Notes under the pieces: generated by a model | The model's database searches: none | Seen by the model: the letters and a program-made list of their open reading frames with translations, nothing else | Told to the model about the DNA's origin: nothing | Translations under genes and position numbers: made by a program | NCBI RefSeq assembly: GCF_020640915.1 | Contig: NZ_JADWDC010000026.1 | Span: forward strand, 1 to 59,296 | Direction of reading: 5' to 3' | Source: Waterburya agarophytonicola KI4 | GTDB taxonomy: Bacteria; Cyanobacteriota; Cyanobacteriia; Cyanobacteriales; Xenococcaceae | DNA: 59,296 bases | In this document: piece by piece, positions 1 to 59,296 of the stretch | Position numbering within the stretch: the first letter of the stretch is position 1 | Layout of the letters: every line of letters starts with the position of its first letter

Positions 1-101
1 TATTTTAATTAATTTTGGAACAAAATATACAATTAATTTTGCATAAGTACTTAATTGTTATGGGATCTATCTGAATGTTTTGAGCCTATCCCGAACTCAC
101 G

Positions 102-1115
102 TTAAAATAATTTAGTAATCGACCAACTAATTTCTCGCTCGGCAAACATGGGAACAACATCGCCATAGGTTGCAGGAACTTTAAAAGGTATGGATTCTAG
201 TGTGATAAATTTTTGCGGTGGAATTATATCGTATATTTTTTGTGCATTATCAGAAACAAATGCCTGTAGGCGATCTAGTGCATTATGCTTGGCAAACAAT
301 TCTGCTAAAGCTGCCAGGGCGATGGGAGCCGTAAAAATTCCCGCAGCACAACCACAGGCTTCTTTTTTATCGATAGGGTGGGGGGCGGAGTCGCTACCAA
401 ACATTAATTTAGGATGGGCAGCGATCGCAGCTTTTAATAAAGCTTCCCTATCTTCGGGTCGTTTGGCAATAGGTTTGCAGAATAAATGAGGTCTGAGTAA
501 TCCCCCTGCAAGGTCATCTAAAGTAATTATCAGATGGTGTAAAGTTACCGTAGCGAAGATATTTTCATATCTATCTAGTAGGGCTACCGCTTCTGCCGTG
601 GTAATATGCTCCATGATAATTTTGAGACGAGGAAATTTGTTTGCTAGATGTTCAAAAATTGGCAAAAATAATTTTTCCCGATCTAAGACAAAACCATGAG
701 TTTCTCCGTGTACTAAAAGAGGAATTTCTAACTCTTCCATATATTTAATCGTGGTTTCCACGCGATCAAGTGCTGCTACACCATCTTCGCTATTAGTAGT
801 TACCCCCGCAGGATAAAGCTTAATACCTAAAATATGAGGCTTAAACTGTTCGAGTTCTTCATAGCTATAATCCTTAAAAAAGACAGTCATATATGGCTGA
901 AAAACATCATCTCCCACAATCGACTTGATTTCCTGTAGATATCCTGTCAAACGCTCTAGATTATTGACCGCAGGGACTAAATTAGGCATAATAACCCCTC
1001 CTGCAAAAGAATAAGAGCTTAAAGGAATTACGGTTTGCGCCATTGCACCCTCGCGGAAATGGAGGTGCATATCTAAAGGCGAGTTGATAACTACTTGTTG
1101 GGGTCTATCTGACAT
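102..1115 (-). CDS. pyrC: Dihydroorotase (PyrC type)
   Basis: Catalyses the reversible cyclisation of N-carbamoyl-aspartate to dihydroorotate in cytosolic de novo pyrimidine synthesis. The 337-residue chain has the amidohydrolase metal ligands in the order and spacing of E. coli-type PyrC: HLH at residues 17-19 followed by R21, the carboxylated lysine K99 in KLYPAG, H136 in LLVHGE, H170 in MEH, and the catalytic aspartate D242 in GSDSAPH. I chose the ATG at 1115. An upstream TTG at 1133 in the same frame would add six residues that do not look like family sequence. The gene is divergent from pyrR, with about 80 bp between them, so pyrimidine-linked genes share an intergenic region. Length and motifs fit a functional enzyme. 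Confidence 0.95.
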
Positions 1116-1196
1116 CAATTCCACACCTAGCAAACAAAGGGACTATATAATTAACCCATAAATACCATAGCAAGTGTTTGTCGCTCGCCGTTAAAA

Positions 1197-1739
1197 ATGC
1201 CAGCCCAAGTAGTTACCATACTGTCTGCTGAAGAGATCCGCCGTACTATCAACCGTTTGGCTTCTCAAATTGTCGAAAGATCGGGAGATTTATCACAAAT
1301 AGTCTTATTGGGTATTCATACCAAAGGTGTCCCTCTAGCCGATCTATTGGCGACACAGATAGAAATATTAGAAGAGACTGCTGTGGCTGTCGGCGCGATC
1401 GACGTGACTTTTTATCGCGACGATCTAGATAAAATTCGGACTCGCATTCCCGCTAAAACCAAAATACCCCTCGATCTTACGGGCAAAACCGTCATCTTAG
1501 TTGATGATGTTATTTATAAAGGTCGCACTATACGCGCTGCCTTAAATGCGGTTACTGAATATGGTAGACCAGAACTAATTAGATTGGCTGTCTTAGTAGA
1601 TCGAGGACATCGTGAATTGCCTATCCATCCAGATTTCACGGGGAAACAATTACCCACCGCAACGGAAGAAAAAGTAAAGGTTTATTTTAATGAAATCGAT
1701 GGTAGGGATGCCGTAGAATTAGTCAAAGATTTAGACTAA
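1197..1739 (+). CDS. pyrR: PyrR bifunctional regulator / uracil phosphoribosyltransferase
   Basis: A type I phosphoribosyltransferase-fold protein of 180 residues. The PRPP-binding signature [18 protein letters not shown] lies at about residues 99-116, and an [11 protein letters not shown] loop lies near residue 37. In firmicutes PyrR binds pyr mRNA and causes attenuation. In cyanobacteria its RNA-binding role is less certain, while uracil phosphoribosyltransferase activity is expected. It is divergent from pyrC, which supports a pyrimidine role. I see no obvious PyrR-type attenuator in the short pyrC-pyrR gap. radC follows 64 bp downstream on the same strand and may be co-transcribed. Confidence 0.92.
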
Positions 1740-1803
1740 TACTTAAGATTAACTGTTTTAAGTTATAGTTGTGTTACAAAATTATTTTTCAAAACTTGTA
1801 TTC

Positions 1804-2535
1804 ATGACTTATAGCCTGAGAATAGCTGATTTACCTCCTAGCGAACGTCCTCGGGAAAGGTTGATGGCAATGGGAGCAAAAAATCTATCTGAGGCTGAAT
1901 TACTAGCTATTTTGATTAGTACGGGACAAACTAGGGGAAATTTATCGGCAATTGGCTTAGCCCAACATATCTTAAAAGAACTAGGTGCATATAGACGCGC
2001 GCCTTTAGATGTCTTGAGAGAAGTTCATCCCCGTGAATTGATGAAAATTCCTGGTATTGGCCCTGCCAAAGCAGCTACGATTATTGCAGCAGTAGAATTG
2101 GGTAAGCGTACTTTTAAATTTAGACCCAATGAAAAAGTTGCAGTAGATAGTCCTACCTCCGCCGCAGCAGTTTTGACCAACGACCTCATGTGGCAAAGTC
2201 AAGAGCGTTTTGCCGTCTTGATGTTGGATGTCAAAAATTGCTTGTTGGCTACTAAAATTCTCACTATCGGTACGGCGACAGAAACCCTGATTCATCCCCG
2301 CGAGATTTTTCGAGAAATAATACGCCAAGGAGCAACTAAATTAATTATTGCCCACAATCATCCATCGGGTAACTTAGAACCTTCCCCTGAAGATATTAAT
2401 TTAACAGAGCAATTATTACAAGGTTCGCAATATTTGGATATTCCGCTGTTGGATCATTTGATTTTAGGCAATGGAGATTATCAAAGTTTGAGACAGGGAA
2501 CGGATTTATGGCAGCGTTTTCCTCAAGGGGAATAG
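1804..2535 (+). CDS. radC: RadC/JAB-domain (MPN+) protein
   Basis: RadC-family protein of 243 residues. The N-terminal part carries a helix-hairpin-helix-like segment ([14 protein letters not shown]). The C-terminal part is a JAB/MPN domain with the metal motif HNHPSG followed by the downstream aspartate in SPED, typical of JAMM metalloproteins. RadC was historically linked to DNA repair, but its biochemical role is unresolved. The ATG at 1804 begins MTYSLRI, the usual start of the family. A GTG at 1771 in frame would add eleven unusual residues. It follows pyrR on the same strand and converges on the ABC transporter gene, with about 100 bp between the two stops. Confidence 0.9.
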
Positions 2536-2639
2536 ACCAAACTGCATCTAGTTTGAGGTTAAACTATTGATATATCAGGCTTTCACCCCTTTTTGAACCT
2601 TATTTTTTGTCAAAGTCCCGTTAGTTAGTCATAATATCT

Positions 2640-4337
2640 TTAACATTGACTTAATTTCCAGCTTTCTTTATCTTCAATTTCTAAGATATATTGATGGTAT
2701 TCAATCAAACTACGACGATGACCTACACTAACAAAAGTAGTATTATTTTTAACTAAATGTTGATATAAACTAGCCTCATTTTTAATATCTAAAGCACTAG
2801 TTGCTTCATCTAAAATTACATAATTAGGTTTGTTAATCAAAATTCTGGCAAATGCCAATCTTTGTTGTTCTCCTAAAGACAAAACATCATCCCAATCCTT
2901 TTCCACATTTAAACCACCATGACGCTCGATTAGATCGGGTAAATTTACTGCTTTGAGCGCGCTAGCGAGTTCGAGATCGGGAATATCAAGATCGTCATTA
3001 GGATATGCCAGTTGACTGCGTAAAGTACCCAAAATCATATAGGGTTTTTGGGGTAGAAACAGCATTTTTGATAGATCTGGACGATAAATCGCCCCTGTTC
3101 CAGAATTCCACAGCCCAGCGATCGCTCTGAGTAAGGAACTTTTTCCGCATCCACTAGCACCCATGATTAATAAACCTTGACCAGATGGCAGTTCGACGGA
3201 CAAGTCTTTAACTAAGGTTCGCTGATAGTTGGGAGTTTGTAAAGTAACTTTTTTGAGAGCTATTTTATCTTGTTGAATGGTGCTGATCGTAGGACATTCT
3301 AAAATGTCTTTATCGAGAGCTATTTTAGGATTTTCTAAATAGTCTTCAAAGACAGACAAGCGATCGACACTAGCAGCAAAAGCAGTTAAAGATTGAAATC
3401 GATTTACGATAAAGTTTAAAGAGGCAAATACCCTAGCAAAAGCTCCTCCAGCTTCGGTTACTTTTCCTACTTCTAACTCTCCAGAAAGAACGCTCGGCGC
3501 AATCACAATAGCGGGCAAAATATAAGGAAAGAAATCGTAAGCATTGGTAAATAAACCCAAATACATTTCTTGCCAAATAACTAATAAGTTGAAGTTTTTA
3601 AATACTTCACTAAATTTATAGCGTAGGCTTTGAGTTTCTTGACTTTCTCCTTGATAAAAAGCGATCGATTCTGAATTTTCTCTGATGCGGACTAAACCAA
3701 ATCTAAAATCAGCTTCTTTTTTTATTTGATCGAAGTTAATTCCGACTAATTTTCTGCCGTATACTCCAACTACAACAATTGTTCCTGCTAAAGAATAAAC
3801 AATCAACAAATAAACTAAATTACTCGAAATTCTCCATAACACTACGCTAAAAGCTGCTACTTGAAAAACGGAGCTAATTAACGATAGTAAAAAACTTAGA
3901 GATTCTACAGTAAAACCCTTTACATCTTCGGCAATCCGTTGGTCTGGGTTATCAATATCACTATTGAAATTTCCTAATTTATAGAAAGCTCGATTATTAA
4001 AATAGCGATCGATAATGTGATGGGTTAACGATCTACGCCAATAGTTGCCCAGTATTCCTTGAACATAAAGAAAACCTGCAAATAAAGGAACATAGATAAC
4101 TAAAATTGCCAGAAAAATTCTCACAGTAGTCCAGAATCGATCGACATCTTTTGCCGAAAGGGAAGAAATAATATTCCCTTGTTGCTGCAACAACAAAACA
4201 CTTAATTGAGTATAAGCAATTAGTAAAATAAATAATAAGGCTAAAAGAGATAACGCTCCTTTCTTTTCATTGCCCAACCAATAGAGCTTTGCTAAAGACC
4301 AAAACTTTTTAAAAACTTTTAAATTAAATCGATTCAT
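2640..4337 (-). CDS. ABC transporter, fused permease-ATPase of the ABCD/SbmA-like type
   Basis: A 565-residue half transporter, expected to act as a homodimer in the inner membrane. The first 320 or so residues contain about six hydrophobic segments of the ABC_membrane_2 type, as in SbmA/BacA, YddA and peroxisomal ABCD proteins. The ATPase follows, with Walker A GASGCGKSS, signature LSLGEQQ, Walker B YVILDEATSALD and the H-loop SVGHR. The substrate cannot be read from sequence. Known relatives move peptides, acyl-CoA or cobalamin. It ends convergently with radC. A low-molecular-weight phosphatase lies upstream on the same strand, 52 bp away, and could be co-transcribed. Confidence 0.85.
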   Translation of the reverse strand: MNRFNLKVFKKFWSLAKLYWLGNEKKGALSLLALLFILLIAYTQLSVLLLQQQGNIISSLSAKDVDRFWTTVRIFLAILVIYVPLFAGFLYVQGILGNYWRRSLTHHIIDRYFNNRAFYKLGNFNSDIDNPDQRIAEDVKGFTVESLSFLLSLISSVFQVAAFSVVLWRISSNLVYLLIVYSLAGTIVVVGVYGRKLVGINFDQIKKEADFRFGLVRIRENSESIAFYQGESQETQSLRYKFSEVFKNFNLLVIWQEMYLGLFTNAYDFFPYILPAIVIAPSVLSGELEVGKVTEAGGAFARVFASLNFIVNRFQSLTAFAASVDRLSVFEDYLENPKIALDKDILECPTISTIQQDKIALKKVTLQTPNYQRTLVKDLSVELPSGQGLLIMGASGCGKSSLLRAIAGLWNSGTGAIYRPDLSKMLFLPQKPYMILGTLRSQLAYPNDDLDIPDLELASALKAVNLPDLIERHGGLNVEKDWDDVLSLGEQQRLAFARILINKPNYVILDEATSALDIKNEASLYQHLVKNNTTFVSVGHRRSLIEYHQYILEIEDKESWKLSQC

Positions 4338-4389
4338 TTCGTTTCTATCTAACTACAAAAACAATGCTCGGCAAATCTGGTTTTTCGAG

Positions 4390-4881
4390 TTATATTTTGG
4401 CTTGATATGCTTTGGAATTAACTACTTTGTCTAATAAACCTGCACAAGCATCTAATAGTAAATCGATGACATAATCAAAACCATCAGCACCTCCATAATA
4501 AGGATCAGGGACTTCTTTGTCGGTTTTATTGGTAGCAAAATCACACATCAAATAAACTTTGTCTTCATATTTTCCCTCTCGATCTAAATACAAAATATCC
4601 TGGTAATTTTCGCGATCCATAGCTAAGATCAGGTCAAATTGCTGTAAATCCCCAGGAGTTAATTTACGAGATTTCCCTTGTAGCTCGATTCCCCCCTTGA
4701 GTGCAGCAGCATTCATGCGACGATCTGGAGATGCACCGACATGATATCCCGAAGTTCCCGCCGAATCACAGACAATTTTATCTGTCAAACCAGCTTCAGC
4801 TATCAAATAGTTCATAATATTTTCGGCTGATGGAGAACGACAAATATTGCCCAAACATACAAACAATAATTTATAGGTCAT
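4390..4881 (-). CDS. Low-molecular-weight protein-tyrosine phosphatase
   Basis: A 163-residue cytosolic phosphatase of the LMW-PTP family. The phosphate-binding loop CLGNICRS starts at residue 9 (CX5R) and the general-acid DPYYGG loop lies in the last third, both intact. Members dephosphorylate protein tyrosines, including bacterial tyrosine kinases that control polysaccharide export. A Wzc-like kinase is encoded at 37813-40020, so functional pairing is conceivable, but the genes are 33 kb apart and I infer this only from family knowledge. The ATG start is followed at once by the active-site strand MTYKLLFVCLG, as expected. Confidence 0.93.
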   Translation of the reverse strand: MTYKLLFVCLGNICRSPSAENIMNYLIAEAGLTDKIVCDSAGTSGYHVGASPDRRMNAAALKGGIELQGKSRKLTPGDLQQFDLILAMDRENYQDILYLDREGKYEDKVYLMCDFATNKTDKEVPDPYYGGADGFDYVIDLLLDACAGLLDKVVNSKAYQAKI

Positions 4882-5171
4882 GAATAACTAAAAACTAATA
4901 AATACTTCATAGATTGCCGATCTTACCTAATTGTGAAACAAATATCTCACAAAACTAAAGTAGATGCTACAAATTTGCCAGATATATATACTCTCGAATC
5001 CTCTTAATTAGTTTAGTTCTCCTGCATAATATTCATGTCGTCAATTTACCACAGAGTCAACAAAACAAACCCGCCAATTGGCAGTACGATCACCTAAAAT
5101 TATTGCTAAAACTTATATATTTGTAGTTATTTTTATCCTTAGCCCACAAAAATTAATTGGAAAATAATTTT

Positions 5172-6593
5172 ATGTTTAAGTCCAAAACTAGAGAACGTAG
5201 AATTTTTACTAGTCGAAAAAGATCGCGCCCTCGCTTCTCTATATTTTCGGCGATCGCATCTTTGGTGCTAGTGCTATTAGTCTTAGAACTCCTGACTCGT
5301 ATATTTGTTGACCTGACGGGCAATAGAAGTCAATTTGCTAGAGCAAATACCAAGTCCGATCTTACCCAAGCCTATAAATTACAATTTGTCGGTCAGAATG
5401 GCGATCTCGATCCAAAATCTGATAACACTAGCCTCAAAGCCAAACCCAGTTTAGCTGTAGGTTATCAGTTATTGGGCAATCAAAATAGCGAACATTGGTC
5501 GATTAATGCGGAGGGATTTCGCGATCGCGATCCGATTTCTCTTGCCAAACCTAAAGATGAGATCAGAGTCTTCTTACTAGGGGGTTCAACTGCATTTGGC
5601 TATGGTAGCCCCAGTAACGCCACGACTATCAGCGAATACTTAGAACAACGCCTACAAAAGCGTCTCCAACAACAAAAAGCTTCTCCCGAACTATATAAGC
5701 CCGATGTGCTGCCATTTGATAAAGTAGAAAAACAAAAATATTTAGCCAAACCTGCCAAAATAAAGCCTGGGAACTATCGCATAATCAATGCTAGCGTCCC
5801 TGGTTACACCTCTGGTAACGAACTAGCCCAACTAGCTTTGCAAATTCTTCAATATAAGCCAGATTTAATCGTTGTTCTAGATGGTTACGAAGATTTGATG
5901 CTAGATAGCGAGCAAGAAGCGGTTCAAGCCCCTCAAATCGATTTAGATAGGCAAAACAAACCGACTAGCTTTGTTGACTATGTCGGCCAATTTATTGAAC
6001 CGATTGAAAATAAAAGTTATTTAGCCCAAATTGCTCAAGATCGTTGGCTAAAAAATGGCGAAGGCGATGAAAAACAAAACTTTATTCTCAATGAACCAAC
6101 ATCCAATCTAATTAAATATTTACCTCCAAATAAGGACGAACTGCAAAAAAGAGTCGGTCGCTACATAGATCGCCACAAACAAATTTTGAGTTTGAGTGCA
6201 GCAGCGCGTGCGCCATTGGTAGTAGCAATACAGCCAGAAATTACGGGACGAAATCCCAGTCAATTAACTGATAGTGAAGGCAAAATTGCCACAGACTTAG
6301 GTAGAAGTTATATTCAGCAGGTTAGAGATAGCTATCCTGTATTGATTCAAGCTACTCAGCAACTAGCCAAAGCTTTCCCCAAAAATATGAAAGCGGTAGA
6401 CTTATACAAGCTCACGGATAAATATCCCTCTCCTAGCTTTATCGATCCAATTCATCTTAATGAAGCAGCCAATCAAAAGGTAGCCGAACAGCTTTATTAT
6501 GCTATTGCCAGTATGCCTAAAATGCAGCTTGTTCCTACCCAAGCACCAGCACCTAAGCCAGTTTATCCGAGACCCTATTTGAACTCCCGATAA
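5172..6593 (+). CDS. Membrane-anchored SGNH/GDSL-like hydrolase family protein
   Basis: A 473-residue protein with a short basic N-terminus, one transmembrane segment (about residues 25-45) and an extracytoplasmic domain. The domain resembles SGNH hydrolases: block I FLLGGSTAFGYG holds the candidate nucleophile serine, an N-rich block reads NASVPGYTSGNE, and the C-terminal D-x-x-H block is DPIHLNEAANQ. SGNH proteins of this layout are often polysaccharide O-acyl esterases or transferases, but the substrate is unknown here. I preferred the ATG at 5172. A TTG at 5157 in frame adds five residues. The last 20 residues are proline-rich. A tRNA-Cys gene follows on the opposite strand. Confidence 0.75.
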   Translation: MFKSKTRERRIFTSRKRSRPRFSIFSAIASLVLVLLVLELLTRIFVDLTGNRSQFARANTKSDLTQAYKLQFVGQNGDLDPKSDNTSLKAKPSLAVGYQLLGNQNSEHWSINAEGFRDRDPISLAKPKDEIRVFLLGGSTAFGYGSPSNATTISEYLEQRLQKRLQQQKASPELYKPDVLPFDKVEKQKYLAKPAKIKPGNYRIINASVPGYTSGNELAQLALQILQYKPDLIVVLDGYEDLMLDSEQEAVQAPQIDLDRQNKPTSFVDYVGQFIEPIENKSYLAQIAQDRWLKNGEGDEKQNFILNEPTSNLIKYLPPNKDELQKRVGRYIDRHKQILSLSAAARAPLVVAIQPEITGRNPSQLTDSEGKIATDLGRSYIQQVRDSYPVLIQATQQLAKAFPKNMKAVDLYKLTDKYPSPSFIDPIHLNEAANQKVAEQLYYAIASMPKMQLVPTQAPAPKPVYPRPYLNSR

Positions 6594-6626
6594 ACATCAT
6601 TGTATAGATTATATATAGATCATCCA

Positions 6627-6698
6627 AGGCGACACCCAGATTCGAACTGGGGGATAATGGATTTGCAATCCACGGCCTTACCACTTGGCTATGTCGCC
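6627..6698 (-). tRNA. tRNA-Cys (anticodon GCA)
   Basis: On the minus strand a full cloverleaf can be folded. The 7-bp acceptor pairs GGCGACA with TGTCGCC. The anticodon loop TTGCAAA sits on a 5-bp stem, and the T arm is CCCAG-TTCGAAT-CTGGG. The discriminator base is T, as is usual for tRNA-Cys. CCA is not encoded, because the next bases read TGG. Confidence 0.96.
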
Positions 6699-6842
6699 AC
6701 ACTTGTTTGCTCTGTCTTAGATAGTCCAGACTACTTAAGCGCATTACACCATCGCAGTGCGTTAATTAGTATAGCAAACTTTGTTAACTATGGTTTAAAT
6801 AATTAAGACCAGATCGAACTAAAATAATATTTTTGATTTTTT

Positions 6843-7304
6843 TTAGTAAATAGCGGGTTCTTTCTCTTTAATATCCGCGAACTCTTTAGATAGAGTCAAT
6901 TGCGTTCCATCTCGATTCCAATGAACGTAGTCAAATACATGATGCAAAATTGACAAGCCTCGACCATTTTCTGATTCGTCGTTTGGCAGTAATTCGTCAA
7001 AGCGATCGCATTTAGCCCTACAGCTATTTTTTTCGATAAAACCGTTCCCTTGATCGACAATTACCCAAGAATATTCTTTGGTTGTAACCGTAAATCTGAC
7101 AATAATAGTTTTACTAGGATCTAGTTTGTTACCATGCTTGGCAGCGTTCACTAAAGCTTCCTGTAATCCTAATCTTACTTCTGTTTGCCATTCGGTCGGT
7201 ACGCTAACTAATAGCAAATCGAGAACGGGACAGAGATAAAGGGTTGAAGTAAAACTCATGGTACTCCATTTGCTTCTACTCCAAGGGATAGGGATGGCAA
7301 TCAC
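6843..7304 (-). CDS. RsbW-like anti-sigma regulatory factor (HATPase_c_2 serine kinase)
   Basis: A 153-residue GHKL-fold ATPase of the RsbW/SpoIIAB class. The N box EALVNAAKHGN, G1 box DQGNGF and G2 box GRGLSIL are all present. Such proteins bind a sigma factor or another target and phosphorylate a serine in a partner STAS domain. No STAS gene or sigma factor adjoins it, but a STAS domain fused to a sugar transferase lies at 18759-19760. Any link between the two is inference. I kept the GTG start at 7304 because the KWST-FTSTLYL N-terminal segment looks like part of the cyanobacterial family. An ATG at 7259 is an alternative. Confidence 0.85.
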   Translation of the reverse strand: MIAIPIPWSRSKWSTMSFTSTLYLCPVLDLLLVSVPTEWQTEVRLGLQEALVNAAKHGNKLDPSKTIIVRFTVTTKEYSWVIVDQGNGFIEKNSCRAKCDRFDELLPNDESENGRGLSILHHVFDYVHWNRDGTQLTLSKEFADIKEKEPAIY

Positions 7305-7576
7305 TAATATATACCTCTAGGTTGAATATTTAGAATTTTTGGCTGGATAAATTCATTCGCTCAGTCTTATATATCGAACAAAATTGTTATTTATCAACAG
7401 CTAAGATTTTTTATGTTGACAACCTCTTTTCTAAGATGACTCTACAAGCTTATTAATCAATCCAGAAGATACAACCATAGTGCTTTTCTTAGAGTATTTC
7501 AAAATTACATATACCTAGCATCACCCCAATTATACTAAACTTTACGAAATAATATGAGAATGATTGAATACCTCAA

Positions 7577-8938
7577 TTAGCATTTGCGTAAAATTACATA
7601 AGTTTCTACATGAGTAGTTTGGGGAAAGAAATCAGTAGGTTGAATGTATTGAGATTGATATGTATTTGATTGGCAAATTAATTTAATATCTCTGGCTAAA
7701 GTTGCTGGTTTACAACTGATGTAAACGATGCAAGATGGTTGTATTTTGAGGACTGTTTCGATTACTTGGGGAGCGCATCCTTTGCGAGGAGGATCGAGCA
7801 ATAATATATCGGGTTTAAAAGAAATAAGCTCGATACAATCTTTGACTTTTCCCGTATAAAAACTAGTATTGGTGATGTTGTTGAGAGCAGCATTATTTTG
7901 AGCTTGTTTGATGGAAGTGGGATTAATTTCTATTCCTGCTACTTGCTTTACTTTTTTAGCCAAGGGCAAGCTAAATGTACCAATACCACAATAGGCATCA
8001 ATGATCGATTCATTTCCTGTTAAATTCAATTGTTCGACGATCGCACTTAGCAAAAGTTCTGCTGCATTAGTGTTAACTTGAAAAAAAGTATCCGCTGCAA
8101 TGTGCAGTTTAACCCCTGCAAATTTTTCTCTCAAATAAGGCTTTCCCGCTACGGTATAAGTGATTTCTCCTAAAATAGCATTGGTGCGATTTGGGTTGAG
8201 ATTGAGACACACTCCCACTAATTCGGGATATTTATCTAACCATAGTTGCGCTTGTTCTTCTATTCCCGCTAATTTCTCGCTGGTTGTGACTAAAGTAAGT
8301 AGCATTTCTCCCGTATGGCTACCAATTCTTAAGGAGAGATGGCGTAATTTTCCCCGATGGTTGCTTTCATCATAAATTGACCATCCTCTTTGCTGAATAT
8401 CTTGCTTGACCTCTTTTAAAAGGGGATGTAAACGCTCGTCTTGTACAGGACATTGATTGAGATTAACTAATTTGTGACTGCTTTGTCGATAGTAGCCTGC
8501 TTGAACTTGTCCCGTAGCGGATCTCCCTAAAGGATAGGTAGACTTGTTACGATAATTAAGTACATCGGGGGTGTGTAAAATGGGCTGTACTTTGATGTCG
8601 GCAAAACCACCAATACGCTCAAAAGCTTGAATCACCTGCTGGCGTTTGGCTTTTCGTTGATAATCTGGCTCGATGTGCTGCCACTGACAGCCACCGCATT
8701 TATCTGCCACAATACATTGGGGACGTATGCGGTAAGGAGATGGGGTTAATAGCTGCTCGACTTTCCCCCGCGCAAATTTGGCTTTAGACTGAATTATCTT
8801 GGCATTGATGCGATCGCCCGTTACTGTATTGGGAACAAAAACGACTCTTCCTTCGTGTCTTCCTACCCCGTCACCGCTAGTATTGAGGTCAATTATTTCG
8901 AGTTCGACTGTTTGACCCTGTTCTAATTTTTGCTTCAT
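7577..8938 (-). CDS. rlmD: 23S rRNA (uracil-5-)-methyltransferase, RumA/RlmD family
   Basis: A 453-residue SAM-dependent methyltransferase that forms 5-methyluridine in 23S rRNA. An N-terminal TRAM domain (about residues 1-60) is followed by iron-sulfur cysteines C75, C81 and C84 plus a later one in NQCPVQ. The C-terminal Rossmann domain carries IDAYCGIGTFSLPLA, the LLDPPRKG motif and the catalytic cysteine C409 in YISCKPATLARD. Family members modify U1939, U747 or both, and sequence alone does not settle the target base. It is divergent from a GNAT gene across a gap of about 95 bp. Confidence 0.92.
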   Translation of the reverse strand: MKQKLEQGQTVELEIIDLNTSGDGVGRHEGRVVFVPNTVTGDRINAKIIQSKAKFARGKVEQLLTPSPYRIRPQCIVADKCGGCQWQHIEPDYQRKAKRQQVIQAFERIGGFADIKVQPILHTPDVLNYRNKSTYPLGRSATGQVQAGYYRQSSHKLVNLNQCPVQDERLHPLLKEVKQDIQQRGWSIYDESNHRGKLRHLSLRIGSHTGEMLLTLVTTSEKLAGIEEQAQLWLDKYPELVGVCLNLNPNRTNAILGEITYTVAGKPYLREKFAGVKLHIAADTFFQVNTNAAELLLSAIVEQLNLTGNESIIDAYCGIGTFSLPLAKKVKQVAGIEINPTSIKQAQNNAALNNITNTSFYTGKVKDCIELISFKPDILLLDPPRKGCAPQVIETVLKIQPSCIVYISCKPATLARDIKLICQSNTYQSQYIQPTDFFPQTTHVETYVILRKC

Positions 8939-9033
8939 TTGGCTGGATTTAGTTGGCGTTTCCTTAAGGGCGGATTGATTGCTTTAGATTAATTGTATGC
9001 TTAGTGTTGCTGTTTCTTATTTTGTCTTGCTCG

Positions 9034-9582
9034 ATGATTACAAGATTGGCGACTGAATCTGACGTTGATGGAATCTTGCAACTGCAATCAATCAATTTAT
9101 TGACAAATTTGTCTGTCGCAGAATTAGCAGAAGGATTTGTAACTACTCCGATTACAGATGCTCAAGTTAAGACTGCGATCGCCAAAAAAGGTGTTTTTGT
9201 AGTGGAAAACAATAATAAGATCGCTGGTTATGTTTTTGCTGCTGATTGGGATTATTTTTCTCAATGGGCAATCTTTCCCTATATGGTTTCTCGCTTCCCC
9301 CAACTACAATTTGAGGGAACAGAAATAACAGTCCACAATACATTTGAGTATGGTCCAATATGTATCGAAAAATCTCTCAGGGGTAGTAACGCCCTACCCG
9401 ATTTATTTGAAATAATGCGTTCTCATCTAGTCGATCTCTTTCCTGTCGGCATAACTTTTATCAATCGACTCAATCAGCGATCCCTTGCAGCCCATACCAG
9501 AAAACTTAACTTGCAGATTATTGACGAATTTGAATTTAATAATAGTTCTTATTACACTCTGGCGTTTTTAACTAAGATTTAA
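9034..9582 (+). CDS. GNAT-family N-acetyltransferase
   Basis: A 182-residue protein with a GNAT-like layout: an N-terminal ITRLATESDVDGILQLQ helix-strand typical of the fold, a VVENNNKIAGYVFA central strand pair, and a PICIEKSLRGSNAL segment corresponding to the acetyl-CoA binding region. The pyrophosphate loop is not the classical Q/RxxGxG/A, so the acyl-CoA assignment is moderate. Substrate unknown. I chose the ATG at 9034. A GTG at 9004 in frame would add ten hydrophobic residues that are not typical of the family. Confidence 0.7.
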   Translation: MITRLATESDVDGILQLQSINLLTNLSVAELAEGFVTTPITDAQVKTAIAKKGVFVVENNNKIAGYVFAADWDYFSQWAIFPYMVSRFPQLQFEGTEITVHNTFEYGPICIEKSLRGSNALPDLFEIMRSHLVDLFPVGITFINRLNQRSLAAHTRKLNLQIIDEFEFNNSSYYTLAFLTKI

Positions 9583-9606
9583 GAACCCCGTGCAAGATAA
9601 ATATTC

Positions 9607-10596
9607 ATGGCAAAAAATAAGTCTCTCCCTGGAAAAATAATTATTAAATTGGGCAAGTTTGTCTGGACTACCATGTGGCAAATCATGATGTCTCAGCTTG
9701 CACCCCGCAATAAAACAGGGGAGTATATTCGTCCTGAAAGCCAGTTTAGAAATTCGATTAACAAAAATCCAGATAATATCTATCAACCCGCTGCAAATCG
9801 CTATCGTTTGTATGTCGGGATGGGATGTCCTTGGGCGCATCGTACCTTGGTTACTAGGGTATTGAAAGGGCTAGAAAAGGCGATCTCCGTATCAACCGTC
9901 TATCCCGATTCTGATGGGGGAATGTGGGTTTTATCCGAGGCTGAGTTGGGCTGTAGCACTGTACCAGAATTATATCAATTGGGGCAATCGGGCTATCAAG
10001 GTCGTTCTACCGTACCAATTTTGTGGGACGAAGAGACTAATACTATTGTTAATAATGAAAGTGCCGAAATTATTGAAATACTCAATGGAGAGTTTAATGA
10101 ATATGCTCAATACCCCGACTTAGAGCTTTATCCTCCTGCTTTAAAGGAGAAAATCGATTACTGGAACGAGAAAATTTATCATACCGTTAATAACGGGGTT
10201 TATCGTTGCGGTTTTGCTCAAACTCAATTAGCTTACGAAAGAGCCAGCGAGGAATTATTTGCTACCCTCGATGAAATAGATGGGGTATTGGCAACTAATC
10301 GTTATCTTTGTGGCGATCGCCTTACCTTGGCAGATATACGTTTGTTTACCACCCTATTTCGCTTTGATATTGTTTACTATGGCTTGTTCAAATGCAATCG
10401 CCGTCGTATTAGGGATTACAATTATTTAGGGGCTTACCTGAAAGACTTGTATCAATTACCAGGAGTTGCTGCTACTTGCGATCTCGAAAGTGTGAAGAGA
10501 GATTATTATGGCAACTTGTTTCCTCTGAATCCAGGGGGGATTATTCCTACAGGACCAGATATTACTAATTTGTTACAGCCCCACAATCGAGCATGA
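9607..10596 (+). CDS. Xi-class glutathione S-transferase (glutathionyl-hydroquinone reductase-like)
   Basis: A 329-residue cytosolic GST with the xi/omega-type active site CPWAHR (cysteine at residue 74), the cis-proline glutathione-site segment STVPILWD, and NNESAEII, which matches the glutathione gamma-glutamyl-binding motif. The all-alpha C-terminal domain follows (YLCGDRLTLADIRLF). Xi enzymes reduce glutathionyl-hydroquinones. The exact substrate is unknown. It starts 24 bp after the GNAT gene on the same strand, which suggests a two-gene unit. Downstream is a 300-bp gap holding a palindrome and a small RNA candidate. Confidence 0.88.
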   Translation: MAKNKSLPGKIIIKLGKFVWTTMWQIMMSQLAPRNKTGEYIRPESQFRNSINKNPDNIYQPAANRYRLYVGMGCPWAHRTLVTRVLKGLEKAISVSTVYPDSDGGMWVLSEAELGCSTVPELYQLGQSGYQGRSTVPILWDEETNTIVNNESAEIIEILNGEFNEYAQYPDLELYPPALKEKIDYWNEKIYHTVNNGVYRCGFAQTQLAYERASEELFATLDEIDGVLATNRYLCGDRLTLADIRLFTTLFRFDIVYYGLFKCNRRRIRDYNYLGAYLKDLYQLPGVAATCDLESVKRDYYGNLFPLNPGGIIPTGPDITNLLQPHNRA

Positions 10597-10601
10597 ATAC
10601 T

Positions 10602-10617
10602 ATTCCCAATTGGGAAT
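10602..10617. repeat. 16-bp perfect palindrome with a nearby half copy
   Basis: ATTCCCAATTGGGAAT lies five bases after the GST stop codon. A larger imperfect arm pair, CTATTCC (10600-10606) and GGAATAG (10624-10630), surrounds it. The sequence AATTGGGAAT recurs at 10723-10732. No T-run follows, so it is not a standard terminator. It could be an operator or a repeat remnant. The function is unknown. Confidence 0.5.
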
Positions 10618-10765
10618 GAATTTGGAATAGCTAAATGTTGTTTCCCACCTATCGGCGATCGCCCATCGAAATCTCCCTAAAGTTTATAAAAAACTGAATA
10701 ATTTGGCTATTTACTCAATAGTTAATTGGGAATAAAGTAAATTTAATTTGATCGAATTACTCATA

Positions 10766-10794
10766 TTGACAAAATAAATTGCCTTGGTTACGAT
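10766..10794 (+). promoter_or_regulatory. Consensus sigma-70-type promoter for the small RNA candidate
   Basis: TTGACA at 10766-10771 is a perfect -35 hexamer. A spacer of exactly 17 bases separates it from the -10 hexamer TACGAT at 10789-10794. Predicted initiation is near 10801. No open reading frame with a start codon follows within the hairpin-terminated transcript. Confidence 0.55.
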
Positions 10795-10800
10795 TGCGGG

Positions 10801-10869
10801 CGTGTGAGGAGGGAACAAAATTTGAGAGTCGAGGAAAACACGACAAAATCCTTGGCTCTCTTTCTATTG
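10801..10869 (+). ncRNA. Candidate small RNA, possibly Yfr2-like
   Basis: Between the GST and TPR-like genes, a perfect -35/17/-10 promoter precedes a transcript of about 70 bases. Its 5' part reads GUGUGAGGAGGGAACA. It ends in an 11-bp stem (10824-10834 paired with 10850-10860, two G-U pairs) with a loop of about 15 bases, followed by UUUCUAUU, which fits an intrinsic terminator. No translated frame fits. From memory, the cyanobacterial RNA Yfr1 has a conserved CUCCUCACAC core; GUGUGAGGAG here is its exact complement. Yfr2-family RNAs, with GGAAACA-like loops, were proposed to pair with Yfr1. GGAACA and GGAAAACA occur here. Family membership is uncertain; existence as a transcript is the better supported claim. 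Confidence 0.45.
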
Positions 10870-10899
10870 CAAGACTTTGCTTAACTTATTATCAATAAA

Positions 10900-11325
10900 C
10901 TATGGTTGTTCTTGGGGTTGTTCTGGCTCGGTTTGTTGACTGGTTTCCTGTTGTTTGATTAACTGCAAAATACCAGCAAATTCTTGTCTTTCGGGATAAT
11001 ATTTCACCATCTTTTCTAAAACAGGAATTGCTTTAGCTGTATTGTTAGTTTGTAGATGTATTTGGGCTAATCCCTCAAGTGCGGTAATATTTTGAGGTTC
11101 TCTTTCTAAGACTTTTTCATAACCACTCACCCGCATCTGAATTTGTGATTCGATCGAGGGAGCATCACCAGACTGTTCTGACTCCGAAGCGGTATAATTA
11201 CTTTGGCTAAAGGCACTACTCAAAGCGATCGCCAAGGTAGAACCAGCAAATCCCAAACCCATGACTAGTGTCGCAACTCTGACTAGGGTTTTGGTTTTAG
11301 TTTTGTTTTTCTTCTTTTTGCTCAT
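10900..11325 (-). CDS. Small membrane-anchored TPR-like protein
   Basis: A 141-residue protein with a lysine-rich cytosolic start (MSKKKKNKTKTK), one transmembrane segment at about residues 16-40, and one to two tetratricopeptide-like repeats (YEKVLEREPQNITALEGLAQIHLQ, then AIPVLEKMVKYYPERQEF). The tail is rich in Q, E and P. It resembles cyanobacterial TPR proteins of unknown role. It is transcribed directly after the four-helix membrane protein, with nine bases between them, so the two are probably translated from one mRNA. Function not assigned. Confidence 0.75.
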   Translation of the reverse strand: MSKKKKNKTKTKTLVRVATLVMGLGFAGSTLAIALSSAFSQSNYTASESEQSGDAPSIESQIQMRVSGYEKVLEREPQNITALEGLAQIHLQTNNTAKAIPVLEKMVKYYPERQEFAGILQLIKQQETSQQTEPEQPQEQP

Positions 11326-11334
11326 CAGCTTAGA

Positions 11335-11814
11335 TTAACTCCACATATAGAACGCTAGTATACCTCCCGTAAATCCCAACCAACAAAATATCGTCAGAAT
11401 CAAAGAGCAAAGCCAACGATTAAAACCGATTAGCTGTAAATCTAATTTTAATAATAATGCGGAGGCGACGAACACTATAAATCTAGCAAAATAGTCTACT
11501 TTCTGCACGATTAGAGTAAAGGCAAAAGCTCCTAGGAAAATTGACAAAAAGGCTCTCGTATCGGATTTTAGCCAGTTATCTATACTAATTGCAATTAAAG
11601 AAATAGGCGAAGTAAAAATAATTACGCAAAACAAAATAATCGCAACGGCGATACCATACAAAATACCAAAGCGAGTTTTTTCGACGAATTGGATGTATAA
11701 ATCCCCTTGTTCTAATAACTTAGTCGCCCAAGCACCATACAGCCATCCTTCCACGCCATAAGTTAACAGTAACAAAAACAGAGAAATACCAGGAAATTTT
11801 CTGAACCAAGCCAT
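11335..11814 (-). CDS. Hypothetical integral membrane protein
   Basis: A 159-residue protein with about four hydrophobic segments (near residues 10-28, 50-75, 90-125 and 133-157) and few charges. I do not recognise a characterised family. It starts MAWFRKFPG, looks intact, and is followed nine bases later by the small TPR-like protein gene on the same strand. The pair may work together at the membrane, but nothing in the sequence tells what they do. Confidence 0.7.
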   Translation of the reverse strand: MAWFRKFPGISLFLLLLTYGVEGWLYGAWATKLLEQGDLYIQFVEKTRFGILYGIAVAIILFCVIIFTSPISLIAISIDNWLKSDTRAFLSIFLGAFAFTLIVQKVDYFARFIVFVASALLLKLDLQLIGFNRWLCSLILTIFCWLGFTGGILAFYMWS

Positions 11815-11981
11815 GACTAATGATCAACGATCGATAATTAATTATGGTTCTTTAACTGCCGATTGTTAACCGATTAAAAATAATAATAGGTAATCGATCG
11901 CTTATTATCGACGAATCGATTACCCACACAAACACCAGCCATGACTAGCATGGTTATCCCAAGACTTAGATAGATTTTTAT

Positions 11982-12467
11982 CTAAGACATATTTTGAATA
12001 ATGTAATCAAAATAAAGACTGGCTTCTTGAGCATCTTCTTTACCCAAAAGATCGATGGCTGCTTTTTTCAAGCAACGAATAGCATCAATCATTCCTGGTA
12101 CGGGTACTTCCAGGGAGTTGTACATTTCTTTAACTCCAATTAAACCAGATTGTTCCATTGGACCTTTATCTCCCGCCATTACACCATAAGTAACGAGACG
12201 TAGATACCAGCCAAAATCTCTCAAACACTGATTATATTCTTTTTGTCCGTAAGCATTACCTCCAATAGAACGATATTCTGGATGCTGCTTGAACAAATCC
12301 TTCCCAGCTTTATCGACGATTTTCTTTTCGTTATTGGCTAGAGTTTCAGCGATACGCATACGCCTTTCGCCAGTGGTTAAAAAGTTTTTAATGCCTTCTA
12401 GTTCTCCGCTACTGGGGTAGCGTAGTTCGTCATCCGCTTTGAGGATAACTTGACTAACTATGCTCAT
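11982..12467 (-). CDS. apcD: Allophycocyanin alpha-B subunit (ApcD)
   Basis: A 161-residue phycobiliprotein of the phycobilisome core. ApcD is a terminal energy emitter that passes light energy towards photosystem I in many cyanobacteria. The start [18 protein letters not shown] and the chromophore region [17 protein letters not shown] match the ApcD class; the bilin-binding cysteine is in the NQCLRD motif at about residue 81. The rest ([20 protein letters not shown]) is standard. As is usual for apcD, it is not beside the other apc genes here. Its neighbours, a membrane protein and a lipoate ligase-like gene, are unrelated to light harvesting. Confidence 0.95.
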
Positions 12468-12500
12468 AATATCTGAATGGTTTAATTAACTTTAATAATT

Positions 12501-13271
12501 TTAGTATCTCAACGACGAGAGATCGCTAGCAATATCTTGCCATTCCTCGGTTGATAAAGATTGTTTCACTATATCAATCTTAAAAGTCGAGATCGCTGCT
12601 GTAATTAAGTTATGTATTATTTTATCTCTAGAGCATTCTATTTCACTAGAATGCTTGCCATAATCGCCTTTTTGCTTAATATTAGTTAATAATTTTTCCT
12701 CTAAAGGAGTGCCAAAGATTTGTTGATAATTTTGCGGATCTGGATCGAGGATCATCGATCCGTGTTGCAATACGACTTTTCCTCGACGTAGTTGCGCGCT
12801 GCCAATTACCTTATTTCCTGCTGCTGTCACCAAATCCGAACCCGTAGCGGTAGCAAAACAGTTATCGTGGCGGATATATTCCTTGGTAGCAATACCATAT
12901 TCCAAATCTACGCCAAGCGATCGCCACCCCTCAATCAAAAACTGACAGATTTGCTTGTATACTTCCAATCTCTTACCAGGAGGAATAGACATTACTACTG
13001 CATAGGTTAAATCCCCTTGATGCAATACCGCCCTCCCCCCTGTGGGACGACGTATAATATCTAAAGGTTTTCCTTGCCAGATTAGATCCTTCCAAGCTGA
13101 GGGAAAATCTTTTTGATGGTATCCCAAAGAAATCGCAGCAGGTAGCCAGGTATAGAAGCGAATTATCGGCGGAGATTTCCCCTGGCGATGTTGTTCTAAC
13201 AAAAAGCGATCGATCGCCATTTGCATCTCTCCTGATGCTTCTATCGGGGGTATGTATCGCCAGGTGTTCAT
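12501..13271 (-). CDS. Lipoate-protein ligase A / BPL-LplA family protein
   Basis: A 256-residue cytosolic protein of the biotin/lipoate ligase fold. It carries RRPTGGRAVLHQGDLTYAVV, the RRxxGGGxVxHD-like signature, with QG in place of the usual D, and a KVIGSAQLRRGKVVLQHGS segment with the conserved lysine. It may attach or transfer lipoyl or octanoyl groups to dehydrogenase subunits. LplA, LipM and LipL types cannot be told apart here. I chose the ATG at 13271 (MNTWRYIP); a GTG three codons upstream is possible. It starts about 12 bp after the methyltransferase stop on the same strand, so the two may be co-transcribed. Confidence 0.82.
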   Translation of the reverse strand: MNTWRYIPPIEASGEMQMAIDRFLLEQHRQGKSPPIIRFYTWLPAAISLGYHQKDFPSAWKDLIWQGKPLDIIRRPTGGRAVLHQGDLTYAVVMSIPPGKRLEVYKQICQFLIEGWRSLGVDLEYGIATKEYIRHDNCFATATGSDLVTAAGNKVIGSAQLRRGKVVLQHGSMILDPDPQNYQQIFGTPLEEKLLTNIKQKGDYGKHSSEIECSRDKIIHNLITAAISTFKIDIVKQSLSTEEWQDIASDLSSLRY

Positions 13272-13283
13272 TGATCGCACGTC

Positions 13284-14015
13284 CTAAATTATTAAAGATG
13301 GCTTGGATCTTGCGATCGCAATATTGCCTTGGGATAAACGTCGTTCAAAGACAATTCCTAGTTGCTGTTCCCAAGCCTTAAGAATTTCTTGCTCTCCAGG
13401 TCGATTAATATCATCTAAAATAATCCCATAGTCTTCAGCAAAATAGGTTGATAAAAAGGGCAGGGCGGGATACCTAGAAAGCTGTTTTTCGATTTCATAA
13501 GCTGGAGGTCCATCGACAATTAGAAGGTCTATTTTTAGCGAAGATAATTGTGCTTTCAAGGTTGATAAATTGTACCAATCAGTATTTTCTCGGTCTATTT
13601 TTATGTCGCTGGAACTCAGGGGTGCAAAGATAACAGATACATACTCGGACAAATTTTCTTGGGATAGCTCTTGTTTGAGTAATTCACACCATTGTTGGTC
13701 ATGCTCTATGGTATGTAAATGCCCGCCTTTTTCCCTTAATAATCTAGCAATATAAAAAGTGGAAATTCCTGCGCCACATTCCACGATACACTTGCGTTGA
13801 TTAATAGTAATTTCATTTAAAACAGCAACTAATCCACTAGGACGCATGGCAGATTTAGTCCAAGGAAGATAAGAAGTAGATAGGGGAGCTAAATAATGAT
13901 TGGCAACAAGATCGTTTTGGTTAGCAATAATTTCATTTTGATTGGTGATGAGAGAATTAATTTCCTCTGAAAAAAATTGCTGTAAATATTGCTTTATATC
14001 CTGAGAATCAATCAT
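13284..14015 (-). CDS. Class I SAM-dependent methyltransferase-like protein
   Basis: A 243-residue protein. A glutamine/asparagine-rich N-terminal helix containing two near-identical segments (NQNEI and NQNDL) precedes a Rossmann-like domain with motif I VECGAGISTFYIARLL, an acidic end of strand 2 (TIEHDQQW) and a post-motif strand DLLIVDGPPAYE. These features match methyltransferases of the kind found in glycan loci. The substrate is unknown. It lies between a GT4 glycosyltransferase and the lipoate ligase-like gene, all on the minus strand. A glycan role is possible but not demonstrated by the sequence. Confidence 0.7.
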   Translation of the reverse strand: MIDSQDIKQYLQQFFSEEINSLITNQNEIIANQNDLVANHYLAPLSTSYLPWTKSAMRPSGLVAVLNEITINQRKCIVECGAGISTFYIARLLREKGGHLHTIEHDQQWCELLKQELSQENLSEYVSVIFAPLSSSDIKIDRENTDWYNLSTLKAQLSSLKIDLLIVDGPPAYEIEKQLSRYPALPFLSTYFAEDYGIILDDINRPGEQEILKAWEQQLGIVFERRLSQGNIAIARSKPSLII

Positions 14016-14120
14016 TCGTTAATCTTAATAATTACAAGTTTATAATTTTGGTCTATCTTCAATTATTCTTTATTTTGATCGATACCCAAACAAAAAAGTT
14101 CGAGAGTAGTTTGGATAGAA

Positions 14121-15182
14121 TTAGGCGATCGCTGAAGTAAGCCATTGTTCGAGGCGATCGCCCATCGCCTCCAAACTGAATTTTTCCTCAACCACCCGAC
14201 GACAACAAAGTCGATCTATTTCCGCTATACGATTGACAGCTTCAACTAGAGCAACGACACTATCAGGTTTAACGACAAAACCAGTCTCCCCGTCCGTAAT
14301 AATTTCCCCTGGACCTCCGCGATCGTAAGTAATTACAGGAGTTCCACAGGCAAGACTTTCAATCACCACATTACCAAAAGCTTCGACCCAGCGAGCAGTC
14401 ATGAGTAATGCCATGCTTTCACCAATCACTTGTTGTAAATCTGCTTTATTGTCTAAAAACCCTCCATACTCAATGGGTGCATCGGGAAAGTTTTGTTGAA
14501 TGTTTTCCCAATATTCCCTATCTTCTAACTTACCAAAAATTCTTAGGGGAATACCCGTCATCTGAGCTACTCTAACCCCATCTTCTAAGGCTTTTTCTGG
14601 GGCAATGCGACCAAGCCAGAGCAAATATTTTTTGGGGGTTGCAGAAAAGTTATATTGGTCTACGGGCAAGCCATGATAGATCACAGGACAATAACTCGTA
14701 TCAAATGAAAAAGTTTGCGCTTGAGCAAAACTCCCAAATTTTAGTCGCTCTGGATATTTTTGAGCAATTGATGCCAGAGCGCGATCTATACTATGAGTCA
14801 CAAAACTCATGCTGACATGGTGTAAGAGAATCGTCTGAAAAAATGGTGTCAAGTAAAACGGCAACCAGTCATAGGCATAGTTAACCACAGCGTCATAATT
14901 GTGCTGTATTTCCCTCGCCTTTTGCCAGAGGTTTGCCAAGACAGAGTTAACTGGCAAAGTAATAGGAGCATCTTCGTATTGATTTTGGACAGAAATTTGT
15001 CCTTTTCCTGGCACAGTTATCATTTCTATCCCAGCTAACGTCGAACCATCTGGAGCAAGAATTGTGACTTGATGTCCTCGACGTTGCATTTCCTGCGCTA
15101 CATTGGTGATGGTAAATTCAATTCCCCCGCCACTGCCACTTCCCAGAGTTCCAATGGGAGTGGAAACTAATAATAATCTCAT
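14121..15182 (-). CDS. Glycosyltransferase family 4 (GT-B)
   Basis: A 353-residue retaining GT-B glycosyltransferase. The N-terminal part has the glycine-rich loop TLGSGSGGGIEFTI and an RRGHQVTILAPDG acceptor-domain segment. The C-terminal part has LLWLGRIAPEKALEDGVRVA and the donor-binding EAFGNVVIESLACGTPVITYDRGGP (EX7E type). It probably transfers a sugar from a nucleotide donor to a glycan or lipid at the inner membrane. Donor and acceptor are unknown. I chose the ATG at 15182; a GTG three codons upstream is also possible. It is divergent from the Gfo/Idh-type oxidoreductase. Confidence 0.85.
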   Translation of the reverse strand: MRLLLVSTPIGTLGSGSGGGIEFTITNVAQEMQRRGHQVTILAPDGSTLAGIEMITVPGKGQISVQNQYEDAPITLPVNSVLANLWQKAREIQHNYDAVVNYAYDWLPFYLTPFFQTILLHHVSMSFVTHSIDRALASIAQKYPERLKFGSFAQAQTFSFDTSYCPVIYHGLPVDQYNFSATPKKYLLWLGRIAPEKALEDGVRVAQMTGIPLRIFGKLEDREYWENIQQNFPDAPIEYGGFLDNKADLQQVIGESMALLMTARWVEAFGNVVIESLACGTPVITYDRGGPGEIITDGETGFVVKPDSVVALVEAVNRIAEIDRLCCRRVVEEKFSLEAMGDRLEQWLTSAIA

Positions 15183-15388
15183 GCTGTTCACTATATTGAT
15201 AACTCTGCTGGAGAGTAATTTGTATCCCTTACAAATGCTAATGCTTATAGTGAATTTTTACGGAGAATACTTGAAAAACTAGATTTATATTTCTTTTCAA
15301 AGAAAAAAATAATAAACGATCGCCAGCATATAGACACCGAGCGTATAAAATAATTTTGGAAGAATAGAAGCAAAAATAAAAAATTAAG

Positions 15389-16507
15389 ATGGCATCTACT
15401 AATCAGATTGGCGTAGCTGTAGTTGGTACGGGATTTGGACAGAAAATACACATTCCTGGGTTTCAACACCATCCCCGCACTGAAGTAGTAGCCGTACACA
15501 ATCGAGATCTTAATAAAGCCAAACAAATTGCCGACGAGAATAAAATCTATTATGCCTACAGCGATCTCGATAAAATCTTGTCGCTGACTGAAGTAGATGC
15601 AGTTAGTATCTCTACTCCACCGTTTTTGCACTACGAGATGGCGAAAAAAGTTTTAGAAGCAAAAAAACATCTCTTGCTAGAAAAACCTATGGCAATGAAT
15701 GCTGCCCAGGTTAGAGAACTATATCACCTAGCAACAGAACAAGGAGTAGTTGCGATCGCCGATTTTGAATTTCGCTATGTACCCGCTTGGCAATTATTAG
15801 CCGAACATCTCAAAGATGATTATGTCGGCAAGAAAAGATTAATTAAAATTGATTGGTTGGTGACAAGTCGCGCTAATCCTAAACGAGATTGGAATTGGTA
15901 TTCTCAAGCGGAAGCTGGCGGTGGTGCATTAGGTGCAGTGGCTTCTCACGCTTTTGATTATATTAGCTGGCTATTTGGTTCGGTAAATCGCTTGTCTGGC
16001 TATCTTAATTGTGCCATACCCGAACGCCCAGACCATAATGACGAAGGCATAATGAAGCCCGTAGATGCAGATGACACTTGTTTGGTTATGATGGAACTAG
16101 AAGATGGTACTCCCGTACAACTATCTATTAGTTCAGTTACCTATGCTGGAAGAGGGCATTGGGTAGAAATATATGGAGAAAAAGGAACATTAGTCCTAGG
16201 CAGTAGTAATTTAAAAGATTATGTCCACGGATTTGAATTGTTTGCAGCCCCCGCAGGAAAGACTTTAAAAAGGGTATCCATACCCAAAAAATACGATTTT
16301 AGTCAGGTCTTTACCGACGGCAGGCTAGCACCTTTTATTCGAGTGGTAGATCGTCTTGTAGCATCAATTGATAAAGGCGAGTCCCTCGTTCCCTCTCTTA
16401 AAGAAGGAGTTTATTCACAGTTGCTGATGGACATGACCCATAAATCTGCTCGGGATAAAGCTTGGGTGAATGTACCCAAGGTAGAACAGTTTTTAAATGT
16501 CAGGTAA
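15389..16507 (+). CDS. Gfo/Idh/MocA-family NAD(P)-dependent oxidoreductase
   Basis: A 372-residue cytosolic dehydrogenase. The N-terminal Rossmann domain has VVGTGFGQKIHIPG near residues 9-22 and the family motif LLLEKPMAMN near residue 97. The C-terminal alpha/beta domain follows with GGALGAVASHAFDYISWLFG, which contains the usual catalytic histidine of the family. Substrates are typically sugars, sugar nucleotides or inositol. Proximity to glycosyltransferase and polysaccharide genes makes a sugar substrate plausible, but this is inference. Confidence 0.88.
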   Translation: MASTNQIGVAVVGTGFGQKIHIPGFQHHPRTEVVAVHNRDLNKAKQIADENKIYYAYSDLDKILSLTEVDAVSISTPPFLHYEMAKKVLEAKKHLLLEKPMAMNAAQVRELYHLATEQGVVAIADFEFRYVPAWQLLAEHLKDDYVGKKRLIKIDWLVTSRANPKRDWNWYSQAEAGGGALGAVASHAFDYISWLFGSVNRLSGYLNCAIPERPDHNDEGIMKPVDADDTCLVMMELEDGTPVQLSISSVTYAGRGHWVEIYGEKGTLVLGSSNLKDYVHGFELFAAPAGKTLKRVSIPKKYDFSQVFTDGRLAPFIRVVDRLVASIDKGESLVPSLKEGVYSQLLMDMTHKSARDKAWVNVPKVEQFLNVR

Positions 16508-16745
16508 CTATAACATCTAATGGTAGTAAATAGTAGCAAAAAGTTTTTAAAAGACATATTATTGAGTATGTCTCAGTAAAAGCACTTAATTTTATCAATT
16601 TAGTCTTGCTAAATCAGTAGTGTATTTAACAATTGAGACTTAGTCATCCTCAATACAGATAATTAACGATCTAATTGTCCTAAGTTCAGATTCGATTATA
16701 GATCGTCATCCAACCTTAAATCTCATCATTAGGGAAGTACTTCTT

Positions 16746-16976
16746 ATGATATCCACCCAATCGATTCAACGTTATTCTATAAGTACAATTCGAGAAGAAG
16801 CCCTCAATTTATTGGAAATTGGACTTATTTCCCTAGATCAGCCATTAAGAATTTTGTACGAATATTTACCAGCACAATATTGGAATGTAATTGAAGGAGA
16901 ATTAGAAAGACACGATTATTTGCTACGCGATCGCATTATCGATCTTGTCGGTGCTTTGTATTGGAACAATGATTAA
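16746..16976 (+). CDS. DUF4327 family protein
   Basis: A 76-residue protein that matches the cyanobacterial DUF4327 pattern: an N-terminal tyrosine/serine-rich segment, SISTIREEALNLLEIGLIS, then LRILYEYLPAQYWNVIEGELERHDYLLRDRIIDLVG and an acidic end. The function of the family is unknown; the fold is probably all-helical. It is monocistronic here, with about 240 bp of noncoding DNA upstream. A possible miniature inverted-repeat element begins four bases after its stop codon. Confidence 0.85.
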   Translation: MISTQSIQRYSISTIREEALNLLEIGLISLDQPLRILYEYLPAQYWNVIEGELERHDYLLRDRIIDLVGALYWNND

Positions 16977-16980
16977 CTGG

Positions 16981-17141
16981 TGTTACGCACTGATTAGTCA
17001 TTGTAGATTGGGGACTTGGAGACTGGGAAAACTGTATACAGCGATCGCCAATATTTTCCTCGTCCGACACAGAGCTAATGCTTTAGGGCTAATTCCTAAT
17101 CGGAAGGGAAGCTAATAGTTTTCGTGCAAGGGTACGTAACA
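16981..17141. repeat. Possible miniature inverted-repeat element
   Basis: TGTTACGCAC at 16981-16990 and GTACGTAACA at 17132-17141 form an inverted pair matching at 9 of 10 positions, bounding 161 bp of noncoding DNA. No target-site duplication is visible, so this may be chance or a decayed element. Confidence 0.25.
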
Positions 17142-17183
17142 TTGTTCATTGTCAATTGTTGAATTATTTATTACTTACCCATA

Positions 17184-18551
17184 CTAGGACGAATCACCCG
17201 CCTGTTTGGCAGCGTTAACTAAGTAACGTTGAATGTAGTCTTTAAACATAGGAATTAAAGCGTAACTGTTATTTTCTTCTGCTATCAAAGAGTGTTTTTT
17301 TAAAAAGCTAATTACCTGTAAAATCTTGTTTTGATGGTGATTGATTTTTTGAAACAATTTATCTAGAGTTGAATTATCTAAACTAAAAGATAACCAGTAA
17401 ATTACTTCTTTACTAATTTCATCCAAAGAATTCAACTCTTCTTCAATTATCAGATCTATCTCCTCAATATAAGGTACATATTTATGGTAAATATTAGCAT
17501 CTGATACTGGCAAATATTCCAAATTGCTCGCTAAAATCTTCATTAGTTCTGGGTTATATTGATAGTATCTGCATATTTTATTCCAGACATCTTGAGAAAT
17601 ATCCGTAGTAATTTCAGATTTTAATATAGACCAAAGGTTTTCTGGCTTCATGCCTCTTAGATGCAAAGTTTTTACTTGTTTGCTGCTATAGTAGCTCAAT
17701 TGCTTGATAGTATTACGGCTACTAGCAATAACTAAGCTTTGATGATTTGCTGTAATCAGACAACGTAAAAACTGAGCGTGTTTTTCACATCCAGAACGAT
17801 AATAAGATGCCATTTGTTTGAATTCAACAATTGAATCTAGGTCATCTAAGACAATCAAACAGCGATATTTTTTTAAATATAGTGTTAGATCTATTAATAG
17901 CTTATTAATATCTGAACTAATTTCTAAATTAGGGTCTAAACTTTGTAAACAAAACTTGATTGAATTTTTCAAATTGAAGCTATTACTCATCGACAAGTAA
18001 ATAACACGATGAAATTTATTTTGGAGTATTTCTGCTGCTTTTATTGCTAATGTCGTTTTTCCACAGCCAATCATTCCTGTCATCAAAACAAAACGGCAGT
18101 CTGAGCTATTACTCCATTTTTCAATTAGGGATAACTCTCTATCTCTTCCTTGAAAATCAGATATCTCAGGAGCTATCAGAGAAATACTACTTTTTTTTTG
18201 GACATTCTCAACACTGACCTTATCTTGTCTGTCTTTAATGATTTCGGCTCGTTTGTTCTGAGAAAATGTGTTAACAGCAAATTCAGAAATTTGCCTTCTA
18301 ATAAAACTATTACAGTTGCTTTTGTTAACCTGCTGTCCGAAAGCTTGAGACAATAATTTCCACAATTCAGAGCCAGATGTCTTAATATACTCCATGCCAT
18401 AGTTGTACTCAATAGCAATTTGTGAGTATGTTTGTCCTTCTAAAGATTTAACTAAGATTATTTCTTGTACTCGATTAAGATGCTTGGGATTTATTTTGCG
18501 ATCTACTAAACTAATAGCCTGTTGTAAATCAAGACTGTTTCTAACCATCAT
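17184..18551 (-). CDS. NB-ARC (STAND) ATPase with N-terminal vMAP-like helix-turn-helix domain
   Basis: A 455-residue protein. Residues 1-90 match the helical N-terminal domain seen in many cyanobacterial signalling proteins (LEGQTYSQIAIEYNYGMEYI, then SELWKLLSQAFG). A linker leads to an NB-ARC ATPase with Walker A GMIGCGKTTLA (about 159-169), Walker B CLIVLDDLDS (about 231-240), an ASSRN sensor-like segment and a winged-helix-like end. STAND proteins are nucleotide-gated switches that usually carry WD40, TPR or pentapeptide sensor repeats. Here the chain stops right after the winged-helix region. It lies upstream of the STAS-sugar transferase stop, on the same strand, so it is transcribed after that gene. 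A regulatory role in polysaccharide production is possible. Confidence 0.8.
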   Translation of the reverse strand: MMVRNSLDLQQAISLVDRKINPKHLNRVQEIILVKSLEGQTYSQIAIEYNYGMEYIKTSGSELWKLLSQAFGQQVNKSNCNSFIRRQISEFAVNTFSQNKRAEIIKDRQDKVSVENVQKKSSISLIAPEISDFQGRDRELSLIEKWSNSSDCRFVLMTGMIGCGKTTLAIKAAEILQNKFHRVIYLSMSNSFNLKNSIKFCLQSLDPNLEISSDINKLLIDLTLYLKKYRCLIVLDDLDSIVEFKQMASYYRSGCEKHAQFLRCLITANHQSLVIASSRNTIKQLSYYSSKQVKTLHLRGMKPENLWSILKSEITTDISQDVWNKICRYYQYNPELMKILASNLEYLPVSDANIYHKYVPYIEEIDLIIEEELNSLDEISKEVIYWLSFSLDNSTLDKLFQKINHHQNKILQVISFLKKHSLIAEENNSYALIPMFKDYIQRYLVNAAKQAGDSS

Positions 18552-18758
18552 TTAAATTGAGATACTTTCTTGTAAGACTTCCTGTAAGACTAGTATTAGT
18601 AACTAATAGAAGCATAAATTAAGTACATAATACTATTACTTGATTTTTCAGTTTGTAATATAAGGCTCTTTTTACGCGCTTACATTAATGATTCTACATC
18701 ACTACAAGAATAAAACTAGAGATCAAAAGAACTAAAAGTAATTCGAAGGTATATTTAG

Positions 18759-19760
18759 CTACACTGCTCCACTGTTTTTATTAAAAACAACCATAATCGT
18801 TTTCAAAATTATTTTGATATCGTATGATAAGCTCCAATTTTTTTGATAGTTCAAGTCTAACTGGACAACATCTTCAAAATCACGAACTTGAGATCGCCCG
18901 TTAACCTGCCATTCTCCTGTCATTCCTGGTTTAACATTCAATCTTTGCCAAGCCAGAATTTGATATTGATCCATTTCCTCTGGAGTTGGAGGGCGAGTTC
19001 CTACTAAACTCATCTCTCCTTTTAATACATTCCAAAATTGAGGTAATTCATCCAAGCTAGTACGACGGAGAAATTTTCCTACCCTAGTGACTCTAGGATC
19101 GGAATCATTCTTGAAAAAAGCTCCCTGAGCCTGATTAGGAATTTTTGCTCTCATAGTTTCTGCGTTTGTACACATAGAGCGAAATTTCCACATCCTGAAT
19201 TTTCCACCCAACCAACCACAACGGGTTTGACTAAAAAATATTGGACCAGGAGAATCAATTTTAATGGCGATTACGATAGGAATAAAAATAATTGCGGAGA
19301 TCGCCAAGCCAACAATTGCTCCCATTACATCTATTAAGCGTTTAAGCTCAGAATTAACAGAGGGATGGGATAACACTTGTTTTATATCAGCAGGTACTGC
19401 GATTGGTTGAATCTGAAATATATCGATCAAACCTGATATTTCTAAAACTCTAACTACCGATGGTCTTGGCTTCTGTAACACTAGTTGATGATTGTGTTTG
19501 GAAGCCACTTTATAAATTCTTACTAACGCTCCTACACCGCTACTGTCGATAAAACTGGTATTACTTAAATTTAAGATTAATTTACTGTCTGTGTGGGTAT
19601 TATCAATCAACTCGCAGCAAAAACTGCCAAAGGCAATTGACTCTAGGATAGTAAGTCTTGAGGGTACTTGAATAATACTGTTGTTGTTGACATTGGTAGT
19701 CGGAAAATCTTGATCTGAAATTGTGTTTCTCATCAATCTATCTTGAATACACCATTGCAT
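18759..19760 (-). CDS. STAS domain fused to a phosphoglycosyl transferase (undecaprenyl-phosphate sugar phosphotransferase)
   Basis: A 333-residue fusion. Residues 27-120 form a STAS (anti-sigma antagonist) domain with the phosphorylatable site FIDSSGVGALVRIYK (serines 73 and 74). Residues 138-333 form a monotopic phosphoglycosyl transferase: the membrane re-entrant helix around 142-168, PIFFSQTRCG, KFRMWKFRSM, and the catalytic Asp-Glu dyad D227-E228 in TSLDELPQFWNVLKGEMSLVGTRP. It would load the first sugar phosphate onto undecaprenyl phosphate. In SpoIIAA-like proteins the serine is phosphorylated by an RsbW-type kinase, so initiation could be under partner-switch control. ATG at 19760; an in-frame ATG at 19733 is an alternative start. 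Confidence 0.9.
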   Translation of the reverse strand: MQWCIQDRLMRNTISDQDFPTTNVNNNSIIQVPSRLTILESIAFGSFCCELIDNTHTDSKLILNLSNTSFIDSSGVGALVRIYKVASKHNHQLVLQKPRPSVVRVLEISGLIDIFQIQPIAVPADIKQVLSHPSVNSELKRLIDVMGAIVGLAISAIIFIPIVIAIKIDSPGPIFFSQTRCGWLGGKFRMWKFRSMCTNAETMRAKIPNQAQGAFFKNDSDPRVTRVGKFLRRTSLDELPQFWNVLKGEMSLVGTRPPTPEEMDQYQILAWQRLNVKPGMTGEWQVNGRSQVRDFEDVVQLDLNYQKNWSLSYDIKIILKTIMVVFNKNSGAV

Positions 19761-20124
19761 TAAAACTTTGTTTGATGGTTTTTACGAAGACCTGATTAAA
19801 AACTGCTGCTCAAAAGCAATTTTGATCAATATATTTGTCGATTTCATGATAATTAATCATGCCATGACTTTAGATACTGAAAGTACTGATATATAGACCA
19901 CTTTGTAATTTAAAAGTGTGTAAACCTCTGCTAGATGCTACCTAGTTATCTGTTCGAGGAAGTGTAAGCTGAACCAAGACATCTAGCTTGTTACCCGTAT
20001 TTTGGATGTTATTTTTGCGTTGTAGTAATTTTTTTGTCTGAAGTGGGAACTTTAAGTTTACGAAAACAATACACAAACAATACGCAAACTTTATTGTTCG
20101 GTTTTTAAAACCCAAAATTTTATT
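19761..20124. other. Intergenic region upstream of the RTX hydrolase
   Basis: This 364-bp region separates the divergent STAS-transferase and RTX hydrolase genes. It holds an 8-bp inverted pair, GCTAGATG (19930-19937) and CATCTAGC (19980-19987), 42 bp apart. It also holds an 11-bp tandem duplication, ACAATACACAA then ACAATACGCAA (20066-20087), about 40 bp before the start codon. Either could be regulatory. No promoter with both consensus boxes was found. Confidence 0.35.
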
Positions 20125-23100
20125 ATGGCTAATTTTTCAAGCAACAAAATAACTAACAATTTACATCAAGATTTAGTACCTCAGTTATCAGGAGATTATC
20201 TAGTTTGGCAAAGTGAGATTAATGGAAATCAAGAAATATTTCTTCGTGATTTAAGCTCTCAAACAACTAAGCAAATTACCACTAATTCTACAAATGACAT
20301 AAACCCCCAGATATCAGGAAACAATATAGTCTGGTCGGGCTGGAGGGATAACAATTATGAGATTTTTTCCTATAACATTAGTTCAGGTAATACGACTCAA
20401 ATTACCACTAATGACTACAACGATCTTCAACCTCAAATTTCGGGAAATAAGATAATTTGGCAAGGTTACGTAAACTCGGAAAATAGGTATGAGGGTTTTG
20501 GAGGAAGTTCTCTAGATACAGATCGAGATCCAGGTTCGTATGTAGGAATTCATCTAGGTAATGCTGGAGATGTCAAAAAACTAACTTCTAATACTGCTGC
20601 AATTAATCTTGCTCACGATTTAGATATTTCTTGGGGCAGGGCTAGTGGTGGACCTAAGCAATGGAACTCGTTTGGTTCTCTTTCTCCTCAAAACTTCGAT
20701 TCCATCGTAGACTATGCTAACAGTAAAGATGTCAGTATTTATCTCTACTTAGAATATAGAACTGATTTAGATGGTGGTTCTATTGACGATTTTGACTGGT
20801 ATCAAGTTGGTCGCACCTATGCAGACTATTTTGGCGATCGCGTGGAAGCCTACGGTATTATTAATGAGCCAGATCATGTGGTAAGCGGGAACTCTCCCCA
20901 AGAAGTCGCATTTGCTGTGGAAAAATTTGCTGACGGGGTACACTCAGTCAATTCAGACTATGTGGTCACTAGTCCTGGTGTGGGAGGAACACCCATGTCA
21001 ATTGAACGAACGGACGACTTCTTAGAAGCCCTAACTCCTTTGTTTAATGATGGTACTCTACAGGTTTTAAACCTCCATAGCTATCACGATTCTAAAGCCA
21101 AGCCTCATTATTCTAATATTGACCTTAGTAGTGATTTTGCCCCCAGCAAAAACTTTATACGAGCCAAAGAAGTAGGGGGAATTACTAAAAATATAGATTT
21201 TATCGCAGGAGAATTTAACTATCGTAACTGGGAAGGCACTGATGAAGATCGCAGTATCGGTTTTTTGACGGCTTTTTGGGATCAGCTATCTGTAGTGGGG
21301 AATGGGGGAGCTGATGACCGAGTAGGTTTATTTTCTGCTCCTTATACTATCACTGGTAGTCACCCTCAAAAGCAAACTAGTTTGGCAGATGCTTATTCCT
21401 TTGACAGCAATGGTAATTATGTATGGCAGCCTAACGAAAAAGGGCAAGTATTACAAGAAACTTTGACCCTAACTCAAGGGATGGATTTTATTCACACCGA
21501 TCCTCACGACAACGGTATCTTAATCCTCAAAGGAAGCGATCGCAAAATGTGGGTATGGCACAATCGAGAGGATTTTTCTAGCTTGAGTAATGATTCTGTA
21601 GTGCGGATATCAGGAATTCCCAGTGATGCTACTGGTTTAGCGGTTTATAGATCCGATAGTACTGCCGACCAACCTTACGCCATGATCGAGCTTGATGATC
21701 AAACGTCCGTTAGCTTTAATCCTGCGGATATTTTGCCTCAAGGTCAAACTTATATGTTGATGGCAAATAGCGATCGCGATGGGGGAAATGTTGGTTCCAT
21801 CGATTCGGCAACAGCCAATGGAGGAGATTTTATAGGTCAAGAAAAAGTAACTTTTTCACCTAATCTAAATGTTAGTTCAACAGGAACTCCAAACCAGGAA
21901 ATACTTAACTACAATCTTGATTCGGGAGTAACTACTCAATTAAGCCATAATGCTGGGGATGAATTTAGACCTGATATTGCTGGTAATCGTACAGTTTGGC
22001 TAAGTGATGATGGCAAAGTATTGACCTCCGATATTGGTTCGGGAACAACTGTTCAAATCGCTGACAATGCTAACGTCGAGCAAAATCCCAGTATTTCTGG
22101 CAATCGCTTAGTTTGGTCTGGGATGGATAGTGATGGTGACTATGAAATTTTTCTTTACGATTTTGGTTCAGGAATAACTACGAAGGTAACTAACAACACA
22201 GTCAATGATGCCAATCCACAAATCTCGGCAGATTATATTGTTTGGGATGGGTTTGAAGGTTCGGATAGTGGAAGCGATCGCGAAATTTTTGCTTACCAGC
22301 TAGCTACTAAGGATATTTATCAAATTACTACCAATAATGTTGAAGATCGAACTCCAAGCATTTCTGGAAATACTGTAGTTTGGTCCGGAATAGATAGCAT
22401 AGATAGCAATGGCGATCGTGAAATTTTTTCAACCACTTTTCAAAATGAAGATGTCGAAAACGTTGACCGAGAGCAAATTATCAACGGTACAAACCGAAAT
22501 GATACTCTTAACGGTAACGACAATAATGACGTAATTAATGGCAAATTTGGCGAAGATACTCTCTTTGGCGCGAAAGGCGAAGATTTACTCAACGGCAATC
22601 AAGATAATGATTTTATAAATGGAGGTGTTGATAACGATACTTTAAATGGTGGTTATGGTGATGACACTTTAGTGGGCGGATTTGGTCAAGATAGCCTCGT
22701 TGGTGGAAAAGGCAACGATGTTCTCAATGGCAATCAAAATGATGATTTTCTTAGTGGAAATGTTGGCAATGATACCCTCAATGGGGCTTATGGTAACGAT
22801 ATTTTATATGGTAGACATGGCAACGATGTCCTCAATGGCAGCCAAGGCAATGATATCCTACATGGCAACCACAACAAAGATACTCTTAATGGTGGAAGTG
22901 GTAACGATACTATTAGTGGCGGAAACAGTGCAGATCGCCTGATTGGTGGACAGGGTGCAGATGTATTTATCTACTATGGCTCTCAAGACAGGGGAGATTT
23001 AATTACTGATTTTCAAACAGGAATCGATCTGATTGATGTCAGTCGAATGATTTCAGCCAGTAGTAGCGATTATGGTAACTATTTAGAGTTTGTTCAATCT

Positions 23101-23220
23101 GGTTCTAATACTGTGATTAAAATCGAACCTGATGGTGATCTCACTTCGTCAAGCTCAGACTTTATTACTCTCCAAGGGGTAAATGCTACTGATATAACAG
23201 CAGACAGTTTTATTTTCTAA
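20125..23220 (+). CDS. Secreted clan GH-A-like glycoside hydrolase inserted in a seven-bladed propeller, with RTX repeats
   Basis: A 1031-residue protein with no N-terminal signal peptide. TolB-like propeller repeats carry a P-Q-I-S-G-N-x-x-V-W strand followed by EIF-Y and TTQITTN. Two complete blades (about 17-102) and half a third are followed by a TIM-barrel-like insert (about 118-588) with candidate catalytic glutamates E248 in GIINEPDH and E363 in IAGEFNYRN. The third blade resumes at NQEILNYNLDSG (590-601), and four more blades run to about 780. RTX nonapeptides (GGxGxDxLx type, about 785-945) and a serralysin-like C-terminal domain complete it. Expected export is by a type I secretion system, not present in this window. 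It probably hydrolyses or remodels a polysaccharide; the exact GH family is not determined. Confidence 0.85.
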   Translation: MANFSSNKITNNLHQDLVPQLSGDYLVWQSEINGNQEIFLRDLSSQTTKQITTNSTNDINPQISGNNIVWSGWRDNNYEIFSYNISSGNTTQITTNDYNDLQPQISGNKIIWQGYVNSENRYEGFGGSSLDTDRDPGSYVGIHLGNAGDVKKLTSNTAAINLAHDLDISWGRASGGPKQWNSFGSLSPQNFDSIVDYANSKDVSIYLYLEYRTDLDGGSIDDFDWYQVGRTYADYFGDRVEAYGIINEPDHVVSGNSPQEVAFAVEKFADGVHSVNSDYVVTSPGVGGTPMSIERTDDFLEALTPLFNDGTLQVLNLHSYHDSKAKPHYSNIDLSSDFAPSKNFIRAKEVGGITKNIDFIAGEFNYRNWEGTDEDRSIGFLTAFWDQLSVVGNGGADDRVGLFSAPYTITGSHPQKQTSLADAYSFDSNGNYVWQPNEKGQVLQETLTLTQGMDFIHTDPHDNGILILKGSDRKMWVWHNREDFSSLSNDSVVRISGIPSDATGLAVYRSDSTADQPYAMIELDDQTSVSFNPADILPQGQTYMLMANSDRDGGNVGSIDSATANGGDFIGQEKVTFSPNLNVSSTGTPNQEILNYNLDSGVTTQLSHNAGDEFRPDIAGNRTVWLSDDGKVLTSDIGSGTTVQIADNANVEQNPSISGNRLVWSGMDSDGDYEIFLYDFGSGITTKVTNNTVNDANPQISADYIVWDGFEGSDSGSDREIFAYQLATKDIYQITTNNVEDRTPSISGNTVVWSGIDSIDSNGDREIFSTTFQNEDVENVDREQIINGTNRNDTLNGNDNNDVINGKFGEDTLFGAKGEDLLNGNQDNDFINGGVDNDTLNGGYGDDTLVGGFGQDSLVGGKGNDVLNGNQNDDFLSGNVGNDTLNGAYGNDILYGRHGNDVLNGSQGNDILHGNHNKDTLNGGSGNDTISGGNSADRLIGGQGADVFIYYGSQDRGDLITDFQTGIDLIDVSRMISASSSDYGNYLEFVQSGSNTVIKIEPDGDLTSSSSDFITLQGVNATDITADSFIF

Positions 23221-23265
23221 AATTTTATCTTTTGAATCGAGCTAAATTGATTTAAATTTGAGCTG

Positions 23266-23300
23266 AATAGAGAAGTGATGGCAACATCCTTCTCTATTTT
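23266..23300 (+). terminator. Rho-independent terminator after the RTX hydrolase
   Basis: AATAGAGAAG and GATG (split by one bulged T) pair with CATC and CTTCTCTATT, leaving a GCAA tetraloop at 23281-23284. The 3' arm runs into TTTT. It lies 46 bp after the stop codon at 23220 and is oriented to end the plus-strand transcript. The stem is 14 bp. Confidence 0.85.
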
Positions 23301-23344
23301 ATAAATGATGAAAGTTTTTGAAGTCTGACAGAAGAAGGGCATTT

Positions 23345-23785
23345 TCACCATCCTATTAGGTAGCGACTGTTTTTCTTGAAAATGTTTTTTATAATCTGAG
23401 CTATTCCCATAGATCCCAACAACAAACAAAAACCTACAGTCAGCCAAAGGAAATAATTTCCTTCGTAGTAAAAATCATTTTTAAATAATATCCACCTTCC
23501 TGAACTCATCAAGATAGGATGAATAAAATAAATGGCAAAGCTTTTTTGAGCTAGCTGATTTAAAGCTTTAATATTTGTCTCTTCATAAGTAGCAAGCCAA
23601 GACATTAATAAAAAGCCAGAAATGAATATGAAATACACGCTACCATGTTTCATTAAAGAGAAAAAAGCCCTGTCAAACAAAGTATTTATATTAATTTCTG
23701 ATAAGCCATAGCTGTGACCAAAAACAATAATCAATATAGCAATACCTCGAAAATAGTTGATTGAATTTAAAAATCTCTTTTTCAT
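23345..23785 (-). pseudogene. Acyltransferase family 3 remnant with an internal deletion
   Basis: A 146-residue open frame. Its start (NYFRGIAILIIVFGHS, then YFIFISGFLL) matches the N-terminal helices of acyltransferase family 3 membrane proteins, and its second half (ALNQLAQKSFAIYFIHPILM, two hydrophobic helices) matches the C-terminal part. Such proteins usually have about 330-370 residues and ten or so helices. Here the central part is missing, with the frame preserved near SGFLLMSW. The catalytic-type histidine in VFGH is kept, but too few helices remain for the normal fold. It probably once acylated a glycan from this locus. It is convergent with the RTX hydrolase. Confidence 0.7.
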
Positions 23786-24074
23786 TTGCTTAATACCTTG
23801 TTCGTGAAAAAATAGAAGTTTTTTTTAATCTTAGAAGACTGTTATGCCGCTTAAAAACTGCAATTTTTTCAAAAAAGTCAATCTACTAATGCCGATATAG
23901 CCTTTTTTGATCATACATAATAATTATTATGTGTGATCGCGTTTATAGTAAATTTTGGTATACAAAAAGTGACTAAACATTTGCCTAAATCAAGGTTTAA
24001 AATTCATGTTTAAAATCTGTATTCTATGTTACTTAATAAACTTTTAAATGTTGTTTTAAGATAATTTGCGTAAG

Positions 24075-24102
24075 TTGCCTAATGTTTGAAAGCATTAGGC
24101 AA
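24075..24102. repeat. 10-bp perfect inverted repeat
   Basis: TTGCCTAATG and CATTAGGCAA enclose an 8-base loop. A run of eight T begins 12 bases after the hairpin on the plus strand, too distant for a normal intrinsic terminator. No gene ends close to it on the plus strand. Role unknown. Confidence 0.5.
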
Positions 24103-24295
24103 AGTAAGATAGCATTTTTTTTCCAAATAATACTACTACCAAAAAAATACATATCTTTTGCTCTTAAATTAATTCATAAGAAGATAGGATTCCATAATGT
24201 ATGAAATTCTGATTACTATTTAGACACTATTTACTTACTTATTAAAGGAGATTCAAGCTTTAAATATTATGTAAAGCAAATATAAAAGCAAATCT

Positions 24296-24375
24296 ATCGT
24301 TTATCGTATAGTCGATTTAAGTTAGGCTAGATGTTCTTTTTGAGTCATAACGATAAATTATCGTCGAACCATCGT
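24296..24375. promoter_or_regulatory. Cluster of ATCGT motifs, candidate operators
   Basis: ATCGT occurs at 24296, 24303, 24360 and 24371, and its complement ACGAT at 24350. The 24350-24364 stretch is a 15-base palindrome, ACGATAAATTATCGT. The cluster lies 105-220 bp before the hydrolase start. It could be a regulator-binding region; no known regulator is implied. Confidence 0.35.
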
Positions 24376-24515
24376 TTATAGCTGTATAGATAATAAAGAT
24401 CAATCAATAAATCCACTCTACACTCATAAGTTTACTCACTGGGTAAAAATATATTTGTAATAGTTTTATTCCAAACTATTTGTTCAATTTTTTAAACTCA
24501 TTTTCAATTTTATAT

Positions 24516-26561
24516 ATGCACTATACAAAACCGAGGTTGCAAAGCTTTCAGTTTGACCGAGTTAAAAAAGTCCTCAAATATAGCTTTCTAACAGGCTTTA
24601 TTGCCAGTATCACAATCTACTTCGCATCCTCTTGGGGTGTAAATGTAATATCTTCCTATATTAATCCAGCCTACTATACAGAGATTCCCTTCGGCTATCA
24701 TTCCCATTGGATACAGCCTTGGAGAGCCTATATGGAAACTATTCCCGCACAAAAGTTTATCGATGGTATTGGTGTAGTTTTTAATATTAATCTTGAAAAA
24801 ACTAATGTCAACCCAGATTTAGTGGCAGAAATGGTTGCTCGTCATGGGGTCAGACAAGCTCGCGTGGAAATCAATTGGAACTATATTAATTATGACGACG
24901 AAACCAAAATTGATAATACCCAAGAAATTACGCCAAAATTATTAGCTCTTCAAAAGCATAATATTCGTCCTTTAATTTTGCTTAATGCTAATCAAGGTGC
25001 GCCTTGTCCAATGAAGACATTTCGCAAAACCCTATCTAGAAATGCTGATGTGGGGGATCTAGAAATTAGACTAGACAATATCGACGGTATTGTACCTAAC
25101 TACAGCGGTTTATCCCACGTTCTTGATAAACCTTGGGCTGCCGAGATTTTAATTACTCAAGTAAATGGAAATTGGATCACTTTATCCAAACCAATACCTG
25201 AATTCATTAATGTTGGTACACCAATAGATATTGCCACACTGAAGTACCGTCCTTTTGCTGACCCAGAAAGTGCAGACTATCGAAAAACTATAGCTGGATG
25301 GCAAAAATATGTAGCGACAGTAACTCAGTTTGTCACAGAAACTTTGGGAACAACTAACAGCAAAGATAAAGGTTTTGACCTAGAGATCTGGAATGAGCTT
25401 TCTTTTGCATCAAATTTTCTCTACATCAATGAATACTATGAAGAAGAGATCTATAAATATAAAAAGAATGATATTTGGCAAAGTATAGTGGTTGATACCG
25501 TCAAATATATTGAAAGACATCCTCAAGACTTTTCAGGGGTAGAGGTAAGCAATGGTTTTTCTAACACAACTCCTTGGCCCGCATCTTCACAGATGCCATC
25601 TCGCATCAAAGCTATCAATAAACATCCCTATAGAAGTCGTGTAGAATTTCCCGAACAAGAATATCAGGGTAGCCAAGCTTTAGATGCTTTAGGTAACGAA
25701 ACTAATTTTACTCCCACTTATTCAATTTGGTTTCCTGAATACTTTGCTACTTTTTTGCAGACAGAAACCATCCTTAGAGATATGTCTCCATTTCCTGTTG
25801 AATTTGGAGGAGCAACTCATGGACGCAACGCTAGAGTGGTAGATGGTAAGGTATTACCCACGACTATTTGGATGACTGAGGTTAATATTCATCCAGAAGA
25901 AGATGATTCTAATGTAGATCAGACTAAAGCTTTAGTACTAAAGGCAAAGGCAGCAATGCGTTACTTTTGTTTTTATCTTAACAAAGGGACAGAAAGAGTA
26001 TATCTCTATAATGTGCTGGGTGACAGCGATAACAGGGGATATGGAGTGGTACAGGCTAATTTTACTCAATATGCTACTCAGGGTAGCGAAAATTATCCCC
26101 AATCCGATCAAAAATATGTATCTCCAACTTTGTTAACTACTAGCCGTATAGTAGAGCAAATGAAAGATGATCTTGATCCAAATCTGATCGATCTTAAAGA
26201 GTTGGAAGTCGTTTCAATCAAAGAAAAACATAACAATTATCAATTTAAAGGAGATGGTTCAATGAAGCATCCCAATCTTTATAACCGAGAGGTATTTACT
26301 TTTCTTCCTTATCAAGTCAACGCTAATAAATTTGTCATTCCTTATTATGTAATGACCAGAGATATTGCAGAAGACTTAATTGCAGAAAACTATACAGTGA
26401 GTATTAGAGGATTTGATTCAAAAGAACTAAAAGTTAAAATATACGATCCTTTCCAAGATGAATATTTGTCAGATGTTTCTACTAAACAGAAAGGTGATTT
26501 GGCGGTTATGAATCTAGAAACAAAAGATTATCCTCGCCTACTCATAGTTGAGACAAAATAA
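24516..26561 (+). CDS. Membrane-anchored clan GH-A-like glycoside hydrolase
   Basis: A 681-residue protein with an N-terminal signal anchor (about residues 22-42) and a large extracytoplasmic part. A TIM-barrel-like hydrolase domain shows the acid/base candidate E294 in LEIWNELSF and the nucleophile candidate E455 in TIWMTEVNIHP. The spacing and the W-N-E / T-E pattern resemble GH39-like families, though I cannot fix the family. An insertion of about 100 residues separates the first strands from WQKYVATVTQF. The C-terminal 130 residues look beta-rich. I chose the ATG at 24516; a TTG at 24480 in frame adds 12 residues. It lies beside the polysaccharide operon, converging with its last gene, and probably acts on the exported polymer. 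Confidence 0.8.
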   Translation: MHYTKPRLQSFQFDRVKKVLKYSFLTGFIASITIYFASSWGVNVISSYINPAYYTEIPFGYHSHWIQPWRAYMETIPAQKFIDGIGVVFNINLEKTNVNPDLVAEMVARHGVRQARVEINWNYINYDDETKIDNTQEITPKLLALQKHNIRPLILLNANQGAPCPMKTFRKTLSRNADVGDLEIRLDNIDGIVPNYSGLSHVLDKPWAAEILITQVNGNWITLSKPIPEFINVGTPIDIATLKYRPFADPESADYRKTIAGWQKYVATVTQFVTETLGTTNSKDKGFDLEIWNELSFASNFLYINEYYEEEIYKYKKNDIWQSIVVDTVKYIERHPQDFSGVEVSNGFSNTTPWPASSQMPSRIKAINKHPYRSRVEFPEQEYQGSQALDALGNETNFTPTYSIWFPEYFATFLQTETILRDMSPFPVEFGGATHGRNARVVDGKVLPTTIWMTEVNIHPEEDDSNVDQTKALVLKAKAAMRYFCFYLNKGTERVYLYNVLGDSDNRGYGVVQANFTQYATQGSENYPQSDQKYVSPTLLTTSRIVEQMKDDLDPNLIDLKELEVVSIKEKHNNYQFKGDGSMKHPNLYNREVFTFLPYQVNANKFVIPYYVMTRDIAEDLIAENYTVSIRGFDSKELKVKIYDPFQDEYLSDVSTKQKGDLAVMNLETKDYPRLLIVETK

Positions 26562-26592
26562 ATAAGGGAATTATAATAATTTGAAAAATAAG

Positions 26593-27309
26593 TTACTTAA
26601 TTCCTAATAGAGCTATATGAGAAGCTGTTCTATATAAATTAATCTTGCTTTGCTTTGTACTCAATAAATGAGTTGTTTGACATTCTTGTTCAATTTGTTC
26701 ATAGTTATCGAATACAGTGTAAGGATAGGACAAACCATCTCCTTTAGAAATAGTAAATCCTCTTCCTTTGGTTTTGATTAAGTGAGCGAGTTTCCACAGA
26801 CCAAGACTATGTAGGAAATACTTGGTTAGACGAATTAAAGGAGAACCATGAGCCAGATGGTTGTTATCTGAAATAAAAATAGATTTTTTGGCTACTCTTA
26901 GCATTTCTGATACAGCTATTTCTGGTTTTTTGATATGATGCAATACTCCAAATTCGCAAACTAAATCAAATTCATTATCTTGGAAAGATAAATTAGTCGC
27001 ATCTCCAGGAATTAATTCATCTTTACTAATGCCTTGGGTGTAGGCAATATCTCTCAATTCAGCGACGGGTTCTATCCCCAAAATTTCAATTGCAGGGCGG
27101 TGTTTTTTAATATATTTAATAGTTCTCCCTGTCCCAGAACCAACATCTAAAATTGATTTAACTTCTAAATAATCTAAGGTAGAAAGCATAAATGATAAAG
27201 CGAAGAAATGTTCATCATTTTGGTTGACGTGAGCCTTTTCATATTCTTGAGCAGTTTGAGCGTAATATTCTCGTTGAATTTGAGCTTCTTGATTAATTAA
27301 ATCTGCCAT
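26593..27309 (-). CDS. Class I SAM-dependent methyltransferase (Methyltransf_11 type)
   Basis: A 238-residue cytosolic methyltransferase. Motif I ILDVGSGTGRTIKYIKK near residue 56 binds SAM, and the post-I strand ends at ILGIEPV. Motif II appears as FDLVCEFGVLHHIKKPEIAVSEMLRV. The acceptor is unknown. It is the last gene of the leftward polysaccharide cluster, but a 333-bp gap upstream may mean that it has its own promoter. O-methylation of a sugar in the polymer is a reasonable but unproven role. Its stop lies only 31 bp from that of the convergent hydrolase. Confidence 0.85.
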   Translation of the reverse strand: MADLINQEAQIQREYYAQTAQEYEKAHVNQNDEHFFALSFMLSTLDYLEVKSILDVGSGTGRTIKYIKKHRPAIEILGIEPVAELRDIAYTQGISKDELIPGDATNLSFQDNEFDLVCEFGVLHHIKKPEIAVSEMLRVAKKSIFISDNNHLAHGSPLIRLTKYFLHSLGLWKLAHLIKTKGRGFTISKGDGLSYPYTVFDNYEQIEQECQTTHLLSTKQSKINLYRTASHIALLGIK

Positions 27310-27642
27310 GGAAATATTGCTCCTAAATTTTATTGATTTAGCTTATTGAATAGGTTACATCAATTAAATGTTTACCTGAATATAATTCAGATAAATGTAT
27401 AACTAGCCACAATAAAATTGTTATCAACATGGCTCTTGTAACTCAATTTGAGCTTACTGATAATACATTAAAATTCTAGCAATACCTCTTAACAGAAAAG
27501 GTAATTAAAAAGTAACCTACTTGAATCTTGAATGTGTCCGCAGTTGAGATAAACTATCTCTTTCAGAATCGAACAATAAATTGTACTAAATAAATGGAGA
27601 GGTTAATAGCTAAAAACATTTCATTTGTTTAGTCTAATGATA
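27310..27642. other. Intergenic region between the two methyltransferase genes
   Basis: A 333-bp AT-rich gap in which I see no gene, clear hairpin or consensus promoter. Its length breaks the otherwise tight spacing of the polysaccharide operon, so a transcript boundary may lie here. Confidence 0.4.
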
Positions 27643-28392
27643 TTAAACTTTGATTCCAGTTAAATACATCGACTCATGGCTATGTTTTGCAGGGTCTTGA
27701 TCGCCGAGTAAACCTTTACCATAGGTAACTTCCTTAATATTACTAAATCCAGCCTCCTTCATCAAAACAGTTAGCAATTCTGCATCGTACATAAATTTAT
27801 GTCCCCATGCATAAATTAGTAAATTTTCTGCTAATATGCGATTGTGAACTTTTTCACTTTCAGGAAAGTTGGGTTGATGATAAAGAGCTAAATTAGGAAC
27901 GCTTACACGAATACATCCACCTGTTTTCAAATAAGCATAGCAATTTTTTAGAGCTGTGATGACTAGTGTTGAAGGAATATGTTCTAAAACATGACTTATT
28001 ACAATTCCCTCAGCTACATTTGACAGATTTTTATCGTAATAAGTGACATTGAGCAGCAAATCGTAGTCTAATTTTCCTAAAGCAAACTTTAGGATTGAAT
28101 TACCAATCAGCAAGTCTGTATCGACACAATTTGAATCTTCGCTCTTACTTCCCTGACAACCAATATTGAGAACTATTGGCTTATCTTGCAATGCTGAAAT
28201 CTTTTTTTTGTTGTAGCCTAAACGCTGTATCAGTATCGTTGCATTTAAACCTAACCATGTTCTTAGGGACGATACAATAGAGAGCAATCCTGGATCGGGA
28301 TAAATCTTGTCTGATATCTCGTTAAATTCTTCCAATAATCCCTTTGTTTGCGATTTTTTTGAGTCTACATTTTGCATTTCTAAGTTGTTCAT
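27643..28392 (-). CDS. Methyltransferase-like protein in the polysaccharide cluster
   Basis: A 249-residue protein with a methyltransferase-like Rossmann pattern. VLNIGCQGSK takes the place of motif I (normally D/E-x-G-x-G-x-G), so the glycine loop is altered. It is followed by CVDTDL and a typical post-motif GIVISHVLEHIPSTLVITALKNCYAYLKTGGCIRVSVPNL. The H-V-L-E-H-I block is common in SAM methyltransferases of glycan loci. The altered loop leaves activity uncertain. It lies 112 bp downstream of a GT4 gene on the same strand. Confidence 0.7.
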   Translation of the reverse strand: MNNLEMQNVDSKKSQTKGLLEEFNEISDKIYPDPGLLSIVSSLRTWLGLNATILIQRLGYNKKKISALQDKPIVLNIGCQGSKSEDSNCVDTDLLIGNSILKFALGKLDYDLLLNVTYYDKNLSNVAEGIVISHVLEHIPSTLVITALKNCYAYLKTGGCIRVSVPNLALYHQPNFPESEKVHNRILAENLLIYAWGHKFMYDAELLTVLMKEAGFSNIKEVTYGKGLLGDQDPAKHSHESMYLTGIKV

Positions 28393-28504
28393 GCTAATTG
28401 ACTGTTTATAGAAAAAGGTTTATATGCTGGATTCAACTTAAACGAAAACATACAGTACTAGTGAGTTTTCAAGGTAAGCAAAAAGTAACCTTAAAAACTA
28501 GAGT

Positions 28505-29650
28505 CTAGAACCTTAAAGCAGTTTGTAAAAGCCGATCTACCTGCTGCTGATTTCTTTCTAAGGTAAAGCGATCGCTTGCCAATTTTTGTCCTGATGCAGC
28601 TATCTTGGCGGTATTTTCTGGATCTTGCTGACACTGGTTGATAGTTTTTGCTAGTGCTAGATAGTCTCCCGAAGGGAAAAGCCAACCCATTTTGCCTTCT
28701 TCTACTAATTCCATTGTTCCTCCGTTTTTACTGGCGACTAAAGGTTTACCAGACAACATTGTTTCTACCAAAACTCTAGAAGCTGGCTCTGGTGCAGTGG
28801 AAGTATGTGCGATTAGATCGCAGCCTGTCATTAGACGGGGTACATCGCGACGAAAACCCAAGAATCTAACTCGTGAGGTTAAATTTAACTCTTTTACCTG
28901 TTGTTTTAGCCGTGCTGCATATTCTTCCTCACCAAACAGTGCATCTCCGACAAAAACAGCCACAACATTGTCGGGACATTGGGTTAAGGCTTTCAACAAT
29001 ACATCTTGACCTTTCCAGGGGGACAATCGACAAAAATGTCCCACGATAAATTTATCATCAAAACCCAGCTCTTGTCTTACGGCATCTCTTTGGGATTCAT
29101 AGCCTTGAAATTGGCTGGCTTCAAAACCGTTATAGATCACTTCGACTAACTCGGCTTTTCCTCCTGCTTCAATAAAAGCCTCTCGTGCTGCTTGGGATAC
29201 TGCGATAATCTTGTTGGCAAAGCGGTTAGCTAGGATAACGATAAGGCGGCGGTTGGTTGTGCTGAAATGTTCGGGAGTCAGAATATCGTGGAGATGATAA
29301 ACAAAAGGGCGATCGCTCAAAGCACTAGCCAAAGCTCCAATTACCATTGCTTTGGGAGTATTGGCATAAATCAAATCATAGTCACGGCTTAATTTAACTA
29401 TTTTTAACAGCAGGGGAATGAATTTACCCAAGCTGCTGACTCCCTGAAGTAAACTACTTTCTCTTTTTACTTCAATGGGTTTACTAGCCAAAACAGTTAC
29501 AGGAGTATTTTGTTTGGTTAGTAATTCTTGAAATGGGCCATCTTCAAACAAGCCTACTAAACATTGTTGTTTGTATGGTTTTACTAAATCTAATAAAACT
29601 CTTTCTGCTCCTGCAAGTTTACCAGTTTGATCTAAAAATAATACTTTCAT
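28505..29650 (-). CDS. Glycosyltransferase family 4 (GT-B)
   Basis: A 381-residue GT-B enzyme. The N-terminus MKVLFLDQTGKLAGAERVLLDL has the usual GGAE-like loop. The donor domain has VGHFCRLSPWKGQDVLLKAL and, for the EX7E region, EPASRVLVETMLSGKPLVAS. The frame stays open upstream to 29758, but the ATG at 29650 fits the family and avoids overlap with the preceding GT2 gene. It is probably one of the enzymes that build the repeat unit at the cytosolic face of the membrane. Sugar specificity is unknown. Confidence 0.87.
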   Translation of the reverse strand: MKVLFLDQTGKLAGAERVLLDLVKPYKQQCLVGLFEDGPFQELLTKQNTPVTVLASKPIEVKRESSLLQGVSSLGKFIPLLLKIVKLSRDYDLIYANTPKAMVIGALASALSDRPFVYHLHDILTPEHFSTTNRRLIVILANRFANKIIAVSQAAREAFIEAGGKAELVEVIYNGFEASQFQGYESQRDAVRQELGFDDKFIVGHFCRLSPWKGQDVLLKALTQCPDNVVAVFVGDALFGEEEYAARLKQQVKELNLTSRVRFLGFRRDVPRLMTGCDLIAHTSTAPEPASRVLVETMLSGKPLVASKNGGTMELVEEGKMGWLFPSGDYLALAKTINQCQQDPENTAKIAASGQKLASDRFTLERNQQQVDRLLQTALRF

Positions 29651-29711
29651 TTTGATATGTATATTTATTGTTTTCAATTTGATTGATTGTAAACAGAACA
29701 AAAAAATAAAC

Positions 29712-30539
29712 TTACATGGTTTTTTGCAAAACTTTGTCATGCAAAGGCATAATGCCAAATTCTTGCTTGATATCTTCGGATAATTTTTGGGATTTAATTC
29801 TTTTATAAAAGTCCCCTACAATGAATTTAGCCTGCTCTTTTACAGGGCGATCGCTTTGCGTAAAAAAGCTTTTCTGTAGCCAAATATTTTCTTGATTGTC
29901 GGTCATATAAATTGAACCAGGAAAAGGCAGAGGATCTAGGGGCGTTCCTTTTTCCGCTAAATATTTACCAAACATTTGGTGACGTTGATAATCTCTGGTG
30001 ATAGCGTCAAATTCAATCCATTGGGGAAATACTAAATCGAATCGAAAAATGTAGCTCGTTCCGCATTTTTGATTAAATTTTTGCTGTCGTAAAAAGATTG
30101 TATTTTTACCTTCTTCGTATTCATAACCCTGGTCACAATACCAACCATTGCTATCAGAATCTTGCTGTCGCACAAATTCTACTATACGGTTACTAATACA
30201 GTCATCCGCATCGACAAACATAATATGAGAAGGATTAAAATTCTTGGCTTCTGCCAAACCAAGCCACATTTTACGTCCTTTATCAACACATTGATTGTGA
30301 TTTTCTGAGCGCACAAAATTCTTTTTATTCCAGTAGGGAATAGGAAAATCAACCTGTAAATAACTGACGCAAGGATGAATAAAATCAATCTCTGGCTTTT
30401 CGTGACATACACAAATAACTTTGAAGTTTTGGTTGGTTTGCTGACATATCGAACGTAGGGTGCGTTCAAATAGCTTACAAACTTGTGACCAAGAGTTAGA
30501 TACCTGCGCGCTTTTAATTGGGACAATAAAGACAAACAT
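29712..30539 (-). CDS. Glycosyltransferase family 2-like (GT-A)
   Basis: A 275-residue protein with a GT-A start (FVFIVPIKSA, then LRSICQQTNQNFKVICVCHEKP) and a metal-binding DXD-like site in IMFVDADDCISNRIV. The middle has LGLAEAKNFNPSH, which positions the DXD loop. The C-terminal third is not recognisable. It probably adds one sugar of the repeat unit using a nucleotide-activated donor. It sits tightly between two GT4 genes in the operon (47 and 61 bp gaps). Confidence 0.8.
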   Translation of the reverse strand: MFVFIVPIKSAQVSNSWSQVCKLFERTLRSICQQTNQNFKVICVCHEKPEIDFIHPCVSYLQVDFPIPYWNKKNFVRSENHNQCVDKGRKMWLGLAEAKNFNPSHIMFVDADDCISNRIVEFVRQQDSDSNGWYCDQGYEYEEGKNTIFLRQQKFNQKCGTSYIFRFDLVFPQWIEFDAITRDYQRHQMFGKYLAEKGTPLDPLPFPGSIYMTDNQENIWLQKSFFTQSDRPVKEQAKFIVGDFYKRIKSQKLSEDIKQEFGIMPLHDKVLQKTM

Positions 30540-30586
30540 AAGTGGTGAGAAAAAGAAAGGGAGAAAGGAAAAATCTATGTTACGAA

Positions 30587-31738
30587 TTAGTTTTTTTGGC
30601 TAATTGGAGTTATTTCTGATTGAGTTGCTTGTATATAATCAGAATCCTTGAGATCGAGTAGTCGATGGATAAAATCGCGAAACTTGGGAGCAATTACCTT
30701 ATAGTCAAAGCTTTTAGCAGCAACTTCGACAGCGGCAGCTTTTTTGGCGTTAACTTCCTGCCAGCCTAGATTATCGAGCCATACAGCACATCGATCTAAA
30801 AACTCGCGATCGCTTGGATGTCCTTCTGGTAATGCCCATCCTCCTTGGGCTGCGTAGTCATAAAAGGCAGCAGTGGGATTCATGGCTACAGGAACACCAC
30901 AGGCCAAATATTCAGGTAGTTTGGTAGTCAGACGGTATTTGCCCATCTCACCAAACAGAGTTACAAAACCAATGTCCATGGCATTCATGGCTTCGACTAC
31001 TTCTGATTCTGGTAAACGCCCTGTAAAAACAATGCGATCGCGTAATTCCCTGGGTACAGCTTTTTCCATACGCTCTTTACCGTCGCCATCACCGACAACC
31101 AAGAAAGAAATATCTTTGCGTTTAACTCGTTGCAGAATTTCCCCTAATTCATAGCCATAGCAATAAGATTGACGTGGCACCCAAATCAAACTGCCCACCA
31201 CACCACACACCAAATGATCTTCAGAAATGCCTAGTTTTTGGCGAATTGCGCGACGCCTTTCTTGACTGTAGGGATAAAAAATGTCCGAAGCTACTGCTCC
31301 TTCTACAGTTACAGCCTTTGGTGCGCCCATTCTCATCGCTACTCCTGTTAAATAGGGAGTCCAGCCGATAAAACCCGCACTAAAACGGTAGAGCAAATGC
31401 TCATAAATCTCAAAGAGATTACCGATTAAATTGCCTTTAGTGGTGCGGAAAAAACCAGCAATAGGATCGCCTGAAGAGACTACATAGGGTTGTTTTCGGA
31501 GTAGGGAAGCCAAAATAAGGTTGGCACCACTAGCTATTCCTGTACCTTCTTGATAAACTAAATCCCAAGGCTGATTTAATACCCGTCGGATATCTTTAGC
31601 CGACTCAATTTTAGATTTGCTGCGATCTATAAAGTAGTAGGTGATATCAATATCTGCCTGAAGCCATTTAGTCAGGCGATAGATTCTACGCTCATCCTGA
31701 CTCCCTTTGCCTGATGTACCAATACAAAGAATTTTCAT
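30587..31738 (-). CDS. Glycosyltransferase family 4 (GT-B)
   Basis: A 383-residue GT-B glycosyltransferase. It begins MKILCIGTSGKGSQDERRIYRL. The linker has VVGSLIWVPRQSYCYGYELGEILQRV in place of the usual R-x-x-x-x-K-G, so the donor-phosphate contacts may differ. The later donor segments are FTGRLPESEVVEAMNAMDIGFV and LTTKLPEYLACGVPVAMNPTA, where the glutamate of LPEYLACG is conserved. It is expected to act at the cytosolic face on the lipid-linked repeat unit. Donor unknown. The gap to the sulfotransferase is 33 bp. Confidence 0.82.
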   Translation of the reverse strand: MKILCIGTSGKGSQDERRIYRLTKWLQADIDITYYFIDRSKSKIESAKDIRRVLNQPWDLVYQEGTGIASGANLILASLLRKQPYVVSSGDPIAGFFRTTKGNLIGNLFEIYEHLLYRFSAGFIGWTPYLTGVAMRMGAPKAVTVEGAVASDIFYPYSQERRRAIRQKLGISEDHLVCGVVGSLIWVPRQSYCYGYELGEILQRVKRKDISFLVVGDGDGKERMEKAVPRELRDRIVFTGRLPESEVVEAMNAMDIGFVTLFGEMGKYRLTTKLPEYLACGVPVAMNPTAAFYDYAAQGGWALPEGHPSDREFLDRCAVWLDNLGWQEVNAKKAAAVEVAAKSFDYKVIAPKFRDFIHRLLDLKDSDYIQATQSEITPISQKN

Positions 31739-31771
31739 AAAATTATCGATTTTTAAAATACTATGTTTGTT

Positions 31772-32764
31772 TTAAGCACCAAAGCGATAGCCAAAACTTT
31801 CCACATCTTCGGTGTATCTTTGCTTAACCAGGGCTAAAAGTTCGGGAGTATAAAATTCGGTATATGCCGGATATTGAGACAATTGACGCAATTGATGAGG
31901 AGTATAGCCAGCATAATCTTCTGTTAAAATATTTTCTTTAACTTCTGCTCTTTTACTACGATTTGCCCAGCCTAAGTTAGCTTCTACTCCAATTTTTTCG
32001 GCGATCGCACCAAAGTCTGTACCTAAAGTTTCGATCCGACCAAGATAGTCAAATTTGTTTTGGTTGATAAACATCGATTGGGGTTGCCAATGTCCATCAA
32101 TCTCTTTGTTTTGGTGAGTTAATAGATATTCAATAAATTCTTTAAAAGTAATGCCCCTAGAGTAATCTACAGGGAGATCTTTATCTTGATAATATGCTTC
32201 TACTACCTGTTTGCCAGGAGAGCTAGACTGCTTGATGTCTATGGGTTTAACAAATTTATTTAGATAAGCAGAAGTCAATCTGTCCCATGGATTTCTCACG
32301 ATCGCAAATTTAAAATAATCGGGGTTGTCCAACAATGCCATTGCTGTTTCTCTTTGGTGAAGATAGTTAGCAAAAAAAGACAGGTTGTGGTCTACATAAG
32401 CGTGGAATAGCTTGGGGGGAAGGTTGAGGACTTCTTGCTTATTTTCTAAGTCGCTCAACTCCACCGCAAAACGCTTAAAACTAGAACAGGCTACTTTAGG
32501 AATGGGACAGTAAACAAACTTGTACTTGTGGTTAGCAATATAGGCTTTTTCTGCCCAAGGCTCTTCTAACCACCCAGGTTTGGTTTTAAAAATTGCCTTA
32601 TCGGCGATCGCTTTAGCTGCAACGGCATAGTAGTTGATCGCCTGTCCGATTTTTCCTTCTTTCGCAAAATTGTTGGCTAAATAAGCAGGGGCTTTACTAC
32701 CAGAATCATTAAGCTGTAGCAAACCAGTAATGGCATTGATTTGAGTTGTTTTTAATATGGGCAT
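31772..32764 (-). CDS. Carbohydrate sulfotransferase (sulfotransferase family 2-like)
   Basis: A 330-residue PAPS-dependent sulfotransferase candidate. The 5'-phosphosulfate loop is FVYCPIPKVACSSFKRF, with the P-K-V-A-x-S-S form typical of Sulfotransfer_2 enzymes. The 3'-phosphate motif is FAIVRNPWDRLTSAYLNKF. Together they bind PAPS, and the acceptor is normally a sugar hydroxyl. Its place inside the Wzx/Wzy operon indicates that the polymer, or its lipid-linked repeat unit, is sulfated. It has no transmembrane segment, so it would act in the cytosol before flipping. No PAPS synthesis genes lie in the window. Confidence 0.88.
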   Translation of the reverse strand: MPILKTTQINAITGLLQLNDSGSKAPAYLANNFAKEGKIGQAINYYAVAAKAIADKAIFKTKPGWLEEPWAEKAYIANHKYKFVYCPIPKVACSSFKRFAVELSDLENKQEVLNLPPKLFHAYVDHNLSFFANYLHQRETAMALLDNPDYFKFAIVRNPWDRLTSAYLNKFVKPIDIKQSSSPGKQVVEAYYQDKDLPVDYSRGITFKEFIEYLLTHQNKEIDGHWQPQSMFINQNKFDYLGRIETLGTDFGAIAEKIGVEANLGWANRSKRAEVKENILTEDYAGYTPHQLRQLSQYPAYTEFYTPELLALVKQRYTEDVESFGYRFGA

Positions 32765-32834
32765 TAGTTTTAAAAGTAATGTTTATCTAAATAATTGAAC
32801 TTATCAAAGCTAATTTAGGGGAAACATTAAAGAA

Positions 32835-34268
32835 TCAACCTGACATGATTTTTTTCTCCCGATTAATGTATTGCTCTCCTATTTGCAGTCTCATTAGGGT
32901 TTTTTGATTTTGATGATATTGATGGGCTGCCACACCTATCCCCAGAAAAGCCCAAAAAATAATCCCTTGAACCCCTGCCAGAGGACTATTAAGGGGTAAA
33001 CGAGCGATAATGGTCATCACAACCCCTCTCGTAGCAGTGGCAAAGGCATCGTTGCTACTAGCAGATTGATAAAATAGGTTAGCAATCAGCAACAACATTC
33101 CTCCCATGTAAAAGGCTGTACCAACCCAACCCAGGTTCATCAATAAAGCTAGTAAAGTACTGTCATATTGCTTCCCACCAAGCCCATCACCAAGCCAGTT
33201 AGTCAAAGCATCACCAATCACTTCTTCATAGGTATCTTGTCTTGCACTAGCACTACCGTCATTTTCCAAACTGCTAAAACTGCTAAATCGCTCGGTAATT
33301 CCTGAAAATTGTTCTATTTGAGTCATGGGAACAATACATAGTGCGATCGCTAAAAAAACAGCAATTAGACGAATTTGAAATTTTTCTTTGAGAGAGAAAA
33401 TCAAAAACAAAAAGCCTACCGCCCATCCCAACCAGCTTGTTCTTACCATTGCCAATAAGAAAGATAAGTAGCCAGCAATCTGTGCTGGCATACTTAATTT
33501 ACTGGTGCTACACAAAAGTAATAGCAACCCCGCAGCCATAAAACCGGCAAAGGGTTCGGGAGAATTGAGGGTCGAATAAACACGACATTTTAAGGGTTCA
33601 AATCCCCCATCACAGATACTATCAATAGGAGCATTTCTCAACCAATTGACTTCCCATTGAGGTAATAATAAATATTGAATTATGCCATAAACACCAACAA
33701 TTAGGACACCATATAAAAAAACTCGTTCCAGATTGCGCTTATATTCAGGATATCTACGCCAGTTAACATAGAGATGAAAGCCAAAAATAACTGGAGTAAA
33801 CCAGTCTAAAGATGCAATGACAAGTTTTGAGGGAGAACGAGTTAGAACACCTACCAAAAGACTATAAGATAAACCCATCAAAGATAAAATAAATGGTGTT
33901 CCCAGTTTTCCTAAGCGATTTAGCTTTGGTATCTGCTTGTATAAAGTGATCGAGCAAAGAGCAGTAACCAAAAATGGAGTTAATAAAATAGGACTAGGTT
34001 CGGTATAAACCCCTCCCATGTCTGCCAAGCGACGAACAAAAGGAGTCAAAAACCACAACCACCAAGTAAAGCCAATATATAGGATTGGATAGCTATTGTA
34101 TAAGAAAAACCCCACACACAATGATGCCAGTGGAAATAGCAGGGTGACAAACCTGCCAAAAGGAGGAACAGAGCCAATTAACCCCATAAATATAAGACCA
34201 ATTATGGCAATCCAGGCGGGGGCAGGTTGTAGTTTAAAAGAGAATTTTTTGGTTGAATTAATCGCCAT
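32835..34268 (-). CDS. O-antigen/exopolysaccharide polymerase (Wzy/O-antigen ligase type)
   Basis: A 477-residue membrane protein with about ten to twelve hydrophobic segments and a large polar loop around residues 205-235 (ending near DGGFEPLKCRVYSTLNSPEPFAG). The layout is that of Wzy polymerases and WaaL ligases, which cannot be told apart reliably by sequence. Its place beside Wzx and Wzc genes favours a polymerase that joins repeat units in the periplasm. I chose the ATG at 34268, four bases after the preceding GT4 stop; a longer frame to 34334 would overlap that gene. Confidence 0.8.
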   Translation of the reverse strand: MAINSTKKFSFKLQPAPAWIAIIGLIFMGLIGSVPPFGRFVTLLFPLASLCVGFFLYNSYPILYIGFTWWLWFLTPFVRRLADMGGVYTEPSPILLTPFLVTALCSITLYKQIPKLNRLGKLGTPFILSLMGLSYSLLVGVLTRSPSKLVIASLDWFTPVIFGFHLYVNWRRYPEYKRNLERVFLYGVLIVGVYGIIQYLLLPQWEVNWLRNAPIDSICDGGFEPLKCRVYSTLNSPEPFAGFMAAGLLLLLCSTSKLSMPAQIAGYLSFLLAMVRTSWLGWAVGFLFLIFSLKEKFQIRLIAVFLAIALCIVPMTQIEQFSGITERFSSFSSLENDGSASARQDTYEEVIGDALTNWLGDGLGGKQYDSTLLALLMNLGWVGTAFYMGGMLLLIANLFYQSASSNDAFATATRGVVMTIIARLPLNSPLAGVQGIIFWAFLGIGVAAHQYHQNQKTLMRLQIGEQYINREKKIMSG

Positions 34269-34272
34269 AATT

Positions 34273-35436
34273 TCAATTAACTTGGAGCATTTTAGGGCTG
34301 AAGGCTGGCTGTTTAAGCAAATACTGCTGTTCAAAAAGGTCGAGATATTTACTTGCGGTACGATTCCAACTATGATTTTGAGCGATCGCCATTCCTGCCT
34401 GACCCATAGCTTGACCCACTCTCGGATTAGCTGTTATTTGGGCTATAGCATCCGTTAGAGCATCCACATCTTCTGTATCTGATAAGACAATTCCCGATTC
34501 GGGAGTCACCAAAGCAGCTACTCCCATTGCCTCAGTTGTAATCACGGGTAAAGCACTTGCCATTGCTTCTAATACCACTAGTCCAAAAGTGTCATATCTT
34601 GATGGCACGACAAATAAATCTACCCCCCGCATAATTTCGGCAATATCCCGTCGAAAGCCAAGAAAATGAACGCGATCGCTTAGACCTAATTCTTCAGCTA
34701 ATTTGGGATATGGACTGCCTGGCAATTTTCCTGCCACTGCCAAATGAACGTTTGGTAAAGACTTCAAGGCTTGCAGTAAGGTTTCAAGATTTTTACGCGG
34801 TAGCTTAATATCTCCCACAAACAAAGCCAAGGTCACATTTTCTGGTAGCCCTAATGCTTTTCTGTCTGCTGTGCCTGGATAAAATTCTGTTAGTTCTACT
34901 CCATTGTTGATTACACTGATTTGAGATTTATTAATCTCCTTTGCTATTAGTGCTTGACGCAAAGTTTCTGATACTGCCACCAACGAAGGTGCTGAAGGAA
35001 AAAGCTTGTTTTGCCAAAACGAAAACCACTTACCAACAATTAAATGATAAAGACTATAAATCGTTGGTCTAATTTGCCAGGGGTGAAAGGGCGATCGCAA
35101 CCAGGTATCAAATAGAAAATGACAGGTAAAAATGTCTGCCCCTGTCCATAATCTAGCATCACTCACATGAACCAAATCGAATTCGTGACGATGTCGATCT
35201 AACCATTTGGTTGCTCGATAGCCAAAACCTGTAAAGGACAAAATATGAGTTGGCAAACCTTTGGCGGGTAATTTAAAACAGGAAACGCGATCGCTTTCTA
35301 ATAACTCTGGGGCAATATTTCTAGCTACCAGAGTTACTTCATAACCTCGACGAATAGCTTCTGCTGCTACTTCGTAATTAACTCTACCTTCCCCAAGATT
35401 TGTCAAAAAATTGACTGCTACCAAACAGATTTTCAT
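34273..35436 (-). CDS. Glycosyltransferase family 4 (GT-B)
   Basis: A 387-residue GT-B glycosyltransferase starting MKICLVAVNFLTNLGEGRVNYE. The donor domain has ALFVGDIKLPRKNLETLLQAL and FLGFRRDIAEIMRGVDLFVVPSRYDTFGLVVLEAMASALPVI, where glutamate and glycine positions of the EX7E region can be read. It probably adds a sugar to the lipid-linked repeat unit; specificity unknown. It is separated by 4 bp from the Wzy-like gene and by 37 bp from the flippase, which shows tight co-translation. Confidence 0.87.
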   Translation of the reverse strand: MKICLVAVNFLTNLGEGRVNYEVAAEAIRRGYEVTLVARNIAPELLESDRVSCFKLPAKGLPTHILSFTGFGYRATKWLDRHRHEFDLVHVSDARLWTGADIFTCHFLFDTWLRSPFHPWQIRPTIYSLYHLIVGKWFSFWQNKLFPSAPSLVAVSETLRQALIAKEINKSQISVINNGVELTEFYPGTADRKALGLPENVTLALFVGDIKLPRKNLETLLQALKSLPNVHLAVAGKLPGSPYPKLAEELGLSDRVHFLGFRRDIAEIMRGVDLFVVPSRYDTFGLVVLEAMASALPVITTEAMGVAALVTPESGIVLSDTEDVDALTDAIAQITANPRVGQAMGQAGMAIAQNHSWNRTASKYLDLFEQQYLLKQPAFSPKMLQVN

Positions 35437-35473
35437 TTTTATAGATTTTTAAATAATAAAAGCTGGCTGATTA

Positions 35474-36817
35474 TTAACTAATTTTTTTCTGTTTCCTGCG
35501 GGCTGATTGAAAAATGAACGCCAAATCCTCCCTATTTAATAAAAGACTAGGAGGCTTGACTTTCAAGACAAATCCATAGCTTAAATACACCAAAAGCAAT
35601 CTAATCGAACTCGAACATAGTAATGCCATTCCTGCCCCTTCCAAACCATAGATAGGAATTAGCAAAAACATTAGAGGAACACTGAATGCCACTCCTAAAC
35701 CCTGGAGTAGAGTAACAAAGCCTGGTTTCCCCACCGCCATAAAAGCCTGAAGAAAAACCCAGACAGTGCCACTAACTATAATTTCTACCAGTAAAATTCT
35801 AAATACAGCGATCGCTGCTAGAAATCTTTCTCCATAAAGAGCGTCCAGCACCAGGGGAGCAAGCAAACCAACTACAATTCCAGCACAGCAAGTCAAGGCT
35901 AAACTAGCTCTTACTGCCCTGCCAGTTGAGGCAACCACTTCCTCTTTGGGACGACCAGCCACCGAGGGAAAAAGCACTGTGACAAAAGAGGTCTGAAACA
36001 CACTCATCATGCGGGACAAACTGAGGGCAACGACATATATGCCTAAGTTATTGCTGCTTAAAAGACCGACAATGACAACCTGGCTAAGTTGACCAGACAG
36101 AGTTTTGACTAGCTCGACTCCATAGGAGCGAATACCATAGCCTACTAGTAAACGATAGGCATTTTTCAAGCCCACCCAGCGAAACTTAAACATATTGCGT
36201 AAATAGCCAACTCTAGTGGCAAATACAACAATCCCTGGCAAAACATACGCCATTGCTGCGTTGTAAGAAGTCATGTTGTCAGATGCGACAAATCCCACCA
36301 GCATAATCAATGTGCCTACTGGCATCATGTATTTTCCAACGTTGGAAATAGCAAATTGAGAAGAAGCCTCTAAAGAAACAGCAAACAACTGAGCTAAGAG
36401 AAAAATTGGCACAATGGGCATAAACAGCTGTGCTGTACGAATCATCCCAGGGGGATATTGAGACAGCCATCGGGGTAAGAACATAACGCCCACAATTGCC
36501 GAAGTAACACCCAAAATCGTGCAAATAATCACCGCAGCCGAAAAGAATTTGTTTCTTTGTTCTGGATAGCGTCGCAAATTGTAAACCAAAGCCGAGGGTA
36601 TGCCGAGAGTAACCACATTAGCGAGAAATTCTGGCCACAAAATCAGAGCTGCTTGTTCCCCTCTTCCAGCAGGACCAAGAGTTCTAGCCGTAATCATTCC
36701 CGTCAGGACATTGATGCCCAAGATTCCAATCATCGTCATCATGGTTTGGGCGGTGGCAGCAACCGTACCTTTCCCTTCAATTAGCCACCTGGCTTTTTTG
36801 CTTAAATTTTGGAGCAT
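35474..36817 (-). CDS. Polysaccharide flippase (Wzx/MATE-like, MVF superfamily)
   Basis: A 447-residue integral membrane protein with about twelve to fourteen hydrophobic segments, the size and layout of Wzx flippases. The conserved early helix reads GILGINVLTGMITARTLGPAGRGEQAAL, including the ARxLGPxGRG pattern of the family. It would move the undecaprenyl-linked repeat unit from the cytosolic to the periplasmic face. It lies between a GT4 and a phosphoglycosyl transferase-like gene in the operon. Confidence 0.88.
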   Translation of the reverse strand: MLQNLSKKARWLIEGKGTVAATAQTMMTMIGILGINVLTGMITARTLGPAGRGEQAALILWPEFLANVVTLGIPSALVYNLRRYPEQRNKFFSAAVIICTILGVTSAIVGVMFLPRWLSQYPPGMIRTAQLFMPIVPIFLLAQLFAVSLEASSQFAISNVGKYMMPVGTLIMLVGFVASDNMTSYNAAMAYVLPGIVVFATRVGYLRNMFKFRWVGLKNAYRLLVGYGIRSYGVELVKTLSGQLSQVVIVGLLSSNNLGIYVVALSLSRMMSVFQTSFVTVLFPSVAGRPKEEVVASTGRAVRASLALTCCAGIVVGLLAPLVLDALYGERFLAAIAVFRILLVEIIVSGTVWVFLQAFMAVGKPGFVTLLQGLGVAFSVPLMFLLIPIYGLEGAGMALLCSSSIRLLLVYLSYGFVLKVKPPSLLLNREDLAFIFQSARRKQKKIS

Positions 36818-36911
36818 TTAATATTGATTCCTTGATGGTGACTGTAAGATAACTAGGTGACATAATTTGGTCGGGCACTAAATTGTTGAAATGAGTGCAT
36901 TTCATTCCTGC

Positions 36912-37781
36912 CTAAAGTTCGACGATTCTGCTGGCAGGATCTTTGGCTCTAAATGAGCGGAGTAAAGCAAGGGCAAGAATTTTAAAATCAGATAACACAG
37001 ACCAATGGCATAGGTAACTATAGGCTTTGGTTGATATTGCTCTTAAATCTGTTTTCGGCGATCGCCAAGGAGTAGTGCTAATTACCCCAGGAATACTATT
37101 TAATACTTTGCGCTGAGTAGAATTTAGATTGAGAGTTTCTTCTATTGAAAAAGGATAATGACCGACTAAACTCATTTCTCCCCGCATTACATTGATTAGT
37201 TGAGGAAGCTTATGTATTCCTAACCGAAATCCTTGACGACTCCAGAAACTAGGAGAATTATTGTCTGCCCAATCAAAAGTCTGGAAGATCAAACCTCTTT
37301 TTCCGACGCACCATCGCTTGTCTAGGACAGGCTGACCAAATAATTTTCGTTTAAAAGCGATCGCCAATCCCAAAGGAGAAAGCAGCAGCAGTATCAAAGA
37401 AACTGCAACTAAATCAGCAAACCTTTTAACTTTCCAAGCTATAGTGCGATGTATCAAAAATATATTTAGATCCGAGCTAATATTCAAAAATACTTGCTTG
37501 CCAGATTTTTTCGCTGCTATCACCCAATTTTTCACTTCTGTTTCACTTAGATTGGGGGTAACACGGATACGCTTAATGGGAGACTTTTGGAGACAATTAA
37601 GCAACCACCAGTCTGACTTTAAGGCGATCACATCTACCGAATTGAGGTCGCGATCGCTTTTAACCATTAACATCTTGTCGCGCCATTTTAAATGGCATTG
37701 ACCCATGGAAGAAGAACTTGTGCCAATCTCTTGGTTAGAGCCGATAGTTCTGATTTGAGTTATCTGTACATAGTTGACCAT
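36912..37781 (-). CDS. Phosphoglycosyl transferase homologue lacking the catalytic Asp-Glu dyad
   Basis: A 289-residue protein. An N-terminal region of about 115 residues of unknown fold is followed by a bacterial sugar transferase domain: a hydrophobic membrane helix LADLVAVSLILLLLSPLGLAI-like (about 121-142), KLFGQPVLDKRWCVGKRG, and KLPQLINVMRGEMSLVG. Active relatives have D-E just before L-P-Q. Here H190-K191 take that place, and the region upstream (FDWADNNSPSFW) is shortened compared with the K-F-R-S-M segment. It is therefore unlikely to transfer a sugar phosphate and may be a regulator or scaffold. The STAS-fused paralogue at 18759-19760 has the full dyad. Confidence 0.82.
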   Translation of the reverse strand: MVNYVQITQIRTIGSNQEIGTSSSSMGQCHLKWRDKMLMVKSDRDLNSVDVIALKSDWWLLNCLQKSPIKRIRVTPNLSETEVKNWVIAAKKSGKQVFLNISSDLNIFLIHRTIAWKVKRFADLVAVSLILLLLSPLGLAIAFKRKLFGQPVLDKRWCVGKRGLIFQTFDWADNNSPSFWSRQGFRLGIHKLPQLINVMRGEMSLVGHYPFSIEETLNLNSTQRKVLNSIPGVISTTPWRSPKTDLRAISTKAYSYLCHWSVLSDFKILALALLRSFRAKDPASRIVEL

Positions 37782-37812
37782 TATTTTTACTTCCTAAATT
37801 ATTTAAGTACTT

Positions 37813-40020
37813 TTAAACCTGGGCATAGGGTAGATAACGCTTGTTTTTCAGGTATCTTTTTTGGATTTCTTTGGAGTCGTTTGCCACAATTCCCAAAAGA
37901 TTTAGGCGATCGAGTAGATTGAACGTTTCGGAAACCTGGGTAAAACTGGCTTTTTCTAAACGAGCTACTACCACAGTTCCACTACAGCAAGAGGCTATTT
38001 TGATGGCGTCTACCATGCCAATAGCAGGAGGAGTATCCACAAGCACCAAATCGTACCTATCTTCGACTTTCCAAATAAACTCTTGTAGTCTTTCCGAACT
38101 AAGCAATTGAACAGGGTCAACCGTGATCGAACCAGAAGTCAAAACATCAATACTCAAATTAGAAAGGGCAACCGTTGATGTGTTTGGGGTTTTGGTTCTT
38201 CCTGCCAATAAATCAGACAGTCCAATATCATTAGTAATTCCTAATTTGTCATGGATACTGGGACAACGTAAATCTCCATCAATTACTAAAACCTTTTTGT
38301 GACGACGAGCTGCGCTTAAAGCTAGTCCCAAAGTGATAGTAGATTTGCCTTCCTCTGGAATTGCACTAGTTACCGCTACAGATTTAACCTTGGAATCTTG
38401 CTTAGTTAGGCTATTTTGAATGTTTTCATAGACCATATCGAGAGATTCACGAAATGGCAGCCATTCAATGATTTTAATCGGTAATTCTTCAGAGCGATCG
38501 CTAGAGAAAAAGGGTAAGCGAGCGACAAATCCATCCTCTTTTACTTTGGGCAACCCAGGAGTAGTACCCAACAAAGGCAAATTAGCTTTATTTTGTAGTT
38601 GTTTTGAGCCACGAATTTTATTATCAGAAGCTTCAATAACGAAAACGCTAACCGAGCCAGCAAAGAAAGCAAAGATAGTAGACAGTGCTATATCTTTTGG
38701 TAAACTAGGTCCAATTTTTTCGCCTGATTGGGGTGGCTCAATTACTTCCCAGCTAAAACCACCACGATTGATAATGATGCCAATTTCTTGACGATATTCG
38801 AGTAATTTTTTTAAAGTTGCCCGATTTACTTCTACTTCCTGCTCTAAGCTATTGTATCTGGCGATTAGATTAGGAAATTCATTAAGTCTTTGCTTGAGCT
38901 TTTGCTCGGTTTCTGCCAAACTTTTTTCTCTAGACTCTAAAGCCCTCAACTCATTTTGAGCAGCGCTCAAAGCCTGTACTTTTTCTAAATCTCCAGGATC
39001 TAGAGGGCGACGATTTTCTAAGTTATCAATTTCTGCCAACGCCAACTCATCTGAACCCAAAATTTTCTTAGCTTCTTGTTTTAGCAGTAGTTGTTTATTA
39101 GCACGCTGATTCAATAAGTTTTGAACTATCGGGCTAGATTCAGTAAATCTGCTTCTTTGTTCTTCTAGCTGTAGATCGACTTTTTGTAGTTCATCCAACA
39201 AATTTTGATAGCGAGTTGATAAAGTCAATCTGGCATCAGTTTCGACTTTTGCCCCTGTATCTGAATCAGCCAAATCCTCTTCGAGCGCGCTTTGCTTACC
39301 TTCATATTGGCTGTACTGAGCTTTAAGTTCTTCTCTCTTTTGTTGAATTTCTTTCAACCCTTGCGACATATTGAGAGCTTCTGTTGAAGGAGCAATCAAA
39401 TTATATTCAGTCAACAACTCTTCTAAATTTCTTTCAGAATTAGTCAGCTTGGCTCGAACTTCAGGTATTTGCTCATTAATGAAGCTTAATCCTTCTTTTA
39501 ATCGTTTACTTTGCTGGTCTAAATTGTATTCCAAATAAACTTTTTGAATTGCCTCTAAAACTTGAAGAGTTTTCTTAGAGCTATCACCTTTAAAATTAGC
39601 CTGGAAAATTTTAGTTCCGACCTCTTTTTTATCTTCTTGTTCTTTCAACTGGGTTACCACTAAATAATTTTTAATGTCTTCGGTGGTAATGTCAGGATAA
39701 TTAGATTTCAATTCTTCTACCGCCCGACTAAGCAACTGAGAACTACGCATCAGATTGACTTGAGTTGCATAGTCAATTTGTACTGTTGATTGAGTAGGAT
39801 CGAATTCATCGCTATCGTATTTACTTTGATAATTAGGCTCAATTAACAACTGCATTGAGCTTTCATATTCAGGTTTTTGGGCAAAGACAAAAGGTAGAGC
39901 AAGAGCCAGAATCCCGCTAAAAACACCAACAAAATAAGACCTTCGTCGCCAAAAAATCGAAAATAGTTCTGCGTATCCTAGTTCCGTAGAATTTTCTAAA
40001 TTATAAATATCTTGATTCAT
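37813..40020 (-). CDS. Polysaccharide copolymerase with BY-type tyrosine kinase (Wzc-like)
   Basis: A 735-residue inner-membrane protein. An N-terminal Wzz domain begins with a transmembrane helix near residues 28-47, followed by long periplasmic coiled-coil segments, and a second helix near 440-462. The cytosolic BY-kinase has Walker A SAIPEEGKST, Walker A' VLVIDGDLRCPS and Walker B YDLVLVDTPPA, and ends in a tyrosine-containing tail (RYLKNKRYLPYAQV). It controls polymer length and export by cycles of autophosphorylation. It is the second gene in the operon and follows a GT4 gene. A cognate phosphatase could be the one at 4390-4881, but this is only inference. Confidence 0.92.
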   Translation of the reverse strand: MNQDIYNLENSTELGYAELFSIFWRRRSYFVGVFSGILALALPFVFAQKPEYESSMQLLIEPNYQSKYDSDEFDPTQSTVQIDYATQVNLMRSSQLLSRAVEELKSNYPDITTEDIKNYLVVTQLKEQEDKKEVGTKIFQANFKGDSSKKTLQVLEAIQKVYLEYNLDQQSKRLKEGLSFINEQIPEVRAKLTNSERNLEELLTEYNLIAPSTEALNMSQGLKEIQQKREELKAQYSQYEGKQSALEEDLADSDTGAKVETDARLTLSTRYQNLLDELQKVDLQLEEQRSRFTESSPIVQNLLNQRANKQLLLKQEAKKILGSDELALAEIDNLENRRPLDPGDLEKVQALSAAQNELRALESREKSLAETEQKLKQRLNEFPNLIARYNSLEQEVEVNRATLKKLLEYRQEIGIIINRGGFSWEVIEPPQSGEKIGPSLPKDIALSTIFAFFAGSVSVFVIEASDNKIRGSKQLQNKANLPLLGTTPGLPKVKEDGFVARLPFFSSDRSEELPIKIIEWLPFRESLDMVYENIQNSLTKQDSKVKSVAVTSAIPEEGKSTITLGLALSAARRHKKVLVIDGDLRCPSIHDKLGITNDIGLSDLLAGRTKTPNTSTVALSNLSIDVLTSGSITVDPVQLLSSERLQEFIWKVEDRYDLVLVDTPPAIGMVDAIKIASCCSGTVVVARLEKASFTQVSETFNLLDRLNLLGIVANDSKEIQKRYLKNKRYLPYAQV

Positions 40021-40069
40021 GCCGTTAATCCTTAATATAGTTGTTTAATTAGTTAGACATTCAAGACTT

Positions 40070-41176
40070 CTAGTTGAAAATTTCTAGAGCAGACGAACCG
40101 TAAAATTCTCCAACAATTTGTTTAACCTTGCTAAAAAATACTCCCTCAGAAAAGTTGTTGACTGCGTGGTTGCGAATTTGGTGATAATCCCAATCTGTTT
40201 GTTCTGCTTTACTTAGGGCATTGTGCAAAGCTTCTGGAGTCTGAGGTGAAAACAAAATTCCTGTTTCACCGTCAATCTGCGTATCGAGAACTCCACCAGC
40301 ACCGTAGGCAATTACAGGAGTACCGCTAGCATTTGCTTCTATGGGTACTAAACCATAATCTTCTAGAGCCATGACAACGACTCCTTTAGCTTGCGACATC
40401 AGCTGATTGCGAAAGTCGTCTTCGACGTAACCCAAGAATTTGACGTTTTCTAGAGCTAAAGATTCTAATTTCTCTCTTTCTGGTCCATCCCCAATAATGA
40501 TTAAGGGCAAGCCCAACCAGTTGAATGCTTCGATTACGATATCAAGACGTTTGTAGCTAATCATGCGAGAAGAGACTAAGTAGTAGTCATCTTTAACATC
40601 AGAAAAAATAAATTTGTTGGTATTAATGGGGTAGTTGACTGTTAAAGCATTTCTTTTGTAGAGTCTTCCGATTCTTTCTGCAACAATACTGGAGTTGGCA
40701 ATATATAAATCTGGCTCTTGGGCATACTCCACATCAACTTTTCTGATCAGGTTAAAGATTTGGTTGATTAGGGGAGAAAATGACCTAAAACCACTGTTTT
40801 CCTGGAGGTATGTTCTGGTATCCCAAAGAAAACGGGTAACATTGTGACAAAAACAAATGTGCATTGCCCCTGGTTTTTTGCGTACAGCTTTAGCAAAACA
40901 AGAAGTACTACTGATGATGAGGTCGTATTCTTGTAAATCTAAAGAGCGAAATGCTGGATAGTAAAAAGGTGCAAATAAGCGAAAGTAATTAGTTACTCCT
41001 GGAATATCTTGAAGAAAAGTAGTATTGACTTCTCTTCCTTCCATGTCTACTGTTTGGTCTTCATTATATATAGATGTATATATATCTCCTTGAGGAAAAT
41101 AAGAACAAAGCATGGCAAATATTCTTTCTGCCCCACCTTTTTGCGTTAAGTAGTCGTGAACTAAAGCTATTTTCAT
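40070..41176 (-). CDS. Glycosyltransferase family 4 (GT-B), first gene of the operon
   Basis: A 368-residue GT-B enzyme. The start MKIALVHDYLTQKGGAERIFAML has the GGAE loop, FLWDTRTYL is typical of a WcaI/mannosyl-type subgroup, and the donor domain shows YYLVSSRMISYKRLDIVIEAFNW and EDYGLVPIEANASGTPVIAYGAGG (EX7E). Sugar specificity is unknown. With about 466 bp of noncoding DNA upstream, it is likely to be the promoter-proximal gene of the leftward operon, which continues at short spacing to at least 28505. Confidence 0.88.
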   Translation of the reverse strand: MKIALVHDYLTQKGGAERIFAMLCSYFPQGDIYTSIYNEDQTVDMEGREVNTTFLQDIPGVTNYFRLFAPFYYPAFRSLDLQEYDLIISSTSCFAKAVRKKPGAMHICFCHNVTRFLWDTRTYLQENSGFRSFSPLINQIFNLIRKVDVEYAQEPDLYIANSSIVAERIGRLYKRNALTVNYPINTNKFIFSDVKDDYYLVSSRMISYKRLDIVIEAFNWLGLPLIIIGDGPEREKLESLALENVKFLGYVEDDFRNQLMSQAKGVVVMALEDYGLVPIEANASGTPVIAYGAGGVLDTQIDGETGILFSPQTPEALHNALSKAEQTDWDYHQIRNHAVNNFSEGVFFSKVKQIVGEFYGSSALEIFN

Positions 41177-41642
41177 AACAGAATCAACCTGTGGATGTTT
41201 ATTGGTTAGAATTTGATGTTTATCTGACCCTTCGCTTCGGTTGCATCATTTCTGGCATTTCAAATATATAATGAGGTTCTTTATCTGGAGTATTAACAAG
41301 CAATATCAATAGTTTTTGCTGAATTTGTCTTAAATTTAGTTGAGAAAATAATATCTTGAATGACCAATAGCTTTAGTAAGGAGGAAGTAAGGTTTTAGTA
41401 ATTAGGTAGTACTGCAAACAAAACAATTGTGAAAGTTTTTGCAAAAAATGTATTATGTCGTAATTTAATCAACAGGAGCGATCGGCAAATGCCCACTAAG
41501 AATTTTCTTCTAGTAAAAGAAAATTCTTAATAATCTAGGATTTATAATCAATTTATTGTCCTTTTTCCCTTAACTTTTACCCTTTCCTTTAATGCCACAA
41601 GCAGATTACAGATCAATTGCAAAATCTTAGTATATGGAGTAA
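41177..41642. other. Upstream region of the polysaccharide operon
   Basis: A 466-bp gap between the DCC-family gene stop (41643) and the operon start (41176), both on the minus strand. The operon promoter is expected here, but I found no pair of consensus boxes. A long hairpin at 41497-41529 is described separately. Sequence is AT-rich, without a gene. Confidence 0.45.
41497..41529. repeat. 13-bp perfect inverted repeat
   Basis: TAAGAATTTTCTT pairs with AAGAAAATTCTTA across a 7-base loop. It lies about 115 bp after the DCC-family gene stop and 320 bp before the operon start. Neither strand has a T-run after the stem, so it is not a standard terminator. It may be a leader structure or operator. 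Confidence 0.55.
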
Positions 41643-42008
41643 TTAGTCAAGTTTTCTTTCGCCAAACCATTGATAGCGATTATCTCTGATCTGTTCGTAA
41701 CTGCGATCGCCTAGCCTCTTCATACCTGGAATAGCACGATAAGCATTAATAAATAAATCTCCTAAAGGTAATAAGCGAGCAATCTCTTCTGCGGCTTCGC
41801 TACCTTGCCATCTTTTGTCGGGCTGACTGGCATCAATCAAAATCATTCCTGCTTCGCAGTCGTTGGGGGTAATACCAAATTCTGCTAAAGCCGATTTATC
41901 TTGCATGGGTATATAAGCAAAAATGTTTTCTCGATCGAATTGTTGAAGTATTTGGGAAAAATTAGTACAGAGATTGCATTTGCTATCGAAAACAACGTGA
42001 TATTTCAT
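41643..42008 (-). CDS. DCC-family (DUF393) thiol-disulfide oxidoreductase-like protein
   Basis: A 121-residue protein. MKYHVVFDSKCNLCTNFSQIL carries the D-x-x-C-x-x-C motif that names the DCC family, here in the form DSKCNLC. Such proteins are thioredoxin-like, and their role is poorly known. The later GMILIDASQPDKRWQGSEAAEEIARLLP segment matches the usual family pattern. The ATG at 42008 is preferred; the frame is open to 42155 but the extra 49 residues do not fit the family. It is divergent from the FG-GAP/RTX gene. Confidence 0.85.
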   Translation of the reverse strand: MKYHVVFDSKCNLCTNFSQILQQFDRENIFAYIPMQDKSALAEFGITPNDCEAGMILIDASQPDKRWQGSEAAEEIARLLPLGDLFINAYRAIPGMKRLGDRSYEQIRDNRYQWFGERKLD

Positions 42009-42177
42009 ATTTGAGTTTTTAACTATTCTAAAAAAATGTTTATAAATATGCTCTGATGTGAATTTTATGTTTAACAGCTTACGTTTTTTGATAAAGGCTA
42101 ATAAATCAATAGCCAAAAAAGAATAAATATCAATCAAACTGGCAATCTTACCCACGTAAATATTGGAGTTACATATC

Positions 42178-44835
42178 TTGGCTACATCTTTATTTAACCT
42201 TAATAACTTAAACGGTAATAATGGCTTTAGAATTCCTGGTACGACTCAAGACGATCGCTTGGGGACAAAAGTAGATCTTACGGGAGATATCAACGGAGAT
42301 GGGATTGACGATCTGATCGTTAGCTCGATCGATGGAGGAAACCCCAGCAATAGTCCCTACAGCTATCAACAGAGCGATCGCCGTGGTGAAACCTATGTTA
42401 TTTTCGGCACGAGAAATGGTTTCAACTCTAGCTTCAATTTAGCTAATCTTAATGGTAGTAATGGTTTTATCGTTAGAGGTATCGATCCAGACAATAACTT
42501 AGGTAGTGCAATTTCCCTCGGAGATGTTAACGGAGATGGAATTGACGATCTAGCCCTTGGCGCGCCCTATGGAGGGGGAAAACTCACTAGCTATGGTGAA
42601 GAATATAGTGTGGGAGACGGTAGAGCTTATATCATCTTTGGCAAGCGAGATGGGTTTACTGCTAGTATCGATTTGGCTTCTCTCAATGCTAATAATGGAT
42701 TGACCCTGGGGGGTATTGATTTTCAGGATAACTTAGGTACTTCTATTACCAGTGCAGGAGATATCAATGGTGATGGCATTGATGACTTAGCAGTTAGTGC
42801 TGCCAATGCGGGAAAAACAATTACCAATAATAATGGTTATAGCTATAGCGATCGCCGAGGTGAAGCTTTTATTGTCTTTGGCAGCAGAAACTTTAATTCT
42901 CCTCCTAATTTGGCACAACTGAATGGTAGCAATGGCTTCAAGATTGAGGGAAAAGCTGCTTATAACAATTTAAGTGATGATTTGAGTAATGCAGGAGATA
43001 TCAATGGCGATGGTATTGACGATCTGATTATTGGTACTTCCGCAGCAGGAGACGTTTTAGATAGTCCTTATGCTAATGGCGATAGTGATAGGCGGGGGGA
43101 GAGTTATGTTATTTTTGGCAGCAGAAACGGTTTTAATTCTCAGCTAAATCTCAATAGTCTCAATGGAAGTAACGGGTTTACTATTGGAGGAATTAACCCA
43201 GAAGATCGTTTGGGGAATGCGGTTAATAATGCAGGAGATATTAACGGCGATGGTATTGACGATCTGATTTTGGGTGCAAAAACAGCCAATCAAACTGGGG
43301 AATATACTGCTGAAGGAGGAGTATATGTAATTTTTGGCAAAAACAATAATTTTGCCCCTCAATTCGATCTGAGCAATCTCAATGGTAGTAACGGCTTTGC
43401 TATTCCAGGGTTAAATCTAGACGATAACTTAGGCAATGCCGTGGCTGCGGGGGATATCAATGGGGATGGTATTGACGATCTGATCTTCGGTGCTAATACC
43501 GCAGGACAAACCATACAAGGGTTTGAGGGCTATAATTATAGCGATCGCCGAGGAGAAACATATATTTTATATGGTAAGAACAAAGGTTTTGCTGCTGAAA
43601 TTAATTTGGATAGTTTAAATAGTGCAGATGGTGGCAAAATTGCTGGAGTTGGGACAGAAGATCTGTTAGGTAGTGCCATCAGTAGTGGTGGAGATATTAA
43701 TGGCGATGGTATCGATGATTTTGTGACTAGCGCGCCTGGGGTTGATATTGGAGGAGAATACACCAAAGAAGGTGAAGTATATGTTGTTTTTGGTCAAAAA
43801 GATGTAACTTTACTAGGAATTAACGGTACAAATGGACCTGACAAAATAAACGGAACTTCTAACGGCGATCTTATTTCTGGTTTGGGTGGTAACGATATTA
43901 TTAATGGTAAAGGTGGGAATGATACTCTGCGAGGAAATGAAAACGATGACTTCTTGGTAGGGGAATTTGGTGATGATGTCTTGTTTGGCGATGATGGTAG
44001 CGATCGCTTAAATGGTCAAGCTGGCAACGATACTCTCGATGGAGGAAATGGCAACGATACTCTTATGGGTGGCATCAATGATGACAGTCTTAATGGTAAT
44101 GCTGACAACGATAAGATTTATGGTCAAGCTGGCAACGATACTCTTAATGGAGGAAATGGCAACGACATTCTCAATGGAAACGACGGCTTCGATCTACTCA
44201 ATGGCAATGATGGTAACGATAGTCTCAACGGTCTAGCTGGTAGAGATACTCTCTTCGGCAATGATGGTGACGATATTCTCAGTGGAGGAAGTAGTCAAGA
44301 CTTGCTGTATGGTGGATCTGGCATGGATCGAATGAATGGAAATAACAATGCAGATGAGCTTTATGGCAACGATGGCAACGATACTCTCAATGGAGGCAAT
44401 GGCAATGATACCCTGAATGGAAATAGGGGTAACGACATTCTCAATGGTAATGAAGATAATGATGTTTTGGATGGTACAAAATTCAAAGATGAAAATTTTG
44501 GTTTGAATGAAAGAGATACTCTAATAGGGGGGACGGGTCGCGATATCTTTACTCTAGGTAATGACGGAAGGGTTTACTATGATGACAAAATTAGTGCTAG
44601 TAAGGGAATAAGTGACTTTGCTGTCATTAAAGATTTGGAGGTTGGAGAAGATACTGTTAAGTTAATGGGCAGAGTAGAGCAATACAGTCTCAATTTTTAT
44701 CGAAATGGTTCGGGTAATTTTAATGCGGAGATTGTTTATAACCCAGGTAACTATCTTTTAGGGGAGTTGATTGGGGTTTTAGAAGATGTTCCCAGCAACT
44801 TGAATATTACCGATCCAGTATTCAATATTATTTGA
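42178..44835 (+). CDS. Secreted FG-GAP (integrin-alpha-like) propeller protein with RTX repeats
   Basis: An 885-residue protein. Seven FG-GAP/integrin-like repeats of about 79-80 residues each carry a D-x-N-G-D-G-x-D-D calcium loop, the first near residue 37 and the last near 506, and end with a Y-V-I-F-G strand. This fits a seven-bladed propeller. Residues 550-785 are RTX nonapeptides (GGNGNDTLNG type), followed by a C-terminal domain that could include the type I secretion signal. It is likely exported and calcium bound, acting in adhesion or matrix structure. TTG at 42178 is preferred because GGAG at 42165-42168 lies 9 bases before it; an upstream TTG at 42163 is also in frame. Confidence 0.85.
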   Translation: MATSLFNLNNLNGNNGFRIPGTTQDDRLGTKVDLTGDINGDGIDDLIVSSIDGGNPSNSPYSYQQSDRRGETYVIFGTRNGFNSSFNLANLNGSNGFIVRGIDPDNNLGSAISLGDVNGDGIDDLALGAPYGGGKLTSYGEEYSVGDGRAYIIFGKRDGFTASIDLASLNANNGLTLGGIDFQDNLGTSITSAGDINGDGIDDLAVSAANAGKTITNNNGYSYSDRRGEAFIVFGSRNFNSPPNLAQLNGSNGFKIEGKAAYNNLSDDLSNAGDINGDGIDDLIIGTSAAGDVLDSPYANGDSDRRGESYVIFGSRNGFNSQLNLNSLNGSNGFTIGGINPEDRLGNAVNNAGDINGDGIDDLILGAKTANQTGEYTAEGGVYVIFGKNNNFAPQFDLSNLNGSNGFAIPGLNLDDNLGNAVAAGDINGDGIDDLIFGANTAGQTIQGFEGYNYSDRRGETYILYGKNKGFAAEINLDSLNSADGGKIAGVGTEDLLGSAISSGGDINGDGIDDFVTSAPGVDIGGEYTKEGEVYVVFGQKDVTLLGINGTNGPDKINGTSNGDLISGLGGNDIINGKGGNDTLRGNENDDFLVGEFGDDVLFGDDGSDRLNGQAGNDTLDGGNGNDTLMGGINDDSLNGNADNDKIYGQAGNDTLNGGNGNDILNGNDGFDLLNGNDGNDSLNGLAGRDTLFGNDGDDILSGGSSQDLLYGGSGMDRMNGNNNADELYGNDGNDTLNGGNGNDTLNGNRGNDILNGNEDNDVLDGTKFKDENFGLNERDTLIGGTGRDIFTLGNDGRVYYDDKISASKGISDFAVIKDLEVGEDTVKLMGRVEQYSLNFYRNGSGNFNAEIVYNPGNYLLGELIGVLEDVPSNLNITDPVFNII

Positions 44836-44849
44836 TAATAAAAGCCTTT

Positions 44850-44887
44850 AAGCCGTTAGCGATCGCATTTTTGAGAGCTAACGGCTT
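44850..44887. terminator. Hairpin shared by two convergent genes
   Basis: AAGCCGTTAGC (44850-44860) pairs with GCTAACGGCTT (44877-44887), an 11-bp stem with a 16-base loop containing most of a HIP1 octamer. It starts 14 bp after the FG-GAP/RTX stop codon and overlaps the last codons of the convergent SDR gene. The T-tracts after it are weak (TTTGG on plus, AAAGGCTTTTA on minus). Confidence 0.45.
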
Positions 44888-45671
44888 TGGTTGCGATCGC
44901 ATCAACCAATTTTGGTGCGAATAACTTCAACCACAGACCTAATTTTCCCTTGAGAGTCATGACTAACTCTCGTTTGCGTTGCTGCATTGCTTTCAGAATT
45001 AAATCCGCACATAACTCAACCGACATAGCTGTTTTCTGCTCGTTATTCAACGTAGTACTAATAGGCTTGCCATCTCCTCCGATAACGTTATTCTGACGAA
45101 TCTCTGTGGCAACAAAGCCAGGAGAAACAACCAAAACATCAACCCCCGCATCCTGTAATTCAATCCGTAAAGAATCACAAAAACCTTGTAAAGCGTGTTT
45201 GCTAGCTGCATACCCACTACGAGTCGGAACGCCAGTTTTGCCCGTCAGAGAAGAAATAGCCACCAGTAAACCAGCGGATTTTTTGAGATGGGGTAAGGCA
45301 TAGTGAGTACAATAAACCGCACCGAGATAATTGACCTGCATTATCTTGTTAAACAGAGTCAAATCTTCAATCTCATCGAATCTCGTCCACATGCTCATTC
45401 CTGCATTATTAACCAGACAATCGATCGCGCCAAAAGCAGTCAAACTTGCCTTGATTAATTTTTGACAAGCTTGTGGATCGATAATATCAGTCGGTACAAC
45501 AATTGGTTTACCTCCCGCTTTAAGACATTTTTGGGCAGTTATGTTTAAATCAGCCTCATTTCTCGCAGCTAATACTAAATTAGCTTTTTCTTGTGCCAAT
45601 TTTATAGCTAATGCTCGACCAATACCCCTAGATGCTCCAGTAATGATAATTGTTTTATTGGCAAATTTCAT
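44856..45671 (-). CDS. Short-chain dehydrogenase/reductase (SDR)
   Basis: A 271-residue classical SDR. The nucleotide site is TGASRGIGRALA near residue 11. The NNAG motif is intact, and the catalytic motif Y-A-A-S-K follows an upstream serine (AISSLTGKTG). The acid after strand 2 is replaced by R-N in AARNEADL, which favours NADP(H). Substrate unknown. It is transcribed after the radical SAM protein (8-bp gap) and converges with the FG-GAP/RTX gene. Confidence 0.9.
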   Translation of the reverse strand: MKFANKTIIITGASRGIGRALAIKLAQEKANLVLAARNEADLNITAQKCLKAGGKPIVVPTDIIDPQACQKLIKASLTAFGAIDCLVNNAGMSMWTRFDEIEDLTLFNKIMQVNYLGAVYCTHYALPHLKKSAGLLVAISSLTGKTGVPTRSGYAASKHALQGFCDSLRIELQDAGVDVLVVSPGFVATEIRQNNVIGGDGKPISTTLNNEQKTAMSVELCADLILKAMQQRKRELVMTLKGKLGLWLKLFAPKLVDAIATKAVSSQKCDR

Positions 45672-45679
45672 CCTAATTA

Positions 45680-48280
45680 TTAATTCAAAATCAATTGCTG
45701 GCGATGCACGTTGAGTAATTGCACCTCAACTTTAGCGACTTGTTCCAACATATAAATCAAATTATCGGGAGATAAATTAGTACCATCATTGCGACAACTA
45801 CCAGTAAAACAAATTTCGGCTCGATCGCCAGTTTCCGATTGCAATGTTAGAGAGAAAAGGCGATCTCGTAAGTTAATCTGCTTTTTGTTACCCGATTTCG
45901 TAAATTTCTCCCAAATAATTTCCTGACTATTATTAATCCCATCAAGCCACTGTTGCCATTGGGGATTTTCAGCCTGTACTGTAATTAAATACTCAGCTTT
46001 ATCCATGATGCGACTGGCATTAAGGGATTTAAGATCTACTTCTTCAATCTTATAAATAGGGATATTTACGGGTAGTTGTTCGGCTAATCTGGTACGGAAT
46101 TGTTCGGGATCTATTTCTTCGGTTAATTCAAAATCAACTATTTCACCGTTGCTAGTAATACCCAAAGATAAAGCGTTGGCAATGGAAATTTTAGGGCCAG
46201 GATGGTATCCTCCAGTAAAGGATATAGGTAAGGCTGCGCGACGAATAGCGCGATCGAAGAGACGAACCAAATCTAGATGACTAATTAGCCCCATTTCATC
46301 TATTTTACCAAACCACATTCTCAGTTTTTGAGCTTTCTCTTGGTTGGGTTTAAAGTGTCCCGCAAACTTAGGGATTTCTGGTGCTTCAACTACAATATTG
46401 TGTCCGAAATCCGTACCGCAGACACCACAATGGGAACAACCCTCAAAAGCACAGTCGGGTACGGTAGCAGCATCTAAAGCCCTTTGCAAGTCATCTTTGA
46501 GCCATTGTTTATCAATACCCGTATTCAAATGATCCCAAGGTAAGGGCGCATTTAAACTATCACTTAATTCACTTAATTCTTCTCCTTGTTCTTTATTCCC
46601 TGTTTCTTTCTCCTTAAATATATTCCACTCGCCATTTTCTACCAGACGATATTTCCAAGTCAGATCAGCTTCGGCGATCGCTTGTTCCCATGCGCCATAA
46701 GCTTTTTCTAAGTTTTCCCACCAGGAATCCATTCCTGCCCCCAATTCCCAAGCTCGTTTTACCACAGGGGCTAAACGGCGATCGCCTCTTCCGACAAAGT
46801 CTTCCATTGCCGAGATGCGGACATCGGTATAGTTGATTTTAACTCCTTTGATACGGCGAAATTCTTCTTTGAGTAATTCTTGTTTGCGGAGAAACTCGCT
46901 AGTAGATACGGAATGCCATTGGAAGGGTGTATGGGGCTTAGGGGTGAAGTTGGAAATGGTAATATTAAAGTTGAGACGTTTTTTACTTAACTGAGTACAT
47001 TCGCGACGCAACCATCTAACTGTCTCGGCGATACCTGCTACATCGACATCAGTTTCCCCTGGCAAACCAATCATAAAGTAAAGTTTAACCTTACTCCAAC
47101 CACGAGCGACGGCAGTTTGAATACCACGCAATAACTCCTCGTTAGTCAGCCCTTTATTGATTACATCCCGCATTCTTTGCGTACCAGCCTCAGGGGCGAA
47201 GGTTAAACCAGATTTGCGCAAACCACCAATAATATCGGCGATGTTGTCATCAAAACGATCTACCCGTTGACTGGGAAGAGATAAAGAAATATTTTCTTCT
47301 TGGAGGCGGTTTTTAATTTCCATTCCCACCGCAGGAAGGGCTAAATAATCCGAACAACTCAGGGATAGTAAAGAAAATTCGTTATAACCAGTAGCCCGCA
47401 TTCCTTTTTCGATCGCATCCACCACTTTTTCGGGTTCGACATCCGTTGCAGGGCGAGTTAGCATCCCTGGCTGACAGAAACGACATCCCCTCGTGCAGCC
47501 TCTTCTAATTTCTACTGTAAGGCGATCGTGTACTGTTTCGACAAAAGGTACTAAGCCAATGGAATAGGCAGGGATGGGAGTAGCAACTCGGCGCAATACT
47601 CGCTTTGGTACATCAGGATTATTGGGATGAACCGAGCCATCTGCTGCCATATCATAGAATCTAGGCACGTATACCCCAGGAACTTGAGCCAAATCTAGCA
47701 ATAACTCTGCTTTACTTAGCCCTGCTGCTTTTCCTTCTTTAAGAATAAGACCAATTTCGGGTAACAATTCCTCACCGTCGCCCAATGCAATAAAATCAAA
47801 GAAGTCTGCATAGGGTTCGGGGTTAGACGTAGCAGTTTGTCCCCCTGCAAAAATTAAAGGATAGTCTCCCTCATCTCTTTCTTTCCAGGTTAAAGGAATA
47901 TTTGCCAAACTAAGCATTTCTAGAATGTTAGTCGCCCCCAACTCATAACTGAGACTGAAACCTAGAATATCAAAATCTTGTAACGGGCGTTTTGATTCTA
48001 AAGCAAATAAGGGCGTGTTAGTTTCTCGCAACTTGGTTGATAGATCTGCTGCGGGGAGATAAGTGCGATCGCATAACTGTTGCGGTTGAGCATTAATTAT
48101 ATTGTAAAGAATAATATGACCTAAATTAGATGCCCCTACTTCATATACTTCAGGATAAGTCAGCACCCATCGTACTTCCGCTTCTGTCCAAGGTTTATGT
48201 ACCGCACCAAGCTCATTGCCTAGATATCTAGCTGGCTTCAGTATATTGGCATCAATAGGGTTATCAAAAGTAGCGGTCAA
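45680..48280 (-). CDS. Radical SAM protein fused to a DUF2344 domain
   Basis: An 866-residue protein. The first 230 residues resemble the B12-binding-like N-terminus of this radical SAM family. The 4Fe-4S motif CTRGCRFC lies near residue 265. A cysteine-rich linker, CAFEGCSHCGVCG, lies near residue 620. The last 220 residues, starting RMWFGKIDEMGLISHLDLVRLFDRA, match DUF2344. In other bacteria these are separate genes; cyanobacteria carry the fused form. Its reaction is not known; it may act on tRNA or protein. It starts 8 bp upstream of the SDR gene on the same strand. Confidence 0.9.
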   Translation of the reverse strand: MTATFDNPIDANILKPARYLGNELGAVHKPWTEAEVRWVLTYPEVYEVGASNLGHIILYNIINAQPQQLCDRTYLPAADLSTKLRETNTPLFALESKRPLQDFDILGFSLSYELGATNILEMLSLANIPLTWKERDEGDYPLIFAGGQTATSNPEPYADFFDFIALGDGEELLPEIGLILKEGKAAGLSKAELLLDLAQVPGVYVPRFYDMAADGSVHPNNPDVPKRVLRRVATPIPAYSIGLVPFVETVHDRLTVEIRRGCTRGCRFCQPGMLTRPATDVEPEKVVDAIEKGMRATGYNEFSLLSLSCSDYLALPAVGMEIKNRLQEENISLSLPSQRVDRFDDNIADIIGGLRKSGLTFAPEAGTQRMRDVINKGLTNEELLRGIQTAVARGWSKVKLYFMIGLPGETDVDVAGIAETVRWLRRECTQLSKKRLNFNITISNFTPKPHTPFQWHSVSTSEFLRKQELLKEEFRRIKGVKINYTDVRISAMEDFVGRGDRRLAPVVKRAWELGAGMDSWWENLEKAYGAWEQAIAEADLTWKYRLVENGEWNIFKEKETGNKEQGEELSELSDSLNAPLPWDHLNTGIDKQWLKDDLQRALDAATVPDCAFEGCSHCGVCGTDFGHNIVVEAPEIPKFAGHFKPNQEKAQKLRMWFGKIDEMGLISHLDLVRLFDRAIRRAALPISFTGGYHPGPKISIANALSLGITSNGEIVDFELTEEIDPEQFRTRLAEQLPVNIPIYKIEEVDLKSLNASRIMDKAEYLITVQAENPQWQQWLDGINNSQEIIWEKFTKSGNKKQINLRDRLFSLTLQSETGDRAEICFTGSCRNDGTNLSPDNLIYMLEQVAKVEVQLLNVHRQQLILN

Positions 48281-48444
48281 AACGTATATCTCCTTTAGGG
48301 GGCAATCATCTCAATTTTATTACTATATCGAATCTCCATAGATAATAGTTGGATGATACTAAGTAAGTCGAAGTGGTCGATGATTTTAAAGATCGAGACA
48401 AAAAAATCATCAACTTTTTGTTTTTGCTAATTTTATGACACGCT

Positions 48445-48930
48445 TTATATCGATAAACCTAATTTCAAGCCAAAGACGGCATGAACTACCATAATAATCA
48501 ATGCAGCACTACCAACATAAGCATGAATTGTTCTGGCAGTTTCTTTGTTGCCAATAAACCCAGTAGCTGCAATTAGAGCATTAATAGTTAACAAAGAAAT
48601 TACTATGGTACCTGTAAAAAAGTGAGGACTTTCTAAGATAGGTTGTTCTTGCATGACTAAAGACAAAACACCCCCAGTATAGCCAGACAACAAAAATATA
48701 TACATTAATGGTGCGATCTTACGGTGATCTGCTTTATTTTTGATTGCTACTTCAGTATTAGTTACAGCCAATGTTCGACCCCGCCATCCAGCTAATGCAA
48801 CTGCAACACCCATGACAAAAGCCACAATAGCCATCATCAAAGGATGTCCCCAATGTATTATGGGTTCTGGCGTTCCGAGACTATTAAACCAGTCTGCGAT
48901 CGGCTGTATTGATGTTCTCAAGTTACTCAT
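48445..48930 (-). CDS. DUF4079 family membrane protein
   Basis: A 161-residue protein with about four hydrophobic helices (near residues 28-46, 73-92, 101-122 and 135-158). Histidines WGHPLMMAI (about residue 25), HKG-type HRKIAPLMYI and HAVFGLKLG at the end suggest heme-binding positions, as is proposed for similar cyanobacterial four-helix proteins. I match it to DUF4079 by its layout and Y-T-G-G-V-L segment. No function is established. Confidence 0.8.
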   Translation of the reverse strand: MSNLRTSIQPIADWFNSLGTPEPIIHWGHPLMMAIVAFVMGVAVALAGWRGRTLAVTNTEVAIKNKADHRKIAPLMYIFLLSGYTGGVLSLVMQEQPILESPHFFTGTIVISLLTINALIAATGFIGNKETARTIHAYVGSAALIIMVVHAVFGLKLGLSI

Positions 48931-49165
48931 TGTGATCTTTTATTCACTCTGTCTTAATTAAACTTTACAAGTCTATTTATAACTATACACACTTAGTAGT
49001 TAGGATTTGCATTGACTTAAAAAGAAGATTGGCTAGAGTTATAAAGTATGACTTTGTAATTTATCTTAGTCCCACAATAAGACACCAAAAACAATCAAAT
49101 ATTGTGAGCAAAATATGGTCGTGCATATTCACTTTATTGCTTTCATCTCTGAAATATAGATAATC

Positions 49166-50053
49166 ATGAAAGATAGGCAATCTAGCAAAAAGCCACTCGG
49201 ACAAATTTTAATTGAAGCAGGAATAATATCCATTAGCCAAATTGAAATTGCTCTTCAAGAGCAGAAATATAACGATTTAAGAATTGGCGAAATAATCGTC
49301 TTACATGGTTGGACAAAACAAGAAACAGTAGACTTTTTTGCGGAACGATGGTCAAAATTAAGCCAAGAAGAAAAAAAGCCTTTGGCATATTATTTTCAAG
49401 AAGCTGGATTGCTAGACATGAAACAGATCAATGCTATCTTAAGATTGCAAAAACTCAAACAAAATAAGGTACGTTTTCATCGTTTGGCAGTCGAACAAGG
49501 ATATCTCAAACAAATAACAGTAGATTGCTTTGTTGCTCATATTTTAAATACTAGAGACTCCAATACCATAGCCCTGGCAAAGATTTATGAAATACTGGAA
49601 AGCTATACCCAAGGAGAAAAAGACTTTCAAGGAATTGAGCTTTGCAAAGCACCTCTGATGGGAGTTAGTTTCCAAGGCATTAAATTAGATCGAGCAAATT
49701 TAACCAAAGCTGACTTAACTCGCGCAGATCTCAGTCATTCTAGTTTTGTCGAAGCAAATTTAGATCGAGCAAATCTAACCAAAGCAATCTTCACAGGAGT
49801 CGACTTTTCTAAATCTAAATTGACTGGAGCGAATTTTCGCGACGCTCGTCTAGAAAAAACCAACTTTCAATCAGCAGTCTTGGAGGGTGTAGATTTTAGA
49901 GGAGCCTATCTAGCAAAAGCGAATTTTGCAGGAGCAAATTTGAAGAAAGCTATGTTACCTTTGCATTATACTTACGAAGTATATTACGACCGCGACACTT
50001 TTTTTGACAGTGATTTCGATCCTAAATTTATGGGTTGGAAGATAATGAAATAA
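49166..50053 (+). CDS. Pentapeptide-repeat protein with two MshEN-like N-terminal modules
   Basis: A 295-residue protein. The first 130 residues contain two copies of a helical module: PLGQILIEAGIISISQIEIALQ with LRIGEIIVLHGW, then PLAYYFQEAGLLDMKQINAILR with FHRLAVEQGYL. The L-G-x-x-L-x-x-x-G and L-x-x-A-L-x-x-Q spacing resembles the MshEN/GspE-N modules of type II secretion and pilus ATPases, some of which bind c-di-GMP. The rest is a right-handed helix of about 22 pentapeptides of the A(D/N)LxxA type. Function unknown; it may be a signalling scaffold. Confidence 0.75.
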   Translation: MKDRQSSKKPLGQILIEAGIISISQIEIALQEQKYNDLRIGEIIVLHGWTKQETVDFFAERWSKLSQEEKKPLAYYFQEAGLLDMKQINAILRLQKLKQNKVRFHRLAVEQGYLKQITVDCFVAHILNTRDSNTIALAKIYEILESYTQGEKDFQGIELCKAPLMGVSFQGIKLDRANLTKADLTRADLSHSSFVEANLDRANLTKAIFTGVDFSKSKLTGANFRDARLEKTNFQSAVLEGVDFRGAYLAKANFAGANLKKAMLPLHYTYEVYYDRDTFFDSDFDPKFMGWKIMK

Positions 50054-50065
50054 TCAAAAATAGTT

Positions 50066-51508
50066 TTATAGTCGATATTGTTTTTGAAGTTGTAATAACT
50101 TGTTGGTAGCTTCTGAAGCATTATCGGCTAACTCGGCAAAAGTGAGAAATCTGATTAATTCTTTACGTAAGAGATTTCTTTCTACTTGCCAAGTTTCCCG
50201 ATCTAAGTTTGGGGGAATGACTATCATGTCATATAGAGTTGCTCGCTTTTTATCTGGATGGGGGCGTAAGATTCTACCGCGACGTTGGATAAACTGACGG
50301 GGGTTGCTCGTACTAGCTAGAATAATGGCGGTTTTAATGGCAGGGATATCTATTCCTTCATCTAGGCAGCGAATAGCAACTAAACCCTGCAATTCTCCAG
50401 ATTCAAATTGACGGCGTAGATTTTCTCTTATCTCTGTGGGCGTATCGGTGGTATAGGAATTGACGCGATAGCCTAATTCTTGTCCCAGAAGACGAGTTAC
50501 TCCATCTATCTGACGTACATTACGATCTCGATCTAAATATCCATCGCCACAGTAGAAAATAGTGTGGGTGCTATCTAGTCGGGATAGCATTAATTCTTTG
50601 AGGCTGTTTAACTTATTGGCTGCACTCGCAACCAGACGCGATCGCTTTGCTAGCAAAGATGTTAGATTGTCATGACGATCAAAGCTATTATTTTTGCTTA
50701 AAACCCAGCCAATTTGTTTGGTCAACTTGGCATAAATTAACGCTTCACCAGCAGTCAACTCAACAAATAGGGGATAATATAAATAACGGACTAATGCACC
50801 CTGGGCGATCGCATCTTTCAAGGTAAATTCTGGTTTAATAATCGCACCAAAATAATTTATTAAAGCTTCCGTACCCATTTCATCGTATTGTCTTTCGGGA
50901 GTAGCAGATAAAGCTAGGCGCAAGCCGATTTTGCGAGGTAAACTAGATTCTAAACGGCTCGATCCTAAGTTATGAGCTTCATCACCCACAATCAAAGTTT
51001 TAGCAGGAAAATATTTAAGCTGAGATTGAAACCCCTGACTCATTAAGGTAGAGTTGGTCGTAATAATTGTTATAAAAGACCGAGGTTGGGTATTTAAGTT
51101 ATATAGTTGAGTTGATAGTTCTCCTTGCCAATTGTCTGCTCGATTCATAGCGAGAATCGGTTGGAGACTGAACTTCTGACACTCTCTCGACCATTGATTG
51201 ACCAAATGGCGGTAGGGACAAACTATTAACAGTACCTGCAAACCAATTTGTTGATATAATTCTGTGGCGATCGCCAGGGCAATGATAGTTTTCCCGCTAC
51301 CCGTTGCCATTTTTAATGTTCCCCTTCCCTGATTATCTAACCAATTAGCCACCGCTTGATGTTGATATTTGCGGAGATTTAAGTTACGGGGAAAACAGGG
51401 AATTCCTAAATTACTAGATTGATAACCGAAGGATTTTTCTTTTAAACGATTGTTGAGATACTTATATCGATATAAGACAGCTAAATTATGCCAATCTAAG
51501 TAATCCAC
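50066..51508 (-). CDS. DEAD/DEAH-type SF2 helicase (SSL2/type III restriction-like)
   Basis: A 480-residue SF2 helicase. Motifs in order: Q-like KYQHQAVANW, motif I MATGSGKTI, Ia YRHLVNQW, motif II GDEAHNLG, III LSATPERQ, IV near FYCGDGY, V LVAIRCLDEGIDIP, and VI QFIQRRGRILRP. This is the pattern of the ERCC3/SSL2-like and restriction-helicase branch. Substrate unknown. There is no accompanying nuclease or methylase gene, so a stand-alone nucleic-acid repair or processing role is more likely than a restriction system. The stop lies 12 bp from that of the convergent pentapeptide gene. Confidence 0.85.
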   Translation of the reverse strand: MDYLDWHNLAVLYRYKYLNNRLKEKSFGYQSSNLGIPCFPRNLNLRKYQHQAVANWLDNQGRGTLKMATGSGKTIIALAIATELYQQIGLQVLLIVCPYRHLVNQWSRECQKFSLQPILAMNRADNWQGELSTQLYNLNTQPRSFITIITTNSTLMSQGFQSQLKYFPAKTLIVGDEAHNLGSSRLESSLPRKIGLRLALSATPERQYDEMGTEALINYFGAIIKPEFTLKDAIAQGALVRYLYYPLFVELTAGEALIYAKLTKQIGWVLSKNNSFDRHDNLTSLLAKRSRLVASAANKLNSLKELMLSRLDSTHTIFYCGDGYLDRDRNVRQIDGVTRLLGQELGYRVNSYTTDTPTEIRENLRRQFESGELQGLVAIRCLDEGIDIPAIKTAIILASTSNPRQFIQRRGRILRPHPDKKRATLYDMIVIPPNLDRETWQVERNLLRKELIRFLTFAELADNASEATNKLLQLQKQYRL

Positions 51509-51632
51509 TAATTATCTTGCTTGTCAACAATACTTTTTTATTTGTTATCAATTTATAGAGAAGCCCAGGGTTTCTCAGGGAAACTAATTTTTTGTTCTAT
51601 TTCCATATTTTAATTGGACTTCTCTTATCTCT

Positions 51633-51803
51633 CTACTTAGTCGATCTAGCAGAAAGTTCTTCTAAAAGTTGTTTTTGGTCTTTGAGAGCAGTTAATTTTT
51701 GCAGTAGCATATCCACTTCTGCTTCTAAATGCAGGTACTTAACCTGCTGATTTGTTTGATAGTACTTTGTTTTCAGTGTTTGATTGGATAACAGGGTTGC
51801 CAT
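51633..51803 (-). CDS. 56-residue coiled-coil-like small protein
   Basis: A small open frame from ATG at 51803 to TAG at 51635-51633. The N-terminal part is polar (MATLLSNQTLKTKYYQ) and the second half is an amphipathic helix with leucines at heptad spacing (LEAEVDMLLQKLTALKDQK, then LLEELS). It lies in a 487-bp gap between the helicase and gshA, is on the helicase strand, and has no obvious ribosome binding site. The heptad pattern supports a real coiled-coil peptide. Family unknown. Confidence 0.5.
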   Translation of the reverse strand: MATLLSNQTLKTKYYQTNQQVKYLHLEAEVDMLLQKLTALKDQKQLLEELSARSTK

Positions 51804-51995
51804 AAATAAATTTTTATTAATTTGATTTGATTGTATCAGTTTGCGATTTTAACCCACATAAAACTATTTTGGTAAATTATAATCTTTAGATTTGCTAACA
51901 ACTGCGATCGATTACACTAATAACCGTATAACCTGTCCCGAATAGCGAATAGGTTATATCCCGATATATATCTGTAGCTCAACCAACGAGAAAAT

Positions 51996-53141
51996 ATGAG
52001 GTTACTGTCTAAAGGTTTTGAAGTAGAAATGTACACTGGTACTCCTCAAGGCGAGATTGTAGGATTGTCAGACAAAATTGTTCGAGCTTTAGATGGTTTT
52101 GTGCGCGAACCCGACAGTCGCAATGTTGAATATACCACCGCGCCTTTTTGTGGTTACGATCGCTTGCTCTGCGCCCTATTAAAACCCAGGCAAGCCCTGA
52201 GAGACTATCTCAAGCATTTGGGTGACTATACCCTGATTCCTGGCAGTACGATGCCTCTGGGAGGAAGTGATCGCTTTTGTCGCTCCGATCCCAACAACCC
52301 CTATCATACTTACATCGAACAAACCTACGGTACTAAAGTTGTCACTGCCAGCATTCACATTAATGTAGGCATCGAAGATCTAGAAGTACTGATTCAAGCC
52401 TGTCGTTTGGTTCGGGTAGAAGCTGCTTTATATTTAGCTTTGAGTGCTTCTTCTCCTTTTATTGACAGCAAAGTAACGGGTTCTCATTCCACTCGCTGGC
52501 AAATGTTTCCCAAAACTCCTCAAAACGTCCCTTTGTTTGCCAGCCACAGTCATTTTGTTCGTTGGACAGAAGAACAATTAGCAGCTAAAAGTATGCGTAA
52601 TGTGCGCCATCTCTGGAGTGCAGTGCGTCCCAATGGCGATCGCCGTCCCTACAATCTCAATCGTTTGGAATTAAGAATTTGCGATCTAGTAGTCGATCCT
52701 CTCGCTTTATTAGCTATCACAGCATTGTTAGAAGCCAGAATTATGCAAATGATGGCAAATCCCGACATAGATCCTCTAAAACAGAGTATTCTATCTCCTA
52801 AAGAATTAGTCACTCTGGCCGATGGAAATGAAATAGCAGCAGCTCGTAATAGCTTAGATGGCGAATTGCGCCACTGGCAAGATGGCAGAAAGATTACAGC
52901 AAGAGATTGGATTAATGAAATTTATGATGATGTATATCCTATTGCCAAACAACAAGGATTTGCTTGCTTCTTATCTCCCCTGAAAAAAATTCTCCGCGAG
53001 GGTAATACCGCCCAAAAGTGGCTGACACTCCATAGTCAGGGAATGTCTTTAAAAGAAATTATTCAACAAGATATTCAAAATATAGCCAAGCAAGAGCGCG
53101 ATTTAGAATATGCTGTCTGTCAATCTGCTTTAATGGCATAG
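51996..53141 (+). CDS. gshA: Glutamate-cysteine ligase, cyanobacterial type
   Basis: A 381-residue ATP-dependent enzyme that joins glutamate and cysteine, the first step in glutathione synthesis. The start MRLLSKGFEVEMYTGTPQGEIVGLS and the blocks VEYTTAPFCGYDRLL, IPGSTMPLGGSDRF and GIEDLEVLIQACRLVR match the cyanobacterial glutamate-cysteine ligase group. The glutamates in E-V-E and N-V-E-Y-T-T are likely metal or nucleotide ligands. It is in a plus-strand run with trmL and the YgfZ-like gene. Confidence 0.93.
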   Translation: MRLLSKGFEVEMYTGTPQGEIVGLSDKIVRALDGFVREPDSRNVEYTTAPFCGYDRLLCALLKPRQALRDYLKHLGDYTLIPGSTMPLGGSDRFCRSDPNNPYHTYIEQTYGTKVVTASIHINVGIEDLEVLIQACRLVRVEAALYLALSASSPFIDSKVTGSHSTRWQMFPKTPQNVPLFASHSHFVRWTEEQLAAKSMRNVRHLWSAVRPNGDRRPYNLNRLELRICDLVVDPLALLAITALLEARIMQMMANPDIDPLKQSILSPKELVTLADGNEIAAARNSLDGELRHWQDGRKITARDWINEIYDDVYPIAKQQGFACFLSPLKKILREGNTAQKWLTLHSQGMSLKEIIQQDIQNIAKQERDLEYAVCQSALMA

Positions 53142-53233
53142 ATTGGGGTATATCTATCCCATTGAGACGAGCAATAAAAGCTTGCTCATTAACACAGAAA
53201 ATTATCTTATTTGCTTACCCTCCCACTGGATAA

Positions 53234-53689
53234 ATGGTTAAAATAGTACTGGTAAATCCAGAAATCCCCCCCAATACTGGCAATATCTCTCGTACTTGTG
53301 CTGCGACCAAAACAGAGTTACATTTAGTCGCACCGTTAGGATTTGAAATTAGCGATCGCTACTTGAAACGTGCGGGGCTGGACTACTGGCCCTATGTAGA
53401 TTTACACTACCATGAGAATCTAGCTGCTTTTTGGCAAGAACACGATCAAAGAGGCGGTAGATTGATTGGTTTTAGCGTTCGCGGTACGAGTAATTATCTC
53501 GACTGTCAGTATCGAGAAACGGATTGGTTGCTCTTTGGTAAAGAAACCGCAGGATTGCCACCAGAAGTTATTGATGCTTGCGATAAATTAGTACGGATTG
53601 ATATTGCCGAGCCTAATGTACGGAGTTTAAATCTTTCTGTTAGTGTCTCTGTGGGTTTATTTGAAGCAATTAGACAATTGACGGTTTAA
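53234..53689 (+). CDS. trmL: tRNA (cytidine/uridine-2'-O-)-methyltransferase TrmL
   Basis: A 151-residue SPOUT-fold enzyme that methylates the ribose of the wobble base 34 in certain leucine tRNAs. Motif 1 is NPEIPPNTGNISRTCAAT; the knot region has LLFGKETAGLPPEVI and RSLNLSVSVSVGLFEAIRQL. The length is typical for the family. It follows gshA by about 90 bp. Confidence 0.94.
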   Translation: MVKIVLVNPEIPPNTGNISRTCAATKTELHLVAPLGFEISDRYLKRAGLDYWPYVDLHYHENLAAFWQEHDQRGGRLIGFSVRGTSNYLDCQYRETDWLLFGKETAGLPPEVIDACDKLVRIDIAEPNVRSLNLSVSVSVGLFEAIRQLTV

Positions 53690-53731
53690 ATAATTGGTTA
53701 AATATTTTAAAGATTGAGTAATTTATCAACA

Positions 53732-54766
53732 ATGAGTTTACAAGAAGTTCAACAAGCAGCAGGAGCAATTTTTAACAAAGAGGGAGTTGCTTTAAGTTTT
53801 GATAATGAAGCAGCAGCTTTAAAAGCAGTCGAAGGTGGAGTGGCAATATGCGATCGCTCTCATTGGGGCATTATTAAAATTACAGGGGAAGATCGCTTGC
53901 GTTATCTCCACAATCAAAGTACCAACGATTTTGAAAAGCTACAGCCAGGAGAAGGTTGCGATACGGTATTCGTTACCTCCACTGCTCGTACTTTAGATCT
54001 AGCTACCACCTATGTTACTGAAGATTCGGCGATCGCCTTAATCTCTCCCAATCGTCGCGAACAATTATTTACCTGGCTCGATAAATTTATTTTTCCCTTC
54101 GATAAAGTCAAATTAACCGATATATCTTCTCAATTCTCTGTCTTTAGCCTGATCGGTCAACCAAGTAACAGTTTACTATCCCAAGTAGGTACGGAAAATA
54201 TTACTCTAGAAAAAACAGGCTCTCATCAAATAATCGCGATCGCCGATCTTCCCGTCAGAATTGCCTTAGGAAGTGGCTTGGCTACTCCTGGTTACACTCT
54301 AATAACCGAGCAGGAGAATGCAGAAGCGGTATGGGCAAAATTAGTTAATTCTGGAGCAATTCCTTTAGGAGAAAGCTTATGGGAAAGCTTGCGGATTCAA
54401 CAGGGTAGACCAAAAAGTGACCTCGAACTTACCGAAGACTATAACCCTCTTGAAGCAGGGCTGTGGCAAACAATTTCTTTTGACAAAGGTTGCTATATCG
54501 GACAAGAAACCATCGCTCGTTTGCATACCTATAACGGAGTCAAGCAAAAACTCTGGGGAATTAAATTAGATCGAGCCGTTGCACCCGAAACCCCCATCAC
54601 TCTTGAAGATAAAAAAGTAGGCATACTTACTAGCTGCACCGATACCGCAGCAGGCAGCTATGGCTTAGGCTATATCCGTACCAAAGCTGGAGGCGAAGGC
54701 TTACAAGTTCGGGTAGGGGATGCTCTAGGAGAACTTATTTCTGTTCCCTTTATTCAACATAAATAA
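53732..54766 (+). CDS. ygfZ: YgfZ/GcvT-like folate-binding protein
   Basis: A 344-residue protein related to the glycine cleavage T protein. The signature KGCYIGQETIARLHTYNGV with its conserved cysteine marks the YgfZ/IBA57 family, which helps assemble or repair 4Fe-4S clusters using tetrahydrofolate. The N-terminal segment VAICDRSHWGIIKITGEDRLRYLHNQSTNDF is also typical. I chose ATG 53732 (MSLQEVQQAAG); a TTG at 53714 adds six residues. It converges on the small secreted protein gene. Confidence 0.88.
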   Translation: MSLQEVQQAAGAIFNKEGVALSFDNEAAALKAVEGGVAICDRSHWGIIKITGEDRLRYLHNQSTNDFEKLQPGEGCDTVFVTSTARTLDLATTYVTEDSAIALISPNRREQLFTWLDKFIFPFDKVKLTDISSQFSVFSLIGQPSNSLLSQVGTENITLEKTGSHQIIAIADLPVRIALGSGLATPGYTLITEQENAEAVWAKLVNSGAIPLGESLWESLRIQQGRPKSDLELTEDYNPLEAGLWQTISFDKGCYIGQETIARLHTYNGVKQKLWGIKLDRAVAPETPITLEDKKVGILTSCTDTAAGSYGLGYIRTKAGGEGLQVRVGDALGELISVPFIQHK

Positions 54767-54814
54767 GGCTATTTTTATTGATTATTTATTTAATAGCCTC
54801 GTTCCTCGATTCCC

Positions 54815-55099
54815 TTAACTACAACCAGAGATTGCAGCGTTAAATATTGCTTGTTGGGTTCTTTGGTCGGTGATACCACTTTGCTTGATATAATTCTTGG
54901 CTAAATTGCTTGCACAGCTACTGCACTGAGAACCATATTTTCGACAAGAACTAGCCGAAGCATTACGAACATCATTCAAATTAACACCCTGGGCGATCGC
55001 GCGGGGTTGATTAAACATTAATAAAGTGGCGATCGCAGAGGCAACAAAAAGTACCACAAGCCCGATTTTTTTAGATGCAAACATACTTTTGATTTTCAT
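54815..55099 (-). CDS. Small secreted cysteine-containing protein
   Basis: A 94-residue protein with a signal peptide (hydrophobic core about residues 12-30, possible cleavage after AIA at 34-36). The mature part of about 58 residues has four cysteines, C52, C59, C62 and C93, which could form two disulfides. I do not recognise a family. It starts only 4 bases after the stop of the haemagglutinin-type gene on the same strand, so the two are almost certainly co-translated. A role with that exported protein is the best guess. Confidence 0.75.
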   Translation of the reverse strand: MKIKSMFASKKIGLVVLFVASAIATLLMFNQPRAIAQGVNLNDVRNASASSCRKYGSQCSSCASNLAKNYIKQSGITDQRTQQAIFNAAISGCS

Positions 55100-55103
55100 G
55101 ATT

Positions 55104-57467
55104 TTAACCTTGATTCATGCTGTTTTGACAGTTTATGTACCCATAAACACTTGGCGACACCGTATCTGGTGTAGGATAGGCAACTAAGACAATTTGACCG
55201 TCTTCTTGGACAACTACTCCTCGTGCTGGAATAATTTCCTGGTAGAGATCTTCACTAGTAGAGTTCTGCTTTAAAGTTGCTCGATCAAAAGAGTTTTGAC
55301 CATTTATATAAATATTTTCCGAAATAAATGGTTGATTAATATTGAGAGGAGTACCAATTATATTTTTAACCGTCAAAGTACTACCTTGAGCATCATCTAC
55401 CGTACAGGTGCGACTAGTCACATCATTAGAATCGAGAGGATTGTTGGTCAAATCTACTGCTCCTTGGAGAGCATCCACATTAGATGTCGTAATCGATACT
55501 GTACCGTCCAAACCATCAACCCCCGAACTAGCATCGATATCGTTGCTCGAATCCATTTCAGAACCTTCAGCAATGCCAAAGATAGATTCAGAAGTAATAT
55601 TGATCGCGCCCCCTAATCCTCCTGTAGCACTGGCTATAATATCGCTGCCTGTATTTTGAGCGGGAAAAGCAATTATAGATGCTGCTTCAATCCTGATATT
55701 GCCACCATTGGCATCACCATTTGCTATAGCAGAAATAGTACTATCAGCTCGTAAAATTAAGTTTTCCCCTAAATTCAAATTAATATTTCCAGCAAAGACT
55801 TCTAGTTCTCCTGTAGCCGATTCTGAAGATACATTAGAAGCTTCTATAGAAGAGTTATTTATCGTTAGAGAATTAGCTTTAATATTAACAACACCCGCAG
55901 AACCAAATGATACAGTTCTAGTACTCAACTCCGTGCCATTACTCAAGACAACACCATCAATGGCATTAAGATCGATATTTCCTGCATTTCCGTTACCGAG
56001 AGTTCCTGTTACCAAAGAGCTATTATTAATTGCGATTGAATTTCCTGAAATAAAAATATCTCCTGCATTTCCTTGAGTATTGAGATTGGAAATCAGCCCA
56101 ATATCAGCAAGTTCTGGGGGAAATTCACTAAATTTGTTGACACGACTAATAAGATTGTAGTTGTCAATCTCGATCGCTCCTCCTTGAATGCTTAATGTTC
56201 CTCCCGTTTGTCTGTCTGTCAGACCTTCGCCACCAAAGGCATCAACAAATATCGCTGCTTCTGCTAAACTTGCATTCAGATCGGAATCGTCAAAAATATC
56301 GATTTCTGCTACTTGCGTGCCAACAAGTTCGATTTTTCCCCGATCTAAAGTAGCAATTGTAATGTCACCACTACGACCATCGCCGAAATTGCCTGCATCA
56401 ATTCTAGTATCTTCGAGCCTAATAGATGAATCTGCATTTATAGTTACATTTCCCCCTCGATCTATGGCAGAATTGCTCGTGCTGTTAATAAAGCTATCGG
56501 TCAATATAGTAGACTCTCTGGCATTGATAACAATGCTGCCACCATTTTTTTCTTCCACAAGAGAACTCGAAACCAAATTAGAGTTGATAATTTTGATGTT
56601 TCCCGCCAAAGAATTAAGCTCAATTGCACCACCATCACCTAAAGTAGAAGATGTATTGAGGGATGGCATTCTGAAGGTAAAATCAGCGATCGCATCTCCT
56701 CTAATCTCGATATTTCCTGTAGCTTCCAGATTAATACTGCCTCCTGGTGCAGTTGCCAAACCTCCATCAAAGAGAATATTACCAGCATTAAACCTAATTG
56801 ATTCTCCTTCGTTTACTTTTAATCCCACAGGAGGAGAAAAATCGAACTCAGGAAAGTCTATATCTGAAACAGGTGCATCGGGATCGAAATCGGGTGATTC
56901 GGCAACTTCTTTATATTGAGAACGATTAACAATTTCTGCGGAATTATTCCTTAAATCCAATCCAATTGGGGCGTTAATTGCCAGTAAAGGAGGATTTTCT
57001 AAATCTACCGCGCTAAATTCCCCATTTTCAAAGATGATCCCCCTGGCAGTGCTAGCCAAAAAAGAACCTCCAATATCCAATCTTGCACTTTCGCCAAAAA
57101 TAATACCTGCGGGATTAATCAAAAATAGATTGGCACTATCGTTAGCTTTAATCAAGCCATCTATATTAGATGTATTTCCCCCCGTTACTCGACTGAAGAT
57201 ATTAGAGATATCAGAAACATTATTAAAAAAAGCCGTATTATCTGTCGGTACAGAAAAATCTTGGAAGCTATGAAAGAGATTAGTACCTCTAGTTATACCT
57301 CCCTCGATTTCTGCAATATTACCACTTTGGTTTACTTGAGTATTGGCTGTGCCATCAGGGGTTATCTGAGCAAGTCTTACTTCAGCTAGAGTGATATCGG
57401 CTCTAGCACCAAAAAAGCCCAATACACAAATACCTATACGCAGCAAAGGAGAGAAAACTTTGGGCAT
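55104..57467 (-). CDS. Haemagglutinin-type exported protein (TPS/FHA N-terminal domain)
   Basis: A 787-residue exported protein. After an N-terminal signal region (about 1-30) it has the filamentous haemagglutinin secretion domain: QVNQSGNIAEIEGGITRGTNLFHSFQDFSVP, FSRVTGGNTSNIDGLI and NLFLINPAGIIFGESARLDIGGSFLASTA. A beta-helix of about 500 residues follows (repeated INNSS, GNIxL, GGxIxI), with a C-terminal part containing two cysteines. TpsA-type proteins need a TpsB outer-membrane partner, which is not in the window. Probable role: surface adhesion. The coding strand has long open frames on its antisense, which are shadows. Confidence 0.85.
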   Translation of the reverse strand: MPKVFSPLLRIGICVLGFFGARADITLAEVRLAQITPDGTANTQVNQSGNIAEIEGGITRGTNLFHSFQDFSVPTDNTAFFNNVSDISNIFSRVTGGNTSNIDGLIKANDSANLFLINPAGIIFGESARLDIGGSFLASTARGIIFENGEFSAVDLENPPLLAINAPIGLDLRNNSAEIVNRSQYKEVAESPDFDPDAPVSDIDFPEFDFSPPVGLKVNEGESIRFNAGNILFDGGLATAPGGSINLEATGNIEIRGDAIADFTFRMPSLNTSSTLGDGGAIELNSLAGNIKIINSNLVSSSLVEEKNGGSIVINARESTILTDSFINSTSNSAIDRGGNVTINADSSIRLEDTRIDAGNFGDGRSGDITIATLDRGKIELVGTQVAEIDIFDDSDLNASLAEAAIFVDAFGGEGLTDRQTGGTLSIQGGAIEIDNYNLISRVNKFSEFPPELADIGLISNLNTQGNAGDIFISGNSIAINNSSLVTGTLGNGNAGNIDLNAIDGVVLSNGTELSTRTVSFGSAGVVNIKANSLTINNSSIEASNVSSESATGELEVFAGNINLNLGENLILRADSTISAIANGDANGGNIRIEAASIIAFPAQNTGSDIIASATGGLGGAINITSESIFGIAEGSEMDSSNDIDASSGVDGLDGTVSITTSNVDALQGAVDLTNNPLDSNDVTSRTCTVDDAQGSTLTVKNIIGTPLNINQPFISENIYINGQNSFDRATLKQNSTSEDLYQEIIPARGVVVQEDGQIVLVAYPTPDTVSPSVYGYINCQNSMNQG

Positions 57468-57652
57468 CGGTAATTAAGTTATGAGAGAAAATTTATAATT
57501 TCAACAATAATACCATTTCCAAGAGTCTATTTTGTTTAATTTTAGATTGCCTTGCGATCGCTTATATTGCTGATCTAGCCATCACAAGATAGTTTTATTT
57601 TTTATTTGGGAAACATATTAATAATCCAAAATCTAATTTATGTCCTCATTCG

Positions 57653-59212
57653 ATGAAATTTGCTTTCGATCCGCCGATCTCAGACAAAATTGCTCGAATG
57701 CAACAAAGAGTAAGGTGGCAAGATGAGGCTTTCCGAATTCGCAAAATAGATCAGACTCAATTAAATATAGACGATCGCCAGGGCAATAATTCTGAGTTTT
57801 CTTTTTTGGTAGTGGGAGACACTGGCTGCAATGGAAACAAGCAATATAGTCCCCAGCAGCAAGTAGCCCAATTAATGCTGCAACATCAAAATGAAGTCAG
57901 TTTTATTTTGCATACAGGGGATGTTGTCTATGAGGTAGGTTCAAAGGAATATTATCCGCAAAACTTTATTCATCCTTACCAGGAGTTTATTGTTAGCAAT
58001 AAAATGCCTCCTCCAACTCCTTATGATCGCATTACTTTCAAAATCCCTTTTTTACTCGTTCCAGGAAACCACGATTATTATAATTTATCTCTACCCCAGA
58101 GCATTTTAGCTCAGGTTGCCAAATCATTACGTTGGCTCAAACGCTCTGGTAGTAATTTGAATCTGGGTTTATTTGGCTCTGATGTAGGGGAGATCTACGC
58201 CAAAGCGTTTTTAGACTATACTGCCGATTTAACCACAGAAGAATTAGCTCACCACTTAGACCGCCACTATACTGCCAAATTCCAAGATAGTCTCTGTTTG
58301 AACTATCAACCCCACCGCTTCACCCGTCTGCCCAATCGTTATTACAGTTTTCGTTATGGCAATCTTGATTTTATTGCCCTCGATTCTAATACCTTTAACA
58401 CCCCTGTACCCATTGCCGACACACCAGAAGGGGCAAAGTTACGGGAACAGTTAATAGCCCAACTGGAAACATTAGATCGACAATACGAGCAATTAAAATC
58501 TAATTCTCAAAAGCTCGATCTGGGCAATCCTTTCCAACAAGATTTGATGAATGATTATCAATTAAAATTACACCAAATTTCAGATAAGCAGAAAAATATT
58601 CACCAAAAATTACAAGCCGAAGATATCTCCTTCGACTACGAGCAGTTAAATTGGTTCAAAAACAAATTAATTTCATCTTGGTCAGATTCGACAGTTAGGG
58701 GCAGAATTCTCTATTTTCACCATTCACCATATGTTACTGAATCGACTAAATATCAGCTAGAAGAGACTCTAAAAGTACGCCATCATCTCCGCCAAATTCT
58801 GAATCAAGTCACTCAAACTCTAAAGGGATATAATCAAAGTCGTCCTCTGTTAGATTTGGTGATTTCTGGTCACGCTCATTGTTTCGAGCATTTGTATACT
58901 TTTGATACAGGATATGCAGATTCTGATATTAATTGGTTAATTTGCGGAGCAGGAGGGCATAGCGTTCGTCGTCAACGTCTCGAAGGAGGAATTCTTACAG
59001 AAATACAGGGTGCTAAAACTAGAGAAGTTGCTCGATCTCGTTTGTTTTTGGGGTGCAAAGGTCATGGTATCTATAAAAAGAGACCTTATTCTTGTTTAAG
59101 AATTGATGTTGGAGGAGAAAATCGCTCCCAATTTCAAATTCGTCCTCTAGTTGCCGAACAAGCTTATCAAAACTGGTATCATTATCAACCAGATTCTTTT
59201 GCGATCGGTTAA
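57653..59212 (+). CDS. Calcineurin-like metallophosphoesterase
   Basis: A 519-residue protein. The metallophosphoesterase blocks are all present: FLVVGDTGCNG (D-x-G variant without the usual D-x-H), LHTGDVVYE, LVPGNHDYYN, YFHHSPYV and GHAHCFEHLY. These supply ligands for a dinuclear metal site. A segment of about 100 residues rich in charged helices lies between blocks (about residues 270-335). No signal peptide is visible. Substrate unknown. It is divergent from the haemagglutinin-type gene. Confidence 0.87.
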   Translation: MKFAFDPPISDKIARMQQRVRWQDEAFRIRKIDQTQLNIDDRQGNNSEFSFLVVGDTGCNGNKQYSPQQQVAQLMLQHQNEVSFILHTGDVVYEVGSKEYYPQNFIHPYQEFIVSNKMPPPTPYDRITFKIPFLLVPGNHDYYNLSLPQSILAQVAKSLRWLKRSGSNLNLGLFGSDVGEIYAKAFLDYTADLTTEELAHHLDRHYTAKFQDSLCLNYQPHRFTRLPNRYYSFRYGNLDFIALDSNTFNTPVPIADTPEGAKLREQLIAQLETLDRQYEQLKSNSQKLDLGNPFQQDLMNDYQLKLHQISDKQKNIHQKLQAEDISFDYEQLNWFKNKLISSWSDSTVRGRILYFHHSPYVTESTKYQLEETLKVRHHLRQILNQVTQTLKGYNQSRPLLDLVISGHAHCFEHLYTFDTGYADSDINWLICGAGGHSVRRQRLEGGILTEIQGAKTREVARSRLFLGCKGHGIYKKRPYSCLRIDVGGENRSQFQIRPLVAEQAYQNWYHYQPDSFAIG

Positions 59213-59296
59213 CTGCTAAATTGATCTAAGTATAATTAAGTAGATAAGTAGCTAGGTGGAATTAAATATAAAACGCTCCAAACAGTAATTACCAAG

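Follow-up and report, generated by a model that had tools for sequence, protein, structure and literature searches.

A glycosidase-like domain inserted into one blade of a propeller in an RTX protein of the cyanobacterium Waterburya agarophytonicola

Organization of the gene

The stretch of DNA analysed here, which we call the window, comprises 59,296 nucleotides of Waterburya agarophytonicola KI4 (Xenococcaceae; contig NZ_JADWDC010000026.1). The gene of interest lies on the forward strand (20125..23220) and encodes a protein of 1031 amino acids that consists of a split propeller, an inserted glycosidase-like domain and an RTX tail. An earlier note on this DNA had given the frame as 20125-22460; this frame is open and encodes the strings quoted there, but the gene ends at 23220.

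The N-terminal part of the propeller (residues 1-117; 20125..20475, forward strand) starts with a short strand and continues with blades 1 and 2 and the first half of blade 3, as delineated by the TIGR04275 model, a blade HMM and the strands predicted by AF2 (block pLDDT 50-87). It is followed by the insert (residues 118-589; 20476..21891, forward), i.e. linkers and a predicted GH39-like catalytic domain, which was recognized by its similarity to PF01229 relatives (hhalign, 93%) and which has homologues in an uncultured Pleurocapsa MAG (locus L021), in the genomes G149 and G513, and in Rhizobium. The second half of blade 3 and blades 4-7 make up the C-terminal part of the propeller (residues 590-775; 21892..22449, forward), delineated by TIGR04275, the blade HMM and AF2.

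The remainder of the chain (22477..23217, forward) carries RTX calcium-binding nonapeptide repeats (PF00353, 102.8 bits, Pfam cut-off 23) and a type I secretion target region (TIGR03661, 32.9 bits, NCBIfam cut-off 17.6). Two RTX cytotoxin models scored far below their cut-offs (NF033943, 86.2 bits against 1000, best stretch 778-883; NF033203, 61.5 bits against 2000, best stretch 662-884). The tail suggests that the protein is exported by a type I system. No actual type I transporter was identified in the genome; the domain Peptidase_C39, known from type I transporters, is encoded at four places. A second RTX protein is encoded within the window (42163-44835, forward); its seven FG-GAP stretches belong to another propeller type. 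We note that the RTX/type I tail, the polysaccharide cluster and the propeller-free relatives described below were absent from the earlier note.

Genomic surroundings

The divergent neighbour of the gene (18759..19760, reverse strand) encodes a STAS domain and a bacterial sugar transferase, and is also found upstream of the L021 homologue (76% identity). Beside it lies an NB-ARC/STAND-type ATPase gene (17184-18551, reverse), and this order is conserved in L021 (73% identity over 156 residues). About 5 kb downstream in window coordinates, i.e. with our gene upstream of it and on the opposite strand, there is a Wzx/Wzz-type polysaccharide cluster (28505..41176, reverse) with glycosyltransferases, a sulfotransferase, Wzy-like and flippase-like proteins, a sugar transferase and a Wzz/Wzc-like protein; the Wzy-like match (24.5 bits) is under its cut-off of 31.7. 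Since the sulfotransferase (31772-32764, reverse; PF03567, 118.5 bits) sits inside the cluster, the sequence suggests that the exopolysaccharide made there is sulfated.

A polysaccharide-type gene neighbours the enzyme gene in the window, in L021 and in G513, where a glycosyltransferase gene is about 3.3 kb away. The Rhizobium tumorigenes homologues are surrounded by genes for a glycosyltransferase, a flippase, an O-antigen ligase family protein and exopolysaccharide transport. The exception is G149, for which 8 of the 10 ORFs of one locus, L128, were scanned and none proved to be a polysaccharide gene.

Between the gene and its next neighbour on the forward strand there is an ORF of 146 codons (23345-23785, reverse) that matches 59 of the 326 positions of an acyltransferase-3 model and is perhaps a remnant. 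The neighbour itself (24480..26561, forward) encodes 693 residues without a family match above cut-off in Pfam or NCBIfam, and it adjoins the enzyme gene in G513 as well. Relatives of this protein occur in all four Xenococcaceae genomes that have the enzyme and in 4 of the 23 that lack it (Fisher p 0.004, with no correction for phylogeny); identities are 69-74% in the three other enzyme genomes and about 50% in the four genomes without enzyme. The G149 relative is on another contig and has two stops, and in G525 the match covers 210 residues only. By eye, the motifs 'LEIWNELSF' and 'WMTEVN' of the 693-residue protein look glycosidase-like; hhalign gave 2.2% against GH39. Its candidacy as a relative of the insert was unsupported (hhalign 0.1%). 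Directly upstream of the enzyme gene of G513 lies an ORF of 517 codons (L031, 2416-3969, forward), lipoprotein-like by eye, with the motifs 'ELGNEFYF' and 'WITEYN' and no match in NCBIfam; it is possibly another glycosidase.

The propeller and its split blade

Motifs of the 'ISGNxxVW' type start at residues 21, 63, 105, 618, 657, 700 and 746, and the TIGR04275 propeller repeat matches in seven stretches (139.2 bits, NCBIfam cut-off 85), therefore the repeats are real. The seven blades counted in the earlier note, the split one included, are thus correct for the window protein. It is conspicuous that the third and the fourth first-half motifs are about 510 residues apart, vs the usual distance of about 40.

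To analyse the break, 34 repeats from five Xenococcaceae arrays without interruption (L063, L064, L065, L067 and L068) were combined into a blade HMM. Before the insert, model positions 1-18 match residues 103-120 (18.4 bits), and after it positions 19-35 match residues 592-610 (-1.9 bits). When the insert was removed (1-117 joined to 590-780), blade 3 became a single match over positions 1-35 with 27.6 bits; the gain was gone (18.1 bits for blade 3) when the second half was removed too. Removal of the insert likewise joined blade 3 in G149 (20.4 bits, model positions 1-40) and in L021 (22.6 bits, positions 2-38). In other words, one blade is split in register in all three sequences, with the halves ending at residue 117 and resuming near 590, just as had been proposed.

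The exact resume point was scanned over 652 positions (118-769). The true point 589 reached 32.2 bits and was outscored by joins to intact blade 5 (49.1 bits) and intact blade 6 (39.3 bits) and by a chance match within the insert (at 201; 35.8 bits, model positions 1-23 only), so the scan supports site 589 as a compatible but not a unique solution. The break would fall into the B-C loop, i.e. between the strands that we read as B and C. An assembly artefact is ruled out by the identical split in three genomes. A recent acquisition of foreign DNA is unsupported, the third-position GC being 0.308 in the insert and 0.299 and 0.271 in the flanks. The domain insertion is real and conserved.

Profile similarity of the insert to GH39

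The catalytic domain spans about 400 residues (approximately 139-545, boundaries drawn by eye) with linkers on both sides. A profile of six sequences, two of which (those from Rhizobium) are nearly identical, was compared by hhalign with a set of 17 ORFs picked by PF01229, 14 above and 3 below the cut-off of that model. The result was 93.0% (E 3.5e-7, 200 columns), and the register placed the INEPD motif on the NE motif of GH39 and the GEFN motif on SEYN. Eight column-shuffled profiles gave at most 1.1% against the same set. With a profile restricted to the four cyanobacterial sequences the value fell to 65.7%, and the Rhizobium pair by itself gave 7.0%. GH5 (18 ORFs, 3.2%) and GH13 (16 ORFs, 4.2%) were rejected as the nearest family, three families being compared in all; for reference, GH39 against GH5 of the same clan gave 75.7% and GH39 against GH13 gave 0.6%.

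The two glutamates named in the earlier note are exactly residues 248 and 363, and the insert of clan GH-A type that it had claimed is borne out by this profile comparison, with both glutamates in register. Both are invariant in the six sequences: E248 (20866..20868, forward), the predicted acid/base, aligns with the NE of a GH39 relative, and E363 (21211..21213, forward), the predicted nucleophile, aligns with SEYN and lies in GEFN, or TEFN in Rhizobium. We take E248 to be the acid/base of the NE motif and E363 the nucleophile of the SEYN motif; together with N247, H318, Y320 and W434, which are also invariant in 6/6 sequences down to about 29% identity, they presumably correspond to clan GH-A positions.

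The search of the insert against family profiles thus revealed a distant similarity to GH39 but no match to a Pfam model (E up to 1), i.e. the insert falls outside PF01229 as it is currently modelled. Neither the homologues from Rhizobium (searched at E up to 0.5) nor the core segments of all six sequences (at E up to 10) matched a Pfam family, NCBIfam was negative for the insert, and sequence searches of the PDB with the insert, a Rhizobium homologue and two profiles gave chance-level matches only (best E 0.12). AF2 modelled the insert by itself with low confidence (pLDDT 34, pTM 0.24), and Foldseek found no match at E <= 0.001 with this low-confidence model (pLDDT 34). From the profile comparison, the insert appears to be GH39-like and of clan GH-A type, beyond every family model used here, and it would presumably adopt a TIM-barrel fold.

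Distribution of the insert and of uninterrupted propellers

The closest homologues of the insert are those of L021 (80%; the sole locus in that collection), G513 (78% identity) and G149 (77% identity). The L021 match and that of G525, a genome of the same genus as the window, are one contig. The two nearly identical proteins of R. tumorigenes (27%, E 2e-22 and 1e-21) are 442 residues long, lack the propeller and are encoded on two plasmids. The insert is rare. It occurs in 2 of the 195 genomes sampled from the order, in 4 of 27 Xenococcaceae genomes and, by profile search, in 1 of 386 genomes sampled from the phylum, where the samples overlap and the own genome is included each time. Among 72,556 plasmid records two have it; at E up to 10 these Rhizobium records were joined by a single match from Azospirillum (E 9). 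No relative was found in phage and viral collections. A weak match in G272 (E 0.0085, 62 residues) was not recovered with the profile and was taken as chance. The architecture of propeller plus insert is common to three genomes, i.e. the window, G149 and L021.

TIGR04275 repeats are more widespread (20 of 27 Xenococcaceae genomes; none above cut-off as single stretches). The loci of the best matches were surveyed with the blade HMM and gave 28 ORFs, not all of them independent as the loci overlap. Arrays of 7-9 hits that lack the long insert were found in 9 of the 27 genomes, so relatives without the insert, the existence of which had been posed as a check, do exist. The sole gap of hundreds of residues among the 28 ORFs is in the G149 copy of our gene (L037, 478 residues), the window's own copy being cut by the locus ends in this survey. 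Smaller gaps of 87 and 131 residues (L042, L046) and of 54 residues (L039) may be degenerate repeats. The window protein resembles the TIGR04275 repeat proteins in its score and its seven stretches, but its uninterrupted relatives L063, L064 and L065 bear CBM6 modules in place of the insert; a fourth, L068, bears RTX repeats.

Proposed function and alternative readings

Our preferred reading, to which we assign a probability of about 0.65, is that of a secreted, retaining GH39-like glycanase that is housed in blade 3 of a propeller and cuts the exopolysaccharide of its own cell, with the propeller as an accessory. The protein would be exported by a type I system and then fold outside the cell, driven by calcium. 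Flanked by a linker on either side, the GH39-like domain would occupy the loop between strands B and C of blade 3, an arrangement that would still let the ring close around the interruption, with the first strand of the chain completing the last blade. The most likely substrate of the retaining hydrolysis would be the exopolysaccharide of the nearby cluster, and cleavage would control its chain length or its release. The propeller would be an accessory, perhaps a binding module that docks on the polymer as the earlier note had suggested; it seems dispensable, as one relative apparently lost it.

A more far-reaching version, which we put forward tentatively and consider rather doubtful, is that the insert represents a new glycoside hydrolase family, that propeller and barrel form one polymer-binding cleft, a lectin ring broken by its enzyme, that holds the nascent exopolysaccharide of the cell and sizes it outside, and that lineages can discard the propeller when their polymer changes.

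The claim of the earlier note that the propeller came first and the enzyme later fits the distribution, with uninterrupted arrays in 9 of 27 genomes and the enzyme alone in Rhizobium. The opposite order, in which enzyme and RTX repeats came first and propeller repeats were added around them, would make G513 the original state: its protein has the enzyme and RTX repeats without a propeller match (a tandem-95, cadherin-like region has 56 bits, under the cut-off of 90), and the Rhizobium homologues have no propeller either. We consider this order improbable on account of two observations. The N-terminus of the G513 protein, NFIPLISEDNLV, resembles blade 3 of G149, DTIPLVSGDNLV, such that 0 of 5000 shuffles were as good, although this stretch was picked after the resemblance had been noticed; the resemblance to the window (396 of 5000) and to L021 (222 of 5000) is weak, and the blade HMM does not detect the half-blade. 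Moreover, the tree of the six sequences groups G513 with G149 (94), not apart from all three propeller-bearing sequences, and places Rhizobium on a long branch. Because the half-blade matches G149 and the tree groups the two, G513 suggests a loss of the propeller in which an apparent half blade was retained.

It is also conceivable, but quite improbable, that the enzyme is flanked by two independent repeat arrays (2.5 and 4.5 repeats, arisen by duplication) that do not form one propeller. The number of blades is indeed not fixed, which speaks for this possibility: there are seven in the window vs eight in G149, and the L021 array is cut off by the contig end. Likewise, no closure of the ring was seen in the AF2 model of the full chain, for which the alignment consisted of two rows, the window protein and L021. 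In this model, blade-like strands precede and follow the insert (block pLDDT mostly 50-87), and residues 116-590 are mostly below pLDDT 50. On the other hand, three strands are predicted for its last blade and a short one for the start of the chain, which matches a ring closed by the N-terminus, as far as the model can be trusted. In three related sequences the two half repeats complement each other in phase; these sequences count as one observation because they go back to one inherited event. The uninterrupted arrays of the nine genomes also speak for one propeller. The top Foldseek matches of the full-chain model were TolB propellers (E ~1e-9; 474 matches at E <= 0.001). The TolB propeller is six-bladed, and we know of none with any such insert.

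Finally, a glycosidase-like domain that is catalytically dead or non-hydrolytic and binds sugar only would agree with the lack of a curated family match and with an activity that is predicted only, but it is quite improbable given the six residues that stay invariant down to about 29% identity.

Relation to known systems

Our preferred reading, the secreted glycanase, has parallels in two described systems. PslG is described as a retaining endoglycosidase of family GH39 that belongs to the Psl polysaccharide gene cluster (PMC11912335). The profile of the insert resembles GH39 with both glutamates in register, and PslG itself is likened here by its description; the insert differs in that it misses PF01229 and sits inside the propeller of an RTX protein. 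PlyA and PlyB of R. leguminosarum are described as glycanases that are secreted by the type I system PrsDE, cleave the exopolysaccharide of the producing cell and have a lectin-like domain (PMC5061743). The analogy, again by description, lies in type I secretion and an accessory lectin-like domain, but the Ra/CHDL domain of these proteins is given there as C-terminal and uninterrupted by the enzyme (PMC5061743). In the text of the synechan biosynthesis paper covered by a word search, 'hydrolase' was met solely in the reference list (PMC8205485). Keyword searches of the literature found no report of a glycoside hydrolase TIM barrel inserted in a beta-propeller, the single match being a paper on DPP IV.

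The interrupted, uninterrupted and apparently lost propellers provide a natural series in which to study the tolerance of this fold for large insertions. The enzyme may also be of use for cutting exopolysaccharide of cyanobacteria, which would be a sulfated polymer if the sulfotransferase of the cluster acts on it.
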